From Streptomyces formicae (GTDB lineage Bacteria > Actinomycetota > Actinomycetes > Streptomycetales > Streptomycetaceae): DNA of 64,000 nucleotides. Numbering within the stretch: the first letter of the stretch is position 1; the number at the start of each line of letters is the position of its first letter. The notes under the pieces are model-generated. The model saw only the letters and a list, made by a program, of their open reading frames with translations, was not told where the DNA came from and made no database searches. Positions 1 to 64,000 of this stretch are shown in pieces. The position numbers and the translations under genes are program-made. Location of the stretch: positions 5,124,001-5,188,000 of the forward strand of contig NZ_CP022685.1 in NCBI RefSeq assembly GCF_002556545.1, read 5' to 3'.

Positions 1-119
1 TGGCCGGGCAGTGCGGTGGGGTGCCGCCCGGGGGCGCCGCGCGCGGGCCGCTGGCGCGGTTCTGTGCCGCCTTCTGGGACCGGGTGCCGGTGGACAGCGC
101 GGCGGGAGGCGGCGCATGA
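1..119 (+). CDS. Septum-site-determining / CpaE-like protein, C-terminal end (partial)
   Basis: The frame starting at position 3 is open from the window edge and ends at TGA 117-119. It gives about 39 residues, with an aromatic patch FCAAFWDRVPVD near the end. The stop overlaps the ATG of the tadA-like gene (ATGA at 116-119), the usual sign of a translationally coupled upstream gene. In Streptomyces Flp/Tad loci this place is occupied by the ParA/MinD-like Ssd/CpaE protein, so that is the inferred identity. No domain can be seen in the fragment itself. Confidence 0.5.
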   Translation, partial: AGQCGGVPPGGAARGPLARFCAAFWDRVPVDSAAGGGA

Positions 120-1291
120 GCGCGGTGGTCGGGGCCCGGATGCTGGACGGGGTCAGGCAGTGGCTCGCGGAGAGCGGCACGGAGCCCACTCCGGCGCGCG
201 TCGCGGAAGCGCTCCGGGCCCAGGGTAAGGTGCTCGGGGACGCGGAAGTCCTCGGGGCGGCGGCGCAGTTGCGCTCGGAGCTGGTGGGGGCGGGACCTCT
301 TGAGCCGCTGCTCGCGGACGAGTCGGTGACCGACGTTTTGGTCTCCGCGCCCGACCGGGTGTGGGTGGACCGGGGCGGCGGCCTGGAGCTCACCGGGGTC
401 ACCTTCCGGGACGCGGCGGCGGTGCGGCGGCTCGCGCAGCGTCTCGCGGCCGTGGCGGGCCGCAGGCTCGACGACGCGAGGCCCTGGGCGGACGCCCGTC
501 TCCCGGACGGCACGCGGCTGCACGCGGTGCTGCCGCCGGTGGCCGTGGGCTCGACCTGCCTCTCGCTGCGGGTCGTGCGGCCGCGCGCCTTCACCCTCGC
601 GGAACTGATCGCGGCGGGGACGGTTCCGCCCGGTGGCGACCGGGTGCTGCGGGCCCTGCTCGACGCCCGTCTCTCCTTCCTGATCAGCGGGGGCACGGGC
701 AGCGGCAAGACGACGCTCCTGAGCGCGCTGCTCGGCCTGGTCGGGCCCAAGGAACGGATCGTCCTGGCCGAGGACTCGGCGGAGTTGAGGCCCGACCACC
801 CCCATGTGGTGCGTCTTGAGGCCAGGCCCGCGAACCAGGAAGGGGTCGGTCTCGTCGGCCTGGACGACCTGGTCCGCCAGGCGCTGCGGATGCGGCCCGA
901 CCGGCTGGTGGTCGGCGAGGTGCGAGGCCCGGAGGTGACCCATCTCCTTGCCGCGCTGAACACGGGCCACGAGGGCGGCTGCGGCACGGTGCACGCCAAT
1001 GCCGCGGCGGACGTGCCTGCCCGGCTCGAAGCCCTGGGCACGGCCGCGGGGCTCGACCGCACCGCCCTGCACAGCCAGTTGGCGGCGGCGCTCTCGGTGG
1101 TGATCCATCTCGTACGCGACCGCGCGGGCCGACGCAGGATCGCCGAGGTGCGCGTGCTGGAGCGGGCCGCTTCGGGCCTGGTGGTGACCGTGCCCGCGCT
1201 GCGGTGGGGAGAGCGGGCGTTCTTCAGGGAGTCGGGATGGCCCCGGTTGAACTCGCTCCTCGGGGGCGGTGCTTGGGGTGATGCGGGGTGA
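116..1291 (+). CDS. TadA/CpaF-type secretion ATPase
   Basis: This is the 391-residue hexameric ATPase that powers assembly of a Flp/Tad pilus or a related type II/IV secretion machine from the cytoplasmic face of the membrane. The P-loop SGGTGSGKTT is near residue 190, followed by an Asp-box/Walker B region (RMRPDRLVVGEVRGPE) and a conserved His region (GCGTVHANAAA). These are hallmarks of the GspE/VirB11 family. The ATG at 116 is preferred over one at 11 because it overlaps the upstream stop and starts where family members do. The gene overlaps the next by GTGA, so tadA-tadB-tadC form one coupled operon. Confidence 0.93.
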   Translation: MSAVVGARMLDGVRQWLAESGTEPTPARVAEALRAQGKVLGDAEVLGAAAQLRSELVGAGPLEPLLADESVTDVLVSAPDRVWVDRGGGLELTGVTFRDAAAVRRLAQRLAAVAGRRLDDARPWADARLPDGTRLHAVLPPVAVGSTCLSLRVVRPRAFTLAELIAAGTVPPGGDRVLRALLDARLSFLISGGTGSGKTTLLSALLGLVGPKERIVLAEDSAELRPDHPHVVRLEARPANQEGVGLVGLDDLVRQALRMRPDRLVVGEVRGPEVTHLLAALNTGHEGGCGTVHANAAADVPARLEALGTAAGLDRTALHSQLAAALSVVIHLVRDRAGRRRIAEVRVLERAASGLVVTVPALRWGERAFFRESGWPRLNSLLGGGAWGDAG

Positions 1292-2175
1292 GTACGCCGA
1301 TGTGGGCGGCCGCCCTCTGTGTAGGGGGCGCGGCCTGGCTGATGGGGGCGCGGGACCTGCGGGCGCGGCGAGTGCGGGTGGTGCTCGGGGGCGGTGGGCC
1401 GCAGGGGGCGGGTGGCTGGTCCTGGCGCAGGGCCGTCGCGGCAGGGCGGGGGCGGGTGCGGGTGCGACAGGAGTGGTGGTGCCTGGCGGTCGGGGTGGTC
1501 CTCGGGTTGCTGGGGGAGTCGGTGGTGCCGGTGGTCCTGGGAGCGGCGGGGGTGCCGCTCGCGCGACGCGTGCGGAGGGCCAGAGAGGCCCGGGGCGCGA
1601 GGGAGCGGCGGGGGGACGCGGTGATCGAGATGTGCGGGGTGCTCGCGGGTGAGGTGCGGGCGGGGCGACAGCCGGGGGAGGCGCTGCGGGTGGCTCTTGG
1701 TGAGGCGGAGGCAGAGGCAGAGGTGGCTGTGGGTGCGGAAGGTGGGGGTGGTGCGGCTCGGAGTGCGGTGTTGGCGGCGGCGCGGTTCGGCGGGGACGTT
1801 CCCGGGGCGTTGGGGGATGCGGCGAAGGAGCCCGGCGCCGAGGGGCTGCTCGGGCTCGCGGCGTGCTGGCGGGTGGCGGTGGATCGCGGCGCGGGGCTCG
1901 CGGCGGGGCTTGAACGCCTGGAGGCCGCGCTGCGCTCAGAGCGTGATCAACGAGCTGATCTGCGGGCTCAGTTGGCGGGCGCGCGCTCGACCGCCGTGAT
2001 GCTCGCGGGGCTGCCGCTGCTCGGCCTGCTGATGGGCACCGCGCTCGGCGCGGACCCACTGAGGGTGCTGCTGCACACGGGAGCGGGTCTCGGCTGCCTG
2101 GCGACGGGCGGAGTGCTGGAGGGCGCCGGGGTGTGGTGGGCGCTGCGGATCGTACGAGGGGCGGAGGGGCGATGA
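1288..2175 (+). CDS. TadB-like type II secretion F-family membrane protein
   Basis: The predicted protein has 295 residues. It has N-terminal hydrophobic segments, a cytoplasmic stretch rich in Arg and Ala, and a pair of C-terminal transmembrane helices (around SARSTAVMLAGLPLLGLLMG). This is the layout of the inner-membrane platform protein TadB, which works with TadA. The stretch EVRAGRQPGEALRVALGEAE resembles the T2SSF domain. The GTG start overlaps the tadA stop, and the gene ends overlapping tadC by ATGA. An internal ATG at 1300 is an alternative start. Sequence is low in complexity (Gly, Ala, Arg), as is common for this family in Streptomyces. Confidence 0.82.
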   Translation: MSTPMWAAALCVGGAAWLMGARDLRARRVRVVLGGGGPQGAGGWSWRRAVAAGRGRVRVRQEWWCLAVGVVLGLLGESVVPVVLGAAGVPLARRVRRAREARGARERRGDAVIEMCGVLAGEVRAGRQPGEALRVALGEAEAEAEVAVGAEGGGGAARSAVLAAARFGGDVPGALGDAAKEPGAEGLLGLAACWRVAVDRGAGLAAGLERLEAALRSERDQRADLRAQLAGARSTAVMLAGLPLLGLLMGTALGADPLRVLLHTGAGLGCLATGGVLEGAGVWWALRIVRGAEGR

Positions 2176-2957
2176 GGGGTGTCTACGGGCTGGGGGCGGT
2201 CGTGTGGGGTGTGGCGGCCGTGGTCTGGGTGGTGCTGACGGTGGTGGCGGCGAGGAGGGAGAGAGCGGCGCGGAGGAGGGCCGAGGAGGCGTTGGGGGTG
2301 CTGGTGACGCCTCCGGCGCGGGTGCGGCGGGAGCGGTGGCTCGGGCGGCTGGGCGGGGCGCGTGGGTGGCTCGCGGTGGCCGGGGCGGTGAGTGCGGGAT
2401 ACGTCCTGGTGGGCGGGGTGCCGGGGTTTCTCGTGGGGGTGGCTGCCGGGTACGGGGTGTGGCGCTGGCGGCGGGGGCGTGAGGTCGGGGAGGCAGGTCA
2501 GAGCGATGACCTGGAGGCGGCGCGGCAACTTCCTCTGGCGGCCGATCTGTTGGCGGCCTGCGTCGCCGCCGGGGCGAGCCCTGTGGCGGCCGCGCAAGCC
2601 GTCGGGGAGTCGCTGAGGGGGCCGGTGGGGGTGTGCCTGGCGAGGGGCGCGACCGAGTTGAGGTTCGGCGCCGAACCAGCCGACGCGTGGCGGAGGTTGG
2701 GTGCGATACCGGGCGCCGGGGCGCTGGCGCGGCTTCTGGAGCGGATGGGTGAGTCCGGCGCTCCGGCGGCGGAACCGGTGGCGCGCGTCGCCGCGGACGC
2801 GCGGGCCGAGCGGGGACGTACGGCGACGGCCGCGGCGCGGAGAGCGGCGGTGCTCATGACGGCGCCCGTGGGGCTGTGCTTCTTGCCCGCGTTCGTGGCG
2901 GTCGGGGTGCTGCCGGTGGTGATCGGGCTCGCGGACGGGTTGCTGAGCGTCGGCTGA
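2172..2957 (+). CDS. TadC-like type II secretion F-family membrane protein
   Basis: This 261-residue protein is the second platform component of the Flp/Tad system. It has an N-terminal membrane helix, two further helices near residues 75-105, a T2SSF-like domain (LPLAADLLAACVAAGASPVA) and a C-terminal membrane hairpin (VLMTAPVGLCFLPAFVAVGV). The start is set by the ATGA overlap with the tadB stop; an earlier in-frame ATG at 2133 lies inside tadB. A short gap of 50 bases then leads to the pilin-like gene. Confidence 0.82.
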   Translation: MRGVYGLGAVVWGVAAVVWVVLTVVAARRERAARRRAEEALGVLVTPPARVRRERWLGRLGGARGWLAVAGAVSAGYVLVGGVPGFLVGVAAGYGVWRWRRGREVGEAGQSDDLEAARQLPLAADLLAACVAAGASPVAAAQAVGESLRGPVGVCLARGATELRFGAEPADAWRRLGAIPGAGALARLLERMGESGAPAAEPVARVAADARAERGRTATAAARRAAVLMTAPVGLCFLPAFVAVGVLPVVIGLADGLLSVG

Positions 2958-3007
2958 AGCCGAAGTCGACGTCGATGTCGAGAAGTCGAACAACTGGTGT
3001 GAATTCC

Positions 3008-3223
3008 ATGGGGGTTGAGATGTGTGGACAGGTGTGGGTGCGGACGCTGCGGCGGTGGGCTCGAGCGGTGGGCCGGGACGCCGGGATGGTCACTTCCGAG
3101 TACGCGATGGGGCTGATCGCGGCGGTGGGGTTCGCCGGGCTGCTCTACAAGGTGGTGACGAGCGGGCAGGTCAGGGCGGCACTGCAAGCGGTGGTGGAGA
3201 AGGCGCTCGATGTCCAGTTCTGA
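3008..3223 (+). CDS. DUF4244 small pilin-like protein
   Basis: This 71-residue protein has a basic N-terminus, the motif GMVTSEYAMGLIAAVGFAGL and one hydrophobic helix. The E-Y pair at the start of the helix resembles Flp pilins (G/E-Y processing motif), and the length and context match DUF4244, the likely major pilin of actinobacterial Tad loci. ATG codons at 3008 and 3020 are both possible starts. The 3' end overlaps the next gene by 14 bases. It would be inserted in the membrane and perhaps cut by a TadV-type prepilin peptidase, which is not in this window. Confidence 0.8.
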   Translation: MGVEMCGQVWVRTLRRWARAVGRDAGMVTSEYAMGLIAAVGFAGLLYKVVTSGQVRAALQAVVEKALDVQF

Positions 3224-3617
3224 GAGGGCGGGCCCCGGGGGCCTGCGGCTCGGGGACCGGCGGCTCGGGGACCGGGGTTTCGTGACGGCGGAGGCGGCCG
3301 TGGTGTTGCCCACGCTGGTGCTGTTCACGATGGCGCTGGTCTGGGTGTTGCTGGCCGCGTCGGCGCAGATCCAGTGCGTCGACGCGGCCAGGGCCGGGGC
3401 ACGAGCGGTGGCCAGGCAGGACCCGGAGTCCGCGGCGGTGGCGGCGGCGCGGCAGGCGGCGCCGGGCGGGGCGAGCGTGTCCGTGCGGCGCGAGGGCGAC
3501 CTGGTGCGCGTGGAGGTCGCGGCGGACGCGCCGGGCCCGGCGGCACTCGGCATCGGGCTGCGCCTGCGGTCGGAGGCGGTGGCGTTGGCGGAGGAGACGG
3601 TGGGGGTGGGGGAGTGA
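3210..3617 (+). CDS. TadE-like pseudopilin
   Basis: This 135-residue protein has a short basic leader and the motif GFVTAEAAVVLPTLVLFTMALVWVLL near residue 24. That is the TadE signature: a glutamate after the cleavage site followed by one membrane helix. The rest (residues 50-135) would lie outside the membrane. The start overlaps the preceding gene and the stop overlaps the next by GTGA, so it belongs to the same operon. It is a probable minor pilin. Confidence 0.83.
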   Translation: MSSSERAGPGGLRLGDRRLGDRGFVTAEAAVVLPTLVLFTMALVWVLLAASAQIQCVDAARAGARAVARQDPESAAVAAARQAAPGGASVSVRREGDLVRVEVAADAPGPAALGIGLRLRSEAVALAEETVGVGE

Positions 3618-4087
3618 GGGGCGCGAGGCGGCGCGGTGCGGGGCGGGATCGGGGTGCGAGGTGGCGCGGTGCGGGTCCGGACCGGGGCGCGGCCACGGTG
3701 TGGGTGGTCGTCGTGATGGCCGCGCTCTGTGTGGTCTGTGGCGCGGTCCTCGCGATGTCGCAGGCGATCGTGGCCCGGCACCGGGCGGGCGGCGCGGCGG
3801 ACTTGGCGGCGCTCGCGGCGGCGGACCGCTGGGGCGAGGGGCGGGACGCGGCGTGTGACGCGGCCGGGAGGGTCGCGGCGGCGCAGGCGACACGGATGGT
3901 GCGGTGCGTCGTGCGCGGGCAGGTCTCCGAGGTCACGGTGACGGCGGAGGCGGGGCCCTTCGCCACGGAGGTGGGTGCGCGGGCGGGTCCTGCGGGTCCC
4001 GTCGGGGCGGACGAGGTGGTCGGCTCGGTGGAGTCGGTGCGCCCGGGTGCTCGTCCTACCCGGCAGCCGAGTCCGGTGCGTCCTTGA
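3614..4087 (+). CDS. TadE/TadG-like protein of the helicase/secretion neighbourhood (Rv3654c-like)
   Basis: This 157-residue protein has an Arg/Gly-rich leader and then GAATVWVVVVMAALCVVCGA, a membrane helix typical of the Rv3654c-type TadE-like family. The helix is followed by the conserved HRAGGAADLAALAAADRW segment seen in TadG-like proteins. The GTG start is set by overlap with the tadE stop. Its last 32 bases overlap the 3' end of the convergent helicase gene, the arrangement after which this family was named. Confidence 0.8.
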   Translation: MRGARRRGAGRDRGARWRGAGPDRGAATVWVVVVMAALCVVCGAVLAMSQAIVARHRAGGAADLAALAAADRWGEGRDAACDAAGRVAAAQATRMVRCVVRGQVSEVTVTAEAGPFATEVGARAGPAGPVGADEVVGSVESVRPGARPTRQPSPVRP

Positions 4088-6518
4088 GGAGGGTCGTGAG
4101 GAGGCGGACGGCGCCGCGTTTGTGCAGAGGGTCGTTGCCGTTGCCGCATTTGGGGGACTGGATGCAGGAGGGGCAGCCCGCCTCGCATTCGCAGGAGGCG
4201 ATGGCCTGGCGGGTGGCGGTGAGCCATTCGCGGGCCGTGTGGAAGGCCCGCTCGGCGAATCCGGCGCCGCCGGGGTGACCGTCGTAGACGAAGACCGTGG
4301 GAAGGAGGGTGTCCGGATGGAGGGGGATCGATACGCCGCCGATGTCCCAGCGGTCGCACGTGGCGAACAGCGGCAGCATGCCGATGGAGGCGTGCTCGGC
4401 GGCGTGCAGGGCGCCGCCGAGGATCTCGGGATTGACGCGGGCGGCGTCCAGTTGGTCCTCGGTGACGGTCCACCAGACCGCGCGGGTGCGCAGCGTCCGC
4501 GGGGGCAGGTCGAGCTTCGTCTCGCCGAGGACCTCGCCCGTGATGAGTTTCCTGCGCAGGAAGGAGACGACCTGGTTGGTGACTTCGACCGAGCCGTAGC
4601 ACAGGCGTCCCGCGCCCCAGGGGACCTCGACGTCCGTTTCCAGGATGGAGATCGCGGTGGTGTCGCGGGCGGTCGTGGAGTACGGCGGTACGGCCTCCTC
4701 GACGAGGGCGACCGAGTCCTCCAGGTCGAGGTGGCGCACGAGATACGTGAGGCCCTGGTGGAGGTGGACCGCTCCCTCGTGCACGGTGGTGTGCGCGGCG
4801 GAGGCGTCGACGGTGCCGAGCAGGCGTCCCGTGCCCTCCTCGACGATCTGGACCGGCTTGCCGCCCTCGCCGCGGATGTCGGTGAGGTCGGCGGCCCGTT
4901 CGCGGCGGGTCCAGTGCCAGGCCCTGGTGCGGCGGCGCAGCAGTTTCGCGGCCTCCAGCTGCGGGAGCAGTTCCTCGGTCGCCGGACCGAACAGGGTCAT
5001 GTCCTGGTCGGTGAGCGGGAGTTCCGCCGCGGCCGCGCAGAGGTGGGGCGCGAGGACGTACGGATTGTCGGGGTCCAGGACCGTCGACTCCACGGGCTGT
5101 TCGAACAGCGCCTCGGGATGGTGGACGAGATACGTGTCCAGCGGGTCGTCGCGGGCGACGAGGACGGCGAGGGCGCCCTGTCCGGAGCGGCCCGCCCGCC
5201 CCGCCTGCTGCCAAAGCGAGGCCCGCGTGCCCGGATATCCGGCGATGACGACGGCGTCCAACCCCGAGACGTCGACGCCCAGTTCGAGCGCGGTGGTGGC
5301 GGCGAGGCCGAGGAGCTCTCCGGAGTGCAGCGCACGCTCCAGGGCGCGGCGCTCCTCGGGGAGGTATCCGCCCCGGTAGGCGGCCACGCGGCGGACCAGG
5401 GAGCGGTCGACCTCGGCGAGGCGTTCCTGGGCGATCACCGAGATCAGTTCGGCGCCCCGCCGGGAGCGGACGAAGGCGACCGAGCGGACGCCCTGCACGG
5501 TGAGGTCGGTCAGCAGGTCCGCCGTCTCCGCGGTGGCGGTGCGGCGGACGGGGGCGCCCTTCTCGCCGTGGAGCTCGGTGAGCGGGGGCTCCCACAGGGC
5601 GAACACGAGGTCGCCGCGGGGTGAGGCGTCGTCGGCGACCTCGTGCACCGGGAGGCCGGTCAGGCGCTGCGCCGAGAGGGCCGGTTCGGCGGAGGTGGCG
5701 GAGGCGAGGAGGAAGACGGGCTCGGAGCCGTAGCGGGCGCAGAGGCGGCGCAGGCGGCGCAGGACCTGGGCGACGTGGGAGCCGAAGACGCCGCGGTAGG
5801 TGTGGCACTCGTCGATGACGACGTAGCGCAGCGCGCGCAGGAAGGAGGACCAGCGCGGGTGGGAGGGGAGTATCCCGCGGTGCAGCATGTCGGGGTTGGT
5901 CAGCACGTAATTGGCGTACTGGCGCACCCACTCGCGTTCCTCGACAGGGGTGTCGCCGTCGTACACGGCGGGCCGGATCGCGTTGCCGAGGGGGTCCGCG
6001 AGCTCGCGCACGGCCCGGCGCTGGTCGGCGGCGAGCGCCTTGGTCGGGGCCAGGTACAGGGCGGTCGTGCCGCGCCCGTTGGGGGCCTCGGAGCCGTCGA
6101 GCAGGGTGGAGAGCACGGGGGTGAGGTAGGCCAGGGACTTGCCGGAGGCGGTGCCGGTGGCGACGACCACGGATTCGCCGTCCAGGGCGTGCTCGGCGGC
6201 GCGTGCCTGGTGGGCCCACGGATGTTCGATGCCTGCCGCCTGGACAGCGGAAATGACCTCGGATCGGATGCGGTCGGGCCAGACGGCATACCGAGCCGCA
6301 CGTGGGGGCAAGTGCTCCGTATGAGTGACGCGCGAAGCACGGCTCGGCCCCGCGGTGAGCCGGTCCAGGACCGTCCGCGGGGGCGTGTGTGCCGGGGCGC
6401 CCGAAGAGGGTCCTCCGGGAGGCGATTTTTTGGCCATCGGCACCGAGTGTGTCACTGGCGGGATGGACAATGGTCCGAAGGCGTCGTGCTCGCCTGCCGG
6501 TAAGTGATTGAATGCCAT
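4056..6518 (-). CDS. DECH-box superfamily II DNA helicase with C-terminal DUF1998 (SftH/MrfA-like)
   Basis: This 820-residue protein unwinds or translocates on DNA with ATP and is probably a repair helicase. Visible motifs in order are the Q-like region HPWAHQARAAEHAL, Walker A VVATGTASGKSLAYL near residue 120, motif Ia APTKALAADQRR, DECH box VIDECHTYRG, SAT motif LLASATSAEP, motif V ATTALELGVDVSGLD, and motif VI QQAGRAGRSG. The C-terminus has four cysteines in CECEAGCPSC, the metal site of DUF1998. Mycobacterial SftH and Bacillus MrfA have this architecture. The gene is divergent from bldG, with an 80-base gap. A later in-frame ATG at 6437 is an alternative start. Confidence 0.9.
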   Translation of the reverse strand: MAFNHLPAGEHDAFGPLSIPPVTHSVPMAKKSPPGGPSSGAPAHTPPRTVLDRLTAGPSRASRVTHTEHLPPRAARYAVWPDRIRSEVISAVQAAGIEHPWAHQARAAEHALDGESVVVATGTASGKSLAYLTPVLSTLLDGSEAPNGRGTTALYLAPTKALAADQRRAVRELADPLGNAIRPAVYDGDTPVEEREWVRQYANYVLTNPDMLHRGILPSHPRWSSFLRALRYVVIDECHTYRGVFGSHVAQVLRRLRRLCARYGSEPVFLLASATSAEPALSAQRLTGLPVHEVADDASPRGDLVFALWEPPLTELHGEKGAPVRRTATAETADLLTDLTVQGVRSVAFVRSRRGAELISVIAQERLAEVDRSLVRRVAAYRGGYLPEERRALERALHSGELLGLAATTALELGVDVSGLDAVVIAGYPGTRASLWQQAGRAGRSGQGALAVLVARDDPLDTYLVHHPEALFEQPVESTVLDPDNPYVLAPHLCAAAAELPLTDQDMTLFGPATEELLPQLEAAKLLRRRTRAWHWTRRERAADLTDIRGEGGKPVQIVEEGTGRLLGTVDASAAHTTVHEGAVHLHQGLTYLVRHLDLEDSVALVEEAVPPYSTTARDTTAISILETDVEVPWGAGRLCYGSVEVTNQVVSFLRRKLITGEVLGETKLDLPPRTLRTRAVWWTVTEDQLDAARVNPEILGGALHAAEHASIGMLPLFATCDRWDIGGVSIPLHPDTLLPTVFVYDGHPGGAGFAERAFHTAREWLTATRQAIASCECEAGCPSCIQSPKCGNGNDPLHKRGAVRLLTTLLKDAPDSAAG

Positions 6519-6598
6519 CGCGGCTGGCGATCCGTCCTGGGGGCTCTGCCGAGGTGTCCCGAGGGATGACCGCTCGATAGCAAGGTGCTGGAGGATCC

Positions 6599-6940
6599 GT
6601 GGACCTGTCCCTGTCGACCCGTACCGTCGGCGATCGTACGGTCGTCGAGGTCGGTGGCGAAATCGACGTATATACCGCGCCCAAGCTGCGCGAGCAGTTG
6701 GTCGAGTTGGTGAACGACGGCAGTTTCCATCTTGTCGTCGACATGGAGGGCGTGGACTTCCTCGACTCCACCGGACTCGGCGTGCTGGTCGGCGGCCTGA
6801 AGCGCGTGCGTGCCCATGAGGGCTCGCTGCGCCTGGTCTGCAACCAGGAGCGCATTCTCAAGATCTTCCGCATTACCGGCCTCACCAAGGTGTTCCCCAT
6901 TCACACCTCGGTCGAGGAAGCGGTCGCGGCCACCGACTGA
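6599..6940 (+). CDS. bldG: Anti-sigma factor antagonist BldG
   Basis: This 113-residue STAS-domain protein is essential in Streptomyces for aerial growth and antibiotic production. The phosphorylatable serine lies in the classic motif [17 protein letters not shown], near residue 57. The length and sequence fit BldG very closely, and the neighbours (helicase upstream, anti-sigma gene and H+-pyrophosphatase downstream) match the S. coelicolor locus. The start is GTG at 6599 with GGAG nine bases upstream. BldG binds and releases several anti-sigma factors according to its phosphorylation. The next gene, 130 bases downstream, encodes its cognate partner and is known to be partly co-transcribed with it. 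Confidence 0.97.
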
Positions 6941-7070
6941 GTGCCGGTCGGCCCAGGCCGACCGACCGAGAGCCGGACGTTCCGGGCCCCGGCCCGGGAC
7001 GGCAGTACAGCAGGGGACCGGGCCTGCGGCCCGGCCCCCTGACAGCACGCGCGTATGTCGAGGGGGATGC

Positions 7071-7511
7071 ATGGCCACCGTTGAACTCCGCTTCAGCGCG
7101 CTGCCTGAGCACGTCAGGACCGCTCGCCTGGTGGCGGCCGCGGTCGCGCGCAGGGCCGGGGTGGACGAGGCCGTTCTCGACGAGGTGAGGCTCGCGGTCG
7201 GCGAGGCCTGCACGCGTGCCGTCGGACTTCATCAGAGCGCCGGTGTCACCGAGCCGGTGCGGGTCGCGCTGATCGAGGACGAGAAGCAGTTCTCCATCGA
7301 GGTCGGCGACGAGGCGCCACGCGCCGCTCCCGGTGACCGGGCGCCCGGTGCGTCGGCCGGTGCCGGCGAGGACCTGGAGGCCGAGGGCGAGGACGAGATG
7401 GGTCTCGCCGTCATCAGCGGTCTCGTGGATGACGTGGAGGTCACCGCGGGCGCGTCCGGTGGCTTGATCCGGATGAGCTGGCCGACGGCTCCCGTCTCCC
7501 TTCTGCCCTGA
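7071..7511 (+). CDS. Anti-sigma factor of the BldG locus (HATPase_c_2 / RsbW-like)
   Basis: This 146-residue protein resembles the SpoIIAB/RsbW kinase fold and corresponds to S. coelicolor SCO3548 by position. The N-box region reads VRLAVGEACTRAVGLH: the asparagine that binds Mg-ATP in active kinases is replaced by Arg. The G1 box (usually DxGxG) is degenerate as VGDEAPRAAPG, and an acidic, Gly/Ala-rich insert (residues 85-110) follows it. The G2-like segment EMGLAVISGLVDDVEV is kept. The protein may therefore bind BldG or a sigma factor without acting as a kinase. ATG start at 7071 with AGGGGGA six bases before it. A strong terminator follows. Confidence 0.88.
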   Translation: MATVELRFSALPEHVRTARLVAAAVARRAGVDEAVLDEVRLAVGEACTRAVGLHQSAGVTEPVRVALIEDEKQFSIEVGDEAPRAAPGDRAPGASAGAGEDLEAEGEDEMGLAVISGLVDDVEVTAGASGGLIRMSWPTAPVSLLP

Positions 7512-7584
7512 GATCCGGGGCCTCCCGCCCCGACGTATCCGGACTCTCCCGTCCGGTTCCCCGGGAGCTGTCGCAGGCCGACGC

Positions 7585-7626
7585 AGGCCCTGTCACCACC
7601 ACGGTGAACAGGGCCTTTTCTTTTTC
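7585..7626 (+). terminator. Rho-independent terminator after the bldG operon
   Basis: AGGCCCTGT pairs with ACAGGGCCT, extended inside by CACC/GGTG, and a T-rich tail runs from 7616 to 7625. This is the best canonical terminator in the window. It separates the bldG operon from the pyrophosphatase gene. Confidence 0.85.
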
Positions 7627-7778
7627 TGATCATTTAACGGCCTAGATCGACGATCTTTCGTCAACGCTTTTGAGGCATTACTGCTTTCGGGGTCAATCCG
7701 GGCCGACGATCATTTGCTGAGTAGCAATCTCAGGTCAATTCCGTTTGTGGCGCTCTGTTTTGATCAGGTTCCGCTCCC

Positions 7779-7784
7779 TACAAT
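7779..7784 (+). promoter_or_regulatory. Candidate -10 element (TACAAT) upstream of the H+-pyrophosphatase gene
   Basis: A near-consensus TACAAT lies 43 bases before the ATG at 7827, inside a stretch of unusually AT-rich DNA (7625-7800). At a 17-base spacing the -35 would be TGTTTT, which is weak. Only the -10 is convincing. Confidence 0.4.
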
Positions 7785-7826
7785 CCGTCCACATCTTGAG
7801 CTCAGCCCAAGCGTCAAGGAGGACGA

Positions 7827-10229
7827 ATGGCGGGGCTTTCTACCCCTCATCAGATCGACCATCCCTCAACCTTCGCAGCCGCAGTACTGACCGACGACAA
7901 CCGCCTCATCGTGATGGTCATCGCGGCCGTCGCGCTCGCGGCGCTCGTGGTCGCCGGTGTCCTGGTGCGCCAGGTGCTCGCGGCCGGCGAGGGCACCGAC
8001 AGCATGAAGAAGATCGCGGCAGCGGTCCAGGAAGGCGCCAATGCCTATCTGGGACGGCAGTTGCGCACTCTCGGCGTATTCGCCGTCGTGGTGTTCTTCC
8101 TGCTCATGCTGCTGCCCGCGGACGACTGGAATCAGCGCGCCGGACGATCGATCTTCTTCTTGATCGGTGCGGCGTTCTCGGCGACCACCGGCTATATCGG
8201 TATGTGGCTCGCCGTGCGCAGCAATGTGCGCGTGGCGGCCGCCGCCCGAGAGGCCACTCCGGCGGAGGGTGAGCCCGAAAAGGATCTCACCGCCGTTTCG
8301 CACAAGGCCATGAAGATCGCTTTCCGCACGGGCGGCGTCGTCGGCATGTTCACGGTGGGGCTCGGTCTTCTGGGCGCCTCCTGTGTGGTGCTCGTCTACG
8401 CGGCCGACGCGCCGAAGGTGCTGGAAGGTTTCGGCCTGGGTGCCGCGCTGATCGCGATGTTCATGCGCGTCGGCGGCGGCATCTTCACCAAGGCCGCCGA
8501 CGTCGGCGCCGACCTGGTCGGCAAGGTCGAGCAGGGCATTCCGGAGGACGATCCGCGCAATGCCGCGACCATCGCCGACAACGTGGGCGACAACGTCGGC
8601 GACTGTGCCGGTATGGCCGCCGACCTCTTCGAGTCGTACGCCGTGACGCTGGTCGCCGCGCTGATCCTCGGCAAGGTGGCGTTCGGCGACTCCGGGCTCG
8701 CCTTCCCGCTGATCGTCCCGGCCATCGGCGTCATCACCGCGATGATCGGCATCTTCGCGGTGGCGCCGAGGCGCTCCGACCGCAGTGGCATGAGCGCCAT
8801 CAACCGCGGCTTCTTCATCTCCGCGGTCATCTCGCTGGCGCTCGTGGCCGCGGCCGTCTTCGTCTACCTCCCGTCCTCGTACGCGGACCTGGACGGCGTC
8901 ACGGACGCGGCGATCAAGGGCCACGACGGCGATCCGCGGATCCTCGCGGTCGTCGCCGTCGCCATCGGCATCGTGATGGCCGCGCTGATCCAGCAGCTCA
9001 CCGGCTACTTCACCGAGACCACCCGGCGTCCCGTGAAGGACATCGGCAAGACCTCGCTGACAGGACCTGCCACCGTCGTCCTGGCCGGGATCTCGATCGG
9101 TCTCGAGTCGGCCGTCTACACCGCGCTGTTGATCGGGCTCGGCGTGTACGGGGCGTTCCTGCTCGGCGGTACGTCGATCATGCTCGCCCTGTTCGCGGTG
9201 GCGCTCGCCGGTACCGGCCTGCTCACCACGGTCGGTGTCATCGTCGCGATGGACACTTTCGGCCCCGTTTCGGACAACGCCCAGGGCATCGCCGAGATGT
9301 CCGGCGACGTCACGGGATCGGGCGCGCAGGTGCTCACCGACCTGGACGCGGTCGGCAACACCACCAAGGCCATCACCAAGGGCATCGCCATCGCCACCGC
9401 GGTCCTCGCGGCCTCGGCGCTCTTCGGGTCGTACCGCGACGCCATCGCGGAAGCGGCCAAGGACGTCGGCGAGAAGCTGGGCGACGGCGCGCCGATGAAT
9501 CTCGTGATGGACATCTCACAGCCCAACAACCTGGTGGGCCTGATCCTCGGCGCCGCGGTCGTCTTCCTCTTCTCGGGGCTCGCGATCAACGCGGTGTCGC
9601 GGTCGGCCGGTGCCGTGGTCTACGAGGTGCGGCGGCAGTTCCGCGAGCACCCCGGGATCATGGACTACTCCGAGGAACCGGAGTACGGGCGCGTCGTCGA
9701 CATCTGCACCAAGGACGCGCTGCGCGAGCTGGCCACCCCGGGGCTGCTCGCCGTGCTCACGCCGATCGCGGTCGGCTTCTCGCTCGGCGTCGGCGCGCTC
9801 GGCTCCTTCCTCGCGGGCGCGATCGGCACCGGCACCCTGATGGCGGTCTTCCTCGCCAACTCGGGCGGCGCCTGGGACAACGCGAAGAAGCTCGTCGAGG
9901 ACGGGCACCACGGCGGCAAGGGCAGCGAGGCCCATGCCGCGGTCGTCATCGGCGACACCGTGGGCGACCCGTTCAAGGACACCGCGGGCCCCGCGATCAA
10001 CCCCCTGCTGAAGGTGATGAACCTCGTGGCGCTGCTGATCGCGCCCGCGGTCGTCAAGTTCAGCTACGGGGACGACGCCAGCGTCGGGATGCGGGTGCTG
10101 ATCGCGGTGCTCTCCATCGCGGTCATCATCGGGGCGGTCTACCTCTCCAAGCGGCGGGGCATCGCCGTCGGGGACGAGGGCAACTCGGAAACGGTGGCCA
10201 AGCCGGCCGATCCGGCCGTGGTGTCGTAA
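7827..10229 (+). CDS. hppA: K+-independent membrane H+-translocating pyrophosphatase
   Basis: This 800-residue protein with about 16 membrane helices couples hydrolysis of cytoplasmic PPi to proton export. The PPi/Mg site is seen in EDDPRNAATIADNVGDNVGD near residues 250-270, a second Asp/Lys cluster is in GDTVGDPFKDTAGPAINPLL, and the family motif SGGAWDNAKK is at about 690. The segment GNTTKAITKG carries Lys where K+-dependent enzymes have Ala (GNTTAA), which marks the K+-independent subclass. AAGGAGG lies four bases before the ATG. The gene is single, with a terminator before it and a strong hairpin after it. Confidence 0.96.
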   Translation: MAGLSTPHQIDHPSTFAAAVLTDDNRLIVMVIAAVALAALVVAGVLVRQVLAAGEGTDSMKKIAAAVQEGANAYLGRQLRTLGVFAVVVFFLLMLLPADDWNQRAGRSIFFLIGAAFSATTGYIGMWLAVRSNVRVAAAAREATPAEGEPEKDLTAVSHKAMKIAFRTGGVVGMFTVGLGLLGASCVVLVYAADAPKVLEGFGLGAALIAMFMRVGGGIFTKAADVGADLVGKVEQGIPEDDPRNAATIADNVGDNVGDCAGMAADLFESYAVTLVAALILGKVAFGDSGLAFPLIVPAIGVITAMIGIFAVAPRRSDRSGMSAINRGFFISAVISLALVAAAVFVYLPSSYADLDGVTDAAIKGHDGDPRILAVVAVAIGIVMAALIQQLTGYFTETTRRPVKDIGKTSLTGPATVVLAGISIGLESAVYTALLIGLGVYGAFLLGGTSIMLALFAVALAGTGLLTTVGVIVAMDTFGPVSDNAQGIAEMSGDVTGSGAQVLTDLDAVGNTTKAITKGIAIATAVLAASALFGSYRDAIAEAAKDVGEKLGDGAPMNLVMDISQPNNLVGLILGAAVVFLFSGLAINAVSRSAGAVVYEVRRQFREHPGIMDYSEEPEYGRVVDICTKDALRELATPGLLAVLTPIAVGFSLGVGALGSFLAGAIGTGTLMAVFLANSGGAWDNAKKLVEDGHHGGKGSEAHAAVVIGDTVGDPFKDTAGPAINPLLKVMNLVALLIAPAVVKFSYGDDASVGMRVLIAVLSIAVIIGAVYLSKRRGIAVGDEGNSETVAKPADPAVVS

Positions 10230-10273
10230 CTCCGGGTCGGGCTCTGCCCAACGGGTCGGGCTCCGCTCAACAC

Positions 10274-10311
10274 GCGGGCGGACGGCGCTTTTTGATGCGC
10301 CGTCCGCCCGC
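10274..10311 (+). terminator. Perfect 15-bp hairpin after the pyrophosphatase gene
   Basis: GCGGGCGGACGGCGC at 10274-10288 pairs perfectly with 10297-10311 around an eight-base T-rich loop. There is no T tract after it, as is common for Streptomyces terminators. Confidence 0.75.
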
Positions 10312-10474
10312 CGGTGTGCCGGGGAGGCTCCGTGAGCCTTCTCTCGCGCTCCCTGCTCCTCCGTCGCTTGGTGCAAATGGCTTCAATAGCGGTTGTATGG
10401 GACCCCCGACATGCGGTTGTCGCCCAGTTGGCGTGTAAGTTCCGGGGCCGAGAGCCATGGAAGGGACCAATCCG

Positions 10475-11041
10475 GTGAACAAGAAGCTTGCAGCCGCACT
10501 GTCCGGCGGTGCGGTACTGGTACTCGCGTTGTCCGGGTGCAGCGACGACGGTGACAAGAAGCTGGACGACTGGGCCAAGAAGGTCTGTGACTCCGTACAG
10601 CCGCAGTCGAAGAAGATCGCGGACGCCAACGCCGCGATCCAGAAGGAGACCTCGGACAACAGCGCGCCTGCCGACGTCCAGAAGACGGACTCCAAGGCGT
10701 TCCAGGACATGTCCGACGCCTACAAGGCGATGGGCGCCTCCGTGAAGGGCGCGGGCGCGCCGCCGGTCGACGGCGGGCAGAAGAAGACGGACGACGCCGT
10801 CAAGGAGCTCAACGCCATCTCCAAGTCGTACGAAGGCCTCAAGAAGCAGGTCGACGACCTCGACACCAAGGACCAGGCGGACTTCGCGGACGGCCTCAAG
10901 AACATCGCGGGCGAGCTGGACAAGCTCAGCAAGAGCGGCAACGAGGCGCTGGAGAAGCTGCAGGAGGGGGAGGTCGGCAAGGCGATGGGCAAGCAGGACA
11001 GCTGCAAGAGCGCGTCCGCTGCGCCGTCGGCCAAGAGCTGA
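10475..11041 (+). CDS. Small lipoprotein, helical, Lys/Asp-rich
   Basis: This is a predicted 188-residue exported lipoprotein of unknown function. The signal peptide MNKKLAAALSGGAVLVLALSGC ends in a clear lipobox (LSGC), with the lipidated Cys at about residue 22. The mature part is hydrophilic and alternates Lys and Asp (DDGDKKLDDWAKKVCD), which suggests a helical bundle on the outer face of the membrane. GTG at 10475 is preferred because GGAAGGG lies nine bases upstream; an in-frame ATG at 10457 would add six residues. It occupies the position of the SCO3546 small secreted protein. Confidence 0.82.
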   Translation: MNKKLAAALSGGAVLVLALSGCSDDGDKKLDDWAKKVCDSVQPQSKKIADANAAIQKETSDNSAPADVQKTDSKAFQDMSDAYKAMGASVKGAGAPPVDGGQKKTDDAVKELNAISKSYEGLKKQVDDLDTKDQADFADGLKNIAGELDKLSKSGNEALEKLQEGEVGKAMGKQDSCKSASAAPSAKS

Positions 11042-11142
11042 TCCCCTTATTGACGTGGCCTCGGCGCCGGGGGGTACTGACCCTCCGCGTCGGGGCCGTG
11101 TCGTCTCTGCGGCTGGCCTGCACCGGGGGCCGTGCCCACCCT

Positions 11143-11190
11143 TCCCCAAGCTCTCGGCTTCGCTCGAGCAGGGGAGACCCCACTCCCCTT
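11143..11190. repeat. Streptomyces interspersed palindromic repeat (GCTCTCGGCTTCGCTCGAGC type)
   Basis: An imperfect palindrome runs from CCCCAAGCTCTCGGC to GCTCGAGCAGGGG and is followed by GACCCCACTCCCC. A near-identical sequence is scattered through many Streptomyces genomes between genes. Here it sits in the 181-base gap before the methyltransferase gene. Confidence 0.7.
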
Positions 11191-11222
11191 GCGGAACGCC
11201 TGCCCACGGCTGTGGCGCCACA

Positions 11223-12746
11223 ATGGAGGGCGTGAGTATCGCCAGCCTCCCCCTGCCTTCGTCCGACCGTGCCGATGTGGCCGCCGCCCTGCGTGGTGCG
11301 CTGATCGGTGCCGACTTCACCGCCGACGGGCTGCTCGAACTGCTCGGGGCGCCCGCGTACGCCGCGCTCGCGCGCAGCGAGACCGTGCCCGCGCTGCGGG
11401 CCACCCGTGGAGACGGGGCGCTCTCGGCGCTCGTGCGTCTCTTCCTGTTGCAGGAAACCGTGCCCCACGCGCGCGTGGCCGACGTTCTGCCCGTCGACGC
11501 CCTCCTGGAGAGCGGGTGGCTGGTCGAGGACGGTGAGTCGCTGCGGGCCACCGTGGACGTGCGGCCGTACGGCGGGCCGAGCGGTGAGGACTGGTTCATC
11601 GCCTCCGACCTCGGCTGTGCGGTCGGCGGCGCCGGCGGCATCGGGAGCCGCGACGAAGGCGTCGTCCTCGGTGTCGGCGGCGCGTCCACGACGCTCGCCG
11701 GGATCACCGTGCGGGCGCCCTTCGCGAGCGCCCTCGACCTCGGTACCGGTTCCGGCATCCAGGCGCTGCACGCCGCACAGCACGCCACGCGCGTGACCGC
11801 GACCGACCTCAACCCCCGCGCGCTGCACTTCACCCGGCTCACGCTCGCGCTGTCCGGGGCCCCGCAGGCGGACCTCCGGGAGGGCTCGCTCTTCGAACCG
11901 GTGGGCGACGAAACGTACGACCTGATCGTGTCGAACCCGCCCTTCGTGATCTCGCCGGGGGCGCGGCTCACCTATCGCGACGGCGGGATGGGCGGGGACG
12001 ATCTGTGCCGCTCGCTCGTTCAGGAGGCGGGAGAGCGACTGAACGAAGGGGGATACGCGCAGTTCCTCGCCAACTGGCAGCACGTGGAGGGCGAAGAGTG
12101 GCAGGACCGGCTCCGGTCCTGGGTGCCGCGCGGCTGCGACGCCTGGATCGTGCAGCGCGAAGTGCAGGACATCACGCAGTACGCCGAGCTGTGGCTGCGC
12201 GACGCGGGGGACCACCGCACGGATCCCGCGGAGTACGCGGCGCGGTACGAGGCGTGGCTCGACGAGTTCGACGCGCGGGGCACGCGTGCGATCGGGTTCG
12301 GCTGGATCACGCTCAGGAAGACCGGGGCGGCCGATCCCTCCATCACGGTGGAGGAGTGGCCGCACCCCGTCGAGCAGCCGCTCGGCGAGGCGGTCCGGGA
12401 GTTCTTCGACCGGCAGGAGTACCTGCGCACGCACGACGACGCCGCCCTGCTCGCGGCGCACTTCAAGCTGGCCGACGAGGTCGTGCAGGAGCAGGTCGGG
12501 CTGCCGGGCGCCGAGGACCCGGAGCACGTCGTGCTGCGCCAGCACCGCGGGATGCGGCGGGCCACCAAGGTGGACACCGTGGGCGCCGGGTTCGCCGGGG
12601 TGTGCGACGGCTCGCTGAGCGCTGGACGGATCCTGGACGCCATCGCACAACTGGTCGGCGAGGACCCGGTGTTGCTGCGCGACCGCACTCCCGCGCAGAT
12701 CAGGCTCCTGGTGGGGCAGGGGTTCCTGCTGCCCGTGGGGGAGTAG
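11223..12746 (+). CDS. Class I SAM-dependent methyltransferase (N5-glutamine / HemK-like fold)
   Basis: The protein has 507 residues. The N-terminal third (1-150) is helical and has no recognised motif. The catalytic core begins with motif I, ALDLGTGSGIQALHAA, near residue 175, and has the acidic motif II VTATDLNPRA and motif IV DLIVSNPPFVI, the NPPF signature of methyltransferases that act on planar nitrogen. The substrate is unknown; protein Gln, rRNA or DNA bases are all possible for this motif. ATG at 11223 lacks a clear ribosome site. GTG at 11232 is an alternative, but GGAGGG is only one base from it. The position matches SCO3545. Confidence 0.85.
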   Translation: MEGVSIASLPLPSSDRADVAAALRGALIGADFTADGLLELLGAPAYAALARSETVPALRATRGDGALSALVRLFLLQETVPHARVADVLPVDALLESGWLVEDGESLRATVDVRPYGGPSGEDWFIASDLGCAVGGAGGIGSRDEGVVLGVGGASTTLAGITVRAPFASALDLGTGSGIQALHAAQHATRVTATDLNPRALHFTRLTLALSGAPQADLREGSLFEPVGDETYDLIVSNPPFVISPGARLTYRDGGMGGDDLCRSLVQEAGERLNEGGYAQFLANWQHVEGEEWQDRLRSWVPRGCDAWIVQREVQDITQYAELWLRDAGDHRTDPAEYAARYEAWLDEFDARGTRAIGFGWITLRKTGAADPSITVEEWPHPVEQPLGEAVREFFDRQEYLRTHDDAALLAAHFKLADEVVQEQVGLPGAEDPEHVVLRQHRGMRRATKVDTVGAGFAGVCDGSLSAGRILDAIAQLVGEDPVLLRDRTPAQIRLLVGQGFLLPVGE

Positions 12747-13042
12747 AGGGGGAGCGGAGAGGGAGCCGAGGGAGCTGGAGGGGGGAACAGAGGGAGAGGG
12801 GAGGGGCGATCCGGGGTCGAGGGCGCCCGGTGTGAACCGGCCAACGTCCTTGCCGTATCGGCGCCTTCGGCCCGATCCGGCCACCGGGTGGTGCTCCTCC
12901 CCACGGGCGGGTTCCTCGTTCCTGAGGGACGACCGTCGTGGGCCGCCCTGCGTTCACCCGGATTTCGCGCTCCCGATTCCCGTGCGTGTCAGCCTCCAGG
13001 CCGGGAAACCGGTACGGAAATCCGGTACGGGGAGGCAAGGAC
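12747..13042. other. Intergenic gap with G/A-rich run
   Basis: The first 75 bases are a purine-rich run of GGGAG and GGGGAG units. No gene, terminator or clear promoter is seen. The only signal is GGGGAGG just before the next start. Confidence 0.5.
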
Positions 13043-13240
13043 ATGGAGAGCGCACCAGCGATCTTCGCGGGGACGGTGTTCGCGCTGTTCGGCGCGGCCC
13101 TGCTGCTGTGGACGGGAGTTCGCGTCGCGCACCGGTCGCCGGTCGCCGAGGGTGTGAACCCTGTCGCGTCGGCGACCCTCGCCGCCGTCGCGGGAGCGGG
13201 CGCCCTGGCACTCGCCGCGTGGTGCTTCACGCGGCTGTGA
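13043..13240 (+). CDS. Small two-helix membrane protein
   Basis: The predicted protein has 65 residues and two hydrophobic segments (IFAGTVFALFGAALLLWTG and ASATLAAVAGAGALALAAW) joined by a short basic loop. There is no recognised family. The start is supported by GGGGAGG eight to ten bases upstream of ATG 13043, and the two clean membrane segments argue against chance. It sits alone between the methyltransferase and topA genes. Confidence 0.6.
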   Translation: MESAPAIFAGTVFALFGAALLLWTGVRVAHRSPVAEGVNPVASATLAAVAGAGALALAAWCFTRL

Positions 13241-13816
13241 GGTCGGCGCGGACCGCGGTGCGGAACGCGGCGCGCGGGCCGCGGGGCTGAACGACGGCAC
13301 GACCGGCGCGTGGCCGGTACACGACCGGCGCGCGGGAGGCGCACGACGGTTGCGGACCGGCGAGTTTCACCACACCACCGCACCCCTCTCTTAGCGGCTC
13401 GCTCGCAGACCGCCGGACCTTTGGATTCCGGCACAGCCGGACTCCCCTCTTCCGCAGTGCGGAAGGCCCGCCGACCAGCGGGCACCCCGGTCAGGCCGGG
13501 CCGCGCAGGCGGCGCGACAACGGCGCGACAAGGGGGCGAGCGCGACGCGGTACGGGCGAGGCGCGGGCACGACAGGCCCCCGGCCCGTTCCCCGCGCCGA
13601 AACAGCAGGTCGACACTCCGGGCGGCAGGAATGGCGGTAGTCGGGTTACCGTTCGAGTGGCCGTTGCGGGCTTTTCCCGTTTGACACGGGGGCGGGATGT
13701 ACCGTCACACTCCGCAGCGTCAGCGCAACGCAAGCCGTGTGAGCGCTGCCACCGCACAGCCACGAGCACTGCCACCGCGCACTGCCACCGAGCGTCGACC
13801 GGAGAGAAGAGCGAAG
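13241..13816. other. 576-base leader region upstream of topA
   Basis: No convincing gene is seen. A TTGACA hexamer at 13681-13686 could be a -35 element for topA, but no good -10 lies at 16-18 bases from it. The last 100 bases are rich in CGCACAGCCAC and CACTGCCACCG repeats. GGAGAG at 13801 is the ribosome site of topA. In Streptomyces topA transcription responds to supercoiling, so regulatory sequence is expected here. Confidence 0.4.
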
Positions 13817-16660
13817 TTGTCCCCGACCAGCGAGACCGCACAGGGCGGCCGCCGACTCGTCATCGTCGAGTCGCCTGCCAAGGCGAAGACGATCAAGAGC
13901 TACCTCGGCCCCGGCTACGTAGTCGAGGCCAGCGTCGGGCACATCCGTGACCTTCCCAACGGCGCCGCGGAGGTGCCCGACAAGTACACCGGCGAGGTGC
14001 GCCGCCTCGGCGTGGACGTCGAGAACGACTTCGAACCGATCTACGTCGTCAACGCCGACAAGAAGTCGCAGGTCAAGAAGCTCAAGGACCTCCTGAAGGA
14101 GTCCGACGAACTCTTCCTCGCCACCGATGAGGACCGCGAGGGCGAAGCCATCGCGTGGCACCTCCTCGAGGTCCTGAAGCCCAAGGTCCCCGTCCACCGG
14201 ATGGTCTTCCACGAGATCACCAAGGACGCGATCCGCGCCGCCGTCGCCAACCCGCGCGAGCTCAACAAGCGCATGGTCGACGCCCAGGAGACCCGCCGCA
14301 TCCTCGACCGCCTGTACGGCTACGAGGTCTCGCCGGTCCTGTGGAAGAAGGTCATGCCGCGCCTGTCGGCGGGCCGTGTGCAGTCGGTGGCGACCCGTCT
14401 CGTCGTCGAGCGTGAGCGCGAGCGCATCGCCTTCCGCTCCGCCGAGTACTGGGACCTGACCGGCACGTTCGGCACGGGCCGCACCGGTGACGCCTCCGAT
14501 CCCGCGCAGCTGGTCGCCCGCCTCACCACGGTCGACGGCAAGCGCGTGGCGCAGGGCCGCGACTTCAACTCGGTGGGGCAGCTCAAGTCCGACACGCTGC
14601 ACCTGGACGAGGCCAACGCCCGCGCCCTCGCCGCCGCGCTCCAGGACACGGACTTCTCCGTACGGTCGGTCGAGTCCAAGCCCTACCGCCGCTCGCCGTA
14701 CGCACCCTTCCGTACGACGACGATGCAGCAGGAGGCCTCGCGCAAGCTCGGCTTCGGCGCGAAGGCGACCATGCAGGTGGCCCAGAAGCTGTACGAGAAC
14801 GGCTTCATCACCTATATGCGTACGGACTCCACGACGCTGTCCGACACGGCGATCAACGCCGCCCGCGCCCAGGTCACGCAGCTCTACGGCAGCGACTACC
14901 TGCCGGACAAGCCGCGGGTGTACGCCGGGAAGGTCAAGAACGCGCAGGAGGCGCACGAGGCGATCCGTCCGTCGGGTGATCGTTTCCGCACGCCCGCCGA
15001 GACCGGTCTGACCGGCGACCAGTTCCGGCTCTACGAGCTGATCTGGAAGCGGACCGTCGCCTCCCAGATGAAGGACGCGACGGGCAACTCCGTCACGGTC
15101 AAGATCGGTGGCCGCGCCGCCGACGGCCGCGACGCCGAGTTCAGCGCGTCCGGCAAGACCATCACCTTCCACGGCTTCCTCAAGGCATACGTAGAGGGCG
15201 CCGACGACCCGAACGCCGAACTGGACGACCGCGAGCGCAGGCTCCCGCAGGTCAACCAGGGCGACGCGCTCACCGCCGACGAGATCTCGGTCGACGGCCA
15301 CGCGACCAAGCCCCCGGCCCGCTACACCGAAGCCTCGCTGATCAAGGAGCTCGAAGAGCGCGAGATCGGCCGCCCCTCGACGTACTCGTCGATCATCGGC
15401 ACGATCCTGGACCGCGGCTACGTCTTCAAGAAGGGCACGGCCCTCGTGCCGTCCTTCCTGTCGTTCGCCGTGGTCAACCTCCTGGAGAAGCACTTCGGGC
15501 GGCTCGTCGACTACGACTTCACCGCCAAGATGGAGGACGACCTCGACCGCATCGCGCGCGGCGAGGCGCAGGCCGTGCCGTGGCTGAAGCGCTTCTACTT
15601 CGGCGAGGGCGACGCCACGGGCGCGGCCTCCGACGCGGGCAACGGCGACGGCGACCACCTCGGTGGCCTCAAGGAGCTCGTCACCGACCTCGGCGCGATC
15701 GACGCCCGGGAGATCTCGTCCTTCCCCGTCGGCGACGGCATCGTGCTCCGCGTGGGCCGCTACGGCCCCTACGTGGAGCGCGGCGAGCGGGACTCCGAGA
15801 ACCACCAGCGCGCCGACGTCCCCGACGACCTGGCGCCGGACGAGCTGACCGTCGAGTACGCGGAGGAGCTGCTCGCCAAGCCGAGCGGTGACTTCGAGCT
15901 CGGCGCCGACCCGACCACGGGCCACCAGATCGTCGCCAAGGACGGCCGGTACGGCCCGTACGTCACCGAGGTGCTCCCCGAGGGCACTCCGAAGACCGGC
16001 AAGAACGCGGTCAAGCCGCGTACGGCGTCGCTCTTCAAGTCCATGTCGCTCGACACGGTCACCCTCGCCGACGCCCTCAAGCTGATGTCCCTGCCGCGCG
16101 TGGTGGGCGCCGATGCCGAGGGCGTGGAGATCACCGCGCAGAACGGCCGGTACGGCCCGTATCTGAAGAAGGGCACCGACTCGCGCTCCCTGGAGAACGA
16201 GGAGCAGCTCTTCGGCATCACGCTTGAAGAGGCCCTGGAGATCTACTCCAAGCCGAAGCAGCGCGGCCGCGCCGCCGCCAAGCCGCCGCTGAAGGAGCTC
16301 GGCCAGGACCCGGTCAGCGGACAGCCGGTCGTCGTCAAGGACGGCCGCTTCGGGGCGTACGTCACCGACGGCGAGACGAACGCGACCCTGCGCGCGGCCG
16401 ACTCCGTCGAGGACATCACTCCGGAGAGGGGCTACGAGCTCCTCGCGGAGAAGCGGGCGAAGGGGCCCGCGAAGAAGACCGCCAAGAAGGCGGCGAAGAA
16501 GGCCCCCGCGAAGAAGACCGCCGCCAAGAAGACGGCAGCCAAGAAAACCGCCGCCAAGAAGACGACGGCCGCGAAGACGACCGCGAAGAAGACGACGACG
16601 AAGAAGGCCGCCACGAAGAAGACGGCAGCCGCGAAGTCTGCTTCGTCCGACGCTGAGTAG
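13817..16660 (+). CDS. topA: DNA topoisomerase I (type IA) with lysine-repeat tail
   Basis: This 947-residue enzyme relaxes negative supercoils. The Toprim domain begins LVIVESPAKAKTIKSYLGPG, with acidic residues in LATDEDREGEAIAWHL; the catalytic Tyr is in NGFITYMRTDST. The C-terminal half has repeated topo_C domains (GRYGPYV and GRFGAYV motifs). There are no zinc fingers. The last 65 residues instead are Lys/Ala repeats of the type AKKTAAKK. In Streptomyces TopA such a tail raises DNA affinity and processivity. The start is TTG at 13817, with GGAGAG ten bases upstream. A perfect terminator hairpin follows. Confidence 0.96.
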   Translation: MSPTSETAQGGRRLVIVESPAKAKTIKSYLGPGYVVEASVGHIRDLPNGAAEVPDKYTGEVRRLGVDVENDFEPIYVVNADKKSQVKKLKDLLKESDELFLATDEDREGEAIAWHLLEVLKPKVPVHRMVFHEITKDAIRAAVANPRELNKRMVDAQETRRILDRLYGYEVSPVLWKKVMPRLSAGRVQSVATRLVVERERERIAFRSAEYWDLTGTFGTGRTGDASDPAQLVARLTTVDGKRVAQGRDFNSVGQLKSDTLHLDEANARALAAALQDTDFSVRSVESKPYRRSPYAPFRTTTMQQEASRKLGFGAKATMQVAQKLYENGFITYMRTDSTTLSDTAINAARAQVTQLYGSDYLPDKPRVYAGKVKNAQEAHEAIRPSGDRFRTPAETGLTGDQFRLYELIWKRTVASQMKDATGNSVTVKIGGRAADGRDAEFSASGKTITFHGFLKAYVEGADDPNAELDDRERRLPQVNQGDALTADEISVDGHATKPPARYTEASLIKELEEREIGRPSTYSSIIGTILDRGYVFKKGTALVPSFLSFAVVNLLEKHFGRLVDYDFTAKMEDDLDRIARGEAQAVPWLKRFYFGEGDATGAASDAGNGDGDHLGGLKELVTDLGAIDAREISSFPVGDGIVLRVGRYGPYVERGERDSENHQRADVPDDLAPDELTVEYAEELLAKPSGDFELGADPTTGHQIVAKDGRYGPYVTEVLPEGTPKTGKNAVKPRTASLFKSMSLDTVTLADALKLMSLPRVVGADAEGVEITAQNGRYGPYLKKGTDSRSLENEEQLFGITLEEALEIYSKPKQRGRAAAKPPLKELGQDPVSGQPVVVKDGRFGAYVTDGETNATLRAADSVEDITPERGYELLAEKRAKGPAKKTAKKAAKKAPAKKTAAKKTAAKKTAAKKTTAAKTTAKKTTTKKAATKKTAAAKSASSDAE

Positions 16661-16744
16661 TACGCGAGGTACGCGCGACGTCGGCTTCGTCCGACGCCGA
16701 GCGGTACGTCGGAAACGCCGGTACGCCGAGTGTGTGAGCCGTAA

Positions 16745-16782
16745 CCCGAAGGGGCGCCCGTTTGTTCGGGCGCCCCTTCGGG
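16745..16782 (+). terminator. Perfect 16-bp terminator hairpin after topA
   Basis: CCCGAAGGGGCGCCCG pairs exactly with 16767-16782 around the loop TTTGTT. It lies 30 bases before the next start codon, so it also bounds the promoter space of the thymidylate kinase gene. Confidence 0.85.
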
Positions 16783-16811
16783 GTGTCACACACTCCGGAT
16801 AGGCTGGACGG

Positions 16812-19800
16812 ATGACGCGTGCAGAGCAGCCAACGGCCGGAACCCCGGCCCCCGACGACGCCCTGGTCGCAGATTCACGAGAGCGTGCGGTCCGCGCCTT
16901 GCTGCGCGTACCGCAACTGAAGCGCTTGTGGAGCGCCCAGCTCGTCGGCAGTGTCGGCGACGCGCTCGCCCTGCTCGTCCTGGTGATCCTCACGCTCCAG
17001 GCGGCCATCTCCGAAGCGGCCTTCGGCGGCGGCTACCGGGGCGTGGCCCTCGCCGTCACCGCCGTCTTCGGCGCGCGCGTCCTCGCGACCCTGCTCTTCG
17101 GAGCGGTGCTCCTCGGACCGCTCACCTCCCTCACCTCTCCGGACGGGCCGCTCGACCGGCGCTGGACGATGGTCGGGGCCGACGCGGTGCGGGCCGCGCT
17201 GCTGATCGTCGCGCCCCTGTGGATCGACTGGACCCCGGACAACGCCCTCGCGATGGTCCTGGTGACCTCCTTCGTGATCGGCGTCGCCGAGCGCTTCTGG
17301 ACCGTCGCCAGGGAGAGCGCCGCCCCCGCGCTGCTGCCCGCGCCGCCCCTGGAGGGCGCGACGGTGCGGCCGCTGCCCGACCACATGGACGCGCTGCGGC
17401 GCCTCTCGCTGCGTACGGGATTCGTGTCGCTGCCCCTCGCGGCCGCCGCCCTCGTCGCCATCACGCTCATCGGCAACCTCCTCGGCGCCGGGCTCGACTG
17501 GTTCGAGCTGCACCAGGCGGGGCTCGCCTCGTTCGTCGCGGCCGGGCTCTTCGCCGCGGCGCTCTCGATCGTCTACTTCCTCGAACTTCCCGGTACGCAC
17601 ACGCCACGCGCGCGTAGCCCGCTCGAAGGACTGCGCAGGCCGCGCACCGGATCCGGTACCGACAAGGGGCGCACGGGCGCGATCCCGCTGTTCGTCGCCG
17701 CCTGCGCCGCGGTCGCGACGGCCGTCGCCGCGGCCGTCGCCGTCGGCGTGCTGCACGCCAAGGACCTCGGCGGCGGGCCCGTCACGTACGGCCTGATCGT
17801 CCTCGCCCTGACCGGCGGCACCGTCGTCGGCATCCGCACCGCGCCCGCCCTGCTGCCCTCGCTCTCGCGCCGCAGGCTGCTCGCCATCGCCATCGCCCTC
17901 ACCGGCATCGCGCTGCTCGCCGCGGGCCTCGTGCCCGACGTGACGACCGTGCTGCTGCTCCTCGGCCTCGCCGGGACCTGCGCGGGCGTCGCGGCGAACA
18001 TCGGGCACGCGCTCCTCGACCAGGAGGTCGAGGACTACCGCAGGGCCCGTACGACCGAGCACCTCCAGGCGGTCGTACGCCTCTGTGTCGCGCTCGGCGC
18101 CCTGATCGCCCCGGCGGTCGCCGCGGGCATCGGACCGCACCGGATGGTCAACGGCAAGTTCGTCTTCGACCACGGCGGCGCCTCCTTCACGCTGATGCTG
18201 GTCGGCGCGCTGCTCCTGCCGGTGGCCGCGCTCGTCCTCGCCAAGGCCGACGACCGCCAGGGCGTGCCGCTCAGGCACGACCTGCGGGACGCGCTGCGCG
18301 GCGGCGACGACCCGGTGCAGCTGGCAGCGGCCACCGGCTTCTTCATCGCCCTCGAAGGCGGCGACGGAGCGGGCAAGTCGACGCAGGCCGAGGCGCTCGC
18401 CGAGTGGATCCGCGCCAAGGGGCACGAGGTCGTCGTCACGCGTGAGCCGGGCGCCACGCCGGTCGGCAAGCGGCTGCGGTCGATCCTGCTCGACGTGTCG
18501 TCGGCCGGTCTCTCGCACCGCGCCGAGGCCCTGCTGTACGCGGCGGACCGTGCCGAGCACGTCGACACCGTCGTACGGCCCGCCCTGGAGCGCGGCGCCG
18601 TCGTCATCTCCGACCGGTACATCGACTCGTCCGTCGCCTACCAGGGCGCGGGACGCGATCTGTCGCCCACCGAGGTCGCCCGCATCAACCGCTGGGCCAC
18701 CGGCGGTCTCGTACCGCACCTGACGTGCCTGCTCGACGTGGCGCCCGAGGCCGCCCGCGAGCGGTTCACGGAGGCGCCCGACCGCCTCGAGTCGGAGCCC
18801 GCCGAGTTCCACGCGCGCGTACGGTCCGGTTTCCTCACCCTCGCCGCCGCCGACCCCGGCCGCTACCTGGTCGTCGACGCGGCCCAGGAGCCGGAGGCGG
18901 TCACCACCGTGATCCGGCACCGGCTCGACACGGTCCTGCCGCTCTCCGAAGCCGAGATCAAGGCACAGGAAGAGGCCCGCAAGGCCGCCGAGGAAGAGGC
19001 CCGGCGCAAGGCCGAGGAAGAGGCCGCGCGCAAGGCCGAGGAGGAGCGCCTGGAGCGTGAGCGCCAGGAGCAGCTCGCCAAGCTCCGTGCCGAGGAGGAG
19101 GAGCGCAAGCGGCGCGAGCTGGAGGAAGCCCAGCGCCGCGAGGCCGAGCGCCAGGCCGAGGAGGCCAGGAAGCGCGCCGAGGAAGCGCGCCGCAAGGCCG
19201 AGGAGGAGCAGGCCAGGCTCCTCGCGGAGGAGAAGGTCAGGGCCGCAGAGGAGGAGCGGCGCCGCCTGGAGGCTGAGGAAGAGGCGCGGCTGCGGGCCGA
19301 GGCCGAGGAGCGCAGGCTGGAGAAGCAGCGCAAGGCGGAGGAGGCGCTGCTGCGGGCCGAGGAGGCGCGTCGGCTCGCCGCGGCGCAGGCCGCTGCGGCG
19401 GCTCAGGCTGCGGCTACGAAGGCGGCGCAGGCAAGTGCGAGTGCTGGTGTTGGTGTTGGTGGTGCCGGTGCTGGTGCTGGCGCTGGCGCCGGTACGGGAT
19501 CGGTCTCGCGGCCGAAGAAGGCGGAGCAGCCCGCGAAGGGGGAGCAGTCCGCGAAGGGGGAGCAGTCCGCGAAGGCGGAGCAGCCCGCGCAGGCCGACGC
19601 CCCCGCCGTTCACGACAACGAGACGACCGTGCCCACGCCGATCGTGACGCCGACGCCGCCCTCCGGAGCGGCCGACGAGACGGCCGTACTGCCGCAGGTC
19701 CGGGCCGACGGGCCCAGCCCGGAGGACACCGCGGTGCTGCCGCAGCCGCCCGTCCCCGGGGCCGCGGACGAGACCGCGGTGCTGCCGCAGGTCCAGGAGG

Positions 19801-20036
19801 ACAAGGTGCCGCCCGGCTACTTCCGGGACGAGCGCCCCTCGCCCGACGGGTCCGACGACCGTACGCGCGAGCTGCCGCAGGTCGACGAGCAGGGCGAGCC
19901 CCGGCAGCGGCCCCGTTCGGACTGGGCGGAGGAGACGCCGCTGGACGACCTGCCGTCGCTCGCGGACGAACTGCTCGGCTCGCACGACGACGAGGACGAG
20001 GGCCGCGGCGGACGCCGACGCGGTCGTCGCGGCTGA
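16812..20036 (+). CDS. tmk: MFS-like membrane domain fused to thymidylate kinase and a coiled-coil tail
   Basis: This 1074-residue fusion protein makes dTDP from dTMP. Residues about 30-490 contain some 12 hydrophobic segments of MFS type. Residues about 510-715 are the kinase: P-loop FIALEGGDGAGKSTQAEALA, DR(Y/H) motif VISDRYIDSSVAYQGAGRD, and TREPG. Residues about 718-880 are a charged EEARRKAEEEAARK-type coiled coil. The tail is Ala/Gly-rich, then acidic with three copies of TAVLPQ. Stand-alone kinases have about 210 residues. The fusion is known in Streptomyces at this position. Being tethered to the membrane is inferred; whether the first domain transports anything is unknown. holB follows, as in many bacteria. 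Confidence 0.92.
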   Translation: MTRAEQPTAGTPAPDDALVADSRERAVRALLRVPQLKRLWSAQLVGSVGDALALLVLVILTLQAAISEAAFGGGYRGVALAVTAVFGARVLATLLFGAVLLGPLTSLTSPDGPLDRRWTMVGADAVRAALLIVAPLWIDWTPDNALAMVLVTSFVIGVAERFWTVARESAAPALLPAPPLEGATVRPLPDHMDALRRLSLRTGFVSLPLAAAALVAITLIGNLLGAGLDWFELHQAGLASFVAAGLFAAALSIVYFLELPGTHTPRARSPLEGLRRPRTGSGTDKGRTGAIPLFVAACAAVATAVAAAVAVGVLHAKDLGGGPVTYGLIVLALTGGTVVGIRTAPALLPSLSRRRLLAIAIALTGIALLAAGLVPDVTTVLLLLGLAGTCAGVAANIGHALLDQEVEDYRRARTTEHLQAVVRLCVALGALIAPAVAAGIGPHRMVNGKFVFDHGGASFTLMLVGALLLPVAALVLAKADDRQGVPLRHDLRDALRGGDDPVQLAAATGFFIALEGGDGAGKSTQAEALAEWIRAKGHEVVVTREPGATPVGKRLRSILLDVSSAGLSHRAEALLYAADRAEHVDTVVRPALERGAVVISDRYIDSSVAYQGAGRDLSPTEVARINRWATGGLVPHLTCLLDVAPEAARERFTEAPDRLESEPAEFHARVRSGFLTLAAADPGRYLVVDAAQEPEAVTTVIRHRLDTVLPLSEAEIKAQEEARKAAEEEARRKAEEEAARKAEEERLERERQEQLAKLRAEEEERKRRELEEAQRREAERQAEEARKRAEEARRKAEEEQARLLAEEKVRAAEEERRRLEAEEEARLRAEAEERRLEKQRKAEEALLRAEEARRLAAAQAAAAAQAAATKAAQASASAGVGVGGAGAGAGAGAGTGSVSRPKKAEQPAKGEQSAKGEQSAKAEQPAQADAPAVHDNETTVPTPIVTPTPPSGAADETAVLPQVRADGPSPEDTAVLPQPPVPGAADETAVLPQVQEDKVPPGYFRDERPSPDGSDDRTRELPQVDEQGEPRQRPRSDWAEETPLDDLPSLADELLGSHDDEDEGRGGRRRGRRG

Positions 20037-20141
20037 CACCACGCGGTGCCGTCGGCGATGTCAGTGCCATGTCCCACAATGAACACGATGGCGCGGACGT
20101 AACGCGGAACGTGCGGAGAGCAAGGCGGAGGCGGTGACCCC

Positions 20142-21347
20142 ATGAGCGTGTGGGACGACCTGGTGGGGCAGGAGCGGGTGAGCGACCAGCTCGGGGCCGC
20201 GGCCCGGGACGCCGACGCGCTCGTGACCGCGGTCGCCGCTGCCGCGCCGCAGCCCGAGTCGTCGAAGATGACGCACGCCTGGCTGTTCACGGGCCCGCCG
20301 GGATCCGGCAGGTCCACGGCCGCGCGCGCCTTCGCCGCCGCCCTCCAGTGCACCAGCCCGGACCGCGCGCTCGGCGGCGCCCCCGGCTGCGGCTTCTGCG
20401 ACGGCTGCCACACGAGCCTGGTCGGTACGCACGCGGACGTGGAGGTCGTCCGCACCGACCTGCTGTCCATCGGCGTCAAGGAGACCCGTGACCTGGTCAG
20501 GCGCGCCCAGCTCTCGCCCGCCGTCGGCCGCTGGCAGGTCATCGTCCTGGAGGACGCCGACCGCCTCACCGAGGGCGCGGGGAACGTGCTCCTGAAGGCC
20601 GTCGAGGAGCCCGCTCCGCGCACCGTGTGGCTCCTGTGCGCGCCCTCTCTGGAGGACGTGCTGCCGACCATCCGCTCCCGTTGCCGCCATCTGACGCTGC
20701 GTACGCCTCCGGTGGCGGCCGTCGCCGACGTGCTGATCCGCAGGGACGGCATCGAGCCGGACGTCGCCGCGGCCGCCGCGCGGGCCACGCAGGGGCACAT
20801 CGGCAGGGCCCGGCGCCTGGCCACCGACCCGCGGGCGCGCGAGCGCAGGGCCGCGGTGCTCAAGCTGCCGCAGCGCGTGCAGGAGATCGGCGGCTGTCTG
20901 AAGGCGGCGCAGGAGCTGATCGACACGGCGTCGGACGACGCCAAGCAGGTCGCCGAAGAGGTCGACACCAAGGAGACCGAGGAGCTGAAGGCGGCGCTCG
21001 GCGGGGGGCAGGGCGGCCGGATGCCGCGCGGCACCGCGGGCGTCATGAAGGACCTGGAGGACAAGCAGAAGCGCCGCAAGACCCGTACGCAGCGCGACAG
21101 CCTGGACCTCGCGCTCATCGACCTGACCGGGCTCTACCGCGACGTCCTCGCCCTGCAACTGGGCTCCGGAGTGGCCATCGCCAACACCGAGGTGCAGGAC
21201 ATGTTGCAGCGCATGGCGCTCGCCACCTCGCCCGAGTCGACGCTGCGCCGCATCGAGGCCATCGGCGCCTGCCGCACCGCGCTCGACCGCAATGTGGCGC
21301 CGCTGCTCGCGGTCGAGGCGATGACGGTGGCGCTGCGGGCGGGCTGA
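20142..21347 (+). CDS. holB: DNA polymerase III subunit delta'
   Basis: This 401-residue clamp-loader subunit opens with VWDDLVGQERV. It has an AAA+ P-loop variant, FTGPPGSGRSTAARAF, in which Arg replaces the usual Lys; this suits delta', which does not hydrolyse ATP. A zinc module (CGFCDGCH) and the SRC motif in IRSRCRHL, which presents the arginine finger, follow. The C-terminus has the collar helices. GGCGGTGACCCC precedes the ATG. It follows tmk by about 105 bases in the conserved order. Confidence 0.94.
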   Translation: MSVWDDLVGQERVSDQLGAAARDADALVTAVAAAAPQPESSKMTHAWLFTGPPGSGRSTAARAFAAALQCTSPDRALGGAPGCGFCDGCHTSLVGTHADVEVVRTDLLSIGVKETRDLVRRAQLSPAVGRWQVIVLEDADRLTEGAGNVLLKAVEEPAPRTVWLLCAPSLEDVLPTIRSRCRHLTLRTPPVAAVADVLIRRDGIEPDVAAAAARATQGHIGRARRLATDPRARERRAAVLKLPQRVQEIGGCLKAAQELIDTASDDAKQVAEEVDTKETEELKAALGGGQGGRMPRGTAGVMKDLEDKQKRRKTRTQRDSLDLALIDLTGLYRDVLALQLGSGVAIANTEVQDMLQRMALATSPESTLRRIEAIGACRTALDRNVAPLLAVEAMTVALRAG

Positions 21348-21484
21348 GCACCGCCGTCCGGCACCGGCCCTGCGTCGCCGTCTTCGAACGGTGGTGAACG
21401 GCCGCGCGGAGTCGGGCGATTGACGAGGTCACCCGTACGGGTACGGTGTGTGATGAATCCATCGCGGAGAGTTAGTGTCGTGTG

Positions 21485-23056
21485 ATGGACATCAGCCGTC
21501 GCGGCCGGCACAGCCGTCTCCTCACCTTCCGTACGTGCGGCACGCTGCTCGTGACCGCCGGGCTGCTCATCTCCGGCTGCTCGTCGGGGAGTTCGACGGC
21601 GGACGCCTCCATGGCGGCGCTGCCCCGTTCGACACCCGAGGAACTCGCGCCGTACTACGCGCAGAAGCTGAGCTGGCGCGAGTGCGGCGTCCCCGGGTTC
21701 GAGTGCGCCTCGATGAAGGCCCCACTCGACTACGCAAAGCCGGGCGCGGGGGACATCAAGCTGGCGGTGGCCCGCAAGAAGGCCACTGAGAAGAGCGGAC
21801 GGCTCGGCTCGCTCCTGGTCAATCCGGGCGGCCCCGGCGGTTCGGCGATCGGCTACCTCCAGTCGTACGCGGCGCTCGGCTACCCCGCGAAGGTCAGGGC
21901 GAGCTACGACATGGTGGCCGTCGACCCGCGCGGCGTGGCCCGCAGCGAGCCCGTCACCTGCCTGGACGGCAAGGACATGGACGCGTACACGCAGACCGAC
22001 GTCACCCCCGACGACCGGCGCGAGACCGGTGAACTCCGCACCGCCTTCGACGAGTTCGCGGGCGGCTGCGAGAAGCGCTCGGCGAAGGTCCTGCCGCACG
22101 TCTCCACGGTCGAGGCGGCCCGCGACATGGACGTCCTGCGGGCGGCACTCGGCGACGAGAAGCTGTCGTACGTGGGCGCCTCGTACGGCACGTTCCTCGG
22201 CGCGACGTACGCGGGCCTCTACCCGGAGCGCGTGGGCCGCCTGGTCCTGGACGGCGCGATGGACCCGGCGCTGCCCGCGCGCCGGATGAACCGCGACCAG
22301 ACGGCGGGCTTCGAGACGGCGTTCCAGTCCTTCGCGAAGGACTGCGTGGCGCGCGCCGCCGAGTGCCCGCTGGGCTCGGGCACTCCCGATGCGGCCGGGA
22401 AGCGCCTGAAGTCCTTCTTCGACGAGCTGGACCGGGCGCCCCTGCCCACGGGCGACGGCGACGGCCGCAAGCTCGGCGAGGCACTCGCCACGACGGGCGT
22501 GATCGCCTCGATGTACGACGAGGGGGCCTGGCCCCAGCTGCGCGACGCGCTCACCTCGGCGATCGAGAAGAAGGACGGCGCGGCCCTGCTCGCGCTCTCC
22601 GACAGCTACTACGAGCGGGACGGCGACGGCACGTACGCGAACCTGATGTTCGCCAACGCCGCCGTGAACTGCCTGGACCTGCCGCCGTCCTTCTCCACTC
22701 CGGAGGAGGTCCGCGAGTCCCTGCCCGCGTTCGAGAAGGCGTCCCCGGTCTTCGGCGAGGGCCTGGCCTGGTCCGCCCTGAACTGCGCGTCCTGGCCGGT
22801 AGCGGCCACCGGCACCCCGCACCGCATCGAGGCGAAGGGCGCGGCCCCCATCGTGGTGGTCGGCACGACCCGCGACCCGGCCACCCCCTACCGCTGGGCC
22901 CGCTCCCTGGCCTCGCAGCTCGACTCGGGCCGCCTCCTCACCTACGAGGGCGACGGCCACACGGCGTACGGCCGGGGCAGCGAGTGCATCGACTCGACGA
23001 TCGACGCCTACCTCCTGAAGGGCACCGCACCGAAGGACGGAAAGCGCTGCTCATAG
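21485..23056 (+). CDS. Secreted tripeptidyl-aminopeptidase-like alpha/beta hydrolase (lipoprotein)
   Basis: The predicted exported protein has 523 residues. The signal peptide ends in LLISGC, a lipobox with Cys near residue 32. The hydrolase domain shows the oxyanion segment LLVNPGGPGGSAI, the nucleophile elbow VGASYGTFLG (Ser near residue 230), and the C-terminal TAP domain with the acid in VVGTTRDPATPY and the His in YEGDGHTAYGRG. It is probably a serine peptidase that removes N-terminal tripeptides outside the cell. GTG at 21482 is an alternative start. A tRNA gene lies 84 bases downstream. Confidence 0.88.
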   Translation: MDISRRGRHSRLLTFRTCGTLLVTAGLLISGCSSGSSTADASMAALPRSTPEELAPYYAQKLSWRECGVPGFECASMKAPLDYAKPGAGDIKLAVARKKATEKSGRLGSLLVNPGGPGGSAIGYLQSYAALGYPAKVRASYDMVAVDPRGVARSEPVTCLDGKDMDAYTQTDVTPDDRRETGELRTAFDEFAGGCEKRSAKVLPHVSTVEAARDMDVLRAALGDEKLSYVGASYGTFLGATYAGLYPERVGRLVLDGAMDPALPARRMNRDQTAGFETAFQSFAKDCVARAAECPLGSGTPDAAGKRLKSFFDELDRAPLPTGDGDGRKLGEALATTGVIASMYDEGAWPQLRDALTSAIEKKDGAALLALSDSYYERDGDGTYANLMFANAAVNCLDLPPSFSTPEEVRESLPAFEKASPVFGEGLAWSALNCASWPVAATGTPHRIEAKGAAPIVVVGTTRDPATPYRWARSLASQLDSGRLLTYEGDGHTAYGRGSECIDSTIDAYLLKGTAPKDGKRCS

Positions 23057-23140
23057 CCGTCCGAAGGGGGTGTGCGGAGCACCCCCGGAAACTGTGTAGA
23101 CTTGGGCGCGTTGCTGATCGCACCATGGTGCGGACGGCGC

Positions 23141-23214
23141 GCCGCCTTAGCTCAGATGGCCAGAGCAACGCACTCGTAATGCGTAGGTCTCGGGTTCGAA
23201 TCCCGAAGGCGGCT
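23141..23214 (+). tRNA. tRNA-Thr(CGT)
   Basis: The 74-nt gene has a perfect acceptor stem (GCCGCCT with AGGCGGC), discriminator T, D-arm around TTAGCTCAGATGGCCAGAGC, anticodon stem ACGCA/TGCGT with loop CTCGTAA (anticodon CGT at 23175-23177), and T-arm CGGGTTCGAATCCCG. CCA is not encoded. The 3' part from the anticodon stem onward is the attachment site of the integrated element and is repeated at 37750. Confidence 0.97.
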
Positions 23215-23215
23215 C
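23172..23215 (+). repeat. attL core (44 bp) within tRNA-Thr
   Basis: Runs from the anticodon stem (ACTCGTAATGCG) through the T-arm and acceptor end to one base past the tRNA. Identical to 37750-37793; the bases outside differ on both sides. Confidence 0.95.
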
Positions 23216-23222
23216 ATCTTGG

Positions 23223-23255
23223 AACCCCAGGTCGGATGTACTCCGACCTGGGGTT
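23223..23255. terminator. 14-bp hairpin between tRNA/attL and integrase
   Basis: AACCCCAGGTCGGA pairs perfectly with 23242-23255 around TGTAC. It lies eight bases after the tRNA and just beyond the integrase stop, so it can terminate transcription from both sides. It replaces the native tRNA terminator, which is now stranded beyond attR. Confidence 0.75.
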
Positions 23256-23262
23256 TCGTCGT

Positions 23263-24672
23263 TCAGCGGATGCGGCGGCGTCGGCGGGAGCGGGCCGCGC
23301 GGGTCTCGGGGGTCTCAGTTCTGGTCTCAGTGGAGCCATGGACGGGGGCCGGATCGGGGTCCTGCGGACCGGGTACGAAGAACTCGCCCATGCGCCGCAT
23401 CGCGTCCTTGGACAGGTGGGATCGGCCCTTGACGTAGCGGCGGGTCTGGCTGATCTGGGTGTGCCGAAGGATCTCCATGATGGTGGGCATGTCGACGCCG
23501 AGCTCGTTCAGGATCGTTCCGGCGGTGTGGCGGCTCCCGTCGTACAGGCGGCGGTCGTCGATTCCGACTTCGGCGAGCAGCTCCTTGAACTCTTCGTAGT
23601 CGGCGCGCGGGTCGAAGGGGCGCCCGTCGGGGCGCGCGAACACCACGTCGTGCTCCTGCCACAGTTCCGCGGCTGCGGTGCGCATCTCGTCTTGCAGCGC
23701 CTTGTGGTCGCGCAGGAAGGGGATGAAGACGGGCGGGATCGGTACGGGGTTCTGGCTCTTCTTGGTCTTGGGGCGCGTGAAGACGAGCCCGCCTCCCTTG
23801 CGCTGGGGGCAGATGCTCGCGTGCTTCGTGCACGTCTTGGTGCAGGGCTTCGGGCAGCCGCGCTTGTAGCCCTCGTGCCGGGTGCAGTTCGACGGGCACG
23901 GGGCGAAGCGGTGGCGACGCGCCCCGCAGGCGTGCGGGTCATCGCACCCATGCCGCCAGGTGAGGCGCTGGAGCTGCCACTTGGGGTGGAACAGCTCTGC
24001 TTCCAGATCGACGTACGGCCACCGCAGGCCGAGCGTCTCGCCCTGCCGGAAGCCCATGCCGACGCCGACGATCCACCTCATGAAGGTGGGTCGCTTGGCG
24101 GCGGCTTCGAGGAACGCCTTGGCCTCCTCCTTGCTGAAGGGGTTGGCCTCGGTCTCGTCGACGCTCGGGGGGTCCACGAGGGTGGCCACGTTCTCGCTGA
24201 TCATGCGGCGGCGGTGGGCAATCTTCAGCGCGCGCGACAGGATCCGGTGCACCTTCACCACGTGGGAGGGGGCGTGCCCGGCATCGAGCATGGCCCGGTA
24301 CATCCGCTCCAGGTGCTCGGGCTGGAGCTTGTCGATGCGGTGCTGGCCGACGCCCGGGACGATGTCGTTGCGGGTCTTGGACCAGTAGTCGTCGAGGGAG
24401 CGCGGCTTGAGCTTCAGGCTCGCGATGTCGGTGAGGTAGGTCTCCATCCACGTGGCCACGGTCGGCTTGCGCCCTGCGGTAGGTGCGCGGCCCTGGTCGC
24501 GCTGGCGTTCCAGCTCTTTGACCTTGCGCTTGATCTCGGGTTCGGACTTGGCGCGGCGGTGGCGGCGGTCGGGGCTTCCGTCGTTCTTCACGCCCATCGT
24601 GACGCGGCCGTGCCACCAGCCATCGGCGCCGAAATAGATGGACGACTCGTTGTTGGCCCTGCGGGGGCTCAT
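23263..24672 (-). CDS. int: Tyrosine site-specific integrase of the AICE
   Basis: This 469-residue recombinase integrates and excises the element at tRNA-Thr. The N-terminal part has an AP2-like arm-binding region (YFGADGWWHGRVTMG) and the core-binding SAM-like helices (about 75-170). The catalytic residues are Arg in MGFRQGETLGLRW, the R-H pair in GSRHTAGTILNEL, the second His in LRHTQISQT and the nucleophile Tyr in RRYVKGRS. A Cys/His-rich insert of about 50 residues (nine cysteines, 240-290) lies inside the catalytic domain. The tail is Arg-rich. It is transcribed toward the attachment site. Confidence 0.95.
   Translation of the reverse strand: MSPRRANNESSIYFGADGWWHGRVTMGVKNDGSPDRRHRRAKSEPEIKRKVKELERQRDQGRAPTAGRKPTVATWMETYLTDIASLKLKPRSLDDYWSKTRNDIVPGVGQHRIDKLQPEHLERMYRAMLDAGHAPSHVVKVHRILSRALKIAHRRRMISENVATLVDPPSVDETEANPFSKEEAKAFLEAAAKRPTFMRWIVGVGMGFRQGETLGLRWPYVDLEAELFHPKWQLQRLTWRHGCDDPHACGARRHRFAPCPSNCTRHEGYKRGCPKPCTKTCTKHASICPQRKGGGLVFTRPKTKKSQNPVPIPPVFIPFLRDHKALQDEMRTAAAELWQEHDVVFARPDGRPFDPRADYEEFKELLAEVGIDDRRLYDGSRHTAGTILNELGVDMPTIMEILRHTQISQTRRYVKGRSHLSKDAMRRMGEFFVPGPQDPDPAPVHGSTETRTETPETRAARSRRRRRIR
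23311..23328 (+). repeat. Left arm-type site candidate
   Basis: GGTCTCAGTTCTGGTCTC, inside the 3' end of int, 96 bases from attL. It matches 16 of 18 bases at 37614-37631, a similar distance inside attR and in the same orientation. Each copy has two GGTCTC half-units. Confidence 0.45.
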
Positions 24673-24688
24673 GTTGCTCCTCCAATCA

Positions 24689-24722
24689 CGCGAAGGCCCC
24701 GGAACGATCCGGGGCCTTCGCG
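24689..24722 (-). terminator. 15-bp hairpin between xis and int
   Basis: CGCGAAGGCCCCGGA pairs perfectly with 24708-24722 around ACGA. It lies 12 bases after the xis stop. It may limit read-through from xis into int so that the two can be expressed at different levels. Confidence 0.65.
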
Positions 24723-24733
24723 GTGGGACTGGA

Positions 24734-24934
24734 TCAGTTGGTCAGGGATTCGAGGCTGTCGACGAACGCTTCAAGATCCCGGCGCTTGATACGGCGTGAG
24801 CGCCCCTGTTTCACGTACTTCAGGGCTCCGGCGGCCATCAGCTCGTAGACCGTTGAGCGGCCGAAGCGGAGCACGGAAGCGGCTTCCCTGGGGGTGTAGA
24901 GAAGCTGCTCGGTGGGCGGGACTGCGGTGCTCAT
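24734..24934 (-). CDS. xis: Excisionase, helix-turn-helix (AlpA/MerR-like)
   Basis: This 66-residue DNA-binding protein has a winged helix-turn-helix of the excisionase family: LLYTPREAASVLRFGRSTVY followed by ELMAAGALKYVKQGRSRRIK. It directs the integrase toward excision. It lies just upstream of int on the same strand. The start at 24934 is an ATG. Confidence 0.9.
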   Translation of the reverse strand: MSTAVPPTEQLLYTPREAASVLRFGRSTVYELMAAGALKYVKQGRSRRIKRRDLEAFVDSLESLTN

Positions 24935-24979
24935 CCGGGGTGCCTCCTCGGCAGGTCGTCCGAGACCCTTCTGGGAAGT

Positions 24980-25142
24980 CCGCTACTTCCGCTACCGCCG
25001 CTACCTCGCAGGTCAGGGGGCCTGTGGGAGGTAGCGGACGGGGTAGCGGTAGCGGATGGGGTAGCGGCAAGCAGAGCGCTTGCCGCTACCGCGTTGTTGC
25101 TGGTCAGGCCAGGTTTTCGGTGCCGGGTAGCGGAGGTAGCGG
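24980..25142. repeat. GTAGCGG iteron-like cluster
   Basis: There are ten copies of GTAGCGG or its complement in 163 bases. Complement copies start at 24980, 24989, 24998 and 25083; direct copies start at 25031, 25043, 25049, 25061, 25127 and 25136. Most are flanked by G or GG. The cluster covers the gap between xis and the replication genes and runs into the 3' end of the DUF3631 gene. It could be a binding array for the element's replication initiator, or an operator. Confidence 0.6.
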
Positions 25143-26249
25143 ACTTTCGGGGGGCGGGGGGCAGTAGCGCTGCCACGCGTCGTGGAGATCGGCCGCGTGG
25201 TAGCCCTTGAGGACGCTCGCGCCGGTCTTGATGTTGCGGGAGGAGATGGGCTCGTTCTCGGCCGTCATGTACTCCGCGAGCATCTTGGACAGGCGCCGGT
25301 TGTCGAGTGGCTTGCCGTTCAGGTCGGCCCAGGGGGCGTCGTCCATGGAGTTGAGGCGGTCCAGGATGGCGACGGTGGGCAGGCGGTCGATGCCGGGCAT
25401 GACGTGGTCGCGCAGGTCCGTCAGGAGCCGGACGCCGATGCTGCCCTTGTCGTTGGCGCGGGAGGCGTTCACGAGGGTCACGCACGCGGCGCGGGCCCGC
25501 TCGGGCCAGTCGCCGCCTGCCGCGTCGGCGATGGCGAGCAGCGGTTCCCACACGTCGGCGGGCCGGTCGGAGACCCCTTCGGGCATGTCCGGCCAGGCGC
25601 CCATGATGAAGCCTCGGGCGTGTTCGGCCCAGGTGGCGAGCTGGTCGCGGAGCTTGTGGCCTTCGGCTTCGTGGACGCGGGCCCGGAAGGGCTCGACCGT
25701 CTCGTTCCGTGCGCGGCGGCGCATGCGGATGATGACGGAGCGGGACAGGATCGTGTCGGGCAGGGAGCCGAGTCCCGCCACCGCCACCGCGCAGTACGAG
25801 GGGAAGGCTTGCACGCTCTGGTTGCCACCGTCGCCGATGCACCGGTAGGTGACCCCGGTACGGCGGTGTCCGGCGTTCAGGAAGCCGCGCAACTCCTCGT
25901 TGTCGCCCGCCTTGGGCCCGAAGACGGTGTCGATCTCGTCGAACAGGATCGTCGGCTTGCCGTTCCCGCTGGACACGCTGCGGAAGAGCGCGGCGGCGGA
26001 CGCGTTGACGGCAGTCATGGGCTGCGGCACGAGGGTTTCCACGATCTCCAATGCCCGTGTCTTCCCCGAGCCCGGCTCGGGGGACAGGAACGCGATGCGC
26101 GGGGTGGAGTCGAAGCAGTCGAGCAGGTGCGCGTGCGCGTCCCACAACGCGACTGCGACGTAGGCGGCTTCGTGGGGGAAGACGTTGAAGCGGCGGTGGA
26201 AGGCTTCCACCTCGTTGAGCAGTGCGGCGCCGTCGATGGGGCTGGTCAT
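25104..26249 (-). CDS. DUF3631 P-loop ATPase, AICE replication protein
   Basis: This 381-residue ATPase probably acts as the helicase partner of the prim-pol encoded two genes upstream. Walker A is FLSPEPGSGKTRALEIVE near residue 60, Walker B is ILFDEIDTVFG near 105, and the DUF3631 signature region follows (RRTGVTYRCIGDGG, ILSRSVIIRMRRR). The ATG at 26249 is fixed by ATGA overlap with the preceding gene and by GGAAGG upstream; an earlier ATG at 26288 lies within that gene. Prim-pol plus DUF3631 is a common replication pair in AICEs and actinobacterial plasmids. Confidence 0.88.
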   Translation of the reverse strand: MTSPIDGAALLNEVEAFHRRFNVFPHEAAYVAVALWDAHAHLLDCFDSTPRIAFLSPEPGSGKTRALEIVETLVPQPMTAVNASAAALFRSVSSGNGKPTILFDEIDTVFGPKAGDNEELRGFLNAGHRRTGVTYRCIGDGGNQSVQAFPSYCAVAVAGLGSLPDTILSRSVIIRMRRRARNETVEPFRARVHEAEGHKLRDQLATWAEHARGFIMGAWPDMPEGVSDRPADVWEPLLAIADAAGGDWPERARAACVTLVNASRANDKGSIGVRLLTDLRDHVMPGIDRLPTVAILDRLNSMDDAPWADLNGKPLDNRRLSKMLAEYMTAENEPISSRNIKTGASVLKGYHAADLHDAWQRYCPPPPESPLPPLPGTENLA

Positions 26250-26593
26250 GCGGCGGCCCTTCCTTCCGGGGGGAGGCGCAGGGGGCATGCGTCGCGGTGG
26301 GCTTCGTGGTCGTCGATGAGGGCGAGCACCTTGTGGTGGCCGACCGCGCTGCGGTCACGGCCGCACAGGCACTTGGAGGTGGCGGTGGGGACCGTGCCGC
26401 GCGGGGCGCAGATGTGCAGCCACGCGATGGGGAACCGTCCGTCGCCTGCCTGCGGGTCAGGGCGAACAGCAATGGGGACGCCTTCGGCGACGCCCTTCGG
26501 CTCGCCCACCGCCGGAGGGGCGGCGGAGGGCTTGGCGGCGCACGGTCCCGTCGGGGGTCGGGGAGGGCTCTTAGGGGTGGTGGGGGTGTTCAT
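26246..26593 (-). CDS. Small Cys/His-rich protein between prim-pol and DUF3631 ATPase
   Basis: This 115-residue protein has a Pro/Ala-rich N-terminus (1-55) and a compact Cys/His-rich C-terminal half: HICAPRG, KCLCGRDRSAVGHH, and HEAHRDACPL. This could bind one or two metal ions. It overlaps both neighbours by ATGA, so it is coupled into the replication operon. Function unknown; an accessory role in replication is inferred from its place. Confidence 0.72.
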   Translation of the reverse strand: MNTPTTPKSPPRPPTGPCAAKPSAAPPAVGEPKGVAEGVPIAVRPDPQAGDGRFPIAWLHICAPRGTVPTATSKCLCGRDRSAVGHHKVLALIDDHEAHRDACPLRLPPEGRAAA

Positions 26594-27507
26594 GTGGCCC
26601 TGCCCCGGGGTGAGTTGTGGGTCTCGGACCAGTCCAGGGCACGCCGGATCACGTCGTCGTAGTAGCTCTGCGACTGTGTGGCGTTGGCCCCCGCCGCCCC
26701 TCTAAGAGCCTGCTCAACCCGGACGCGGGGGAGGTCGCCGGATGCGATGAACCGTCCCAGAGCGCGGGCGGCTCGAAGGAGTGTTGCGTTGCGGGTGCCG
26801 TCGGCAGCGGTAGCGACGTTCTTCACCTCGCTGGTGAACGCTGCATCCACATATCGGCTGGATTGCCCCGATCCGGCCCGTGGGGGCGCCTGTGCGGGCC
26901 TGGGGGCCGGTTTCAGGATGCTCAGGAGCCACGAGGGCAACGGGGTCGCCACAGGGCCGCCCACGGCTTCGTAGGGTCCGGCGGGAGTGGCGCTGCCCGC
27001 CGCGACGACGTAGCCGCCCCACGCCCGGGTGTCGACCAACGGGGCGATGGAGCCTGCGGTGTTGGCCAGGCGCACGCTGGGCGGGGTGGTGAAGTACAGG
27101 TGCTCACCACCGCTCGCAGTCCGCACTCGGTGGGTGTCGGGGACGGTGTGCCCGGCGCGCTCGCAGAGCGCCTCGAAGGTCGTCGCGCCGCAAGGCGCGT
27201 CCGAACTGCCCTTGTCCTTGGGCATGTCCAGGTCGACGACGACCAGCTGGGAAGGGCCGGTGGCGATGCCGACGTTGAACGCGTCCGTCGACCAGGCGGC
27301 ACGGATGCGGTCCGGGTCGGTGGAGGCGCGCTGCTCCCACTTGCGGTGCCCGCTCGCGCAGACTCCGGTGCGGGGGCAGGATGCCTCGCCGTGCAGGGCG
27401 GGGCGCTTGCTGCCGGGGCGCAGCGGGAAGACGTGCCAACCGCGCGCGGCAGCGTCTAAGGCGGCGGACAACAGGCCCACTCGCCGGATGTCGGTGGGTT
27501 GCGTCAT
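26590..27507 (-). CDS. Bifunctional primase-polymerase (prim-pol, RepPP type)
   Basis: This 305-residue replication protein has the N-terminal prim-pol domain. The family opening ALDAAARGWHVFPLRPGSKRP is at residues 14-35, the catalytic acid pair is in LVVVDLDMPKDKG, the His motif is SGGEHLYFTT near 155, and a conserved GGYVVAAGS follows. The C-terminal part (230-305) is helical, with NATLLRAARALGRF. It would prime and extend DNA at the element's origin. ATG at 27507 is chosen since conserved sequence starts there. The 3' end overlaps the next gene. AICEs with this replication type form the RepPP class. Confidence 0.88.
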   Translation of the reverse strand: MTQPTDIRRVGLLSAALDAAARGWHVFPLRPGSKRPALHGEASCPRTGVCASGHRKWEQRASTDPDRIRAAWSTDAFNVGIATGPSQLVVVDLDMPKDKGSSDAPCGATTFEALCERAGHTVPDTHRVRTASGGEHLYFTTPPSVRLANTAGSIAPLVDTRAWGGYVVAAGSATPAGPYEAVGGPVATPLPSWLLSILKPAPRPAQAPPRAGSGQSSRYVDAAFTSEVKNVATAADGTRNATLLRAARALGRFIASGDLPRVRVEQALRGAAGANATQSQSYYDDVIRRALDWSETHNSPRGRAT

Positions 27508-27593
27508 GCTGGATGTCTCCAGTTCTGTGATGAGCGCTGGTGACAAGGGCGGCCCCAGGCTTTGGCGAGACGGGGGCCGCCCTTGCGTTGCTG

Positions 27594-28013
27594 CTAGGTG
27601 CTGGGCAGGAGGCGGGCGATCGACGCGGCGACGACGGCGATGTCCTTCGGGTCGGCGCGAACCAAGCCGTGAACGTCGGTGCCGCAGTAGGCGCTCATGG
27701 CCGCAGCGAGTGCCGCCATCAGCCGGTCGCCCTCCTGCCAGGTGGGGGGTTCGGCTTCGTGGCTGGGGGTGTCCATGTGGGCGTGCACCCACCAGCCCTC
27801 GCGGTAGGAGTCGACCCACTGGACGCCCTGGCCGCACACGGCGCACTGCACGGGCGGCACGGTGCGGTGTTTGGCCTTGGTGTACAGGCGTCGGCGGTGA
27901 CCGTCGCGAGTCGGGCGGTCATCGATCGCGCTGGTCAGGTCGAACGCGAGGGTCAGCGTTTCTTTGACCTTGGTGACGTCGTCGGGCTCGCAGATCACGC
28001 GGATTTCAAACAA
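27594..28013 (-). CDS. Hypothetical AICE protein with a zinc-finger-like site
   Basis: This 139-residue protein has a centre reading VQCAVCGQGVQWVDSYREGWWVHAHMDTPSH, here described as a CxxC pair followed by three His within 30 residues, a plausible zinc site. The first 40 residues look like a small alpha/beta domain. The start is TTG at 28013 with AGGAG seven bases upstream. It lies between the Spd-like and prim-pol genes. No known function. Confidence 0.68.
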   Translation of the reverse strand: MFEIRVICEPDDVTKVKETLTLAFDLTSAIDDRPTRDGHRRRLYTKAKHRTVPPVQCAVCGQGVQWVDSYREGWWVHAHMDTPSHEAEPPTWQEGDRLMAALAAAMSAYCGTDVHGLVRADPKDIAVVAASIARLLPST

Positions 28014-28065
28014 GGGCAGAACTCCTTGGGCTAGCCGTGGAAGTGGTTGTGCTTGAGGACGGGTG

Positions 28066-28539
28066 TTACGGCTGGTTGTGGGTCTTGGCCCACACGCCGT
28101 TGGTGCGGCTGTGGAGGGTGCGTCGGTCCTGGTGGACGGGGCCTTGGTAGTGGTGGTGGATGTCCGGGGCGGGCTTGGCGCGCTGGGCGAGGCGGGCGAG
28201 GGCGAGCACGAGGGCGGTGGGGGCGCCGAAGGCGAGGCCGCAGACGAGCGGGTCGGCGAACTGGGAGACGTACATGAGCACGCCCGCCGTGCCGCCGACC
28301 ATGACGGTGGTGGCGCCCCCGGCGAGCAGGAGCACGCTGGCGTCGGTGGCGCCCTGGCTCATCGGCGGGCGTCCGGGCTGCGCCACGGCCGGGGTGTCGC
28401 CGTGGGCGGGCACCGGGGTGTCGTCGCGGTAGGCGGTGGGCCGGTAGGCGTCGGTGATGAGCCGACGCGCCGCCACCTCGGCCTGCTCCTCACTCAGACC
28501 GGCGCCCGCCGGGGGCGCCTGGGGGGTGTCGGGGTGCAT
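28066..28539 (-). CDS. SpdD-like small membrane protein (spread)
   Basis: This 157-residue protein has a Pro-rich cytoplasmic N-terminus (1-65), two adjacent membrane helices (SVLLLAGGATTVMVGGTAGVLMY and LVCGLAFGAPTALVLALARL) and a basic, His-rich tail (IHHHYQGPVHQDRR). AICEs and Streptomyces plasmids encode such Spd proteins next to the translocase; they help spread the element through the recipient mycelium. The start is ATG at 28539 with GAAGGGA seven bases upstream; 28554 is an alternative. Confidence 0.7.
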   Translation of the reverse strand: MHPDTPQAPPAGAGLSEEQAEVAARRLITDAYRPTAYRDDTPVPAHGDTPAVAQPGRPPMSQGATDASVLLLAGGATTVMVGGTAGVLMYVSQFADPLVCGLAFGAPTALVLALARLAQRAKPAPDIHHHYQGPVHQDRRTLHSRTNGVWAKTHNQP

Positions 28540-28563
28540 GTGGAATCCCTTCATCGGAGTGTC

Positions 28564-28720
28564 CAGGGAGGCAGAAGCACCCCCTTGCGGGGGCGCTGTG
28601 GAGGGGGTTTCAGGGGGTTGACCTGCGGTGCCTCCCTGCCTCCCTGATTGATCGTTTGCGCAGGTCAGAGGGAGGGAGGCGGGGCAGGGAGGCGGGTAGG
28701 GAGTTCTCCCTGCCTCCCTG
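28564..28720. repeat. TGCCTCCCTG repeat cluster, candidate clt transfer locus
   Basis: The gap between the Spd-like gene and the translocase gene holds repeats of one 10-mer. TGCCTCCCTG is at 28629, 28637 and 28711; its complement CAGGGAGGCA is at 28564, with a nine-of-ten match at 28685 and the shorter AGGGAGGC at 28673. Copies at 28629 and 28637 overlap by two bases. In Streptomyces conjugation the TraB translocase binds short repeats of a non-coding locus (clt) next to its gene, so this is the best candidate. Confidence 0.55.
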
Positions 28721-28742
28721 ACCCGGCAGTGGTCGGCTCCCT

Positions 28743-30878
28743 CTAGCCGATCGCGGAAAGCGGAGCGTCCCCGTCGCCGTCGTCGTCGGGACGGTTGGCG
28801 AGCGCGCGGGCGACCTTGTCGCGGGAGACGACCATCACGCCATCGGACTTGTACGGCTCCGCCCCATCGGCGTCCAAGACGCGCTTGAGGTCGATGAACG
28901 ACCACTTCCCGTAGGCGTCCGCATTCAGCGAGGCGAGCCGCGCAAGCACGTCCTTGGTGCGGACGCGGGGCGCGTCTCCGAGCACGGAGAAGATGTCACG
29001 GAGCGGGTCGCGCTGCTCGCCCCGGTCGATGGCGTGCAGGGTGGTGACGTTGTCGCGCAGCGCCTTGGCGCGCTCGATGATGGCCTTGGCGTCGTCGTCG
29101 TTGATGTAGTGCGTGCGCACCGTGATGGACGACTGTCCGGCCGGGATGTCGATGCCGTCGGAGGCGACGACCAGGGTGCCCTTGTCCAGGCCCTGACGCA
29201 GCAGGTGCGGGGCGGCGCCGCCGTCGACGGCCTTGTCTCCCAGCGCCATGCGGGCCTGCGACTCGGTGCCCAGCACGAGGGAGGCGCGGGTGTGGGCGCC
29301 CTCGCGGACCAGCTTGGGCAGGTTCTGGTCGGTGGGGTCCTGGGTGCCCTGCCACATCAGGACGTCGACCGCGCGCCCCTGGTTGTGGATTTTGCGGACC
29401 GCCATGAAGTAGCGGCTGGTGGCCTTGGCTCCGCCGTAGGGCCGCTTGTCGTCACCGATGACCGGGCACATGAACGCCAGCTGCGCTTCATCCACCAGGA
29501 CGATGAGCGGAGCGAACACGATGGTCGGGTCCTTGCGGCGTGCCTCGATGCGGCGGTTCATCTCCTCCACCGCGTCCTCGACCATCTCGGTGGCCTCGAT
29601 GACGTGGTCATCGGAAGGGCCCTCGATGAGCACGCTGGCGATGCCCTCGAACATGGCCCAGTCGCCGATGCCCTTCAGGTCGGCGATCCAGAACTGTACC
29701 GACCTGTCCAGGGCCAGCCACAGAGCCAGAGCCCGCACGGCGGCGGTCTTGCCCTGGTTGGACAGGCCGGTCACCAACAGGTGTCGCTGATACACGCTGA
29801 GCGTGGCGGCATCACCGCGCAGGTCCTGGCTCCACGGGGCCTTGCCCTTGCAGTAGTCGGCGGTCGTCGTCTCGTCGGTGACCAGCGGGGACGGGCCGAT
29901 CGGCTCGTCTAGCGCGCCGGAGTCGGCCACCCACAACCGCACCGTGCGGGCGGCTTCGGGGATCGTGATGAACACTTCGTGCTCGTGCCTGGTCAGGTTC
30001 TCCGCGAGCTTGCGGCGGCGCTGCTGCACTTCCACGGTGGAGACCCCGGAGGGCAGGGTGACGTCGACCTCCACGCCGCATCCGGCGATCCGGATCGGAC
30101 CCAGCATCGCCGCGCCCGCGTCGCCCATCTCTCGGATGGCGTTGCGCAGCGCCGGAACCCCCAGGTCCCGCAGCGCCTTGACGACGATCGAGGGGGTGAT
30201 GGGCTCGCCCTCACCGGAGCGGACCCGCTCGGGCAGGGCCCAGGTGGGGGCGGCCTGGGAGTGGCGGCCCACGCTCCACAGCGCGAGCAGCGCCAGCAAC
30301 GGCCCGATCCGCAGCGCGGGACCCCACACCACGGACACGATCGTGACGAGCAGGCGGATGAACTCGATCACCGCCATCAACGGCGTGAGAACGTCGCCGA
30401 CGTCCTCGTTCGCGACAGCGAGCACCACCCCGAGCCCAACGAGGGAGCCGATGCCCGCTCCGGTGCCGACCGCGAGGCCCTTGGCCACGTCCACGGGGGA
30501 CGTGAGGAGGTCCATGCGGCGGCGGTGACGGGCCTCCCGGAAGCGCTGAAGCCGCTCTTCCCACTCGGCGGCCACCTCGTAGTTTCCGGCGGCTTCGGCG
30601 GCGCGCAGGAGGCGTTCGTAGCGGGCTCCGGTGCGGCCGTCCCAGGTGCGGCGGGCCACGATCCGGGTGCCACCCACCACGTACATGCTGTGGCGCACGG
30701 CCAACCGGCCCGCCTCACGGGTGCGTTCGTGCGTGACCGCGTGGCGGATGGCACGTCCGGAGCGCACCCACAACGGCCGCTCGGGCCCGTCCGGGGTGGA
30801 AGCCGCGGGGAGGTCGGGATTTATGCCGGCATAACTCTGGGCCGGGTCTTTGTGCAGGTGAACGATGGTGCCGCTCAT
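28743..30878 (-). CDS. FtsK/SpoIIIE-type conjugative DNA translocase (TraB/TraSA-like)
   Basis: This 711-residue ring ATPase moves double-stranded element DNA to the recipient, the feature of Streptomyces conjugation. Two membrane segments lie near residues 134-157 and 163-203. The P-loop LLVTGLSNQGKTAAVRALA is at about 371-379 and Walker B is PLIVLVDEAQLAF. A winged-helix-like C-terminus (RVRTKDVLARLASLNADAY, 620-700) may read the clt repeats just downstream of the gene. ATG at 30878 is preferred over 30956. It is transcribed with the small genes that precede it. Confidence 0.92.
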   Translation of the reverse strand: MSGTIVHLHKDPAQSYAGINPDLPAASTPDGPERPLWVRSGRAIRHAVTHERTREAGRLAVRHSMYVVGGTRIVARRTWDGRTGARYERLLRAAEAAGNYEVAAEWEERLQRFREARHRRRMDLLTSPVDVAKGLAVGTGAGIGSLVGLGVVLAVANEDVGDVLTPLMAVIEFIRLLVTIVSVVWGPALRIGPLLALLALWSVGRHSQAAPTWALPERVRSGEGEPITPSIVVKALRDLGVPALRNAIREMGDAGAAMLGPIRIAGCGVEVDVTLPSGVSTVEVQQRRRKLAENLTRHEHEVFITIPEAARTVRLWVADSGALDEPIGPSPLVTDETTTADYCKGKAPWSQDLRGDAATLSVYQRHLLVTGLSNQGKTAAVRALALWLALDRSVQFWIADLKGIGDWAMFEGIASVLIEGPSDDHVIEATEMVEDAVEEMNRRIEARRKDPTIVFAPLIVLVDEAQLAFMCPVIGDDKRPYGGAKATSRYFMAVRKIHNQGRAVDVLMWQGTQDPTDQNLPKLVREGAHTRASLVLGTESQARMALGDKAVDGGAAPHLLRQGLDKGTLVVASDGIDIPAGQSSITVRTHYINDDDAKAIIERAKALRDNVTTLHAIDRGEQRDPLRDIFSVLGDAPRVRTKDVLARLASLNADAYGKWSFIDLKRVLDADGAEPYKSDGVMVVSRDKVARALANRPDDDGDGDAPLSAIG

Positions 30879-31025
30879 GACGGCATCACTCCTGACTGCC
30901 CCTGGCAGGGGCGGAACGTTGGGGTGCGGGGTGGCCGCGCGGCAGGCGGCGGCCACCCCGAAAAGAGGCGCGGATGCGGGAGGCTCAGCGCATCGGCGGG
31001 CGGTGGGTCACCACCAGCGGGACGG

Positions 31026-31184
31026 CTACTTGGGCACGAGGAAGGGGCAGCCGTTGACCATGTGGTCCACGCACGACGGGCAGTCCTCACGCGGCCCCAG
31101 GCGGCGGTGAATGCTCTTGTCGTACGCGTGCTGCCAGCACTGCGGACACTCACCCGCAGGCGCCGGTTTGGCGGCCACGGTCAC
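31026..31184 (-). CDS. Small zinc-ribbon-like protein with three Cys pairs
   Basis: This 52-residue protein has CPQCWQHAYD, then DCPSCVDHMVNGCPFLVPK at the end. Two CxxC pairs and two His plus a further Cys fit one tight zinc fold. The GTG start at 31184 overlaps the preceding gene's stop (GTGA), which supports it as a real gene despite its size. Similar small proteins sit upstream of tra in many Streptomyces AICEs; their function is not known. Confidence 0.75.
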   Translation of the reverse strand: MTVAAKPAPAGECPQCWQHAYDKSIHRRLGPREDCPSCVDHMVNGCPFLVPK

Positions 31185-31507
31185 CACCAGCCCGACGACT
31201 TCTTGGCCTTCTTGGCGGCCTTGTCGGCGGCGGCCCGCTTCACGGCCTCGGCCCGCTCGATCTCCAGCGCGCCGACCTCCGCCTGGAGACGGATCGCGGC
31301 CGACTCCCAGGTCTGTTCGCCCTTCGCGTCCGGCCCGGACGTGCTCTTGTGCCGCACGACCTTGGCCGACCCGCTCGCCACGGCGGACAAGATGGCGCGG
31401 CGCTCACGGCCGTTCAGCGCCCACATCTCACGCTTGCGGGCGGCTTCGAGCTTGCGCTTGGTGGTGCGGATATCGCGGTCGATCCGGTTCGTGTCAGGGG
31501 TACCCAC
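31181..31507 (-). CDS. Hypothetical helical, Lys-rich AICE protein
   Basis: The 108-residue protein is almost entirely helical and charged (IDRDIRTTKRKLEAARKREM, then AEVGALEIERAEAVKRAAAD) and ends in a Lys/Ala run before SSGWW. The start is GTG at 31507 with AGGAG six bases upstream. The stop overlaps the zinc-ribbon gene. No family recognised. The basic tail could bind DNA or membrane, but this is a guess. Confidence 0.7.
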   Translation of the reverse strand: MGTPDTNRIDRDIRTTKRKLEAARKREMWALNGRERRAILSAVASGSAKVVRHKSTSGPDAKGEQTWESAAIRLQAEVGALEIERAEAVKRAAADKAAKKAKKSSGWW

Positions 31508-31539
31508 AGGGGTTCTCCTCGCAAGGGAAACGTGCCTGG

Positions 31540-31929
31540 TCAGGGGGTAGAGGTACGGCGGGCGTCGTGGCACAGCACGCACATGCCGAGCGACGTCGGC
31601 AGGCAGTAGCTGTAGACCACCCCGCACACGGGGCAGGTGCGCCGGGCGAGCATCGCCAGCGCGAGCGCCCCGCACCTGCGCGACGTCATCGGCCGCACCG
31701 GCAACGCCCGGTCCACCCAGTAGAGGTAGGCGATCGCCGCGCCGGACTTGCGGCGGCGCGAAAGGCGCATGAGCTGGGCCGCTATCGGCTGACCGCCCGG
31801 ACGCAGACCCTGGGCGCGCAACTGCCTGCGCGTGCAGAGCCCGTCCGGGGCGAACTTCCACGGGAAGGTGGGCAGGCCGTATCGGGCGCCGGTCGGGTCG
31901 AAGCACTCGGCATACGCGGTGGCCATCAC
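31540..31929 (-). CDS. RRQRL-motif zinc-binding protein
   Basis: This 129-residue protein carries DGLCTRRQLRAQGLRPGGQP near residue 30, the motif after which this AICE family is named, and a C-terminal zinc site (CPVCGVVYSYCLPTS, CVLCHDAR) made of CxxC pairs. The middle (IAAQLMRLSRRRKSGAAIAY) is basic. It may bind DNA. GTG at 31929 and ATG at 31926 are both possible; GTG overlaps the stop of the gene before. Confidence 0.78.
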   Translation of the reverse strand: MMATAYAECFDPTGARYGLPTFPWKFAPDGLCTRRQLRAQGLRPGGQPIAAQLMRLSRRRKSGAAIAYLYWVDRALPVRPMTSRRCGALALAMLARRTCPVCGVVYSYCLPTSLGMCVLCHDARRTSTP

Positions 31930-32912
31930 ACGGCCTCAAGGGCGGGCTCGCGGTGCTCGGCAAAGCGGGAAGAAACCCACCCGACCGACCAGCCGCACAA
32001 CTCCGCCGCCTGCCGCACCGAAACACTGGCCTGGAACGCGGCGGCCACGATCCGGCGCGCCTCATCCTCGGGCAGCTTGTGCTCAGCGAGGCCCCGGCTC
32101 AGGAGCGCGGCGCGTTCACGCTCGGCCCGCTCCTGACGTTCACGGTGTTCACGCTCGGCTGCCGCAGCGCGCTCACGCCGTTCCGCTTCCGCCCGCTCGC
32201 GGGCCTGGCGTTCACGCGTGAGGCGCTCGCGTTCACGCTGTTCATGCTCGCGTTCACGGCGTTCACGAGCCTCCCGCTCAACAGCCTCCGACCGCTCGCG
32301 CGCCTCGCGCTCCTCACGACGACGACGCTCCTCGCGCTCGCTCTGTTCACGAGCCAGGCGGGCTTCATGGTCGCGCTGTTCACGCGCCAACCGCGCGGCG
32401 TGCTCGCGTTCCTCGCGGGCCTCAGCGCGGGCCTGCTCGGCACGCTCGCGGGCCGCCTGCTCCCGCTGTACGCGCTCGGCCTTCTGCTGGGCTTCCAGGC
32501 TGCTGACGGCCCTTGCGATGGCGCGCCGGTAGGCAAGGCCCGTCTCGGCCGTGACGATGAGCAGCAGCGGCGCCACGGCGTGGACGGACATGCCGACCAG
32601 GTCCTTCTTCAATGCGGAGTCAGCCGTGTTGAGGGCCAGCGTCATCAGGCCGGTCATCCACCGCAGCACCACGGGCCAGCGTCCGCCGCACCCGCCCAGG
32701 CGGGCCAACACGTCATCGAGCTTGACCACGATCACCACGGCCGCATCGACCACGAGCGGCAGGATCGGAGCCGTCCACGCCCACGTGTCGGCGGTGTGCT
32801 GGGCCATCAGCGGCGTGACCGTCAAGACGGAGTAGAGCATCGCCCCGAACACGATCAGCCACGTGCCGATGGACAGCGCCTTCTCCGCTGAACGGATATG
32901 AACAGCGTTCAC
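31926..32912 (-). CDS. DUF2637 membrane protein with long ER-rich helix and C-terminal HTH (SpdB-like)
   Basis: The predicted protein has 328 residues in three parts. Residues 1-125 hold about four membrane helices of DUF2637 type (GTWLIVFGAMLYSVLTVTPL; APILPLVVDAAVVIVVKLDD). Residues about 138-275 are almost pure Arg, Glu and Ala in an (E/R)4-7 pattern such as REREHEQRERERLTRERQAR, expected to form a long single alpha-helix. Residues 280-328 form a helix-turn-helix (VRQAAELCGWSVGWVSSRFA). Such proteins are annotated in AICEs as transfer or spread proteins. The HTH at the end of a rigid rod suggests that it tethers DNA at the membrane. Overlaps both neighbours. Confidence 0.82.
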   Translation of the reverse strand: MNAVHIRSAEKALSIGTWLIVFGAMLYSVLTVTPLMAQHTADTWAWTAPILPLVVDAAVVIVVKLDDVLARLGGCGGRWPVVLRWMTGLMTLALNTADSALKKDLVGMSVHAVAPLLLIVTAETGLAYRRAIARAVSSLEAQQKAERVQREQAARERAEQARAEAREEREHAARLAREQRDHEARLAREQSEREERRRREEREARERSEAVEREARERREREHEQRERERLTRERQARERAEAERRERAAAAEREHRERQERAERERAALLSRGLAEHKLPEDEARRIVAAAFQASVSVRQAAELCGWSVGWVSSRFAEHREPALEAV

Positions 32913-33439
32913 GCCGCACCCCCGACCGGTTCCGCGACCGGGGTGAGCGCCCCACGAAATCCCCGCGCATCCACGTCATAGGTGAACGTCGCGAGCCGCC
33001 ATTCCGCATCCGCCCAAAATCCCCGGGCAGGACCCCACGCGCGGTCCGCCGGAACCCCGTGGGTGGCGGTGTCGGCGTAGGCGTCCTCGCGACTGCGGTA
33101 GACCATCGTCGGGGTGCCGTAGTGCACGAGCACGAACACCTGCCGGGCCGGTACGAGCGCCTCCGCGAGTTCCTCGCGCAGGCGCCGTAGCTCGATGCCC
33201 TTCAGCAGAAGGTCTTCCTGCGCGGCGCTCAGTTCGTCCACCGCACCGGCCAGCATCGCCTCAACCCCGCGCTTGCTTGCCTCCGCACGCTCGGCGCGGG
33301 CGGTGGCGGCGGCCAGCTCCTCCACGTGCCGGGCAGCAGCCCGGCTCGCGGTCTCGGTCGCCTGGCGGGCTCGCTCGAACGCGGCATGCGTGTCGGCTTC
33401 GAGCAGTGCCAGGCGCTTCCTGGTGACGAGGCGCATCAT
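32909..33439 (-). CDS. Hypothetical AICE protein, coiled coil plus C-terminal domain
   Basis: This 176-residue protein has a helical N-terminal half predicted as coiled coil (HVEELAAATARAERAEASKR). The C-terminal half (100-176) is a small globular domain containing QVFVLVHYGTPTMVYRSRED and a Trp-rich segment. No family recognised. ATG at 33439 and ATG at 33436 are both possible; the gene overlaps the preceding stop and ends overlapping the DUF2637 gene by ATGA. Confidence 0.68.
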   Translation of the reverse strand: MMRLVTRKRLALLEADTHAAFERARQATETASRAAARHVEELAAATARAERAEASKRGVEAMLAGAVDELSAAQEDLLLKGIELRRLREELAEALVPARQVFVLVHYGTPTMVYRSREDAYADTATHGVPADRAWGPARGFWADAEWRLATFTYDVDARGFRGALTPVAEPVGGAA

Positions 33440-33675
33440 GCTGCACCGCCCCTCTGGCGGACGTGGTGGCGCCAGCCGATGACCTGCCCGGTGAAGCAGA
33501 GGGCGGACACCGCCACCAGCCACGGCACGTTCCATACCAGGGAGCTGACCGACGCGGCGATGGACAGCACCGCGCCCACGAACGCGAGCAGGAGACTGGT
33601 CTTGGTGTCGGTCCGGGCGATCTCCGCCTTCACCTCAGCGTGCGCGGCCGCAAGGTTCTGCTCGGTGGCACTCAC
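33436..33675 (-). CDS. Mini membrane protein resembling the Pycsar-effector TM domain
   Basis: The protein has 79 residues. The N-terminal helix EVKAEIARTDTKTSLLLAFVGA carries the D-T-K-x-S-x-L-L pattern found at the start of the membrane domain of Pycsar system effectors (DUF5706), followed by two hydrophobic helices (SLLLAFVGAVLSIAASV and WLVAVSALCFTGQVIGW). Known members have about 150 residues and a second pair of helices, so this is a half-length version. GTG start at 33675 overlaps the preceding stop. A role in defence or exclusion is inferred only from this resemblance. Confidence 0.6.
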   Translation of the reverse strand: MSATEQNLAAAHAEVKAEIARTDTKTSLLLAFVGAVLSIAASVSSLVWNVPWLVAVSALCFTGQVIGWRHHVRQRGGAA

Positions 33676-33938
33676 GCGCCCACCCCCGGCGCGATGGCGG
33701 CGGCCGTGTTGGCGAGCGTCACGCGGGCGGCCAGGGCCTTGCGGCGGGCGCGGCGCAGACGCCGCTCGTCCAGCTCGTTCGGGACCCGGTCCAGGGTGAG
33801 GATCTGCGCGTCGAGCAGGTCGACGTCCGCCAGGATGACGGGCATCTCCAGCTCGATCGCGTCCAGCTCAACGGCCGTGGGCTCCAGATCCGGAGCCAAG
33901 GCCGTAACAGCCTCTTGAACAGTGACGATGTGGTCCAT
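33672..33938 (-). CDS. DUF6284 family small protein
   Basis: This 88-residue acidic-then-basic protein has the recognisable core LDAIELEMPVILADVDLLDA and the basic helix ELDERRLRRARRKALAAR. This matches DUF6284, a family found in Streptomyces mobile elements with no known function. It starts the coupled operon that runs through the DUF2637 gene; all genes from here to the RRQRL gene overlap by a few bases. Confidence 0.72.
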   Translation of the reverse strand: MDHIVTVQEAVTALAPDLEPTAVELDAIELEMPVILADVDLLDAQILTLDRVPNELDERRLRRARRKALAARVTLANTAAAIAPGVGA

Positions 33939-33977
33939 GGGTCGTGTTCTCCCTAGCAGGTGGCAACGGCCCCAACA

Positions 33978-34007
33978 GAGCCCCCGGAGTAGCCGCTCCG
34001 GGGGCTC
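33978..34007 (-). terminator. Perfect 12-bp hairpin upstream of the DUF6284 gene
   Basis: GAGCCCCCGGAG pairs exactly with 33996-34007 around TAGCCG. On the minus strand it separates the 60-residue gene from the DUF6284 operon. It may be a partial terminator or an RNA-stability hairpin. Confidence 0.6.
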
Positions 34008-34062
34008 GCGCCGTTGAGGAAGGAAGCCGCGCGATTGATGCGCGGCACGGCCGCAGAGCAGC

Positions 34063-34114
34063 GGCCGGAGTGCCCCCGCCGGGAGTCGAACCCGGCGCGT
34101 GGACCATCGGGGCG
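34063..34114 (-). repeat. tRNA T-arm-like 52-bp element, copy 1
   Basis: Read on the minus strand it holds GCGCCGGGTTCGACTCCCGG, a 7-bp stem closed by the tRNA T-loop consensus TTCGANY, followed directly by CGGGGGCAC. It lies after the 60-residue gene. It is identical to copy 2 at 50 of 52 positions. Confidence 0.6.
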
Positions 34115-34131
34115 GAAGTGCAGGGGGTAGG

Positions 34132-34314
34132 TCAGCGGCCGAAGGACTGGCGGATGCTGCCGTGGTTGTCGCCGTCGATCACGTTCGCGTTGGTGCCGTA
34201 CTGCGACTCGCTGTCCATATCGACCTGCTGTCCGCTGCCCAGATGCGTCGGGCCGTCGGTCGACTCGATGACGGTCGACGCCATGTTCTTCAGGTCCTCG
34301 ATGCTCAGCGCCAT
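34132..34314 (-). CDS. Small acidic hypothetical AICE protein
   Basis: This 60-residue protein is rich in Ser, Asp and Asn after a short amphipathic start (MALSIEDLKNMASTVIEST). AGGAG lies seven bases before the ATG at 34314, a good ribosome site. It is flanked on both sides by the 52-bp T-arm-like elements. No family recognised. Confidence 0.6.
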   Translation of the reverse strand: MALSIEDLKNMASTVIESTDGPTHLGSGQQVDMDSESQYGTNANVIDGDNHGSIRQSFGR

Positions 34315-34354
34315 GACGTGCTCCTGTCGGATCAGTGAAGGACCGGCCGGTGAT

Positions 34355-34406
34355 GGCCGGAGTGCCCCCGCCGGGAGTCGAACCCGGCGCTTGGACCTTC
34401 GGGGCG
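34355..34406 (-). repeat. tRNA T-arm-like 52-bp element, copy 2
   Basis: Same element as 34063-34114, with two base changes. It lies 13 bases after the stop of the KilB-like gene on the minus strand. An outer pairing GCCCC/GGGGC brackets the T-arm-like hairpin. Confidence 0.6.
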
Positions 34407-34418
34407 ATCGAGTAGGGA

Positions 34419-34871
34419 TCAGGCATAGACGCGGCGGGCGCCGGTCTCACGCAGCGCGGTGTGCGCCACACGGGCCCGCAGGCCCGCCGCGTCCAACTCG
34501 CCCTCGCTCGCGTCTCCGAGCGCCATGGCGGCGTCGACCGCTTCCTGCGCGGCCGCCAGCAGGACGTCGTCCTGGGTGGTCATGTGCAGGGTGTCCATGG
34601 CGCTGGTCACCGCCGTACGGGCCGCGTAGCGGGCCTGACGCGCTTCGGTGGTCTCGGCCTGCGCCTCGCGGCGGGCCACGAGCTTCAGGTACTGCTGTTC
34701 ACGGTGGCGGGCCAGCGCGGCGAGCAGCGCCGGGATCGCGGTCGCGAGGGCCTGCCTGCGCTGTTCAGCGGTGGCCTTCTGCGCGGTGCGGGCGGTGGTC
34801 AGGTACTGCATGAACCCGGCGACGACGGCACCGGCGAGCGTGCCGAGCACCGCGATAAGCGTTCCGATCAT
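34419..34871 (-). CDS. KilB-like small membrane-anchored protein
   Basis: The 150-residue protein has one N-terminal membrane helix (MIGTLIAVLGTLAGAVVAGF) followed by a long charged helical region rich in Arg, Gln and Ala (TARTAQKATAEQRRQALATA). The N-terminal sequence and build match proteins annotated KilB in Streptomyces plasmids and AICEs. The start at 34871 follows GGAGTCGTC; an earlier ATG at 34904 lacks a ribosome site. Its exact role is unknown. Confidence 0.65.
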   Translation of the reverse strand: MIGTLIAVLGTLAGAVVAGFMQYLTTARTAQKATAEQRRQALATAIPALLAALARHREQQYLKLVARREAQAETTEARQARYAARTAVTSAMDTLHMTTQDDVLLAAAQEAVDAAMALGDASEGELDAAGLRARVAHTALRETGARRVYA

Positions 34872-34922
34872 GACGACTCCAGGAAGCGACAGAGGCACGG
34901 GCACGAGATGGTGCAGGGCGGG

Positions 34923-35072
34923 TCAGCGGTTGGCCTTCTTGTGCTGCTGGGCGATCTGGGCGGCGGCCAGCTTGTTGCGTCCCGCGTACTTGTGGAACCC
35001 GCAGTGGCACTTGACGACCCAGGTGCCGTCGAGCGCGGTCGAGTGTCGGATCGACGTGGAGTGCTTGGCCAT
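34923..35072 (-). CDS. Tiny Cys/His transfer-region protein
   Basis: This 49-residue protein has a CHCGFHKYAGRNKLAAAQIA core followed by QQH: Cys-x-Cys, then two His, a possible single zinc site. GAGGA lies seven bases before ATG 35072. It is the first gene of the leftward operon and follows the operator region, so it is likely the first gene to respond when repression is lifted. Small proteins of this look are annotated as mobile element transfer proteins. Confidence 0.65.
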   Translation of the reverse strand: MAKHSTSIRHSTALDGTWVVKCHCGFHKYAGRNKLAAAQIAQQHKKANR

Positions 35073-35335
35073 GGCAGTCCTCTCACGAAGGAGTTCGGGT
35101 CTCTCCCGGCTCCCCTCAGCACTGCTCGTACGAGACGAGCAGCGGAGGCAACCGGCCGCAGTGCTGAGCTGCGGAGTTGGGTGGTTCAGGTGTCTCGTTC
35201 GGGGACGCGCCTGCCGTTTCACGGAACAGGTCGCTAGGGCCCCGTCTCAGGTGAGACAGACCGTCCGGACTGACAAGGGACGCCACCTTTCGGCGGCGAC
35301 TGTCCGGCACCCTCCCCCCGTCCAACGCGGGGCTC

Positions 35336-35408
35336 CTGGTTGCGCACCACCGCCGGAGCAAGTCCGTCATCTGGTGCGCACCAGAAGCATGCAACTGGTG
35401 CGCACCAG
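35336..35408. promoter_or_regulatory. Operator cluster, CTGGTGCGCACCAG palindromes
   Basis: Two perfect 14-bp palindromes, CTGGTGCGCACCAG, lie at 35371-35384 and 35395-35408, 24 bp apart. An imperfect copy with one extra base (CTGGTTGCGCACCAC) is at 35336-35350. The sites are in the 500-base gap between the leftward transfer operon and the rightward XRE gene. A related palindrome precedes the GntR-Nudix gene, which is the likely repressor. The rest of the gap (35073-35335 and 35409-35549) shows no gene; the part next to the XRE gene is AT-rich, with TTAAC and GTTAA repeats. Confidence 0.75.
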
Positions 35409-35549
35409 AGTCAAGGGGCTTCGCCGGATCGAGTGGCGTTTGCCCCCTGCGGTGCACCTACAGAAGACCGCTTCGGGGAGGGGGTTCGGTAGCCAACAGC
35501 TCTTAACTCCCGTTCTGTTAACCCCTGTTGACCTGCGGCGATGTGAGGC

Positions 35550-36725
35550 ATGCTGGGGGAGTCAGTGAATGGACCTACTGCCGGGCGGTGGCCTGTGAGT
35601 GCAGGACTTCGGAGCGCGCGAACGGCGCAGGGCTGGTCTCAGGAGCGACTGGTTCGCGAGATTGAGCAGTACGCCAAGCGGCACGTGACCGATGTCGCTT
35701 CGACCGCGAGCCTGCGCGTGTACGTCTCTGAGTGGGAAAACGGCAAGCGCACCATCTCGGACCGCTACGCGACGGTCCTGCGGCAGCTTCTCGGGGTCAC
35801 CGACGCGGAGTTGAGGAGCGGCCCGCCTTCGATTGCTTCACCCACAGCCGATGGGTACGACGACCTGCTGAGCAGGATCGACTCAGCCCACAGCGTCGGG
35901 GAATCCATGGTGAAGGCGTTCAATGACCAGACCGAGCTACTGCGCACGATGGACCGCCAGATGGGTGCCGCTGGTCTCGTGGATCAGATGACAGGGCACC
36001 TCGCAGCTCTTGAGGACGCGCTGAACTTCGCGGTACTCCCGAGCGCGCGCCGCCCCGTGGCACTTGCGCTCGCCGGTGCATCGACGCTCGCCGCATGGCA
36101 GGCGATCGACTCAGGGGCAATCGAACGGGCCTGGAAGCACTACGAACTTGCCAAGCGAGCAGCGCACGACGCGGCGGCTCCGATGTACCTCGCCCACGCG
36201 ATGGGGGAGCAGGCGTACGTGCTTTGCGAGGCGGGTCGACCTGCTCTAGGTCTGGAACTGGTTCGCGATGCTCAACACACCCTGGGACAAGCCGGATCGG
36301 CGCGCTTGAGGGCATGGTTGTACGCCGCTGAGGCAGAGCTGTGCGCCCACGCCGGAATGCCGGACGACTGCCGACGCGCGCTTGATGCGGCTATGGCGAG
36401 CATCCCGCCGGGTGCTGAGGATCGCGACCCGGACATGGCGAGCATCTTCCTGAACGGCGGTCACTTGGCCCGGTGGCGAGGCAACGTCCTGGGCCTGTTG
36501 GGGGATGCCGATGCTGTGAGCAGTCTGTATGGGGCCTTAGAGGTAGTCGACCCGACCTTTGTCCGTGCCCAAGCCGGACTCCACACTGACCTTGCCCAGG
36601 CTCATCTGGCGCGTGCCGAGTACGACGACGCGAACACCCATCTCCGGAAGGCGCGACTACTGGCGAGCCGCACCGGTTCGGTGCGGCAGCGCCGTCGCGT
36701 CGACCTCCTCAGCGAGCGCCTGTGA
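35550..36725 (+). CDS. XRE-family regulator with TPR-like C-terminus
   Basis: This 391-residue protein has an N-terminal helix-turn-helix (LRSARTAQGWSQERLVREIE, then YVSEWENGKRTISDRYATVL). The rest, from about residue 145, is helical repeats of TPR type (AWKHYELAKRAAHDAAAPMY; AHLARAEYDDANTHLRKARL), as in regulators that sense a small peptide or ligand. It is the only rightward gene of the element and is the candidate activator of transfer or excision. ATG 35550 is used. GTG at 35565, after GGGGGAG, and GTG 35595 are alternatives. Its end overlaps the convergent GntR-Nudix gene by 17 bases. G+C is lower than in its neighbours. Confidence 0.82.
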   Translation: MLGESVNGPTAGRWPVSAGLRSARTAQGWSQERLVREIEQYAKRHVTDVASTASLRVYVSEWENGKRTISDRYATVLRQLLGVTDAELRSGPPSIASPTADGYDDLLSRIDSAHSVGESMVKAFNDQTELLRTMDRQMGAAGLVDQMTGHLAALEDALNFAVLPSARRPVALALAGASTLAAWQAIDSGAIERAWKHYELAKRAAHDAAAPMYLAHAMGEQAYVLCEAGRPALGLELVRDAQHTLGQAGSARLRAWLYAAEAELCAHAGMPDDCRRALDAAMASIPPGAEDRDPDMASIFLNGGHLARWRGNVLGLLGDADAVSSLYGALEVVDPTFVRAQAGLHTDLAQAHLARAEYDDANTHLRKARLLASRTGSVRQRRRVDLLSERL

Positions 36726-37515
36726 CCCCGGAGTTCTTTCGGCTCGCGAGGATGTGAAGCAGGGCCACGAGGGTGCCGGACCCCATCAGCTCACCGCGAG
36801 CCATGAGACCCGGGATATCGGCCAGAGGGACCCACTCGATGTGGCCCGCCTCTTCGAGATCAGTGGGGTCGCCAACCCGCTCGGCTCCGTGTCCAACGAA
36901 GATCTCGTGAGGCGAGTCGACCATCCCGACCATGGGTTGGTAGGTGACGATGTGCTCCACGGACTTCGGGCGCCACCCTGTCTCCTCCACGACCTCCCGT
37001 AGCGCCGTGGTCGCAGGGGCTTCGTCCTCGTCGACGATGCCGCCCGGAAGTTCCCATCCCCACTGCTGCGGAACGAAGCGGTACCGCCACATCATCAGGA
37101 CGCGGTCCTGATCATCCAAGACCGCTGTGATGGCTACGTGGTGGAGCTTCACCACGTGGTGCTCGAAGCGCTCTACGCCGGGCGGCTCCACATCCCAGAG
37201 TTGCAGTTTCACCCAGCGGTTGTCGTAGAGATCGCGCTCACCGTGAATGACCCATGGTTCCAAGCCTTCGGGTGTCCCGACGCTCACCGCTCCGGGGACC
37301 CGGTACGAGCTTCTCCCTCGGACTTCCAAGGCGCCCTCTGACAGGAGTCGAGCGAGGACTTGCCGAAGCGCCGTCCGGCCGATGCCAAGCTCCTCCGAGA
37401 GTGTTCTCTCCGAGGGCATCTTGTCGCCGGGGGCGTACTCGCCTGACGCGAGCCGTGCACGAATCGTCTCGTAGACCTTGGCTGTCTTCGGCCCCATCCG
37501 CGGCGCACTCTCCAT
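36709..37515 (-). CDS. GntR-family repressor fused to a Nudix hydrolase domain (KorSA-Pif-like)
   Basis: This 268-residue protein has residues 8-70 as a GntR winged helix (VYETIRARLASGEYAPGDKM, then PSERTLSEELGIGRTALRQV). Residues about 90-250 form a Nudix domain with a complete box: Gly-x5-Glu-x7-Arg-Glu-Val-Val-Glu-Glu-Thr-Gly in GGIVDEDEAPATTALREVVE. All catalytic Glu residues are present. In pSAM2 the transfer repressor KorSA is GntR-type and the separate immunity factor Pif has a Nudix motif. Having both in one chain suggests a combined repressor and immunity protein. Start 37515 lies six bases from an operator; ATG 37497 (after GGAGAG) is the alternative. Confidence 0.88.
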   Translation of the reverse strand: MESAPRMGPKTAKVYETIRARLASGEYAPGDKMPSERTLSEELGIGRTALRQVLARLLSEGALEVRGRSSYRVPGAVSVGTPEGLEPWVIHGERDLYDNRWVKLQLWDVEPPGVERFEHHVVKLHHVAITAVLDDQDRVLMMWRYRFVPQQWGWELPGGIVDEDEAPATTALREVVEETGWRPKSVEHIVTYQPMVGMVDSPHEIFVGHGAERVGDPTDLEEAGHIEWVPLADIPGLMARGELMGSGTLVALLHILASRKNSGVTGAR

Positions 37516-37521
37516 TCTGAG

Positions 37522-37535
37522 GTGGTGCGTACCAG
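37522..37535. promoter_or_regulatory. Operator next to the GntR-Nudix start
   Basis: GTGGTGCGTACCAG matches CTGGTGCGCACCAG at 12 of 14 positions. It ends six bases before the proposed start codon, an ideal place for autorepression. Confidence 0.7.
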
Positions 37536-37613
37536 CGTAACGGGGCAGGGGCACACTGCCTTCGGTCGTATCTATGCCAACCCCCTGAGGCTCCTAAGGG
37601 CAGTACAGGATGT

Positions 37614-37631
37614 GGTCTCAGTCGTGGTCTC
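37614..37631 (+). repeat. Right arm-type site candidate
   Basis: GGTCTCAGTCGTGGTCTC matches 16 of 18 bases at 23311-23328. It lies 118 bases inside attR, in the gap (37536-37749) that otherwise shows no gene. Confidence 0.45.
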
Positions 37632-37749
37632 GATAGCCCCTCAATCTGTCGGTATCCGTGATCGTCCACCGTCGTCCGGCGGCCCGTCCGACCTGCGATG
37701 AACGACCGCTGCCGGACCACCACGGACGCGCTTGGACCAAGATCCGACA

Positions 37750-37793
37750 ACTCGTAATGCGTAGGTCTCGGGTTCGAATCCCGAAGGCGGCTC
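37750..37793 (+). repeat. attR core (44 bp), displaced 3' half of tRNA-Thr
   Basis: Identical to 23172-23215. No tRNA 5' half lies upstream, so this copy is not a functional tRNA. It marks the right end of the element. Confidence 0.95.
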
Positions 37794-37800
37794 GGATTGA

Positions 37801-37835
37801 CCCCAGGACTCACTCGCCGTGGCCTGGGGTTTTTT
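37801..37835 (+). terminator. Native tRNA-Thr terminator, stranded after attR
   Basis: CCCCAGG at 37801 pairs with CCTGGGG at 37823-37829 and is followed by six T. Before insertion it would have directly followed tRNA-Thr. It now lies 14.6 kb away from the intact tRNA. Confidence 0.7.
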
Positions 37836-38066
37836 CATGTCCGAGTTGACGGTGGGAAGAGGCGCGTGGGCGTGGTCGGCGTGAGGCCCCGTCCCTGGGC
37901 GCGGACGGCGCTGCGGTGTGTCGCCCCGGCGGGCACGATGGAATGCGGTGGGGTAGGGCGCGAGGTGGGGGGAACGCGCGTTCTTGTGGGGGTGTTCCGG
38001 GCTGCGGGAGTTCGATACTGGGGGATCATGGCCCCCTGACGGGCGCGCCGGGTGGAGGTGACAGTG

Positions 38067-38918
38067 ATGCGAGCCGAGCACCCTGGTGGTGATGACCGTG
38101 GTGCTGAGCCCGAGCCCGAGTCGCTGTCCGATTCCGCGGAGTGGCGGCGGATCACCGATGTCCTCACGGCCGCCGCGGTCGACGTCGACGTGCGACAGGT
38201 GCCCGCCGCGCTGTGCCGGGCCTGCGTGGAGCTGCTGCCGATCAGTGGTGTCTCCGTGTCGATCACCGCGGGCAGTTCCGTACGCACCCTCTGGTGCGCC
38301 AGCGACGACACCGCGGCCCGGCTCGCCGAGGCCCAGTACACGTTGGGTGACGGGCCGTGCCAGAGCGCGCTGGAGTTGGCCGCGCCGGTGCTCGCGGGGG
38401 ACCTCACGCAGGGGCCCGACGCCCGGAAATGGCCGGTCTTCGCCGTGCAGGCGGTCGAGCTCGGGGTACTCGCCACCTTCTCGCTGCCGCTGGGGTCGGG
38501 CGCGCTGGCGATCGGCACCCTCGATCTGTACCGGGCGAGCGTGGGGGCGCTCTCCCGGCGTGACCTCGGCATCGCCATGATGATCAAGGATGCGATGACC
38601 TTCGCCGTCCTCAACCTCGGCAACGGCTCGCAGGAGTCCACTGACACGGACGGGGGCGGAGTAGCGTCGTGGGTGGAAGCCGCTGAGGCCGACCGTACCG
38701 AGGTCCATCAGGCCGTGGGTATGGTCATGATCCAGCTGGGCACCGGCCCGGAGCAGGCTCTGGACTACCTGCGGGCGCACGCGTTCGCCCAGGGCCAGAC
38801 CGTCTCCGAGGCCGCCCAGAGCGTCATCGACCGGAGATTCACCTTCCAGCGGCAAGCGTCCACCGATGACGACCGTCCGGACGGACGGTCCCGCGGCACA
38901 TTCGAAGAGGAACGGTGA
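38067..38918 (+). CDS. GAF-ANTAR domain regulator (first of a pair)
   Basis: This 283-residue protein has a GAF sensor domain at about residues 25-175 (VPAALCRACVELLPISGVSV; YTLGDGPCQSALELAAPVLA). The C-terminal ANTAR domain (about 210-260; VHQAVGMVMIQLGTGPEQAL, then LDYLRAHAFAQGQTVSEAAQ) binds paired RNA hairpins to control transcription termination. GGAGGTGA precedes the ATG at 38067. A second GAF-ANTAR gene begins seven bases after the stop, so the two are co-transcribed. The signal sensed is unknown. Confidence 0.88.
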   Translation: MRAEHPGGDDRGAEPEPESLSDSAEWRRITDVLTAAAVDVDVRQVPAALCRACVELLPISGVSVSITAGSSVRTLWCASDDTAARLAEAQYTLGDGPCQSALELAAPVLAGDLTQGPDARKWPVFAVQAVELGVLATFSLPLGSGALAIGTLDLYRASVGALSRRDLGIAMMIKDAMTFAVLNLGNGSQESTDTDGGGVASWVEAAEADRTEVHQAVGMVMIQLGTGPEQALDYLRAHAFAQGQTVSEAAQSVIDRRFTFQRQASTDDDRPDGRSRGTFEEER

Positions 38919-38924
38919 ACGGGG

Positions 38925-39674
38925 ATGAACCGCGAACAACAGCTCGCCGAGGCGTTCGTCGGGCTGACCGACACCCTCGCCGAGGACTTCGACCCGGTCG
39001 TTCTGCTCGACCGGCTCGCCGGTCACGTCGTCGACATCGTGGGCGCCGACCAGGTGGGCATCATGATGGCCACCGCCCGCGGCGGGCTGCGCACCATGTC
39101 CGCGTCCGACGAAGGGGCGGCGCTGATGGAGCGGCTCCGGTTGCGGGCCGGTGAGGGGCCCTGCCGGGAATGCCTGCGCACCGGGCTGGCCGTCGCCGCC
39201 ACCCGTCTCGCCGATGTGGACGGGGCCGCGGGGGGCCGTTGGGCGCGTCTCGCCGCGCTGGCCGCGCGGGCCGGGTTCCCGGCCGTACACGCGCTGCCGC
39301 TACGCGTGAACCACCAGGTCATCGGGGTCCTCGCCCTTCTCCTCAGGGACCCGGACGGGCTGTCGGACGACGAGCTGCGGCTCGCCCAGGCGCTCGCCGA
39401 CGTCGCGACGGTCGCGCTGATCCACTACCGGCCCGACCCGGCCAGGCCCTCCGACGTACTGACCCGCGTCCAGGCCGTCGTCTCCGCACGGGCCACCGTC
39501 GACATGGCCACCGGCATGCTCGCCGAGGGCGGCGGGCTCGGCATCGCCGAGGCCGGTCAGGCCCTGCGCGCCCACGCCCGACGGAACGGCGGGCGCCTCA
39601 CCGAGGTGGCCCAGGCGCTCGTACGGCGCGAACTGGATCTGCGCAGTGTGCTGACCGGCACCGGCACCGGCTGA
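38925..39674 (+). CDS. GAF-ANTAR domain regulator (second of a pair)
   Basis: This 249-residue protein has the same two-part build. The GAF domain at about 15-165 includes VDIVGADQVGIMMATARGGL and RAGEGPCRECLRTGLAVAAT; the ANTAR domain at about 175-240 includes VQAVVSARATVDMATGMLAE. It is coupled to the preceding gene. Proteins in this pair could form heterodimers on the same RNA target, but the target is not visible here. Confidence 0.88.
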   Translation: MNREQQLAEAFVGLTDTLAEDFDPVVLLDRLAGHVVDIVGADQVGIMMATARGGLRTMSASDEGAALMERLRLRAGEGPCRECLRTGLAVAATRLADVDGAAGGRWARLAALAARAGFPAVHALPLRVNHQVIGVLALLLRDPDGLSDDELRLAQALADVATVALIHYRPDPARPSDVLTRVQAVVSARATVDMATGMLAEGGGLGIAEAGQALRAHARRNGGRLTEVAQALVRRELDLRSVLTGTGTG

Positions 39675-39682
39675 ACCGGGCG

Positions 39683-40357
39683 TCACATCTTCGGCATCAG
39701 GACCGTGTCGACGATGTAGACCGTGGCGTTGGCGGTCGGGACGTTGCCGCAGACCACCTTCGAGCTGTTGTTGACCTCGTACGACTCGCCGGAGCCCGCC
39801 GTGCTGAGCTTGCTCTTCTCCAGCGTCTCGTAGGAGCCCTTCTCCAGCTGCTCGGGCGTCAGCTTCTGGCCCACCACGTGGTAGGTCAGGATCTTGGTGA
39901 GCTGCTCCTTGTCGGCGAGGACCTTGTCCAGGTCGGCCTTGGGGATCTTGGCGAAGGCGTCGTTGGTGGGCGCGAAGACCGTGATGTCCTTCGCGTTGTT
40001 GAGCGTGTCGACGAGGCCCGCCTTCTTCACCGCGGTGACCAGCGTGGACAGCGCCGGGTTGTGCGAAGCGGCGGTGGCCACCGGGTCCTTCGCCATCCCG
40101 TCGAAGCTGCCCGCGCCGTCCTTGGGCACGGAGGAGCAGGCCGGGCCGAACGGCTGGTCCTTCGCGGCCGCGTCGGCCGACGAGGTCTCCTTCCCGTTCG
40201 GCGTGGCCGCGGCCGCGCTGTCCTTCTTGCCCCCGCCGTCGTTGCCGCTGTCGCTGTCGGAGCACGCGGTCAGCGAGAGGGGCAGGACGAGTGCGGCGGC
40301 TGCGGCGATGGCGATGCGGCGCAGGGGGAGGGCGGGGGTGGGAGTGGGGGTGTTCAT
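39683..40357 (-). CDS. Fasciclin (FAS1) domain lipoprotein, MPT83/MPB70-like
   Basis: This 224-residue exported lipoprotein has a signal peptide ending LPLSLTAC (lipobox Cys near residue 32). A Ser/Asp/Lys-rich linker leads to the FAS1 domain (about 85-224) with ALSTLVTAVKKAGLVDTLNN, the H1 motif ITVFAPTNDAFAKIP, and YHVVGQKL near the H2 region. It ends in VYIVDTVLMPKM. In mycobacteria such proteins (MPT70/MPT83) are the main SigK targets, and here the sigK-rskA pair is close by. AGGAGA precedes the ATG. It is 67 bases downstream of the sulfite-oxidase-like gene and probably shares its transcript. Confidence 0.92.
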   Translation of the reverse strand: MNTPTPTPALPLRRIAIAAAAALVLPLSLTACSDSDSGNDGGGKKDSAAAATPNGKETSSADAAAKDQPFGPACSSVPKDGAGSFDGMAKDPVATAASHNPALSTLVTAVKKAGLVDTLNNAKDITVFAPTNDAFAKIPKADLDKVLADKEQLTKILTYHVVGQKLTPEQLEKGSYETLEKSKLSTAGSGESYEVNNSSKVVCGNVPTANATVYIVDTVLMPKM

Positions 40358-40424
40358 GGTCTTTCTCCTTGCTGGGTGGGGGTGTTGGGGTTGGTTCGCG
40401 GTCTTTCCGCGGCTCTCTTCGGCG

Positions 40425-42554
40425 TCACGTCACGGTGACCACCACCGAGTGCCTGCCGGAGGCGCCGTCGGGCATCGTGCGGGTGCGTTCGGCGGTCTGC
40501 GCGGTGCCGGTGCGGTCGGTCGCGCGGACGTGGAGGGTGTGGGTGCCGGGTGTGGCGGGCCACTGCCAGCTCCACTGACGCCAGGTGTCCAGGGGGCCCT
40601 CGGCGGCGAGGCGGGCCTCGTGCCAGGGGCCGTCGTCGACGCTGACCTCGACGCGGGCGATGCCCTTGTGCTGGGCCCAGGCGACTCCGGCGACGGTGAC
40701 GCGGCCGGGGGCGGGGCGGGCGAAGGGCTTGGGGGTATCGATACGGGACTGCGTCTTGATCGGCGCCTCGCGGGCCCAGTCGCGCTCGACCCAGTAGGGG
40801 TCGTAGGCGTCGAAGGTGGTGAGCTCGATGTCCTCGATCCACTTGCAGGCGGAGACGTAGCCGTACAGGCCGGGGACGAGCATGCGGACGGGGAAACCGT
40901 GCTCGAAGGGGAGCGGCTCGCCGTTCATGCCGACGGCGAGCAGGGCGTCGCGGCCGTCCATGACCGTCTCCACCGGGGTGCCGATCGTCATGCCGTCGAC
41001 CGAACGGGCCACGAGCTGGTCGGCGGGGCCGCCCTTGGACGGCGGCCGCACCCCGGCCTCCCTCAGGAGGTCCGCGAGGCGTACGCCGAGCCAGCGCGCG
41101 GAGCCGACGTAGGGGCCGCCGACCTCGTTCGACACGCAGGTCATGGTGATGTCCCGCTCGACGAGCTCTCTGCGGAGCAAGTCCTGGAAGTCCAGGCTCA
41201 GTTCACGGTCGACCCCCTTGCCGTGAACGCGCAGCCGCCAGCGGTTCGCGTCCAGGCGGGGTACGTCGATGGCGGTGTCGACGCGGTAGAAGCGGTCGTT
41301 GGACGTGGTGTACGGCGTGAGCCCGGGGAGCTTCAGATCGACGCCGCGCGGCAGGGCGGGGGCGGGTGAGGCGGGCGCGGGGAGCCGGAGCGCGCTCCGT
41401 GACGCCTCGGCTTCGGCGGCGGTCCCGGCCTTGAGCCGCCGCCCGACCAGCCAGGCGCCGGTGGAGAGGGCGGCCGCGGCTGCGGTGGCCAGGAGGAAGG
41501 TTCGGCGGGTGGGGGTGGCGGTGGCGGTGGGGGTGGGGGTGGGTGCTCGGTCCCGGTCCTGGTCCTGGTCCCGGCCCTGGTCCCGGTCCTGGTTTTGGTC
41601 CCGGGCTGGGTCCGGGGGCGGGACCGGGACCGAGTCCGGGGCCGCGGATCGCTCGGAGTCCGGTGTCCGCTCCTGTCCCGGCCCCGGGGCGGGGTCTCCC
41701 GCTCGGGTGCGGTCCGTGGCGCTGTCCGAAGGCGAGGTTCGGGTGGGAGGCGTGGGGGTGGTGGTCGGCGGGGTCTGGGCCGGGGTGTTGGGGGCGGTGG
41801 GGGGTGCGGTTCGGCCGGGGGGCGTGGGTGGGGCGGGAGCTGAGGGCTGTGTCCGGTCTGCCGTCGGGTTCCGGTCCGGGGGCGTGGGGCCGGTAGGGGG
41901 CGGTGCCGGGGACGAGGGCGTCGGGGTGGTGTCGGTCGATGTCCGGTTCGGGGCCGCGGGGGCCGCGGGGGCGGTGGGGGTCGACGCCTCGGGCGGGAGC
42001 GTGGGGGTGGTCGGCGTACGGGACGGGGGCGTGAGCGCGGTGGCGGGCGGTGGCTGGTTCGGCGGGGTGGAGGGCGTGGCTGGCTTCGGGGAGCGTGGGG
42101 GGAGGCGGGTGCTGAGGAAGTACAGCGTTGCCGAGCCCGTTGCCGCTCCGGCGAGGGACGGCAGCGCGTCCAGTGCGGATGTGGAGTCGGGGCGGGCCGT
42201 CGCGGCCAGGGCGCCCACCGCGCCGAAGAGCAGGACGCCGAGCGACGCGCTGCGGGGGCGGCGGAGGGCGAGGACGCCCGCTGCCGCGGCGAAGAGGGCC
42301 AGTGCGGCGAGGATGCCCAGTTGGAGGACCAGCTTGTCGTCCTCGCCGAAGTGGTGGATCGCCCAGTCCTTCACGGGGGCCGGCGTGCGGTCGATGACCG
42401 CGCCGCCGACCGCCGTGACCGGGCCCGCCTCCGGCCGGACCGCCACCGAGACCAGCTCCGCGACCGCGAGGGCCGCGTAGCCGGACACCAGGCCGCCGAG
42501 TGCGGCCAGTGCGGCCGCCGCGGCCCGCTTCGCGGTGTCTCCTCGTGTGCTCAC
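40425..42554 (-). CDS. Membrane-anchored molybdopterin oxidoreductase (sulfite oxidase family) with a long Pro/Thr linker
   Basis: This 709-residue enzyme has residues 1-150 holding four membrane helices (ALAALGGLVSGYAALAVAEL; LGILAALALFAAAAGVLAL). Residues about 150-345 are a low-complexity linker of Pro, Thr and Ala, then Asp-Gln and Asp-Arg repeats. A helix with an RRTFLLATAAAAALS Tat-like motif precedes the catalytic domain (about 395-600). There the Mo-ligand Cys is in DITMTCVSNEVGGPYVG, with the substrate pocket in GFPVRMLVPGLYGYVSACKW. A C-terminal Mo-co dimerisation domain follows. The GTG start lies six bases from a SigK-like -10. Confidence 0.9.
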   Translation of the reverse strand: MSTRGDTAKRAAAAALAALGGLVSGYAALAVAELVSVAVRPEAGPVTAVGGAVIDRTPAPVKDWAIHHFGEDDKLVLQLGILAALALFAAAAGVLALRRPRSASLGVLLFGAVGALAATARPDSTSALDALPSLAGAATGSATLYFLSTRLPPRSPKPATPSTPPNQPPPATALTPPSRTPTTPTLPPEASTPTAPAAPAAPNRTSTDTTPTPSSPAPPPTGPTPPDRNPTADRTQPSAPAPPTPPGRTAPPTAPNTPAQTPPTTTPTPPTRTSPSDSATDRTRAGDPAPGPGQERTPDSERSAAPDSVPVPPPDPARDQNQDRDQGRDQDQDRDRAPTPTPTATATPTRRTFLLATAAAAALSTGAWLVGRRLKAGTAAEAEASRSALRLPAPASPAPALPRGVDLKLPGLTPYTTSNDRFYRVDTAIDVPRLDANRWRLRVHGKGVDRELSLDFQDLLRRELVERDITMTCVSNEVGGPYVGSARWLGVRLADLLREAGVRPPSKGGPADQLVARSVDGMTIGTPVETVMDGRDALLAVGMNGEPLPFEHGFPVRMLVPGLYGYVSACKWIEDIELTTFDAYDPYWVERDWAREAPIKTQSRIDTPKPFARPAPGRVTVAGVAWAQHKGIARVEVSVDDGPWHEARLAAEGPLDTWRQWSWQWPATPGTHTLHVRATDRTGTAQTAERTRTMPDGASGRHSVVVTVT

Positions 42555-42560
42555 ACCCTT

Positions 42561-42589
42561 GATTCGAAGCGGCGTGGCGTCCGGCTTGG
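42561..42589 (-). promoter_or_regulatory. SigK-type promoter for the molybdopterin oxidoreductase-fasciclin genes
   Basis: On the minus strand CCAAGCC (42583-42589), a 15-base spacer and TCGAATC (42561-42567). The sigK upstream region has CCAATCC, 15 bases, CCGAATC. Only six bases separate the -10 from the GTG at 42554, so the transcript is expected to be leaderless. Confidence 0.65.
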
Positions 42590-42640
42590 TCGTTCACCCG
42601 ATCGGGTCAATCGGCGCTCCCGGCGCTCCCGGCACGTGCG

Positions 42641-44005
42641 TCACGCCAGGTCGCGGGCCTGCTTGAACCGGGCGAGGCCGTCGGGGAGTTCCACCAGAGG
42701 GTCCGGGTAGTCGATCGCGGCCCGCTCCAGGCCCTGGAGCTTCCACGGTTCGTGGATCGCCGGTCCCTCGATGTCGGCCAGCTCGGGGACCCAGCGGCGT
42801 ACGTAATCGCCGTCGGGGTCATGGCGTTTGGCCTGGATGACGGGGTTGAGCACGCGGTTGGGGCGGGTGTCCGTGCCGGTGCCCGCCACCCACTGCCAGT
42901 TGAGCTGGTTGTTGGCGACGTCGCCGTCGACCAGCAGGTCGAGGAAGTGCGCGGCGCCGGTCCGCCAGTCCAGGTAGAGCGTCTTGGTGAAGAAGCTCGC
43001 CACCAGCATCCTGGCCCGGCCCGGCAGCCAGCCCTCGTGCCGCAACTGGCGCATCGCCGCGTCGATCACGGGGTAGCCGGTGCGCCCCTCGCGCCACGCC
43101 TCGGCCTCCTTCTCGTCGTGGCGCCAACGGTCGTGCCGCGTGCGGTAGTCGGCGTGCGCGACCTCCGGACGGGCCGCGAGTAGCTGGTGGTTGAAGTCCC
43201 GCCAGGCCAACTGCCGTACGAACGCCTCGCTCCCGGGGCCGGGTGACCTGCCCGCGCGCTGGATCAGTTCGGTGGCGGAGAGCGTGCCGAAGTGGAGGTG
43301 CGAGGAGAGGTGCGAGGTGGCGTCGGCGGCCAGGTCCGACTGCTGGTCGGCGTACTCGGACAAGGAGCCGCGCAGCCACGACGTCGTCCGGCGGCGGGCC
43401 TCGCGCTCGCCGCCCGCCGCGAGTCCCGGCGACACCCCGGCCACGGACGCGCGCGCGGGGAGGTCCTGCCCGTCGACGGCCTCGGGGACGGACACCGCGC
43501 GGGGCGCGGCGACGACCGGCCGCACGGCCGTGTTCTGCCAGCGCCTGAAGTAGGGCGTGAAGACCGCGAAGTGGTCGCGGTCCTGCGGGACTTCGGCGCC
43601 CGGCGCGACCGCGGTGATCACCGCGTCGTGGACGCGCAGGTCGGCGCCGAGCGCGGTGAGCTCCTTCCGCAGCCGTTCCTCGCGCCGGCGCGCGTACGCA
43701 CTGGTCCCCGCCGCCACGTGCACCGCGCGGGCCCCGGTACGGGAGACCACCGCGGCGACCTCGTCCGCGACGGCGCCGGACCGCAGCACGAGCCGCCCGC
43801 CGCGCTCGCGCAGCCCGGCGTCGAGGTCGGCCAGGCAGTCGGCGAGGAACGCGCGCCGGTTGGGCGCGGCGAAGCCCGCGGCCGCGATGCCCTCGTCCAG
43901 GACGAACAGCGGGACGACCTGGTCGGCGTCCCGTAGCGCGGCGTGCAGGACGGGGTTGTCGTGCAGACGCAGGTCGGCGGTGAACAGGCAGACCGATACG
44001 GACAA
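42641..44005 (-). CDS. phr: Deoxyribodipyrimidine photolyase
   Basis: This 454-residue flavoprotein splits UV-induced pyrimidine dimers using light. The N-terminal alpha/beta domain starts VCLFTADLRLHDNPVLHAAL. The FAD domain has LHFGTLSATELIQRA, FVRQLAWRDFNHQLLA, TGYPVIDAAMRQLRHEGWL and NNQLNWQWVAGTGTDTRPNR, with the residues that contact FAD and the flipped dimer. It follows rskA by 22 bases on the same strand and probably belongs to the sigK operon, which would place DNA repair under SigK control. Confidence 0.95.
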   Translation of the reverse strand: MSVSVCLFTADLRLHDNPVLHAALRDADQVVPLFVLDEGIAAAGFAAPNRRAFLADCLADLDAGLRERGGRLVLRSGAVADEVAAVVSRTGARAVHVAAGTSAYARRREERLRKELTALGADLRVHDAVITAVAPGAEVPQDRDHFAVFTPYFRRWQNTAVRPVVAAPRAVSVPEAVDGQDLPARASVAGVSPGLAAGGEREARRRTTSWLRGSLSEYADQQSDLAADATSHLSSHLHFGTLSATELIQRAGRSPGPGSEAFVRQLAWRDFNHQLLAARPEVAHADYRTRHDRWRHDEKEAEAWREGRTGYPVIDAAMRQLRHEGWLPGRARMLVASFFTKTLYLDWRTGAAHFLDLLVDGDVANNQLNWQWVAGTGTDTRPNRVLNPVIQAKRHDPDGDYVRRWVPELADIEGPAIHEPWKLQGLERAAIDYPDPLVELPDGLARFKQARDLA

Positions 44006-44027
44006 TTCCGTGCTCCTAGAAGAAGGG

Positions 44028-44783
44028 TCAGGTGGGGAACTTCATCAGGCCGATCGGGGGCGTCGTCGGCTCGGGCGAGCCGCCCGACGGTTCGACGGTG
44101 ACGCCCATGCCGGACGCGTCGTCCACCGCGCCCTCCATGAGTACGGCGTTCGTACCGCCGGAGTCCGTGAGGAGACCGGCGGGGCGCATCTTGCCCGCGT
44201 CGTCGAACCACAGTTGGTACACCTTGCCCGTCGGCAGGTCCGGCAGCGCGGAGGCGAGGAACGCCGCGCGGTCGCGTCCCTTGGAGACCACCACCGTGGC
44301 CCGCGCGCCGTCGGCGAGCTTGGCGGTGACGGTCCGCGCGTCGGGCGCCGCGAGCACCTCGGCCAGTTCGGCGGCCCGGTGCTCGGCCTGCCGCTCGGCC
44401 CTGCGCGCCTGGGTCCTCGCGTCCTCGGCCGACTGGTGCTGCCAGACCGCGATGCCGCCGAAGGCCGCGGCCGCGGCGAGACAGGCGGCGAGCACCAGCC
44501 GCGACGCGCGCAGGGACCAGGCGCGGGCCCGCGGCGGCGTGGGCACCCTGGGCGGCTCCTGGCGGACCGTGGTGATCTGCCGCAGCACCTGTTCCCGCAG
44601 CTGGGGCGGGGGAGCCGCGGAGACGGCGAGGCCGAGCCGCTCGGCGGTGGCGGCCAGTTCGCGGACTTCCTGGGCGCAGGCGTCGCAGACGGCGAGATGG
44701 CGCTCGAAGGCGGCGCGTTCGGCGGGGGCGAGCGCGTGCAGGACGTACGCTCCGGTCGCCGTGTGCAGGTCGGCGGTGCTCAC
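44028..44783 (-). CDS. rskA: Anti-sigma-K factor RskA-like
   Basis: This 251-residue membrane anti-sigma factor has an N-terminal cytoplasmic domain that would clamp SigK. It carries the zinc anti-sigma motif His-x3-Cys-x2-Cys in ERHLAVCDACAQEVREL (residues about 27-40). One membrane helix follows (LVLAACLAAAAAFGGIAVW, about 105-125), then the extracytoplasmic RskA domain (FLASALPDLPTGKVYQLWFD and GVTVEPSGGSPEPTTPP). GTG start at 44783 overlaps the sigK stop. Release of SigK by regulated proteolysis is known for this family. Confidence 0.92.
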   Translation of the reverse strand: MSTADLHTATGAYVLHALAPAERAAFERHLAVCDACAQEVRELAATAERLGLAVSAAPPPQLREQVLRQITTVRQEPPRVPTPPRARAWSLRASRLVLAACLAAAAAFGGIAVWQHQSAEDARTQARRAERQAEHRAAELAEVLAAPDARTVTAKLADGARATVVVSKGRDRAAFLASALPDLPTGKVYQLWFDDAGKMRPAGLLTDSGGTNAVLMEGAVDDASGMGVTVEPSGGSPEPTTPPIGLMKFPT

Positions 44784-45370
44784 GCGCTCACCCCCAGGCA
44801 GTCGCGCAGCCGGATCAGGCCGTCGCGCAGGCGGGTCTTGACGGTGCCGAGCGGCAGGGTCAGGAGCTGGGCCACCTCGCTGTAGGTGAGGCCGCGGTAG
44901 TAGGCGAGGGTGACCGACTCGCGCTGGAGCTTGGTGAGCGCGCTCAGACAGCGCCGCACCCGCTGCTGCTCCAGGCGCGTCTCGACCGTCTCGGTCACCT
45001 CGTCGTACGCGGGCATCTCCGCGAGCAGCGCGGCCTTGTGCTCCCGCTCGGCGGCGGCCTGGGCCGAGCGCACGCGGTCCACCGCGCGGCGGTGCGCCAG
45101 GGTCATCACCCACGTCATGGCGCTGCCCTTGTCGGGCCGGAAGCGGGCCGCGGTCCGCCAGACCTCGACGAGGACCTCCTGGGTGACCTCCTCGGACTGG
45201 GCCGGATCGCGCAGCACGTTGCGGACCAGGCCGAAGACCGGGCCGCTCACCGCGTCGTAGACCCGCGTGAAGGCGTCCTGGTCGCCCCGCGCCACGTTCA
45301 GCAGGTGCTCGTCCAGGCCGGACCGCGGGGGCGGGGTCGGGGCGGCGTGCGCGCGCTCCGCCGGTCTCAT
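44780..45370 (-). CDS. sigK: ECF sigma factor SigK-like (ECF19)
   Basis: This 196-residue sigma factor has region 2 at about 25-95 (DAFTRVYDAVSGPVFGLVRN; SEEVTQEVLVEVWRTAARF) and region 4 at about 135-190 (ALTKLQRESVTLAYYRGLTY; LPLGTVKTRLRDGLIRLRDC). The closeness to rskA and a fasciclin gene fits the SigK group. The ATG at 45370 has no ribosome site of its own. It overlaps the stop of a 13-codon upstream frame that does, which suggests translational coupling. A matching promoter lies about 100 bases upstream. Confidence 0.93.
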   Translation of the reverse strand: MRPAERAHAAPTPPPRSGLDEHLLNVARGDQDAFTRVYDAVSGPVFGLVRNVLRDPAQSEEVTQEVLVEVWRTAARFRPDKGSAMTWVMTLAHRRAVDRVRSAQAAAEREHKAALLAEMPAYDEVTETVETRLEQQRVRRCLSALTKLQRESVTLAYYRGLTYSEVAQLLTLPLGTVKTRLRDGLIRLRDCLGVSA

Positions 45371-45408
45371 CGGAGGCGCCCGTCGAGCGTGCGGGGCATG
45401 GCGACCAT
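45367..45408 (-). CDS. Possible 13-codon leader peptide coupled to sigK
   Basis: ATG at 45408 opens a frame for MVAMPRTLDGRLR, with GAAGGG eight bases upstream. Its TGA overlaps the sigK ATG (ATGA). sigK itself lacks a ribosome site, so this leader may be what brings ribosomes to it. It could be chance. Confidence 0.4.
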   Translation of the reverse strand: MVAMPRTLDGRLR

Positions 45409-45460
45409 GTGTGCGGCCCTTCTGGTCGAGCGGCGGGCGCGCGGGCGCGCGGCCGTCAGT

Positions 45461-46741
45461 TCACCGTTTCTCCCCTTGATTCGGAGCCGGGGTGTCCGCG
45501 GATTGGTCCCGGGGCAGGCCGGAAGGTCCGTCCCCGGGCCGGTCGGGAACCGGTACGTCGAGTCGTACCGCGAAGCCGCCCTCCGGGAGCGGACCCGTGG
45601 CGAGTGTCGCCCCGCAGGCCCGCGCGCGCTCGCGCATGCCGCGCAGGCCGAGGCCGCTGGACGGGGCGCCCCAGCTGGGGTGGCGGGCCGGACCGTTGAC
45701 CACGCGCAGGGTCAGGGTGTCGCCGGTGCCGTCCTCGTCGAGCGTCACGTCGACGCGGGCGCCCGGCGCGTGCTTGAGGGCGTTGGTGAGCGCCTCCTGG
45801 GCGATGCGGAAGACGGTGAGCGCCGTCTCGTGGGGCAGCGGGACCGCGGGGCCTCGTGCCTTGGCGAAGCGCACGTCGACTCCGGCCGCGCGCAGCGAGT
45901 GGACCAGCTCCGTGACGGATCCGCGCGGGTCGGTCCGCTCGGCCGTGCCGCCCTGGCCGCGCAGCACGCCGAGCACTCCGGAGAGCTGGTGCGCGGCGCC
46001 CGCGCAGGCGTCCTGCACGGTGCGGGCCGGCGCGGTCAGGCGCTCGTCGCCCGCGGCCCGTTGTTCGAGTACGCCCGCGTAGAGCGCGGCGATGCTGAGC
46101 TGGTGTCCGATGCCGTCGTGCAGATCCCTGGCCAGGCGCGCCCGTTCGCGTTCGACCGCGAGGTCGGCGGTGCTCTCGATGAGCCCGTCGACGATGCGGT
46201 TGCCGCGCCGCACGGCCCGTCCGTAACTGCGCTGACGGCGCACGGCGAGGCCGGTCAGCGCGGGCAGCAGGACGTCCGCGGTGAAGGCGACGAGCCCGTC
46301 CAGGTCGAGCCGGTCGTCGGGCGGTACGTCCAGGGAGTACAGGATGCCGAGCAGTACGGGCAGCAGCAGGACGAAGGTCCTGAACCGGCGCTGGTAGACG
46401 GCGACGGCGTACGACGCGGCCATCATCGTGAGCCGCGACGAGTAGTCGAGCAGGGTGGCGACGGAGGCCGCGAGCAGCGCGAGCCAGGGCATGCGGCGGC
46501 GCGCCACCAGCAGGACCCCGGCGAGCAGCAGCGTCGCGAACCGCAGCCCGAGCAGGTGCGTGCCGCCCGCGGGCAGGGCGACGAGGGAGGGCAGGAGGAC
46601 GGCGGCCGCGATCGAGACGTCGGTGATCGCGGTGCGCTCGGCGGGGGTTCGTGACGCCCATGCGCGGGCGGCCGCGCGGGTGGCCCGGGTGGTGGTCCGC
46701 CGGGTGGTCCGGCGGATGGTCCGACGGGTCGCGCTCCTCAT
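45461..46741 (-). CDS. Sensor histidine kinase (HisKA_3 / NarL type)
   Basis: This 426-residue kinase has an Arg/Thr-rich N-terminus, then about five or six membrane helices (TDVSIAAAVLLPSLVALPAG to AFTADVLLPALTGLAVR, about 40-180). The phosphoacceptor His is in LARDLHDGIGHQLSIAALYA and the ATP-binding domain has FRIAQEALTNALKHAPGARV and GLGLRGMRERARACGA. It is divergent from a LuxR-type response regulator 203 bases away, its probable partner. ATG 46741 is used; an ATG at 46849 would add 36 Arg-rich residues. Its end is close to the sigK promoter. Confidence 0.86.
   Translation of the reverse strand: MRSATRRTIRRTTRRTTTRATRAAARAWASRTPAERTAITDVSIAAAVLLPSLVALPAGGTHLLGLRFATLLLAGVLLVARRRMPWLALLAASVATLLDYSSRLTMMAASYAVAVYQRRFRTFVLLLPVLLGILYSLDVPPDDRLDLDGLVAFTADVLLPALTGLAVRRQRSYGRAVRRGNRIVDGLIESTADLAVERERARLARDLHDGIGHQLSIAALYAGVLEQRAAGDERLTAPARTVQDACAGAAHQLSGVLGVLRGQGGTAERTDPRGSVTELVHSLRAAGVDVRFAKARGPAVPLPHETALTVFRIAQEALTNALKHAPGARVDVTLDEDGTGDTLTLRVVNGPARHPSWGAPSSGLGLRGMRERARACGATLATGPLPEGGFAVRLDVPVPDRPGDGPSGLPRDQSADTPAPNQGEKR
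45478..45506 (-). promoter_or_regulatory. SigK-type promoter upstream of sigK
   Basis: On the minus strand CCAATCC (45500-45506), a 15-base spacer, and CCGAATC (45478-45484). It resembles the mycobacterial SigK consensus (CCATCC and CCGAAT) and the promoter at 42561. It would autoregulate sigK-rskA-phr. It lies inside the 3' end of the kinase gene. Confidence 0.65.
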
Positions 46742-46943
46742 GGGCGCGGCCCGTCCTTCTGTCTGCCTGTCACGTCGTTCACCCGGCTCGTCGCGCTGTA
46801 CACCGTTCCCGGTAAAGGACTTTACCTTCTCGTCACGGCAATTCGTCATGGCCGAAAGTCCTGAGCCGCAAGCCGGAGTTGACGGGTCGTCCCGTTATTA
46901 TCAAGCGCATGACACGATCACCGGCGCTTCAATTAAGGCAGGA

Positions 46944-47693
46944 ATGAACGTGGTTCGCGTACTCGTCGCCGACGATCAGCCGGTGATCCGCGCGGGCCTG
47001 CGTGCCCTGATCGGCGCGGCCGACGACATGGTGGTCGTGGGGGAGGCGAGCGATGGCGCGGAAGCGGTGAGCATGGCGCGTGAACTCGTGCCCGACGTGG
47101 TGCTTCTCGATCTGCGCATGCCCGGTGTCAGCGGAATTGACGCGACGATTCAACTGACCCGCGCCACGCCTTCCGCGCGGGTGCTCGTCCTGACCGACCA
47201 CGAATCGGCGGACACGGTCGTCGCCGCATTCGAGGCCGGTGCGTCGGGGCTTCTTCTGAAGTCGTCCTCGCCGCGTGAAATCATCTCGTCCGTGCGTTCC
47301 GTCGCCGCGGGCGCGAGTGTTCTCTCGTACTCCGTCATGAAGCGACTGATTTCGCGGCCCGCGCCGCGCGCGCGGCTTCCCGAGGTCGCGGAACTCGCGG
47401 GGAAAGTCGCGTCGTTCGGCGCGGGCGAGGTGAAGGTGCTCGCCCTGGTGGGCGCGGGAATGAGCAACAAGGAGATAGCGGGGACGCTGCATCTCTCGCT
47501 GACCAGCGTGAAGACGTACGTGTCGCGGATCCTGCGCCGCCTGGGCCTCGACAACCGGACGCAGGCGGCGATCCTGGCGTACGAGCTGGGGCTTTCGGTC
47601 GACGGGGTGGTGGGTGGCGCGATCGGCGGGGTGTCCGGCGGGATGTCCGGCGGGGCGGGCGAAAGTGCCGGTAGTTGTCTCCCTTTGGTGTGA
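46944..47693 (+). CDS. LuxR/NarL-family response regulator
   Basis: This 249-residue regulator has a receiver domain opening VVRVLVADDQPVIRAGLRAL. The phosphorylated Asp is near residue 56 in DVVLLDLRMPGVSG, the Thr/Ser in VLVLTDHESADT and the Lys in GLLLKSSSPREI. The LuxR helix-turn-helix is at about 165-220 (LALVGAGMSNKEIAGTLHLS, then LTSVKTYVSRILRRLG). The C-terminal tail is Gly/Ser/Val-rich. A longer start at 46848 is open. The DNA between 46850 and 47350 is noticeably lower in G+C than its neighbours. It is divergent from the sensor kinase. Confidence 0.86.
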   Translation: MNVVRVLVADDQPVIRAGLRALIGAADDMVVVGEASDGAEAVSMARELVPDVVLLDLRMPGVSGIDATIQLTRATPSARVLVLTDHESADTVVAAFEAGASGLLLKSSSPREIISSVRSVAAGASVLSYSVMKRLISRPAPRARLPEVAELAGKVASFGAGEVKVLALVGAGMSNKEIAGTLHLSLTSVKTYVSRILRRLGLDNRTQAAILAYELGLSVDGVVGGAIGGVSGGMSGGAGESAGSCLPLV

Positions 47694-47730
47694 AGTGTCC
47701 ACTTTGGTGGCGCAACCTTTCCGACGGTGC

Positions 47731-47759
47731 GCGGAACGCTGGATCACAGCGCGTTCCGC
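47731..47759. promoter_or_regulatory. 9-bp inverted repeat before the ECF-like sigma gene
   Basis: GCGGAACGC and GCGTTCCGC flank an 11-base centre. The repeat lies 20 bases before the GTG of the next gene and 38 bases after the response-regulator stop. It could be an operator or a weak terminator. Confidence 0.45.
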
Positions 47760-47778
47760 ACCACCGAAAGGCCAGTTC

Positions 47779-48510
47779 GTGTACGTCGAGAGTGTCGAGG
47801 ACGCGGAGCTGTGCGAACAGGTCCGTGCCGGGGATTCGCGGGCATTCCGCTTGCTGTGGGAACGGCACGTGGCGATGGCCCGGCAGTGTGCCATCGGCTG
47901 TACGCGCGGAAGTGCGGCCGATGCCGAGGACGCGGTTTCCGATGCGATGCTCGGGCTTTTGCAGGCGCTGCGCGGCGGGCGCGGTCCCGTCGGCAACGTC
48001 CCCGGATATCTGCGGGTTTCCGTGCGGAGAGCGGCCGCCAGGACGGCGGCGCGGCGGCACAGGGAACTCCCCGTCGCCGAATTGCCCGACCTTCCGGCGT
48101 CGGAGAACGGCTGCCGGGTGACCGCGTACTTCGACGCGGCATGCGCGCGGGAGGCTTTTCTCGGGCTTTCCGAGCAACGCCGAATCGCCGTAAGGCTGTT
48201 CGCCCTGGAGGGAAAAGGCGCGGGGCAGATCGGCGAACGGCTCGGTATCGCTCCACCGGCCGCTTCCTCGCTCGTCTACCGGGCCAAAGAGGCGTTGCGG
48301 GCGGGATATCTACGCCACCACGTGAGCCCCGCCGACGCGGAATGCGCCGACGTCATGGACCGCGTGGTGGCCTCTTTGCGGGGCCGTTCCGTGCGACGCC
48401 ACACGGCGGCCGTCTCCTCGCACCTGCACCGGTGCGCCGCGTGCCGCGAGCGGGGGCGACAGTTGCGGGACGTGAACGCGGGGCTGCCGCAGCGGGTGGG
48501 GGTGAAGTAG
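47779..48510 (+). CDS. ECF-like sigma factor with C-terminal zinc-finger motif
   Basis: This 243-residue protein has region 2 at about 10-95 (RAFRLLWERHVAMARQCAIG; DAEDAVSDAMLGLLQALRGG) and region 4 at about 125-185 (LGLSEQRRIAVRLFALEGKG; QIGERLGIAPPAASSLVYRA). The last 55 residues are unlike a plain ECF factor and contain HLHRCAACRERGRQL, the His-x3-Cys-x2-Cys pattern of zinc anti-sigma domains. It may therefore carry its own inhibitor or redox switch. The GTG start at 47779 has AAAGG eight bases upstream. It lies just before the tandem-repeat arrays. Confidence 0.8.
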   Translation: MYVESVEDAELCEQVRAGDSRAFRLLWERHVAMARQCAIGCTRGSAADAEDAVSDAMLGLLQALRGGRGPVGNVPGYLRVSVRRAAARTAARRHRELPVAELPDLPASENGCRVTAYFDAACAREAFLGLSEQRRIAVRLFALEGKGAGQIGERLGIAPPAASSLVYRAKEALRAGYLRHHVSPADAECADVMDRVVASLRGRSVRRHTAAVSSHLHRCAACRERGRQLRDVNAGLPQRVGVK

Positions 48511-48581
48511 GGGGGGGTGGGCTGCCGGAGGGGTGGGGGTGAAGTGGGGAGGGGGCTGCCGGAGGGTGGGGATCGGAGCCT

Positions 48582-49390
48582 GGCGCTCGGCGTCCGGAGC
48601 TCGGCGCCCGGAGTCCGACGCTCGGCCCCGGCGCCCGGGTCCGGCGTCCGGCGATCGGCCCCCAGCCTCCGGCCCTCGGCGCCCGGCGTCCGGCGCTCGC
48701 CCCTGGCGTCCGGTGCTCGGCGCTCGGCGTCCGGCGATCGGCCCCCAGCCTCCGGCCCTCGGCGCCCGGCGTCCGGCGCTCGCCCCTGGCGTCCGGTGCT
48801 CGGCCCCTGGCGTCCGGTGCTCGGAGCCCGGCCCCCAGCCCCCCGTCGCCCGGCGCTGGGCCCTCGGCCTCCGGCCCTTGGAGTCCGGAGTCCGGCGTCC
48901 GGCGCTCGCCCCCAGCCTTCGGTGCTCGGCGCTCGGCGTCCGGCGATCGGCCCCTGGCGTCCGGTGCTCGGAGCCCGGCCCCCAGCCCCCGTCGCCCGGC
49001 GCTGGGCCCTCGGCCCCCGGCCCTTGAAGTCCGGAGTCCGGCGCTTGGCCCCTGGCCCCCGGCCCTTGAAGTCCGGAGTCCGGCGCTTGGCCCCTGGCCT
49101 TCGGTGCTCGGCGTCCGGCGTCCGGCGCTTGGCCCCTGGCCTTCGGTGCTCGGCGTCCGGCGTCCGGCGCTTGGCCCCCGGCCCCCGGCGCCCGGAGTCC
49201 GGCGCTCGTCCCCGGCCTCCGGCGCTCGGAGTCCGGCCCCCAGCCCCCAGCCCCCGGCGCCCGGAGTCCGGAGGCCGACGTCCGGCGATCGCCCCCGGCC
49301 CCCGGCCCCCGGCTTCCGGCGTCCGGCGCTCGGCCTCTGGTGTCCGGCCCCTGGCTTCCGGTGTCCGGCCCCCGGCGCTTGGCGCCCGGC
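48582..49390. repeat. Degenerate 7-bp tandem array, about 115 units
   Basis: This stretch is built of seven-base units of the form GGNNNYN, mostly GGCGTCC, GGCGCTC, GGCGCCC, GGCCCCT and GGAGTCC. Larger blocks are duplicated (for example near 48650 and 48734, and near 49023 and 49072). Because 7 is not a multiple of 3, all frames stay nearly free of stops and long false reading frames appear on both strands. It lies between two convergent genes and codes for nothing convincing. Confidence 0.85.
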
Positions 49391-49440
49391 CCGGTGGCCG
49401 ACCGGCTGCGGCCGCCGTCCGTCCGGCCACCAGGTCCGTC

Positions 49441-49628
49441 GGGCCAGCGGGACCACCGGGATCAGCGGGGCCAGCGGTCCGTCGGGCCAGCGGTCCGTCG
49501 TGACAGCGGGACCACCGGTACCACCGGGATCAGCAGGGCCAACGGGGTCGGTGGTGTCGATGGGGTCAGCAGGCTCAGTGGGCCCAGTGGGCTCAGCGGG
49601 TTGCGTGGGATCAGTGGGCCCAGTGGGC

Positions 49629-49635
<7 letters not shown>
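49441..49635. repeat. Degenerate 9-bp tandem array
   Basis: Units such as GGGCCAGCG, GGACCACCG, GGATCAGCG and GGCTCAGTG follow the 7-bp array after a 50-base break. In one frame this would read as Gly-x-x triplets, but no start or ribosome site is seen. Its end overlaps the stop codon of the convergent cell-wall hydrolase gene. Confidence 0.75.
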
Positions 49636-50951
<1,316 letters not shown>

Positions 50952-51069
50952 ATCACCCTCCATGGGTTCGAAACCGAAAGAACGGGTGAAGGGGTGGAAA
51001 CGGCCCCTTCATGGACAGGAGTGGTGACGGGGGCGGTTATGACGGTCTTGGGGCGGGGAGCGATCGGAC

Positions 51070-51618
51070 ATGGTCGACACCACGCCCTCCGAACCGCCCG
51101 AGACCGTCGAGGATCTGACCGCGCGGCACGGGCTGCGGCCCCTGCCCGTGGAAGGCGGGCTCTTCCGCCAGATCTGGGCCGGACCGCCCGACGCGGCGGG
51201 GCGCCCCTCGGGAACGGCGATCATCGCGCTCCTGACCAGGGACCCCGACGACTTCTCGGCGCTGCACCGGCTGCCGACCGACGAGGTCTGGCACTTCTAC
51301 GACGGTGACGCGCTGGAAATGCTCCTGCTCGCGCCCGAAGGGACGGACCGGGTCGTGCTGCTCGGCGCGGGCGGACAGGTGCAGTGCGTGGTCCCCGCCG
51401 GGACGTGGATGGGCGCGCGGGTCGCGGCGGGCGGCCGCCACGGGTGGGCGCTCTTCGGGACGACGATGGCACCAGGTTTCCTGCCCGAGGACTACGAGGG
51501 CGGCGACCCCACGGCCCTGAGCGCACGCCACCCGGAACGGGCGGACCTCATCCGGGCCCTGTGCCGTACGGACGGACGGCTGCGGATGCCCGGAGCGGAC
51601 GGAGTGGACAGTGAGTGA
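51070..51618 (+). CDS. DUF985 cupin-domain protein
   Basis: The 182-residue single cupin has the DUF985 motifs EGGLFRQIWAG, DEVWHFYDGDALEMLLLAPE and VPAGTWMGARVAAGGRHGWA. The His/Glu residues in the second and His in the last could hold a metal or sugar-like ligand. Function unknown. GGGGAG lies before the ATG. It overlaps the next gene by eight bases, so the two are co-expressed. Confidence 0.86.
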   Translation: MVDTTPSEPPETVEDLTARHGLRPLPVEGGLFRQIWAGPPDAAGRPSGTAIIALLTRDPDDFSALHRLPTDEVWHFYDGDALEMLLLAPEGTDRVVLLGAGGQVQCVVPAGTWMGARVAAGGRHGWALFGTTMAPGFLPEDYEGGDPTALSARHPERADLIRALCRTDGRLRMPGADGVDSE

Positions 51619-52489
51619 GTCGGCGTGGGGACTCGACGCGTCGCTGCCCGGACTGGCAGGCAAGGTCGTCCTGGTGACCGGGGCGAGCGGCACGATCGGC
51701 GCGGGCATCGCCCGCCGGTTCGCCCAGGCGGGCGCGGCGGTGGTGGTGCACTACCGGAGCGGCGCGGCGGCCGCGGAGGCCGTGGTGGAACGGATCAGGG
51801 CGGCGGGTGGCGCGGGCATCGCGGTGCGGGCGGATCTGGTGGGCGCGCAGGGTGCGGAGGGTGCGGAGGGCGCGGAGGGCGCGGAGGGCACGGGCGTCGG
51901 GGACGCGGGTGGTGAGGCCGGTGGGGGCGAGGCCGAGTGCCGGCGGCTCGTCCGGGCGGCCGGGGACTGGCGGGGGCGGCTTGACGCGGTGGTGAACTGC
52001 GCCGGGATCCAGCCCGTGCGGGCGCTTCCCGGGATGACCGCCGCCGACTGGCGGGCGGTGTCGGAGGCGAACGTGACCAGTGCGTTCAGCTGCACGCAGG
52101 CCGCCGCGGAGCTCATGTCCCGCCAGGACGGCGGCGGTTCGATCACGCACATCGCGTCGATCGAGGGCTCGCACCCCGCCCCCGGCCACGCGCACTACAG
52201 CGCGTCCAAGGCCGCCCTCATCATGTTCGCCCGTTCCGCAGCCCTGGAGTACGGGCCGCTCGGCATCCGCGTCAACAGCGTCTCGCCCGGCCTCGTCGAT
52301 CGGCCCGGCCTCGCCGACGACTGGCCGGACGGCGTGGCGCGGTGGGGCCGCGCGGCGCCGCTCGGCAGGCTCGGGCGGCCCGAGGACATCGGCGACGCCT
52401 GCGTGTTCCTCGCCTCGGACGCGGCGTCCTGGATCACCGGGACCGACCTCGTCGTGGACGGTGGGGTGGGGGCGCGGCCCACCTGGTAG
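51611..52489 (+). CDS. Short-chain dehydrogenase/reductase (SDR)
   Basis: This 292-residue NAD(P)-dependent oxidoreductase has the Rossmann motif VLVTGASGTIGAGIARRFA near residue 20, NAG motif VVNCAGIQPV, Ser in HIASIEGSHP and the YxxxK pair in HAHYSASKAALIMFA. It ends with the FLASDAASWITGTDLVVDGG signature. An Ala-Glu-Gly repeat (9-bp DNA repeat) and a Gly-rich stretch are inserted at about 78-105, between beta strand 3 and helix, which is unusual. The GTG start at 51611 overlaps the cupin gene. The substrate is not known. Confidence 0.92.
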   Translation: MSESAWGLDASLPGLAGKVVLVTGASGTIGAGIARRFAQAGAAVVVHYRSGAAAAEAVVERIRAAGGAGIAVRADLVGAQGAEGAEGAEGAEGTGVGDAGGEAGGGEAECRRLVRAAGDWRGRLDAVVNCAGIQPVRALPGMTAADWRAVSEANVTSAFSCTQAAAELMSRQDGGGSITHIASIEGSHPAPGHAHYSASKAALIMFARSAALEYGPLGIRVNSVSPGLVDRPGLADDWPDGVARWGRAAPLGRLGRPEDIGDACVFLASDAASWITGTDLVVDGGVGARPTW

Positions 52490-52507
52490 GAGGAGGGGGC
52501 GGGCGGG

Positions 52508-53356
52508 TCAGGCCGGGGGCGTCGTTCCACGGGGCGAGGCCACTCGGTCGAGCCACGCGCCGACGGCCGCGTCGAACTCGGCGGGCCGTTCCAGGTTCGG
52601 CAGATGCGCGGCCGACTCGACGACCCGCAGCACGGAGTCGGGGAGCGCCGCGTGCATGGCCTCCGCGTCGGCGACCGGCGTGTACGTGTCGTCGCGGCCC
52701 ACGACCACCAGCGAAGGGACCGTGACCCGGGTCAACAGGTCGCGGTAGTCCGGGCGTTCGGCCCGACCGCGCAGCGCGGCCGCGGCTCCCTCGGGCGGCG
52801 CGGCCAGCATCATGCGGTGCACGTGGGCCGCCGCCACCGGGTTGTACGGGGCGGCCATCTTGTCCAGGACCTCGTCCGCGTACCCCCGCATGCCCTCGGC
52901 GAGCAGTCGGTCCGCCATGGCGTTACGGTGCGCCTTGCCCTCCGGCGTCTCCGCGGCGGGGAACGTGTCGGCGAGGAGCAGCCCGGTGACGCGGCCGGGG
53001 AACCTGCGGTAGCACTCCATGACGATCTGGCCGCCCATGGAGAGCCCGCCGAGCGCGAACTCCCGTACGCCCAGGTGGTCGAGGAGCGCCGCGATGTCCT
53101 CGGCGAACGTGCCGAGCGGGGTGGTGCCGGGGACCACCGTCGACTCGCCGTAGCCGCGCAGGTCGGGCGTGATGACGCGGTGGGTGGCGGCGAACGCGCG
53201 GCGCTGCGGTGTCCACATGGAGCGGTCGAAGGGGTGGCCGTGGATGAGGACGAGGGCGGGGGCGGAGGCGGAGGCGGAGGAGAGTGCGCCGGGGGACGCG
53301 GCCGGGCCCTCGTCGTCGTAGCCGATGGTGACGCCGTTGACGTGTGCGGTTGCCAT
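52508..53356 (-). CDS. Alpha/beta hydrolase
   Basis: This 282-residue serine hydrolase has the oxyanion motif LVLIHGHPFDRSMW, the nucleophile elbow FALGGLSMGGQIVME (Ser near residue 111), the acid in VVGRDDTYTPV and the His in VESAAHLPNLERP. It resembles 3-oxoadipate enol-lactonases and general esterases. A Ser/Ala run (about 20-32) is inserted near the start. It is convergent with the SDR gene and divergent from the MocR regulator, which may control it. Confidence 0.9.
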   Translation of the reverse strand: MATAHVNGVTIGYDDEGPAASPGALSSASASAPALVLIHGHPFDRSMWTPQRRAFAATHRVITPDLRGYGESTVVPGTTPLGTFAEDIAALLDHLGVREFALGGLSMGGQIVMECYRRFPGRVTGLLLADTFPAAETPEGKAHRNAMADRLLAEGMRGYADEVLDKMAAPYNPVAAAHVHRMMLAAPPEGAAAALRGRAERPDYRDLLTRVTVPSLVVVGRDDTYTPVADAEAMHAALPDSVLRVVESAAHLPNLERPAEFDAAVGAWLDRVASPRGTTPPA

Positions 53357-53384
53357 GGAGGGAGGCTAGGCCGCGACGAGATGG

Positions 53385-53416
53385 CGGTGCAATAGGATCT
53401 TTGCTCTCGGTGCAAT
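53385..53416 (+). promoter_or_regulatory. Direct repeat CGGTGCAAT, candidate MocR operator
   Basis: CGGTGCAAT occurs at 53385 and 53408, 23 bp apart (about two helical turns), in the 90-base gap between the hydrolase and the divergent MocR gene. MocR-type regulators bind direct repeats in such gaps. Confidence 0.55.
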
Positions 53417-53446
53417 GCGGGCTGACCAGGGAAAACGGGGTGGAGC

Positions 53447-54883
53447 GTGCGGCGGGACGAGTTCCGGCGGGTCGCGGACGAGGTGGCGGCGGAGATCGCG
53501 AGCGGGGTGCTGCGGCCGGGTGAGCGGCTGCCCACGCAGCGGGCCTTCGCGCGGGCGCGGGGCATCGCCAACTCCACCGCCATCCGCGTGTACGGCGAGC
53601 TGACGCGGCGCGGGCTCGTCGTCGGCGAGGTGGGGCGCGGCACGTTCGTCCGGGCCTCGGCCCCGCACGCCGGGGGCGCCGCCCTCACCGAGCGCGCGGC
53701 GGCCGACGCCGCCGGGCCGCCGCCGCCCGCCGTGAACCTCGAACTCAACTACCCGGTGACACCAGGGCAGTCGGAGCTGATGAGCAAGGGGCTCGCCCCG
53801 CTGCTCAGGCCCGACGTGCTGCTCGACGCCACCCGGACCGCCGCGCCCGCCGGTACGCCGCAGGCGCGCGATGCCGCCGCCGAGGTGCTCGCCCGCGCCG
53901 GGTGGCGGCCGGAGCCCGAGCGGCTGCTCTTCGCGGGGAACGGGCGGCAGGCCATCGCCGCCGCGCTCTCCTCGCTCTGCGGGCCCGGCGGTCGCGTCGG
54001 CGTCGAGGAACTGACGTATCCGCTGGTCAAGTCCATCGCCGGGCGGATCGGCGTGCGGCTGGTGCCGGTCGCCGTGGACGAGCAGGGCATGGTCCCCGAG
54101 GCGCTCGCCGACGCCCACAGGAGCGCTCCGCTCAGTGCCGTCTACGTACAGCCGACCCTCCAGAACCCGCTGTCCGTGACCGCGGGGGAGGGGCGCAGGG
54201 CCCAACTGGCCGCCGTTCTGCGGGAGTACGGGATCACGGCGGTGGAGGACGCCACGTGGGGGTTCCTCGTGCCGGACGGTCCTCGCGGGCTGCCTGGATC
54301 CGGTCCTGGTCCGCTCGCGCCCCTCGCCGCGCACGCGCCCGAGCGGACCGTCCTCGTCGACAGCCTCTCCAAGCGGCTCGCCCCCGGCCTCACCGTCGGC
54401 ATGCTGGCCGCGCCCCCGGGGCTCGTCGAGACCCTCGCGGACGGCCTGCGGGCGGGGGCCTGGACGGCTCCGGCCTTCAGCCTGGAGGCGGCCGTGCGGT
54501 GGATCGCCGACGGGACCGTCGCGGCGGTCGTCGAGGCCAAGCGCGCCGACGCGGCCGCACGCCAGCGGATCCTGCGGGAGCGGCTCGGGGTCGACGCGGC
54601 GGGCCGGGTCCGCGCGGGCGGCCGGGTCCGTACCGATCCCGGTGCGTACTACTGCTGGTGGGACCTGCCGTCGCGGTGGCGGGCCGAGCCGTTCGTCGCC
54701 GCGTCTGCCGCGCGCGGCGTGGCCGTCACGCCCGGCGCGGCCTTCGCGGCGGGCGGGCATCTCACCCCGGACGCCGTACGGATCGGTCTCGCCTCCCCGC
54801 CGACGGAGGTGCTCGGGGAGGCGCTGGGGGTCCTCGCGGAGGTCGCGGAAGGCGTGCCGGGGGCGACGGGCGCGGCCGGCTGA
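53447..54883 (+). CDS. MocR/PdxR-type regulator: GntR HTH fused to aminotransferase domain
   Basis: The 478-residue regulator has a GntR winged helix at about 1-70 (FRRVADEVAAEIASGVLRPG; RARGIANSTAIRVYGELTRR). The rest is a fold-type I aminotransferase domain: NPLSVTAGEGR with the PLP-contacting Asn, EDATWGFLV, and the PLP-binding Lys in VDSLSKRLAPGLTVG. The usual aromatic residue after the ED pair is replaced, so it probably senses an amino compound rather than catalysing. GTG at 53447 is used; the ribosome site is poor. It is divergent from the hydrolase gene. Confidence 0.88.
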   Translation: MRRDEFRRVADEVAAEIASGVLRPGERLPTQRAFARARGIANSTAIRVYGELTRRGLVVGEVGRGTFVRASAPHAGGAALTERAAADAAGPPPPAVNLELNYPVTPGQSELMSKGLAPLLRPDVLLDATRTAAPAGTPQARDAAAEVLARAGWRPEPERLLFAGNGRQAIAAALSSLCGPGGRVGVEELTYPLVKSIAGRIGVRLVPVAVDEQGMVPEALADAHRSAPLSAVYVQPTLQNPLSVTAGEGRRAQLAAVLREYGITAVEDATWGFLVPDGPRGLPGSGPGPLAPLAAHAPERTVLVDSLSKRLAPGLTVGMLAAPPGLVETLADGLRAGAWTAPAFSLEAAVRWIADGTVAAVVEAKRADAAARQRILRERLGVDAAGRVRAGGRVRTDPGAYYCWWDLPSRWRAEPFVAASAARGVAVTPGAAFAAGGHLTPDAVRIGLASPPTEVLGEALGVLAEVAEGVPGATGAAG

Positions 54884-54911
54884 CGGGCGGGCGCGCCCCG
54901 TCAGCGGGCGA

Positions 54912-55868
54912 TCACCCCGTGGCCAGCAGCGCGCGCAGTGCCTCCGTGACCCCGGCCGGGTCCTCCTCCGCCATGAAGTGGCCGCACGAGACGGTGCGGT
55001 GCGTCAGACGGGGCGCCCAGGCCCGCCAGCGCGCGGCGGCGTCGAAGCCGAGCGCCGCGCCCCAGTCCTGCTGGAGCACCGTGACCGGCATGCCGAGGGT
55101 GCGGCCCGCGCGCCGGTCGGCGGTGTCGTGTTCGAGGTCGACGGTCGCCGACGCGCGGTAGTCCGCGACGATCGAGGGCACGGCCTCGCGCGACGCCTTC
55201 AGGTAGGCGGCCCTGACGTCGTCGGGAACGGCCGCGGGGTCCCGCGTCCAGATGTCCAGGAAGTGGCCGAAGAACGCGTCCGCCGACGCCTCGATCATCC
55301 GCTCGGGCAGACCGGGCGGCTGCGCCATCAGATACAGGTGGAAGCCGACCGCGGCGGACGTGCCGTGCATGACCTCCCACATGTCGGGCGTCGGCAGCAC
55401 GTCGAGCGAGGCGAGGTGCGTGATCGCGGCCGGGTGGTCGAGGCCCGCCCTGACCGCGACGAGCGCGCCGCGGTCGTGCCCGGCGAGCGCGAACCGCTCG
55501 TGGCCGAGGGCGCGGGCGAGCGCGACGACGTCGGCGGCCATCGTGCGCTTGGAGTACGTCGCGTCAGAGACGGCGGCAGGCTTGTCGCTGGCGCCGTATC
55601 CGCGCAGGTCGGGGCAGATGACGCGGTGGTCGACGGCGAGCTCCGCCGCCACGTGGCGCCACATCAGGTGGGTCTGGGGAAAGCCGTGCAGCAGGACGAC
55701 GGGGGTGCCGGTGGCGGGCCCGCCGACGGCGACGTTGAGCGCGACGCCTTCGTCGCCGTCGCCGTCGACATCGCCGTCGACATCACCGTCGACGTTGACG
55801 CGGTGGTAGGTGAATCCGTCGATGCGGGGGCCCGGGGCCTCGGTGTTCTCTCGGTGCGTTCGGTGCAT
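54912..55868 (-). CDS. Alpha/beta hydrolase with Asp nucleophile (haloacetate dehalogenase / epoxide hydrolase-like)
   Basis: This 318-residue enzyme has VVLLHGFPQTHLMWRHVAAE, LRGYGASDKPAA, and the nucleophile elbow FALAGHDRGALVAVRAGLDH with Asp in place of Ser. Its catalytic His is in VSCGHFMAEEDP. The Asp nucleophile and the cap segment with Tyr/Trp point to dehalogenases or epoxide hydrolases. Near the N-terminus there is a run of Val-Asp-Gly-Asp repeats (9-12-bp DNA repeat), a species-variable insert. It is divergent from the large SARP-ATPase gene. Confidence 0.88.
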   Translation of the reverse strand: MHRTHRENTEAPGPRIDGFTYHRVNVDGDVDGDVDGDGDEGVALNVAVGGPATGTPVVLLHGFPQTHLMWRHVAAELAVDHRVICPDLRGYGASDKPAAVSDATYSKRTMAADVVALARALGHERFALAGHDRGALVAVRAGLDHPAAITHLASLDVLPTPDMWEVMHGTSAAVGFHLYLMAQPPGLPERMIEASADAFFGHFLDIWTRDPAAVPDDVRAAYLKASREAVPSIVADYRASATVDLEHDTADRRAGRTLGMPVTVLQQDWGAALGFDAAARWRAWAPRLTHRTVSCGHFMAEEDPAGVTEALRALLATG

Positions 55869-55981
55869 ACGGAGAGGGTGCGCCGGGTGGATCAGCAGCG
55901 GATCAGTGACGGCTCAGCGATGGCCCGGCGGCGGGGCGGCGGCGGCTCGGCGCACCTCGTCCGAGCGGGTACGTTGACCCA

Positions 55982-58900
55982 GTGCCGCAGCAAGCAGGGG
56001 GCCCCGCCCGGCCGCCGCAGGAACCGGCGGTGGCGTTCACCGTGCTCGGGTCCGTGGGCGCGCGCGACGGGGACGGGCGGCCGCTGGGGCTCAAGGGGCC
56101 GATGCACCGTGCCGTACTGGCCAGGCTGCTGATCGCGCGCGGCAAGGTCGTCCCCCTGGAGTGGCTGGTGGACGACCTCTGGGAGGACCCGCCGCCGAGG
56201 GCCGTCGGCACGATCAGGACGTTCGTCTCCACGCTGCGCCGCGCCCTCGAACCCGACAGGCCGCCGCGCGCCCCCGCCCGCCTCCTCGTCACCGCGGGCC
56301 CCGGCTACGCGCTGCGCCCCGCGCCCGACGCGGTCGACGCCTGGCGGTTCGAGTCGGCGGTGCGCGGCGCGGGCGAGCTCCTCGAAGCGGGGCGGCCCGG
56401 GCCCGCCGTACGGTGCGTCGACGAGGCGCTCGCGCTGTGGCGGGGGCCCGCGTACGCCGAGTGGGCCGACGCGGACTGGGCGCGGGCGGAGGCCGTGCGC
56501 CTGGACGGCCTGCGGCTGCTCGCCGTGGAACGCCGCGCGGCGGGGGCGCTGGCGCTCGGCCTGAGCGACGACGTGGTCCCCGACCTGGAGGCGCAGGTCG
56601 TGGAGCACCCCTGGCGCGAGGAGTCCTGGCGCCTCCTCGCGCTCGCGCTCTACCGCTCGGGCCGCCAGGGCGACGCCCTCGCCGCCCTGCGCCGGGCCCG
56701 CCGCATCCTGGTCACGGAACTCGGCGTGGACCCCGGGCCCGAGCTGCGCCGATTGGAGGCGGGGGTGCTGGGTCAGGAGCCCGGGTTGCTGGCGCCCGGA
56801 CCCGAGGCGGCGCGGGTGGCGGATTCCGACGGTTTCGTGGGGCGGGAGCGGGAGCTGGCCGTCCTTGAGGGGGCTGCGGGGCGTGCGGAGCACGCTGCCG
56901 GGCACGCCGGATACCTCGCCGGACACGGTGGGCTCGTCCTGGTGTCCGGTGAAGCGGGCGCCGGAAAGACGGCCCTGGTCGAACAGCTGACGGCACGCCT
57001 CGCGGCCCGAGGCTGGACCACGGCGTGGGGCCGCTGCCCGGAACACGAGGGCGTACCGGCGGCATGGCCCTGGACCACGATCCTGACGGAACTGGCGGCG
57101 GGGCCGTGGCCGACCGGGGCGGGGGCGGACGGCGGGGCCGAAGGCGCGGTGCCCGTGCCCGTGCCCGGCGGGGCGGGGGAGCGACCTGCTTCTGCCGCTG
57201 CCGGGGAGACGCCTGCCCGCGCTGGGCAGTCGCCCGTTCCTGCTGGGGAGCCTGTCTCGGCTGGGTGGCGGTCCGCTGCTGCGCAGGGGTCTTCTGTGCG
57301 TGGTGGGCGGCCGTGTGGCTTGGCAGGGTGTTCCCTCGCCTCCGGCGGGGAGGAGCCCGTGGTGGCGGGGCGGTCGCTTGCCCCGGCTGGGGGGCCTGTC
57401 TCGGCTGGGTGGCGGTTCGCTGCTGCGCAGGGGTCTTCTGTGCGTGGTGGGCGGCCGTGTGACTCGGCAGGGTGTCCCGTCACCCCCGGCGGGGAGGCGC
57501 CTGCCCCTACCGACCCCGCCTTCCCCTCCACCGGAACATCCCCCGCCCCCGACGCCCGCTTCCAACGCCGCCGCGCGCTCGGGGAGTTGCTGCGTGGCGT
57601 CGTCGCGCGGGAGCGTGGCCCCCTGCTTCTCGTGCTCGATGACCTCCAGTGGGCCGACGACGAGACGCTGGAGTGTCTGGAGGGCCTGGAGGGTCTCGGA
57701 TCGCCCGCGTCGGCGGGTGTGCTTGTCGTCGGGATCCATCGGGAGGCCGACGTGCCCGCGCGGCTGCGGGCGTTCCTCGGGCGGGCGGCTCGGGGGGAAC
57801 CCGTGCGGGTCGTCCTCGGCGGGCTCGGCGAGGACGACGTGGCCGCGCTCGTCCGCACCGTCGCGGGCCCCGGCGTGGCGGACGACGCCGTCCGTGCCGT
57901 GCACGCCCGCAGCGGCGGCAACCCCTTCTTCGTACGCGAACTGGCCCGCCTCTGCGCCACGGACGGCCGCGCCGCCCTCTCGGGTGTCCCCATCGGCGTA
58001 CGCGACGTCATCCGGCACCGGCTCGGCGCGCTCGGAGAGGAGGCGCGGACCGTGCTGCGGCAGGCCGCCGTCATCGGGCCCGAGGTCGATCTCGACCTCC
58101 TGGTCCCGCTCGCGGGCGGCAACGAAGACGCGGTCGTCCACGCCGTCGAGACGGCGCTGCGCCACGGCTTCCTCGACGAACTCGGCCCGGAACGCGTCCG
58201 GTTCGCCCACGCGCTGGTCCGCGAGACCCTGTACGAGGACATCTCCCGCGCCCGCCGCGCCCGCTGGCACACCGCCCTCGCCGAGGTCATCGAGACGCTG
58301 CGCCCGGACGACGTCGACGCGCTCGCCGACCACTACCTCCGCGCGGGCACCCGGGCGACCTCGGCCCGCGCCGCCCGCTACGCCCAACTCGCCGCCCACC
58401 GCGCCGAACAGGACGCGGCCCCGCACCGCGCGGCCCGTCTGTGGCGGGCGGCGCTCGACGCCCATGACCGGCGCGGGGGCGATCGCGCGCGCGAGCGGCT
58501 CGGGCTCGTCATGGGACTCGTCCGCGCCCTCGCCCTCACCGGCGGCCTCGCGGAGGCCAGACAGCACCGCTCCGACGCCCTCGCCGACGCCGAACGCCTC
58601 GGCGACCCCGAGCTGACCGCCCAGGTCATCGGCGCCTTCGACGTCCCCGCCAACTGGACCCGCAACGACGATGAAGCGCTCTCCCGCCGCATCGTCGACG
58701 CCGCCGAACGCACGCTCCTCGCGCTCCCCGGGGACGACGACGCGGCACGCTGCCGCCTGCTCGCCACGATCGCCATGGAACTGCGCGGCTCGACCGGGCC
58801 GCGCGGGCGCGACGCGGCCGCCGAGGCGGAGGCGCTCGCCCGCTCCCTCGGCCCCGGTCACGACCCGGCACTCCTCGCCTTCGCCCTCAACGCCCGCTTC

Positions 58901-59725
58901 ATGCACAGCTTCGAGCGCACCGGCCGCTCCGCCGAACGGCTGCGCATCGGTGAGGAGTTGGTGGACATCGCCGGTGGGGCGGGGGCGCTCGTCGCCTTTC
59001 GCGTACTCGGGCATCTGATGTGCCTTCAGGCGCACTGCGCACGCGCCGAGTTCGCTGAGGCCGACGCGCACGCCGAGGCCGCCGACCGCCTCGCCGAGCG
59101 GTACGACCTGCCCCTCGTCGGGGTGTTCACCGAGTGGTACGCCGCACTGAAGTCGGCCGTGTCCGGGCGTACGGAGGAGGCGCGTGCCGCGTACGTCGCC
59201 GCGGCGGAGCGCCTCCCGGAGACGGGGATGACCGGGCTCGCGGACGGGCTGCTCCCGCTCGCCCTGTTCAGCCTGCGGGGCCAGGAAGGCCAGGGAGGCC
59301 AGGGAGGCCAGGGAGGCCAGGGAAGCCAGGGAAGCCAGGGAGGCCAGGGAAGCCAGGGAAGCCAGGAGGGGCAGAAGGGGAAGTCCTTGAGGGGTGACGG
59401 GTACTTCGGGCCGTACGACCCCTGGTGTCGTCCCGCACCTTGTGGCCCGCCGCCCTCCCCTCCCGACCTCCTCCTGGAGGCCCGCCTCTGTCTGCACGCC
59501 AGGGCCGCTGTCGCCGCCGGTGACGACCCGGTCCTCATGGAGCGGCTCTACCGCGAACTCCTCCCGGCCTGCGGGGAGTTGGCGGGGGCCGGGAGCGGTC
59601 TCGTCAGCTTCGGGCCCGTGGACCGGTACGCGGGTGAGCTCGCCGCCGCCCTCGGCAGGGCCGCGGACGCGGCGCGGCACCACGAGCGGGCCCTGGCCCT
59701 GGAGTCCCGCCTCCGCGGCCTCTGA
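55982..59725 (+). CDS. Large SARP-type transcriptional regulator with AAA ATPase and TPR-like region
   Basis: This 1247-residue regulator has an OmpR-like winged helix at about 15-95 (FTVLGSVGARDGDGRPLGLK; RTFVSTLRRALEPDRPPRAP) followed by the BTAD domain (about 100-260). The ATPase has P-loop LVLVSGEAGAGKTALVEQLT near 320 and Walker B LLLVLDDLQWADDETLECLE near 550. The C-terminal half is helical repeats. Two odd inserts occur: a 48-residue tandem repeat between the P-loop and Walker B, and a Gly-Gln-x repeat near residue 1105. Such regulators control secondary metabolism, but no cluster is next to it. Start is GTG 55982. Confidence 0.86.
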   Translation: MPQQAGGPARPPQEPAVAFTVLGSVGARDGDGRPLGLKGPMHRAVLARLLIARGKVVPLEWLVDDLWEDPPPRAVGTIRTFVSTLRRALEPDRPPRAPARLLVTAGPGYALRPAPDAVDAWRFESAVRGAGELLEAGRPGPAVRCVDEALALWRGPAYAEWADADWARAEAVRLDGLRLLAVERRAAGALALGLSDDVVPDLEAQVVEHPWREESWRLLALALYRSGRQGDALAALRRARRILVTELGVDPGPELRRLEAGVLGQEPGLLAPGPEAARVADSDGFVGRERELAVLEGAAGRAEHAAGHAGYLAGHGGLVLVSGEAGAGKTALVEQLTARLAARGWTTAWGRCPEHEGVPAAWPWTTILTELAAGPWPTGAGADGGAEGAVPVPVPGGAGERPASAAAGETPARAGQSPVPAGEPVSAGWRSAAAQGSSVRGGRPCGLAGCSLASGGEEPVVAGRSLAPAGGPVSAGWRFAAAQGSSVRGGRPCDSAGCPVTPGGEAPAPTDPAFPSTGTSPAPDARFQRRRALGELLRGVVARERGPLLLVLDDLQWADDETLECLEGLEGLGSPASAGVLVVGIHREADVPARLRAFLGRAARGEPVRVVLGGLGEDDVAALVRTVAGPGVADDAVRAVHARSGGNPFFVRELARLCATDGRAALSGVPIGVRDVIRHRLGALGEEARTVLRQAAVIGPEVDLDLLVPLAGGNEDAVVHAVETALRHGFLDELGPERVRFAHALVRETLYEDISRARRARWHTALAEVIETLRPDDVDALADHYLRAGTRATSARAARYAQLAAHRAEQDAAPHRAARLWRAALDAHDRRGGDRARERLGLVMGLVRALALTGGLAEARQHRSDALADAERLGDPELTAQVIGAFDVPANWTRNDDEALSRRIVDAAERTLLALPGDDDAARCRLLATIAMELRGSTGPRGRDAAAEAEALARSLGPGHDPALLAFALNARFMHSFERTGRSAERLRIGEELVDIAGGAGALVAFRVLGHLMCLQAHCARAEFAEADAHAEAADRLAERYDLPLVGVFTEWYAALKSAVSGRTEEARAAYVAAAERLPETGMTGLADGLLPLALFSLRGQEGQGGQGGQGGQGSQGSQGGQGSQGSQEGQKGKSLRGDGYFGPYDPWCRPAPCGPPPSPPDLLLEARLCLHARAAVAAGDDPVLMERLYRELLPACGELAGAGSGLVSFGPVDRYAGELAAALGRAADAARHHERALALESRLRGL
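57225..57512 (+). repeat. Tandem 144-bp duplication within the SARP-ATPase gene
   Basis: Two in-frame copies start near 57225 and 57369. The best-conserved part (57250-57353 and 57394-57497) encodes PVSAGWR(S/F)AAAQGSSVRGG and a Cys-x4-Cys pair. The copies have 48 codons each. The repeat lies between Walker A and Walker B. Confidence 0.75.
59279..59370 (+). repeat. 9-bp tandem repeat (GGCCAGGGA) within the SARP-ATPase gene
   Basis: About ten units of GGCCAGGGA or AGCCAGGGA encode Gly/Ser-Gln-Gly triplets inside the helical C-terminal region. It is probably length-variable between strains. Confidence 0.8.
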
Positions 59726-59760
59726 CCCTCACCGGCCACCGCCACCGGGCCCCGGGTCCC

Positions 59761-60474
59761 TCAGGAAGCCAGCCCCGCCCGGTGCGCGAGCAGCGCCGCC
59801 TGCACCCTGCTGTCGCTGTCCGTCTTCTCCAGGATCGCGGCCACGTGCGTCTTGACCGTCCCCACGCCGATGCCGAGCCGCAGCCCGATCTCCAGGTTCG
59901 GCAGCCCAGCGCCGAGCATGGCGAGCACCTCGCGTTCGCGGTCGGTGAGGGCGGCGACGCGGTCCTCCGCCGATGCCGGGCCGGTGGCACCCGGGGTCCC
60001 CGACGGCGCGGGGGCGGCGCCGCCCTGGAGCATCCGCTTGATGACCGTCCCCGTCACGCCGGGCGAGAGCACCGCGTCACCGGCGGCCGCCGCCCGCACC
60101 GAGCGGATCAGTTCGTCGGGACCCTCGTCCTTGAGCAGGAAGCCGCCCGCGCCCGCCTGGAGGGCGCGCGTCACGTTCTCCTCGTCGCCGAACGTGGTGA
60201 GCATGACGACCTGCGGCCTCGGGTCGAGCGCGATCAGCGGGGCGATCGCCGCGAGCCCGTCGAGCACGGGCATCCGGATGTCGACGAGGGCGACGTCGGG
60301 GCGCAGTTCGGCGGCGAGCGTGACCGCTTCGGCGCCGTTCACCGCCTCGCCGACGACCTCGATGCCGTCGGCGTGCTGGAGGATCATGCGGACGCCGTGC
60401 CGGATCATCTCCTCGTCGTCGGCGAGCAGGACGCGGATGGTCGTCGGGGTCTCGGAAACCGGCGGGGTCGTCAT
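59761..60474 (-). CDS. NarL/LuxR-family response regulator
   Basis: This 237-residue regulator has a receiver domain opening IRVLLADDEEMIRHGVRMIL. The phospho-Asp is near residue 63 in DVALVDIRMPVLDG, with Thr in VVMLTTFGDEENV and Lys in GFLLKDEGPDELI. The LuxR-type helix-turn-helix is at about 170-230 (LTDREREVLAMLGAGLPNLE; GIGVGTVKTHVAAILEKTDS). It is encoded eight bases downstream of the kinase gene, so the two form an operon and a clear pair. Confidence 0.93.
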   Translation of the reverse strand: MTTPPVSETPTTIRVLLADDEEMIRHGVRMILQHADGIEVVGEAVNGAEAVTLAAELRPDVALVDIRMPVLDGLAAIAPLIALDPRPQVVMLTTFGDEENVTRALQAGAGGFLLKDEGPDELIRSVRAAAAGDAVLSPGVTGTVIKRMLQGGAAPAPSGTPGATGPASAEDRVAALTDREREVLAMLGAGLPNLEIGLRLGIGVGTVKTHVAAILEKTDSDSRVQAALLAHRAGLAS

Positions 60475-60482
60475 GGCTGCTC

Positions 60483-62237
60483 CTACGGTCTGGCCAGCGG
60501 GACGGTGAAGTGGTCGATGGCTGTCAGGACATCATCGTGGAAACAGTAGCGAGTCACCGCAAAACGGGCGGCTCTCTCCTCATCTGACTCCTCGCCTGCC
60601 CTCTCGCCTGCCCCCTCACCTGACCCCTCGCCTGACTCCTCGCTCGGCACCTCACCCGCTCCCTCGCCCGCCCCGTTCACGTACGGATAGAGGCAGCTCG
60701 TGGTCCCCGCGGGCACCGCGGGACCGTGCCCGGCGGCAGCCGCCCGCACCGCGTCGTTGTCGGGCGGCACCGACCGTTCGACCTCCTGCTTGCCCATCCC
60801 GACGTGCACCTCCTGCCGTTCGGGAAGGTCGGGGCCCGGCTGCGCCTCGCTCACCAGGCCGAGTCCGAGGCCGAGCATCAGGGCCACCCCGCCCATCCCG
60901 AGCACCGTCGTGAGCACGCCCGCGATCCGTCCCTGGAGGCCGCCGACCGCGCCCTCCTCGGCCGTCGTGTCCGGCAGCGGCGGCCCCGGCAGGGGCTCCG
61001 CGCGGCTCGCCGCGTCCGGCCCCGTGGGGATCGTCGCGGTCACGTCGAAGCCGCCGCCGGGCACCGGGCCCGCCTCGAACGTGCCGCCGAGCAGCGTCAC
61101 CCGCTCGCGCAGTCCGACGAGCCCGCGCCCGGTGCCGAGCCCCGTGGTCGCGGTCGGCGGGCTCGGCGGTACGCCGTTGCGCACGGAGATCCGCACCTCG
61201 TCGTCGGTGTGCGCGACCGTCACGGTGACCGGCGCTCCCGTCGCGTACCGGTGCACGTTCGTCAGGGACTCCCGTACGACGCGGTGGACCGCCCTGCGTA
61301 CCGAAGGACCCTCCGCGTCGCCCAGATCGGGGCCCTCCCAGGTGAACGTCACCGGGATGCCGCCGCCGCGCGACTCCGTCACCAGGGCCTCGATGTCGGG
61401 GCGCGTGCCGGTCGCGTCGGTGAGGGCGTTCGTTCCGGTGTCGCGCCCCAACGGGCCGAGTACGCCGAGGACTTCGCGGAGTTCGTTCATCGCGTCCCGG
61501 GTGGCCTTGCGCAGTATGGTCGCCTCGTCGCGCAGCTCGGGCGCCTGCTTGCCGAGGGCCAGTTCGAGGCCGCCCGCGCGCAGCGAGATCAGGCTGAGCC
61601 GGTGGCCCACCAGGTCGTGCATCTCGGCGGCGATCCGGGAACGCTCGTGGATGCGGGACTCGCTGTCCGCGAGGCGGCGGGCCCGCTCGGCGGCCGCGGT
61701 GCGCTCGCGCAGCGCGCGGAGCAGCCGGTCCTGCTGGCCCGCCGCCGTGCCGACGAGCCCCGGCACGATCACCGTCACGGCCGCGAGCATCGTCCCGAGC
61801 GCGAGCCCGTACTGCCAGCTGCCCACCGCCATCGGCCGCGCGGTCACCGCGGCCACCAGCATGGTGAGCGCGGCGGCGGTGAGCAGCACGGCGACCCTGC
61901 GGCGTGGCTCGGCCACCTGTCGCGCCGCCGGATACGCGGCCACCGCGACGAGCAGTCCGGCCTGCGGCATCACCCCCGCGAGGGCGGCGAGGGCGAGCAG
62001 GCTCCCCACGGGGAACCGCCGCCGCACGACGAGCGCGAGCAGGACGACGAGGCCGTACGCGATCTTGCCGGCGCGCGGCAGGTCGGTGACGGCGGCGCCG
62101 AAGCCGGTGTACGTCAGGACGAGCAGCGCCCCGCCCGCCAGCGCCTCCAGGGCGGCACGGACCAGGTGCCAGGTGGTGCGGGGCTCGCGGGCGAAGGGGG
62201 AGCGGAGGGGGTGGCGGACAGGTGCGGGGCGGGGCAT
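60483..62237 (-). CDS. NarL-type sensor histidine kinase with extra C-terminal membrane helix and domain
   Basis: This 584-residue kinase has about five N-terminal membrane helices (about 20-170). The phosphoacceptor His is in IAAEMHDLVGHRLSLISLRA and the ATP-binding domain has VVRESLTNVHRYATGAPVTV and GTGRGLVGLRERVTLLGGTF. After the kinase there is a further membrane helix (VLTTVLGMGGVALMLGLGLG, about 440-460) and a tail of about 120 residues with two Cys (TTSCLYPYV and TRYCFHDDV), split by a Glu/Gly repeat. The tail would lie outside the cell. ATG 62237 has no ribosome site. It is divergent from a small exported protein that may be its ligand or target. Confidence 0.87.
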   Translation of the reverse strand: MPRPAPVRHPLRSPFAREPRTTWHLVRAALEALAGGALLVLTYTGFGAAVTDLPRAGKIAYGLVVLLALVVRRRFPVGSLLALAALAGVMPQAGLLVAVAAYPAARQVAEPRRRVAVLLTAAALTMLVAAVTARPMAVGSWQYGLALGTMLAAVTVIVPGLVGTAAGQQDRLLRALRERTAAAERARRLADSESRIHERSRIAAEMHDLVGHRLSLISLRAGGLELALGKQAPELRDEATILRKATRDAMNELREVLGVLGPLGRDTGTNALTDATGTRPDIEALVTESRGGGIPVTFTWEGPDLGDAEGPSVRRAVHRVVRESLTNVHRYATGAPVTVTVAHTDDEVRISVRNGVPPSPPTATTGLGTGRGLVGLRERVTLLGGTFEAGPVPGGGFDVTATIPTGPDAASRAEPLPGPPLPDTTAEEGAVGGLQGRIAGVLTTVLGMGGVALMLGLGLGLVSEAQPGPDLPERQEVHVGMGKQEVERSVPPDNDAVRAAAAGHGPAVPAGTTSCLYPYVNGAGEGAGEVPSEESGEGSGEGAGERAGEESDEERAARFAVTRYCFHDDVLTAIDHFTVPLARP

Positions 62238-62379
62238 AACGTCAAGTATTGGACAGGTGGGGGTGTCCTCTTCGTACATCTTGAGGTGGATGGCCGCCGC
62301 GTTCTCTGCCTTTTGGCATAGGGGGAGGTTCGTCCTGCGGCCGTACGGAAAGGGGGTGGAGGGCGCGAAGACTGGACGC

Positions 62380-62925
62380 ATGCCCCTGAACTCGTCCCAG
62401 TCGTCCCGGTCGTCGAAGCCCTCGAAGTCGTCGAACAAGAAGAAGGCCGGTGTCGTCGTCATCGTCGCGGCGGGCTGCCTGGCCTCGGCGGGTGCCGTGG
62501 CCGTCGCCGCGCCCGCGCTCAGGAACAGCTCGCTGATGCCGGACGCCGTCAGCGAGCACGTCTTCAAGGAGAAGACGCGGGCCTTCGCGACGGCGGCGGA
62601 CGCGCCCACCAAGGGCGACCTGGCGTTCGTGCTGCCCGAGTGGATCCCGCGCGACGCCGAGAACGTCAAGGTCAAGGTGAAGACGACCGGCGAGGCGAAG
62701 CTGATCCGCTTCACGCTGGCGGACGGACAGCGGCTGGCCCCGGAGCGGGAGTGCGGGGCGCGGGCGCGGCACGTGGCGGGCCCCGAACTGGACGCCCCCT
62801 GGTGGCCGGACCGCACGCCGAGCACGTCGCGCGGGGAGTGCGGGGACCACTACCGGTACCGGGTCGCGGTGCAGGGGGACACGGTGTACGCGTGGACGAA
62901 CGGGGAGGCGTCGGCGGACGGGTAG
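62380..62925 (+). CDS. Small exported or membrane-anchored protein divergent from the kinase
   Basis: The predicted protein has 181 residues. A Ser/Lys-rich N-terminus (NSSQSSRSSKPSKSSNKKK) is followed by one hydrophobic helix (AGVVVIVAAGCLASAGAVAV) and an outside domain of about 130 residues. Two Cys (ECGARARH and GECGDHYRY) could form a disulfide, and the domain contains the hydrophobic stretch KGDLAFVLPEWIPRDAENVK. No family recognised. It is divergent from the kinase whose own C-terminal tail also has two Cys, so an interaction outside the cell is possible. Unnamed promoter in the 142-base gap. Confidence 0.72.
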   Translation: MPLNSSQSSRSSKPSKSSNKKKAGVVVIVAAGCLASAGAVAVAAPALRNSSLMPDAVSEHVFKEKTRAFATAADAPTKGDLAFVLPEWIPRDAENVKVKVKTTGEAKLIRFTLADGQRLAPERECGARARHVAGPELDAPWWPDRTPSTSRGECGDHYRYRVAVQGDTVYAWTNGEASADG

Positions 62926-63054
62926 GTGTGGGTGGGGGACGGTGAACCTGCGGGGGGGCGTGGGCCGGAATCGTGCCGGGGGCACTTATGAGGATCCTGT
63001 CAGGCCGCCGTCCGGATCCCGTTTCGTTTTCGTGCCGCGCCTATCCTCAACGCC

Positions 63055-63897
63055 ATGTGCGCTTTTGTCCTGGTCGCGGAGGACGACGAGAAACAGGCCG
63101 AGCTGGTCCGCCGCTACCTGGAGCGCGAGGGCCACGTGGTCGCCGTCGTGCACGACGGGCGCGCGGCGCTCCGCGAGGCCCGGCGCGGGACGCCGGACCT
63201 GCTCATCCTCGACGTGATGATGCCGGGCGCCGACGGCCTCGAGGTCACCCGCGTCCTGCGCACGGAGCCGGGGCCGCCGGACCTGACGGGGCTGCCGATC
63301 CTGATGCTCACGGCCCGCTCCACGGAGGACGACCTGCTCGCGGGGCTCGATCTGGGCGCGGACGACTATCTGACCAAGCCGTACAGCCCGCGCGAACTGA
63401 TGGCCCGCGTACGAACGCTGCTCCGCCGCGTGGGCGGCATCCACCATCCGGTGCCGGACGCCGGACAGCGCGTGCTGCGCGTGGACGGCCTCGTGGTCGA
63501 CCCGCTGCGGCACGAGGTGACGGTCGACGGGCGCGGAGTGGACTGCACACCGGGCGAGTTCGACCTCCTCAGCGCGCTCGCGGGCGAACCCGACCGGGTC
63601 TTCACCCGGCCCCAGCTGCTCGACCACATCCACGGCTCGTCCGGCTACATATCCGCCCGCACGGTCGACGTGCACATCCTCAACCTCCGCAAGAAGATCG
63701 AGGCCGACCCGCGCCGCCCGACCCGTCTCGTCACGGTCTTCGGCATCGGTTACAAGCTGGTGGGGGCGGGGGCCGAGCCGTCGCCTTCCGGGGCCGCGGC
63801 CCCGAACCCGACTGCGGCCGCGGCCCCGGCCCCAGCCGCGGCACAGGTGACAGGTCTGCGCGCGCGGCACGGATCGGCGGCCTCGCGTGGGGCGTGA
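63055..63897 (+). CDS. OmpR/PhoB-family response regulator
   Basis: This 280-residue regulator has a receiver domain with acidic pocket LVAEDDEKQAELVRRYLERE, phospho-Asp near 53 in LLILDVMMPGADG, Thr in LMLTARSTEDD and Lys in DDYLTKPYSPRELMARV. The C-terminal winged helix is at about 140-235 (VDCTPGEFDLLSALAGEPDR; RTVDVHILNLRKKIEADPRR; TVFGIGYKL). A Pro/Ala-rich tail of about 40 residues follows the DNA-binding domain, which is unusual. It overlaps the start of the kinase gene by 11 bases. Confidence 0.93.
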   Translation: MCAFVLVAEDDEKQAELVRRYLEREGHVVAVVHDGRAALREARRGTPDLLILDVMMPGADGLEVTRVLRTEPGPPDLTGLPILMLTARSTEDDLLAGLDLGADDYLTKPYSPRELMARVRTLLRRVGGIHHPVPDAGQRVLRVDGLVVDPLRHEVTVDGRGVDCTPGEFDLLSALAGEPDRVFTRPQLLDHIHGSSGYISARTVDVHILNLRKKIEADPRRPTRLVTVFGIGYKLVGAGAEPSPSGAAAPNPTAAAAPAPAAAQVTGLRARHGSAASRGA

Positions 63898-64000
63898 CGT
63901 TCCGTTCCGCAAGAGCCTGTTGACGCGGCTGCTCGCCGTCTCCGTGCTGGTCTCGGTCGGGTCCATCGCCGCCACCGCGTGGCTCGCCGCGCAGACCACG
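63887..64000 (+). CDS. Sensor histidine kinase, N-terminal fragment (cut by window end)
   Basis: GTG at 63887 opens a frame for 38 residues: a basic start (GRDVPFRKSLLTRLLAV) and a first membrane helix (SVLVSVGSIAATAWLAAQTT). It overlaps the response regulator gene, as kinases of OmpR-type pairs do. The remainder is outside the window, so the call rests on context. Confidence 0.72.
   Translation, partial: MGRDVPFRKSLLTRLLAVSVLVSVGSIAATAWLAAQTT

Follow-up and report, generated by a model that had tools for sequence, protein, structure and literature searches.

The GntR-Nudix fusion protein encoded at the right end of an integrative element in Streptomyces formicae is probably the autoregulated, KorSA-like master repressor of that conjugative element, with a Nudix domain as its effector, a reading that rests on comparative sequence analysis. 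Conserved DNA sites suggest that the fusion switches off the element's own transfer genes. Coordinates refer throughout to the window, by which is meant the whole 64,000-nt stretch of S. formicae DNA that was analysed, and residues are numbered on the 268-aa reading of the fusion.

The fusion gene is a minus-strand open reading frame of 268 aa, without stops between 37515 and 36709. Its likely start is M7 (37497), giving a protein of 262 aa (36709..37497), because M7 is conserved among relatives: it is invariant in 14 aligned rows (the window and 13 relatives), and for 9 of these relatives it is the first residue. Pfam identifies an N-terminal winged helix of the GntR superfamily (PF00392, residues 11-73, E 1.5e-18, 66.7 bits against a cut-off of 27) and a NUDIX domain (PF00293, residues 125-234, E 5.5e-19) in the same chain, which bears out the original prediction that the two parts form one protein. 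The Nudix domain resembles ADP-ribose pyrophosphatases and spans about residues 85-262, and the structure matches cover residues 80-263 only. Named GntR subfamilies have a C-terminal FCD, UTRA or aminotransferase effector domain; none of these was found in the fusion, in which only NUDIX passes the Pfam cut-off C-terminally. The description of the protein as a KorSA-Pif-like fusion can therefore be kept in part: conserved sites argue for the KorSA-like repressor role, but a literal fusion of KorSA and Pif is ruled out for the KorSA half, because the DNA-binding half is only a GntR winged helix-turn-helix in which Pfam finds no UTRA domain of the kind that marks KorSA-type (HutC) repressors. 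The S. formicae genome (9.61 Mb, one contig) contains one full-length match to the fusion; the next-best match (38% over the Nudix part) is elsewhere in the genome.

The host element is 14.6 kb long (23172-37793), is integrated in a tRNA-Thr gene (CGT; 23141..23215, plus strand) and is bounded by identical direct repeats of 44 bp, one of which is the 3' 44 bp of the tRNA gene (23172-23215) and the other, 100% identical, the right end of the element (37750..37793, plus strand). Minus-strand genes encode a tyrosine integrase (23263..24672; PF00589), a Prim-Pol replication protein (26590..27846; PF09250, E 2e-45), an FtsK/SpoIIIE (TraB-type) translocase of 737 aa (28743..30956; PF01580, 28.8 bits against a cut-off of 24), a DUF6284 protein (33672..33938) and, as predicted from its reading frame, a first product of the leftward operon of 49 aa (34923..35072). 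Integration at a tRNA 3' end with an att repeat, together with an integrase, a replication protein and an FtsK/TraB translocase, identifies the element as an actinomycete integrative and conjugative element (AICE). An NsdA-like XRE/TPR regulator gene (35550..36725, plus strand; NF053720, 146.9 bits against a cut-off of 75) is convergent with the fusion gene at the right end of the element, the two overlapping by 17 bp. The stretch of small genes with which the transfer operon begins also contains two direct repeats of 63 nt (34063-34125 and 34355-34417, 89% identical) that resemble a tRNA T-arm; a tRNA scan calls no tRNA there.

How common such a fusion might be was left open by the original prediction, and the family search shows that it is common. 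A protein search found 1090 relatives at E <= 1e-3, with both domains present in all 120 listed. Among 295 sampled genomes of the genus, 54 match at E <= 1e-60, 49 with a full-length fusion and 5 with a partial match; these 49 genomes contain 51 full-length copies, one of which has an in-frame TAA, and the idea of a rare one-off fusion is ruled out by their number. At the level of the class, 23 of 296 genomes match at E <= 1e-50, 4 with full-length fusions and 19 with the Nudix part only, and the sole full-length fusion outside the genus in this sample (61% identical) belongs to genome G569, of another family. A search of viral contigs yielded one locus. The loci compared below are 82 fetched fusion loci (L006, L007 and L008-L087, the last being 80 kept of 321 relatives), to which L136 was added from G569.

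In the literature searched, most of it open-access, neither a GntR-Nudix fusion nor this operator was found to be described; the operator string was matched only in three papers that by title are on other subjects, and a literature search for SLP1 imp gave no match. The Streptomyces element ICE01 is mentioned as having an HTH + nudix gene, data not shown, that is possibly cI-related (PMC9513070). This gene and the fusion are alike in joining HTH and Nudix on a Streptomyces conjugative element, a likeness by description alone, as the passage on ICE01 gives no sequence, operator or family.

Phylogenetic footprinting over the fusion loci yielded three putative operators in the window. Two of them, O1 (35396..35407) and O2 (35372..35383), both read TGGTGCGCACCA and belong to a predicted leftward promoter; the third, O3 (37523..37534, TGGTACGCACCA on the minus strand), lies some 37 bp upstream of M7 and is the proposed autoregulation site. 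Palindromes had been predicted near 35371 and 37522, and both are real, the former proving to be a pair. The predicted transfer-operon promoter faces the leftward operon on the minus strand and consists of the -35 box TTGACT (35409..35414), a 17-nt spacer filled by O1, a candidate -10-like element CATGCT that is a weak match (35386..35391), and then O2 at the predicted start of the transcript. This promoter is inferred from conservation: of the 77 tandem-operator sequences (including the window and L136, and leaving out 7 of 84 sequences without the tandem), 75 have TTGAC no more than 10 nt ahead of the first operator, compared with 0.27% of random 10-nt windows, and the position of the -10 element is kept across relatives, its letters only loosely. 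A generic promoter and terminator scan called nothing at the predicted transfer promoter.

The operators themselves are conserved. Exactly two tandem sites, 22-25 bp apart, are present in 75 of the 77 loci for which the intergenic region is in hand, the other two loci having no site and one site, respectively. The 90 bp before M7 contain a site with at most 2 mismatches out of 12 in 59 of 80 loci, as do 22 of 1620 random 90-bp windows; 2 more loci have a site with 3 mismatches, and 19 have 4 or 5. A relaxed operator pattern is matched 151 times within the intergenic region and 42 times ahead of the fusion gene, but once elsewhere in 1.50 Mb. All three sites are present in L136. The operator was found in none of 19 Nudix loci without a single-GntR head (18 of them distinct), although 6 of the 19 have some other TGGT-N4-ACCA sequence somewhere. 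In the genome of S. formicae, TGGTRCGYACCA occurs at 8 places, 3 of which are O1, O2 and O3. Chance palindromes are ruled out by this genome count, by conservation across loci and by the random-window controls. The five further chromosomal copies, each single (at 3462443, 4235325, 7752828, 8596709 and 8809389), are probably due to chance and possibly host targets.

In the proposed mechanism, the fusion does the job of KorSA, but its effector half is of another kind. A dimer, joined through the Nudix half, would bind TGGTGCGCACCA. Its binding to O1, between the -35 and -10 elements, and to O2, at the start, would repress the promoter for the leftward transfer genes, which perhaps drives the replication and integration genes also, and its binding to O3 at the fusion's own promoter would bring about autoregulation. 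Repressor from a resident copy would, in addition, keep this promoter silent in a copy that comes in. Because O3 cannot be recognised in 19 of 80 loci (4 mismatches or more), autoregulation either would not be universal or would proceed via other sites. The own-promoter operator is absent from the 60 bp before the fusion gene in L068, L069, L072, L073 and L077-L084, in some of which other inverted repeats replace it; the transfer-promoter operators of these loci are unchanged.

The fusion shares with KorSA of pSAM2 and its homologue SCO3932 a GntR winged helix and the combination of an own-promoter site with sites at one key promoter; in the fusion these sites are putative, conserved at both promoters and, at its own promoter, unrecognisable in the 19 loci just mentioned. 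SCO3932 is a GntR protein with a UTRA domain (PMC8584621), in the place of which the fusion has Nudix. KorSA acts on pra and has no site upstream of traSA (PMC8584621), whereas the sites of the fusion are in a promoter that faces the transfer operon. The Nudix domain, in replacing the UTRA effector, would gate DNA binding by binding a nucleoside-diphosphate metabolite, which it probably also hydrolyses; gating is suggested by the architecture, by the invariant catalytic residues and by the several kinds of head on the Nudix family. The fusion would represent a class of GntR effector based on a fold that cleaves nucleotides and, with its Nudix domain joined to a repressor head, its defined operator set and its invariant active site, would tie Nudix chemistry to transfer-gene transcription. 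The role of Nudix proteins in such elements becomes testable, since one protein, one operator of 12 bp and one point mutant would suffice.

The Nudix box is intact, as was originally predicted: the pattern GX5EX7REUXEEXGU is matched, and neither the residues of the box nor E222 vary among the 83 fusion rows (the window and 82 loci) or among the 46 rows of a set that includes unfused proteins. E222 aligns with the E141/E142 pair of the M. tuberculosis ADPRase, on which the alignments are one place apart. In fold and Nudix-box residues the fusion agrees with ADP-ribose pyrophosphatases. The signature of ADPRases is an SPG motif, with its proline downstream of the Nudix box; the corresponding place reads MVG or MIG in nearly all fusion rows, for which reason the substrate may be something other than ADP-ribose.

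The GntR half might instead repress while the Nudix half, without any coupling to it, acts as an independent Pif-like immunity enzyme, so that one chain would do two jobs. This is unlikely, but it would account for catalytic residues that are identical in every fusion row, and related Nudix genes are also found unfused beside an NsdA-like gene. Pif of pSAM2 is described as a Nudix protein that gives conjugal immunity as a separate factor, by a mechanism stated to be unknown in 2011 (PMC3218068), and the same passages of Ghinet et al. (2011) describe elements that often have NUDIX genes, an mdp-nud-xre cluster, KorSA relatives and NsdA-like XRE proteins (PMC3218068). The fusion has the Nudix motif of Pif and is likewise borne on an element, adjoining a large NsdA-like XRE regulator where the Pif or nud genes of pSAM2-like elements accompany xre and mdp; the likeness is by description. 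Pif is described as a separate factor, whereas here Nudix is joined to a DNA-binding domain. Three kinds of head have been joined to the Nudix family, and the single-GntR and double-GntR fusions are not one clade, which points to coupling of the Nudix and DNA-binding halves.

The evidence for these heads comes from a search with the Nudix protein of L088, which found 791 relatives. By domain layout, 122 proteins (the 120 relatives listed, the L088 query and P0126) comprise 75 with Nudix alone, 31 with an excisionase-like HTH_17 head, 15 with two GntR domains and 1 with a GntR fragment. All 3 double-GntR proteins that were tested with Pfam show two GntR stretches, and 6 of the 7 other proteins tested give an HTH_17 match; the HTH_17 head is likely rather than firm because these scores are always below the cut-off (20.6-26.1 bits against 27). 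The double-GntR-Nudix proteins P0139, P0165 and P0171 are about 340 aa long, and the HTH_17-like-Nudix proteins, such as P0178, P0179 and P0225, are 250-310 aa long, several being from Actinoplanes. The Nudix genes of L138 and L150 bear an HTH_17-like head, the frame of L150 having one TAG. Among the 295 genus genomes, a search for double-GntR fusions gave one match, to Nudix only.

A quick tree of 160 rows placed the single-GntR fusions together, apart from the double-GntR fusions and one fragment, and in a careful tree of 53 rows the single-GntR group was one clade (99/91). Approximately unbiased (AU) tests under LG+G4, with the 53 rows chosen from the 160 after the quick tree and with labels taken from the domain layout that preceded any tree, returned p 8e-12 for all fused proteins, p 0.001 for single and double GntR together, and p 0.03 for the HTH_17-like proteins alone. 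A single event for all HTH-Nudix fusions and a single clade of single-GntR and double-GntR fusions are thereby rejected. We infer that the Nudix module acquired DNA-binding heads at least three times, namely two GntR types and an HTH_17-like head; counts of losses are weakened because some rows with Nudix alone may be fragments from short contigs.

It is likewise doubtful that the Nudix half is only a dimerisation and ligand-binding sensor, without meaningful catalysis. There is precedent for such a sensor in the NrtR-type regulators, which use Nudix as the effector and release DNA upon binding ADP-ribose or arabinose (PMC4666351, PMC9503650), and NrtR and AraR resemble the fusion, if its effector role is accepted, in combining a Nudix effector with a winged helix in one chain. 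As described, however, NrtR and AraR have an N-terminal Nudix effector, a C-terminal winged helix-turn-helix and an impaired Nudix box (PMC4666351), whereas the fusion has the reverse order, a winged helix of the GntR family and an intact box that does not vary among its rows, and falls outside the NrtR family. The precedent of NrtR and AraR makes the proposal that a Nudix ligand acts as the inducer, also part of the original prediction, a reasonable hypothesis.

An extended form of the repressor model can be offered tentatively, in which the fusion would clear its own signal: bound to the transfer promoter, it would let go in response to a nucleoside-diphosphate signal, such as a metabolite derived from NAD or ADP-ribose, and would destroy that signal via its intact Nudix site, derepression being a timed pulse. 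If this is true, the Nudix 'immunity' factors of such elements belong to this signal circuit, which would have captured DNA-binding heads probably at least three times.

The fusion is the likely binder of the operators, an assignment made by co-occurrence. It is very improbable that the operators belong instead to the convergent NsdA-like regulator, with the fusion as a cargo Nudix enzyme that has an incidental GntR head: the NsdA-like gene is matched (tblastn) in 79 of 82 fusion loci, with a median identity of 82.6%, and mostly starts 140-190 bp from the tandem sites, but a site is also present at the fusion's own promoter (the 42 relaxed-pattern matches), matches of at least 80 bits in L088 (which overlaps L143), L092, L137, L138, L141, L142, L144, L146 and L150 are without sites, although these proteins have diverged, and the TGGT..ACCA half-sites suit GntR proteins of the FadR type.

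Separate GntR genes were counted with a 29-row GntR profile. The fused head is present in 83 of 83 fusion loci, and no second GntR gene was found on the element side of any of the 83 (720 kb). In 10 fusion loci there is a GntR on the other side, which in L006 is the next tandem copy of the fusion and in the others is presumably chromosomal. In 7 of the 19 other Nudix loci (L088 and the overlapping L143, L089, L137, L138, L142 and L144) a GntR lies no more than 3 kb from the Nudix gene, and in 4 there is one further off; the order in L088 is Nudix, XRE regulator, separate GntR. Thus, a GntR head on the Nudix protein goes with the absence of a separate GntR gene, while the reverse is a tendency and not a rule, replacement not being strict because 8 of the 19 loci without a single-GntR head have no GntR in the fetched stretch. 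At 4619-5582 in L089, from the Pseudonocardia plasmid pBCI1-2, unannotated GntR-like stretches directly precede a Nudix gene, beside an IS481 transposase; this is perhaps another, disrupted GntR-Nudix fusion.

The control cassette is found on differing backbones. Downstream sequence of 9 kb or more is available for 63 of 81 loci, L006 being excluded. The NsdA-like gene is present in 61 of the 63, but a translocase related to that of the window in only 27 (with 24-37% identity in 14 of them), its Prim-Pol in 18, and a translocase and replication protein of the L006 type in 11. Searches for these translocase, replication and integrase types came up empty in 19 loci, a comparison that is not fair to integrases, which are often beyond the 10-kb flank. 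In L008 and L017, which are among these 19, the largest ORF matches FtsK below the cut-off (21.0 and 19.9 bits, respectively, against 24). L006 (NZ_CP071873.1) is a 27.8-kb S. formicae 'plasmid' that amounts to about 2.7 head-to-tail copies of a 10.4-kb fusion element with the same gene order as in the window, and is either an excised tandem form or an assembly artefact. A tRNA gene was found at the far end in 3 of 16 scanned loci (tRNA-Ile in L136 and tRNA-Val in L068 and L073, as against tRNA-Thr in the window), and no att direct repeats were recognised in these three. The controlled operon is not in every locus recognisable as an FtsK transfer operon, given the low scores of L008 and L017 and the lack of an FtsK-like ORF among the two tested in L136. 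A DUF3631 AAA protein and an integrase are encoded beside the tRNA-Ile of L136 (12973-16330), and this element is perhaps a relative that is not conjugative but is controlled by the same cassette.
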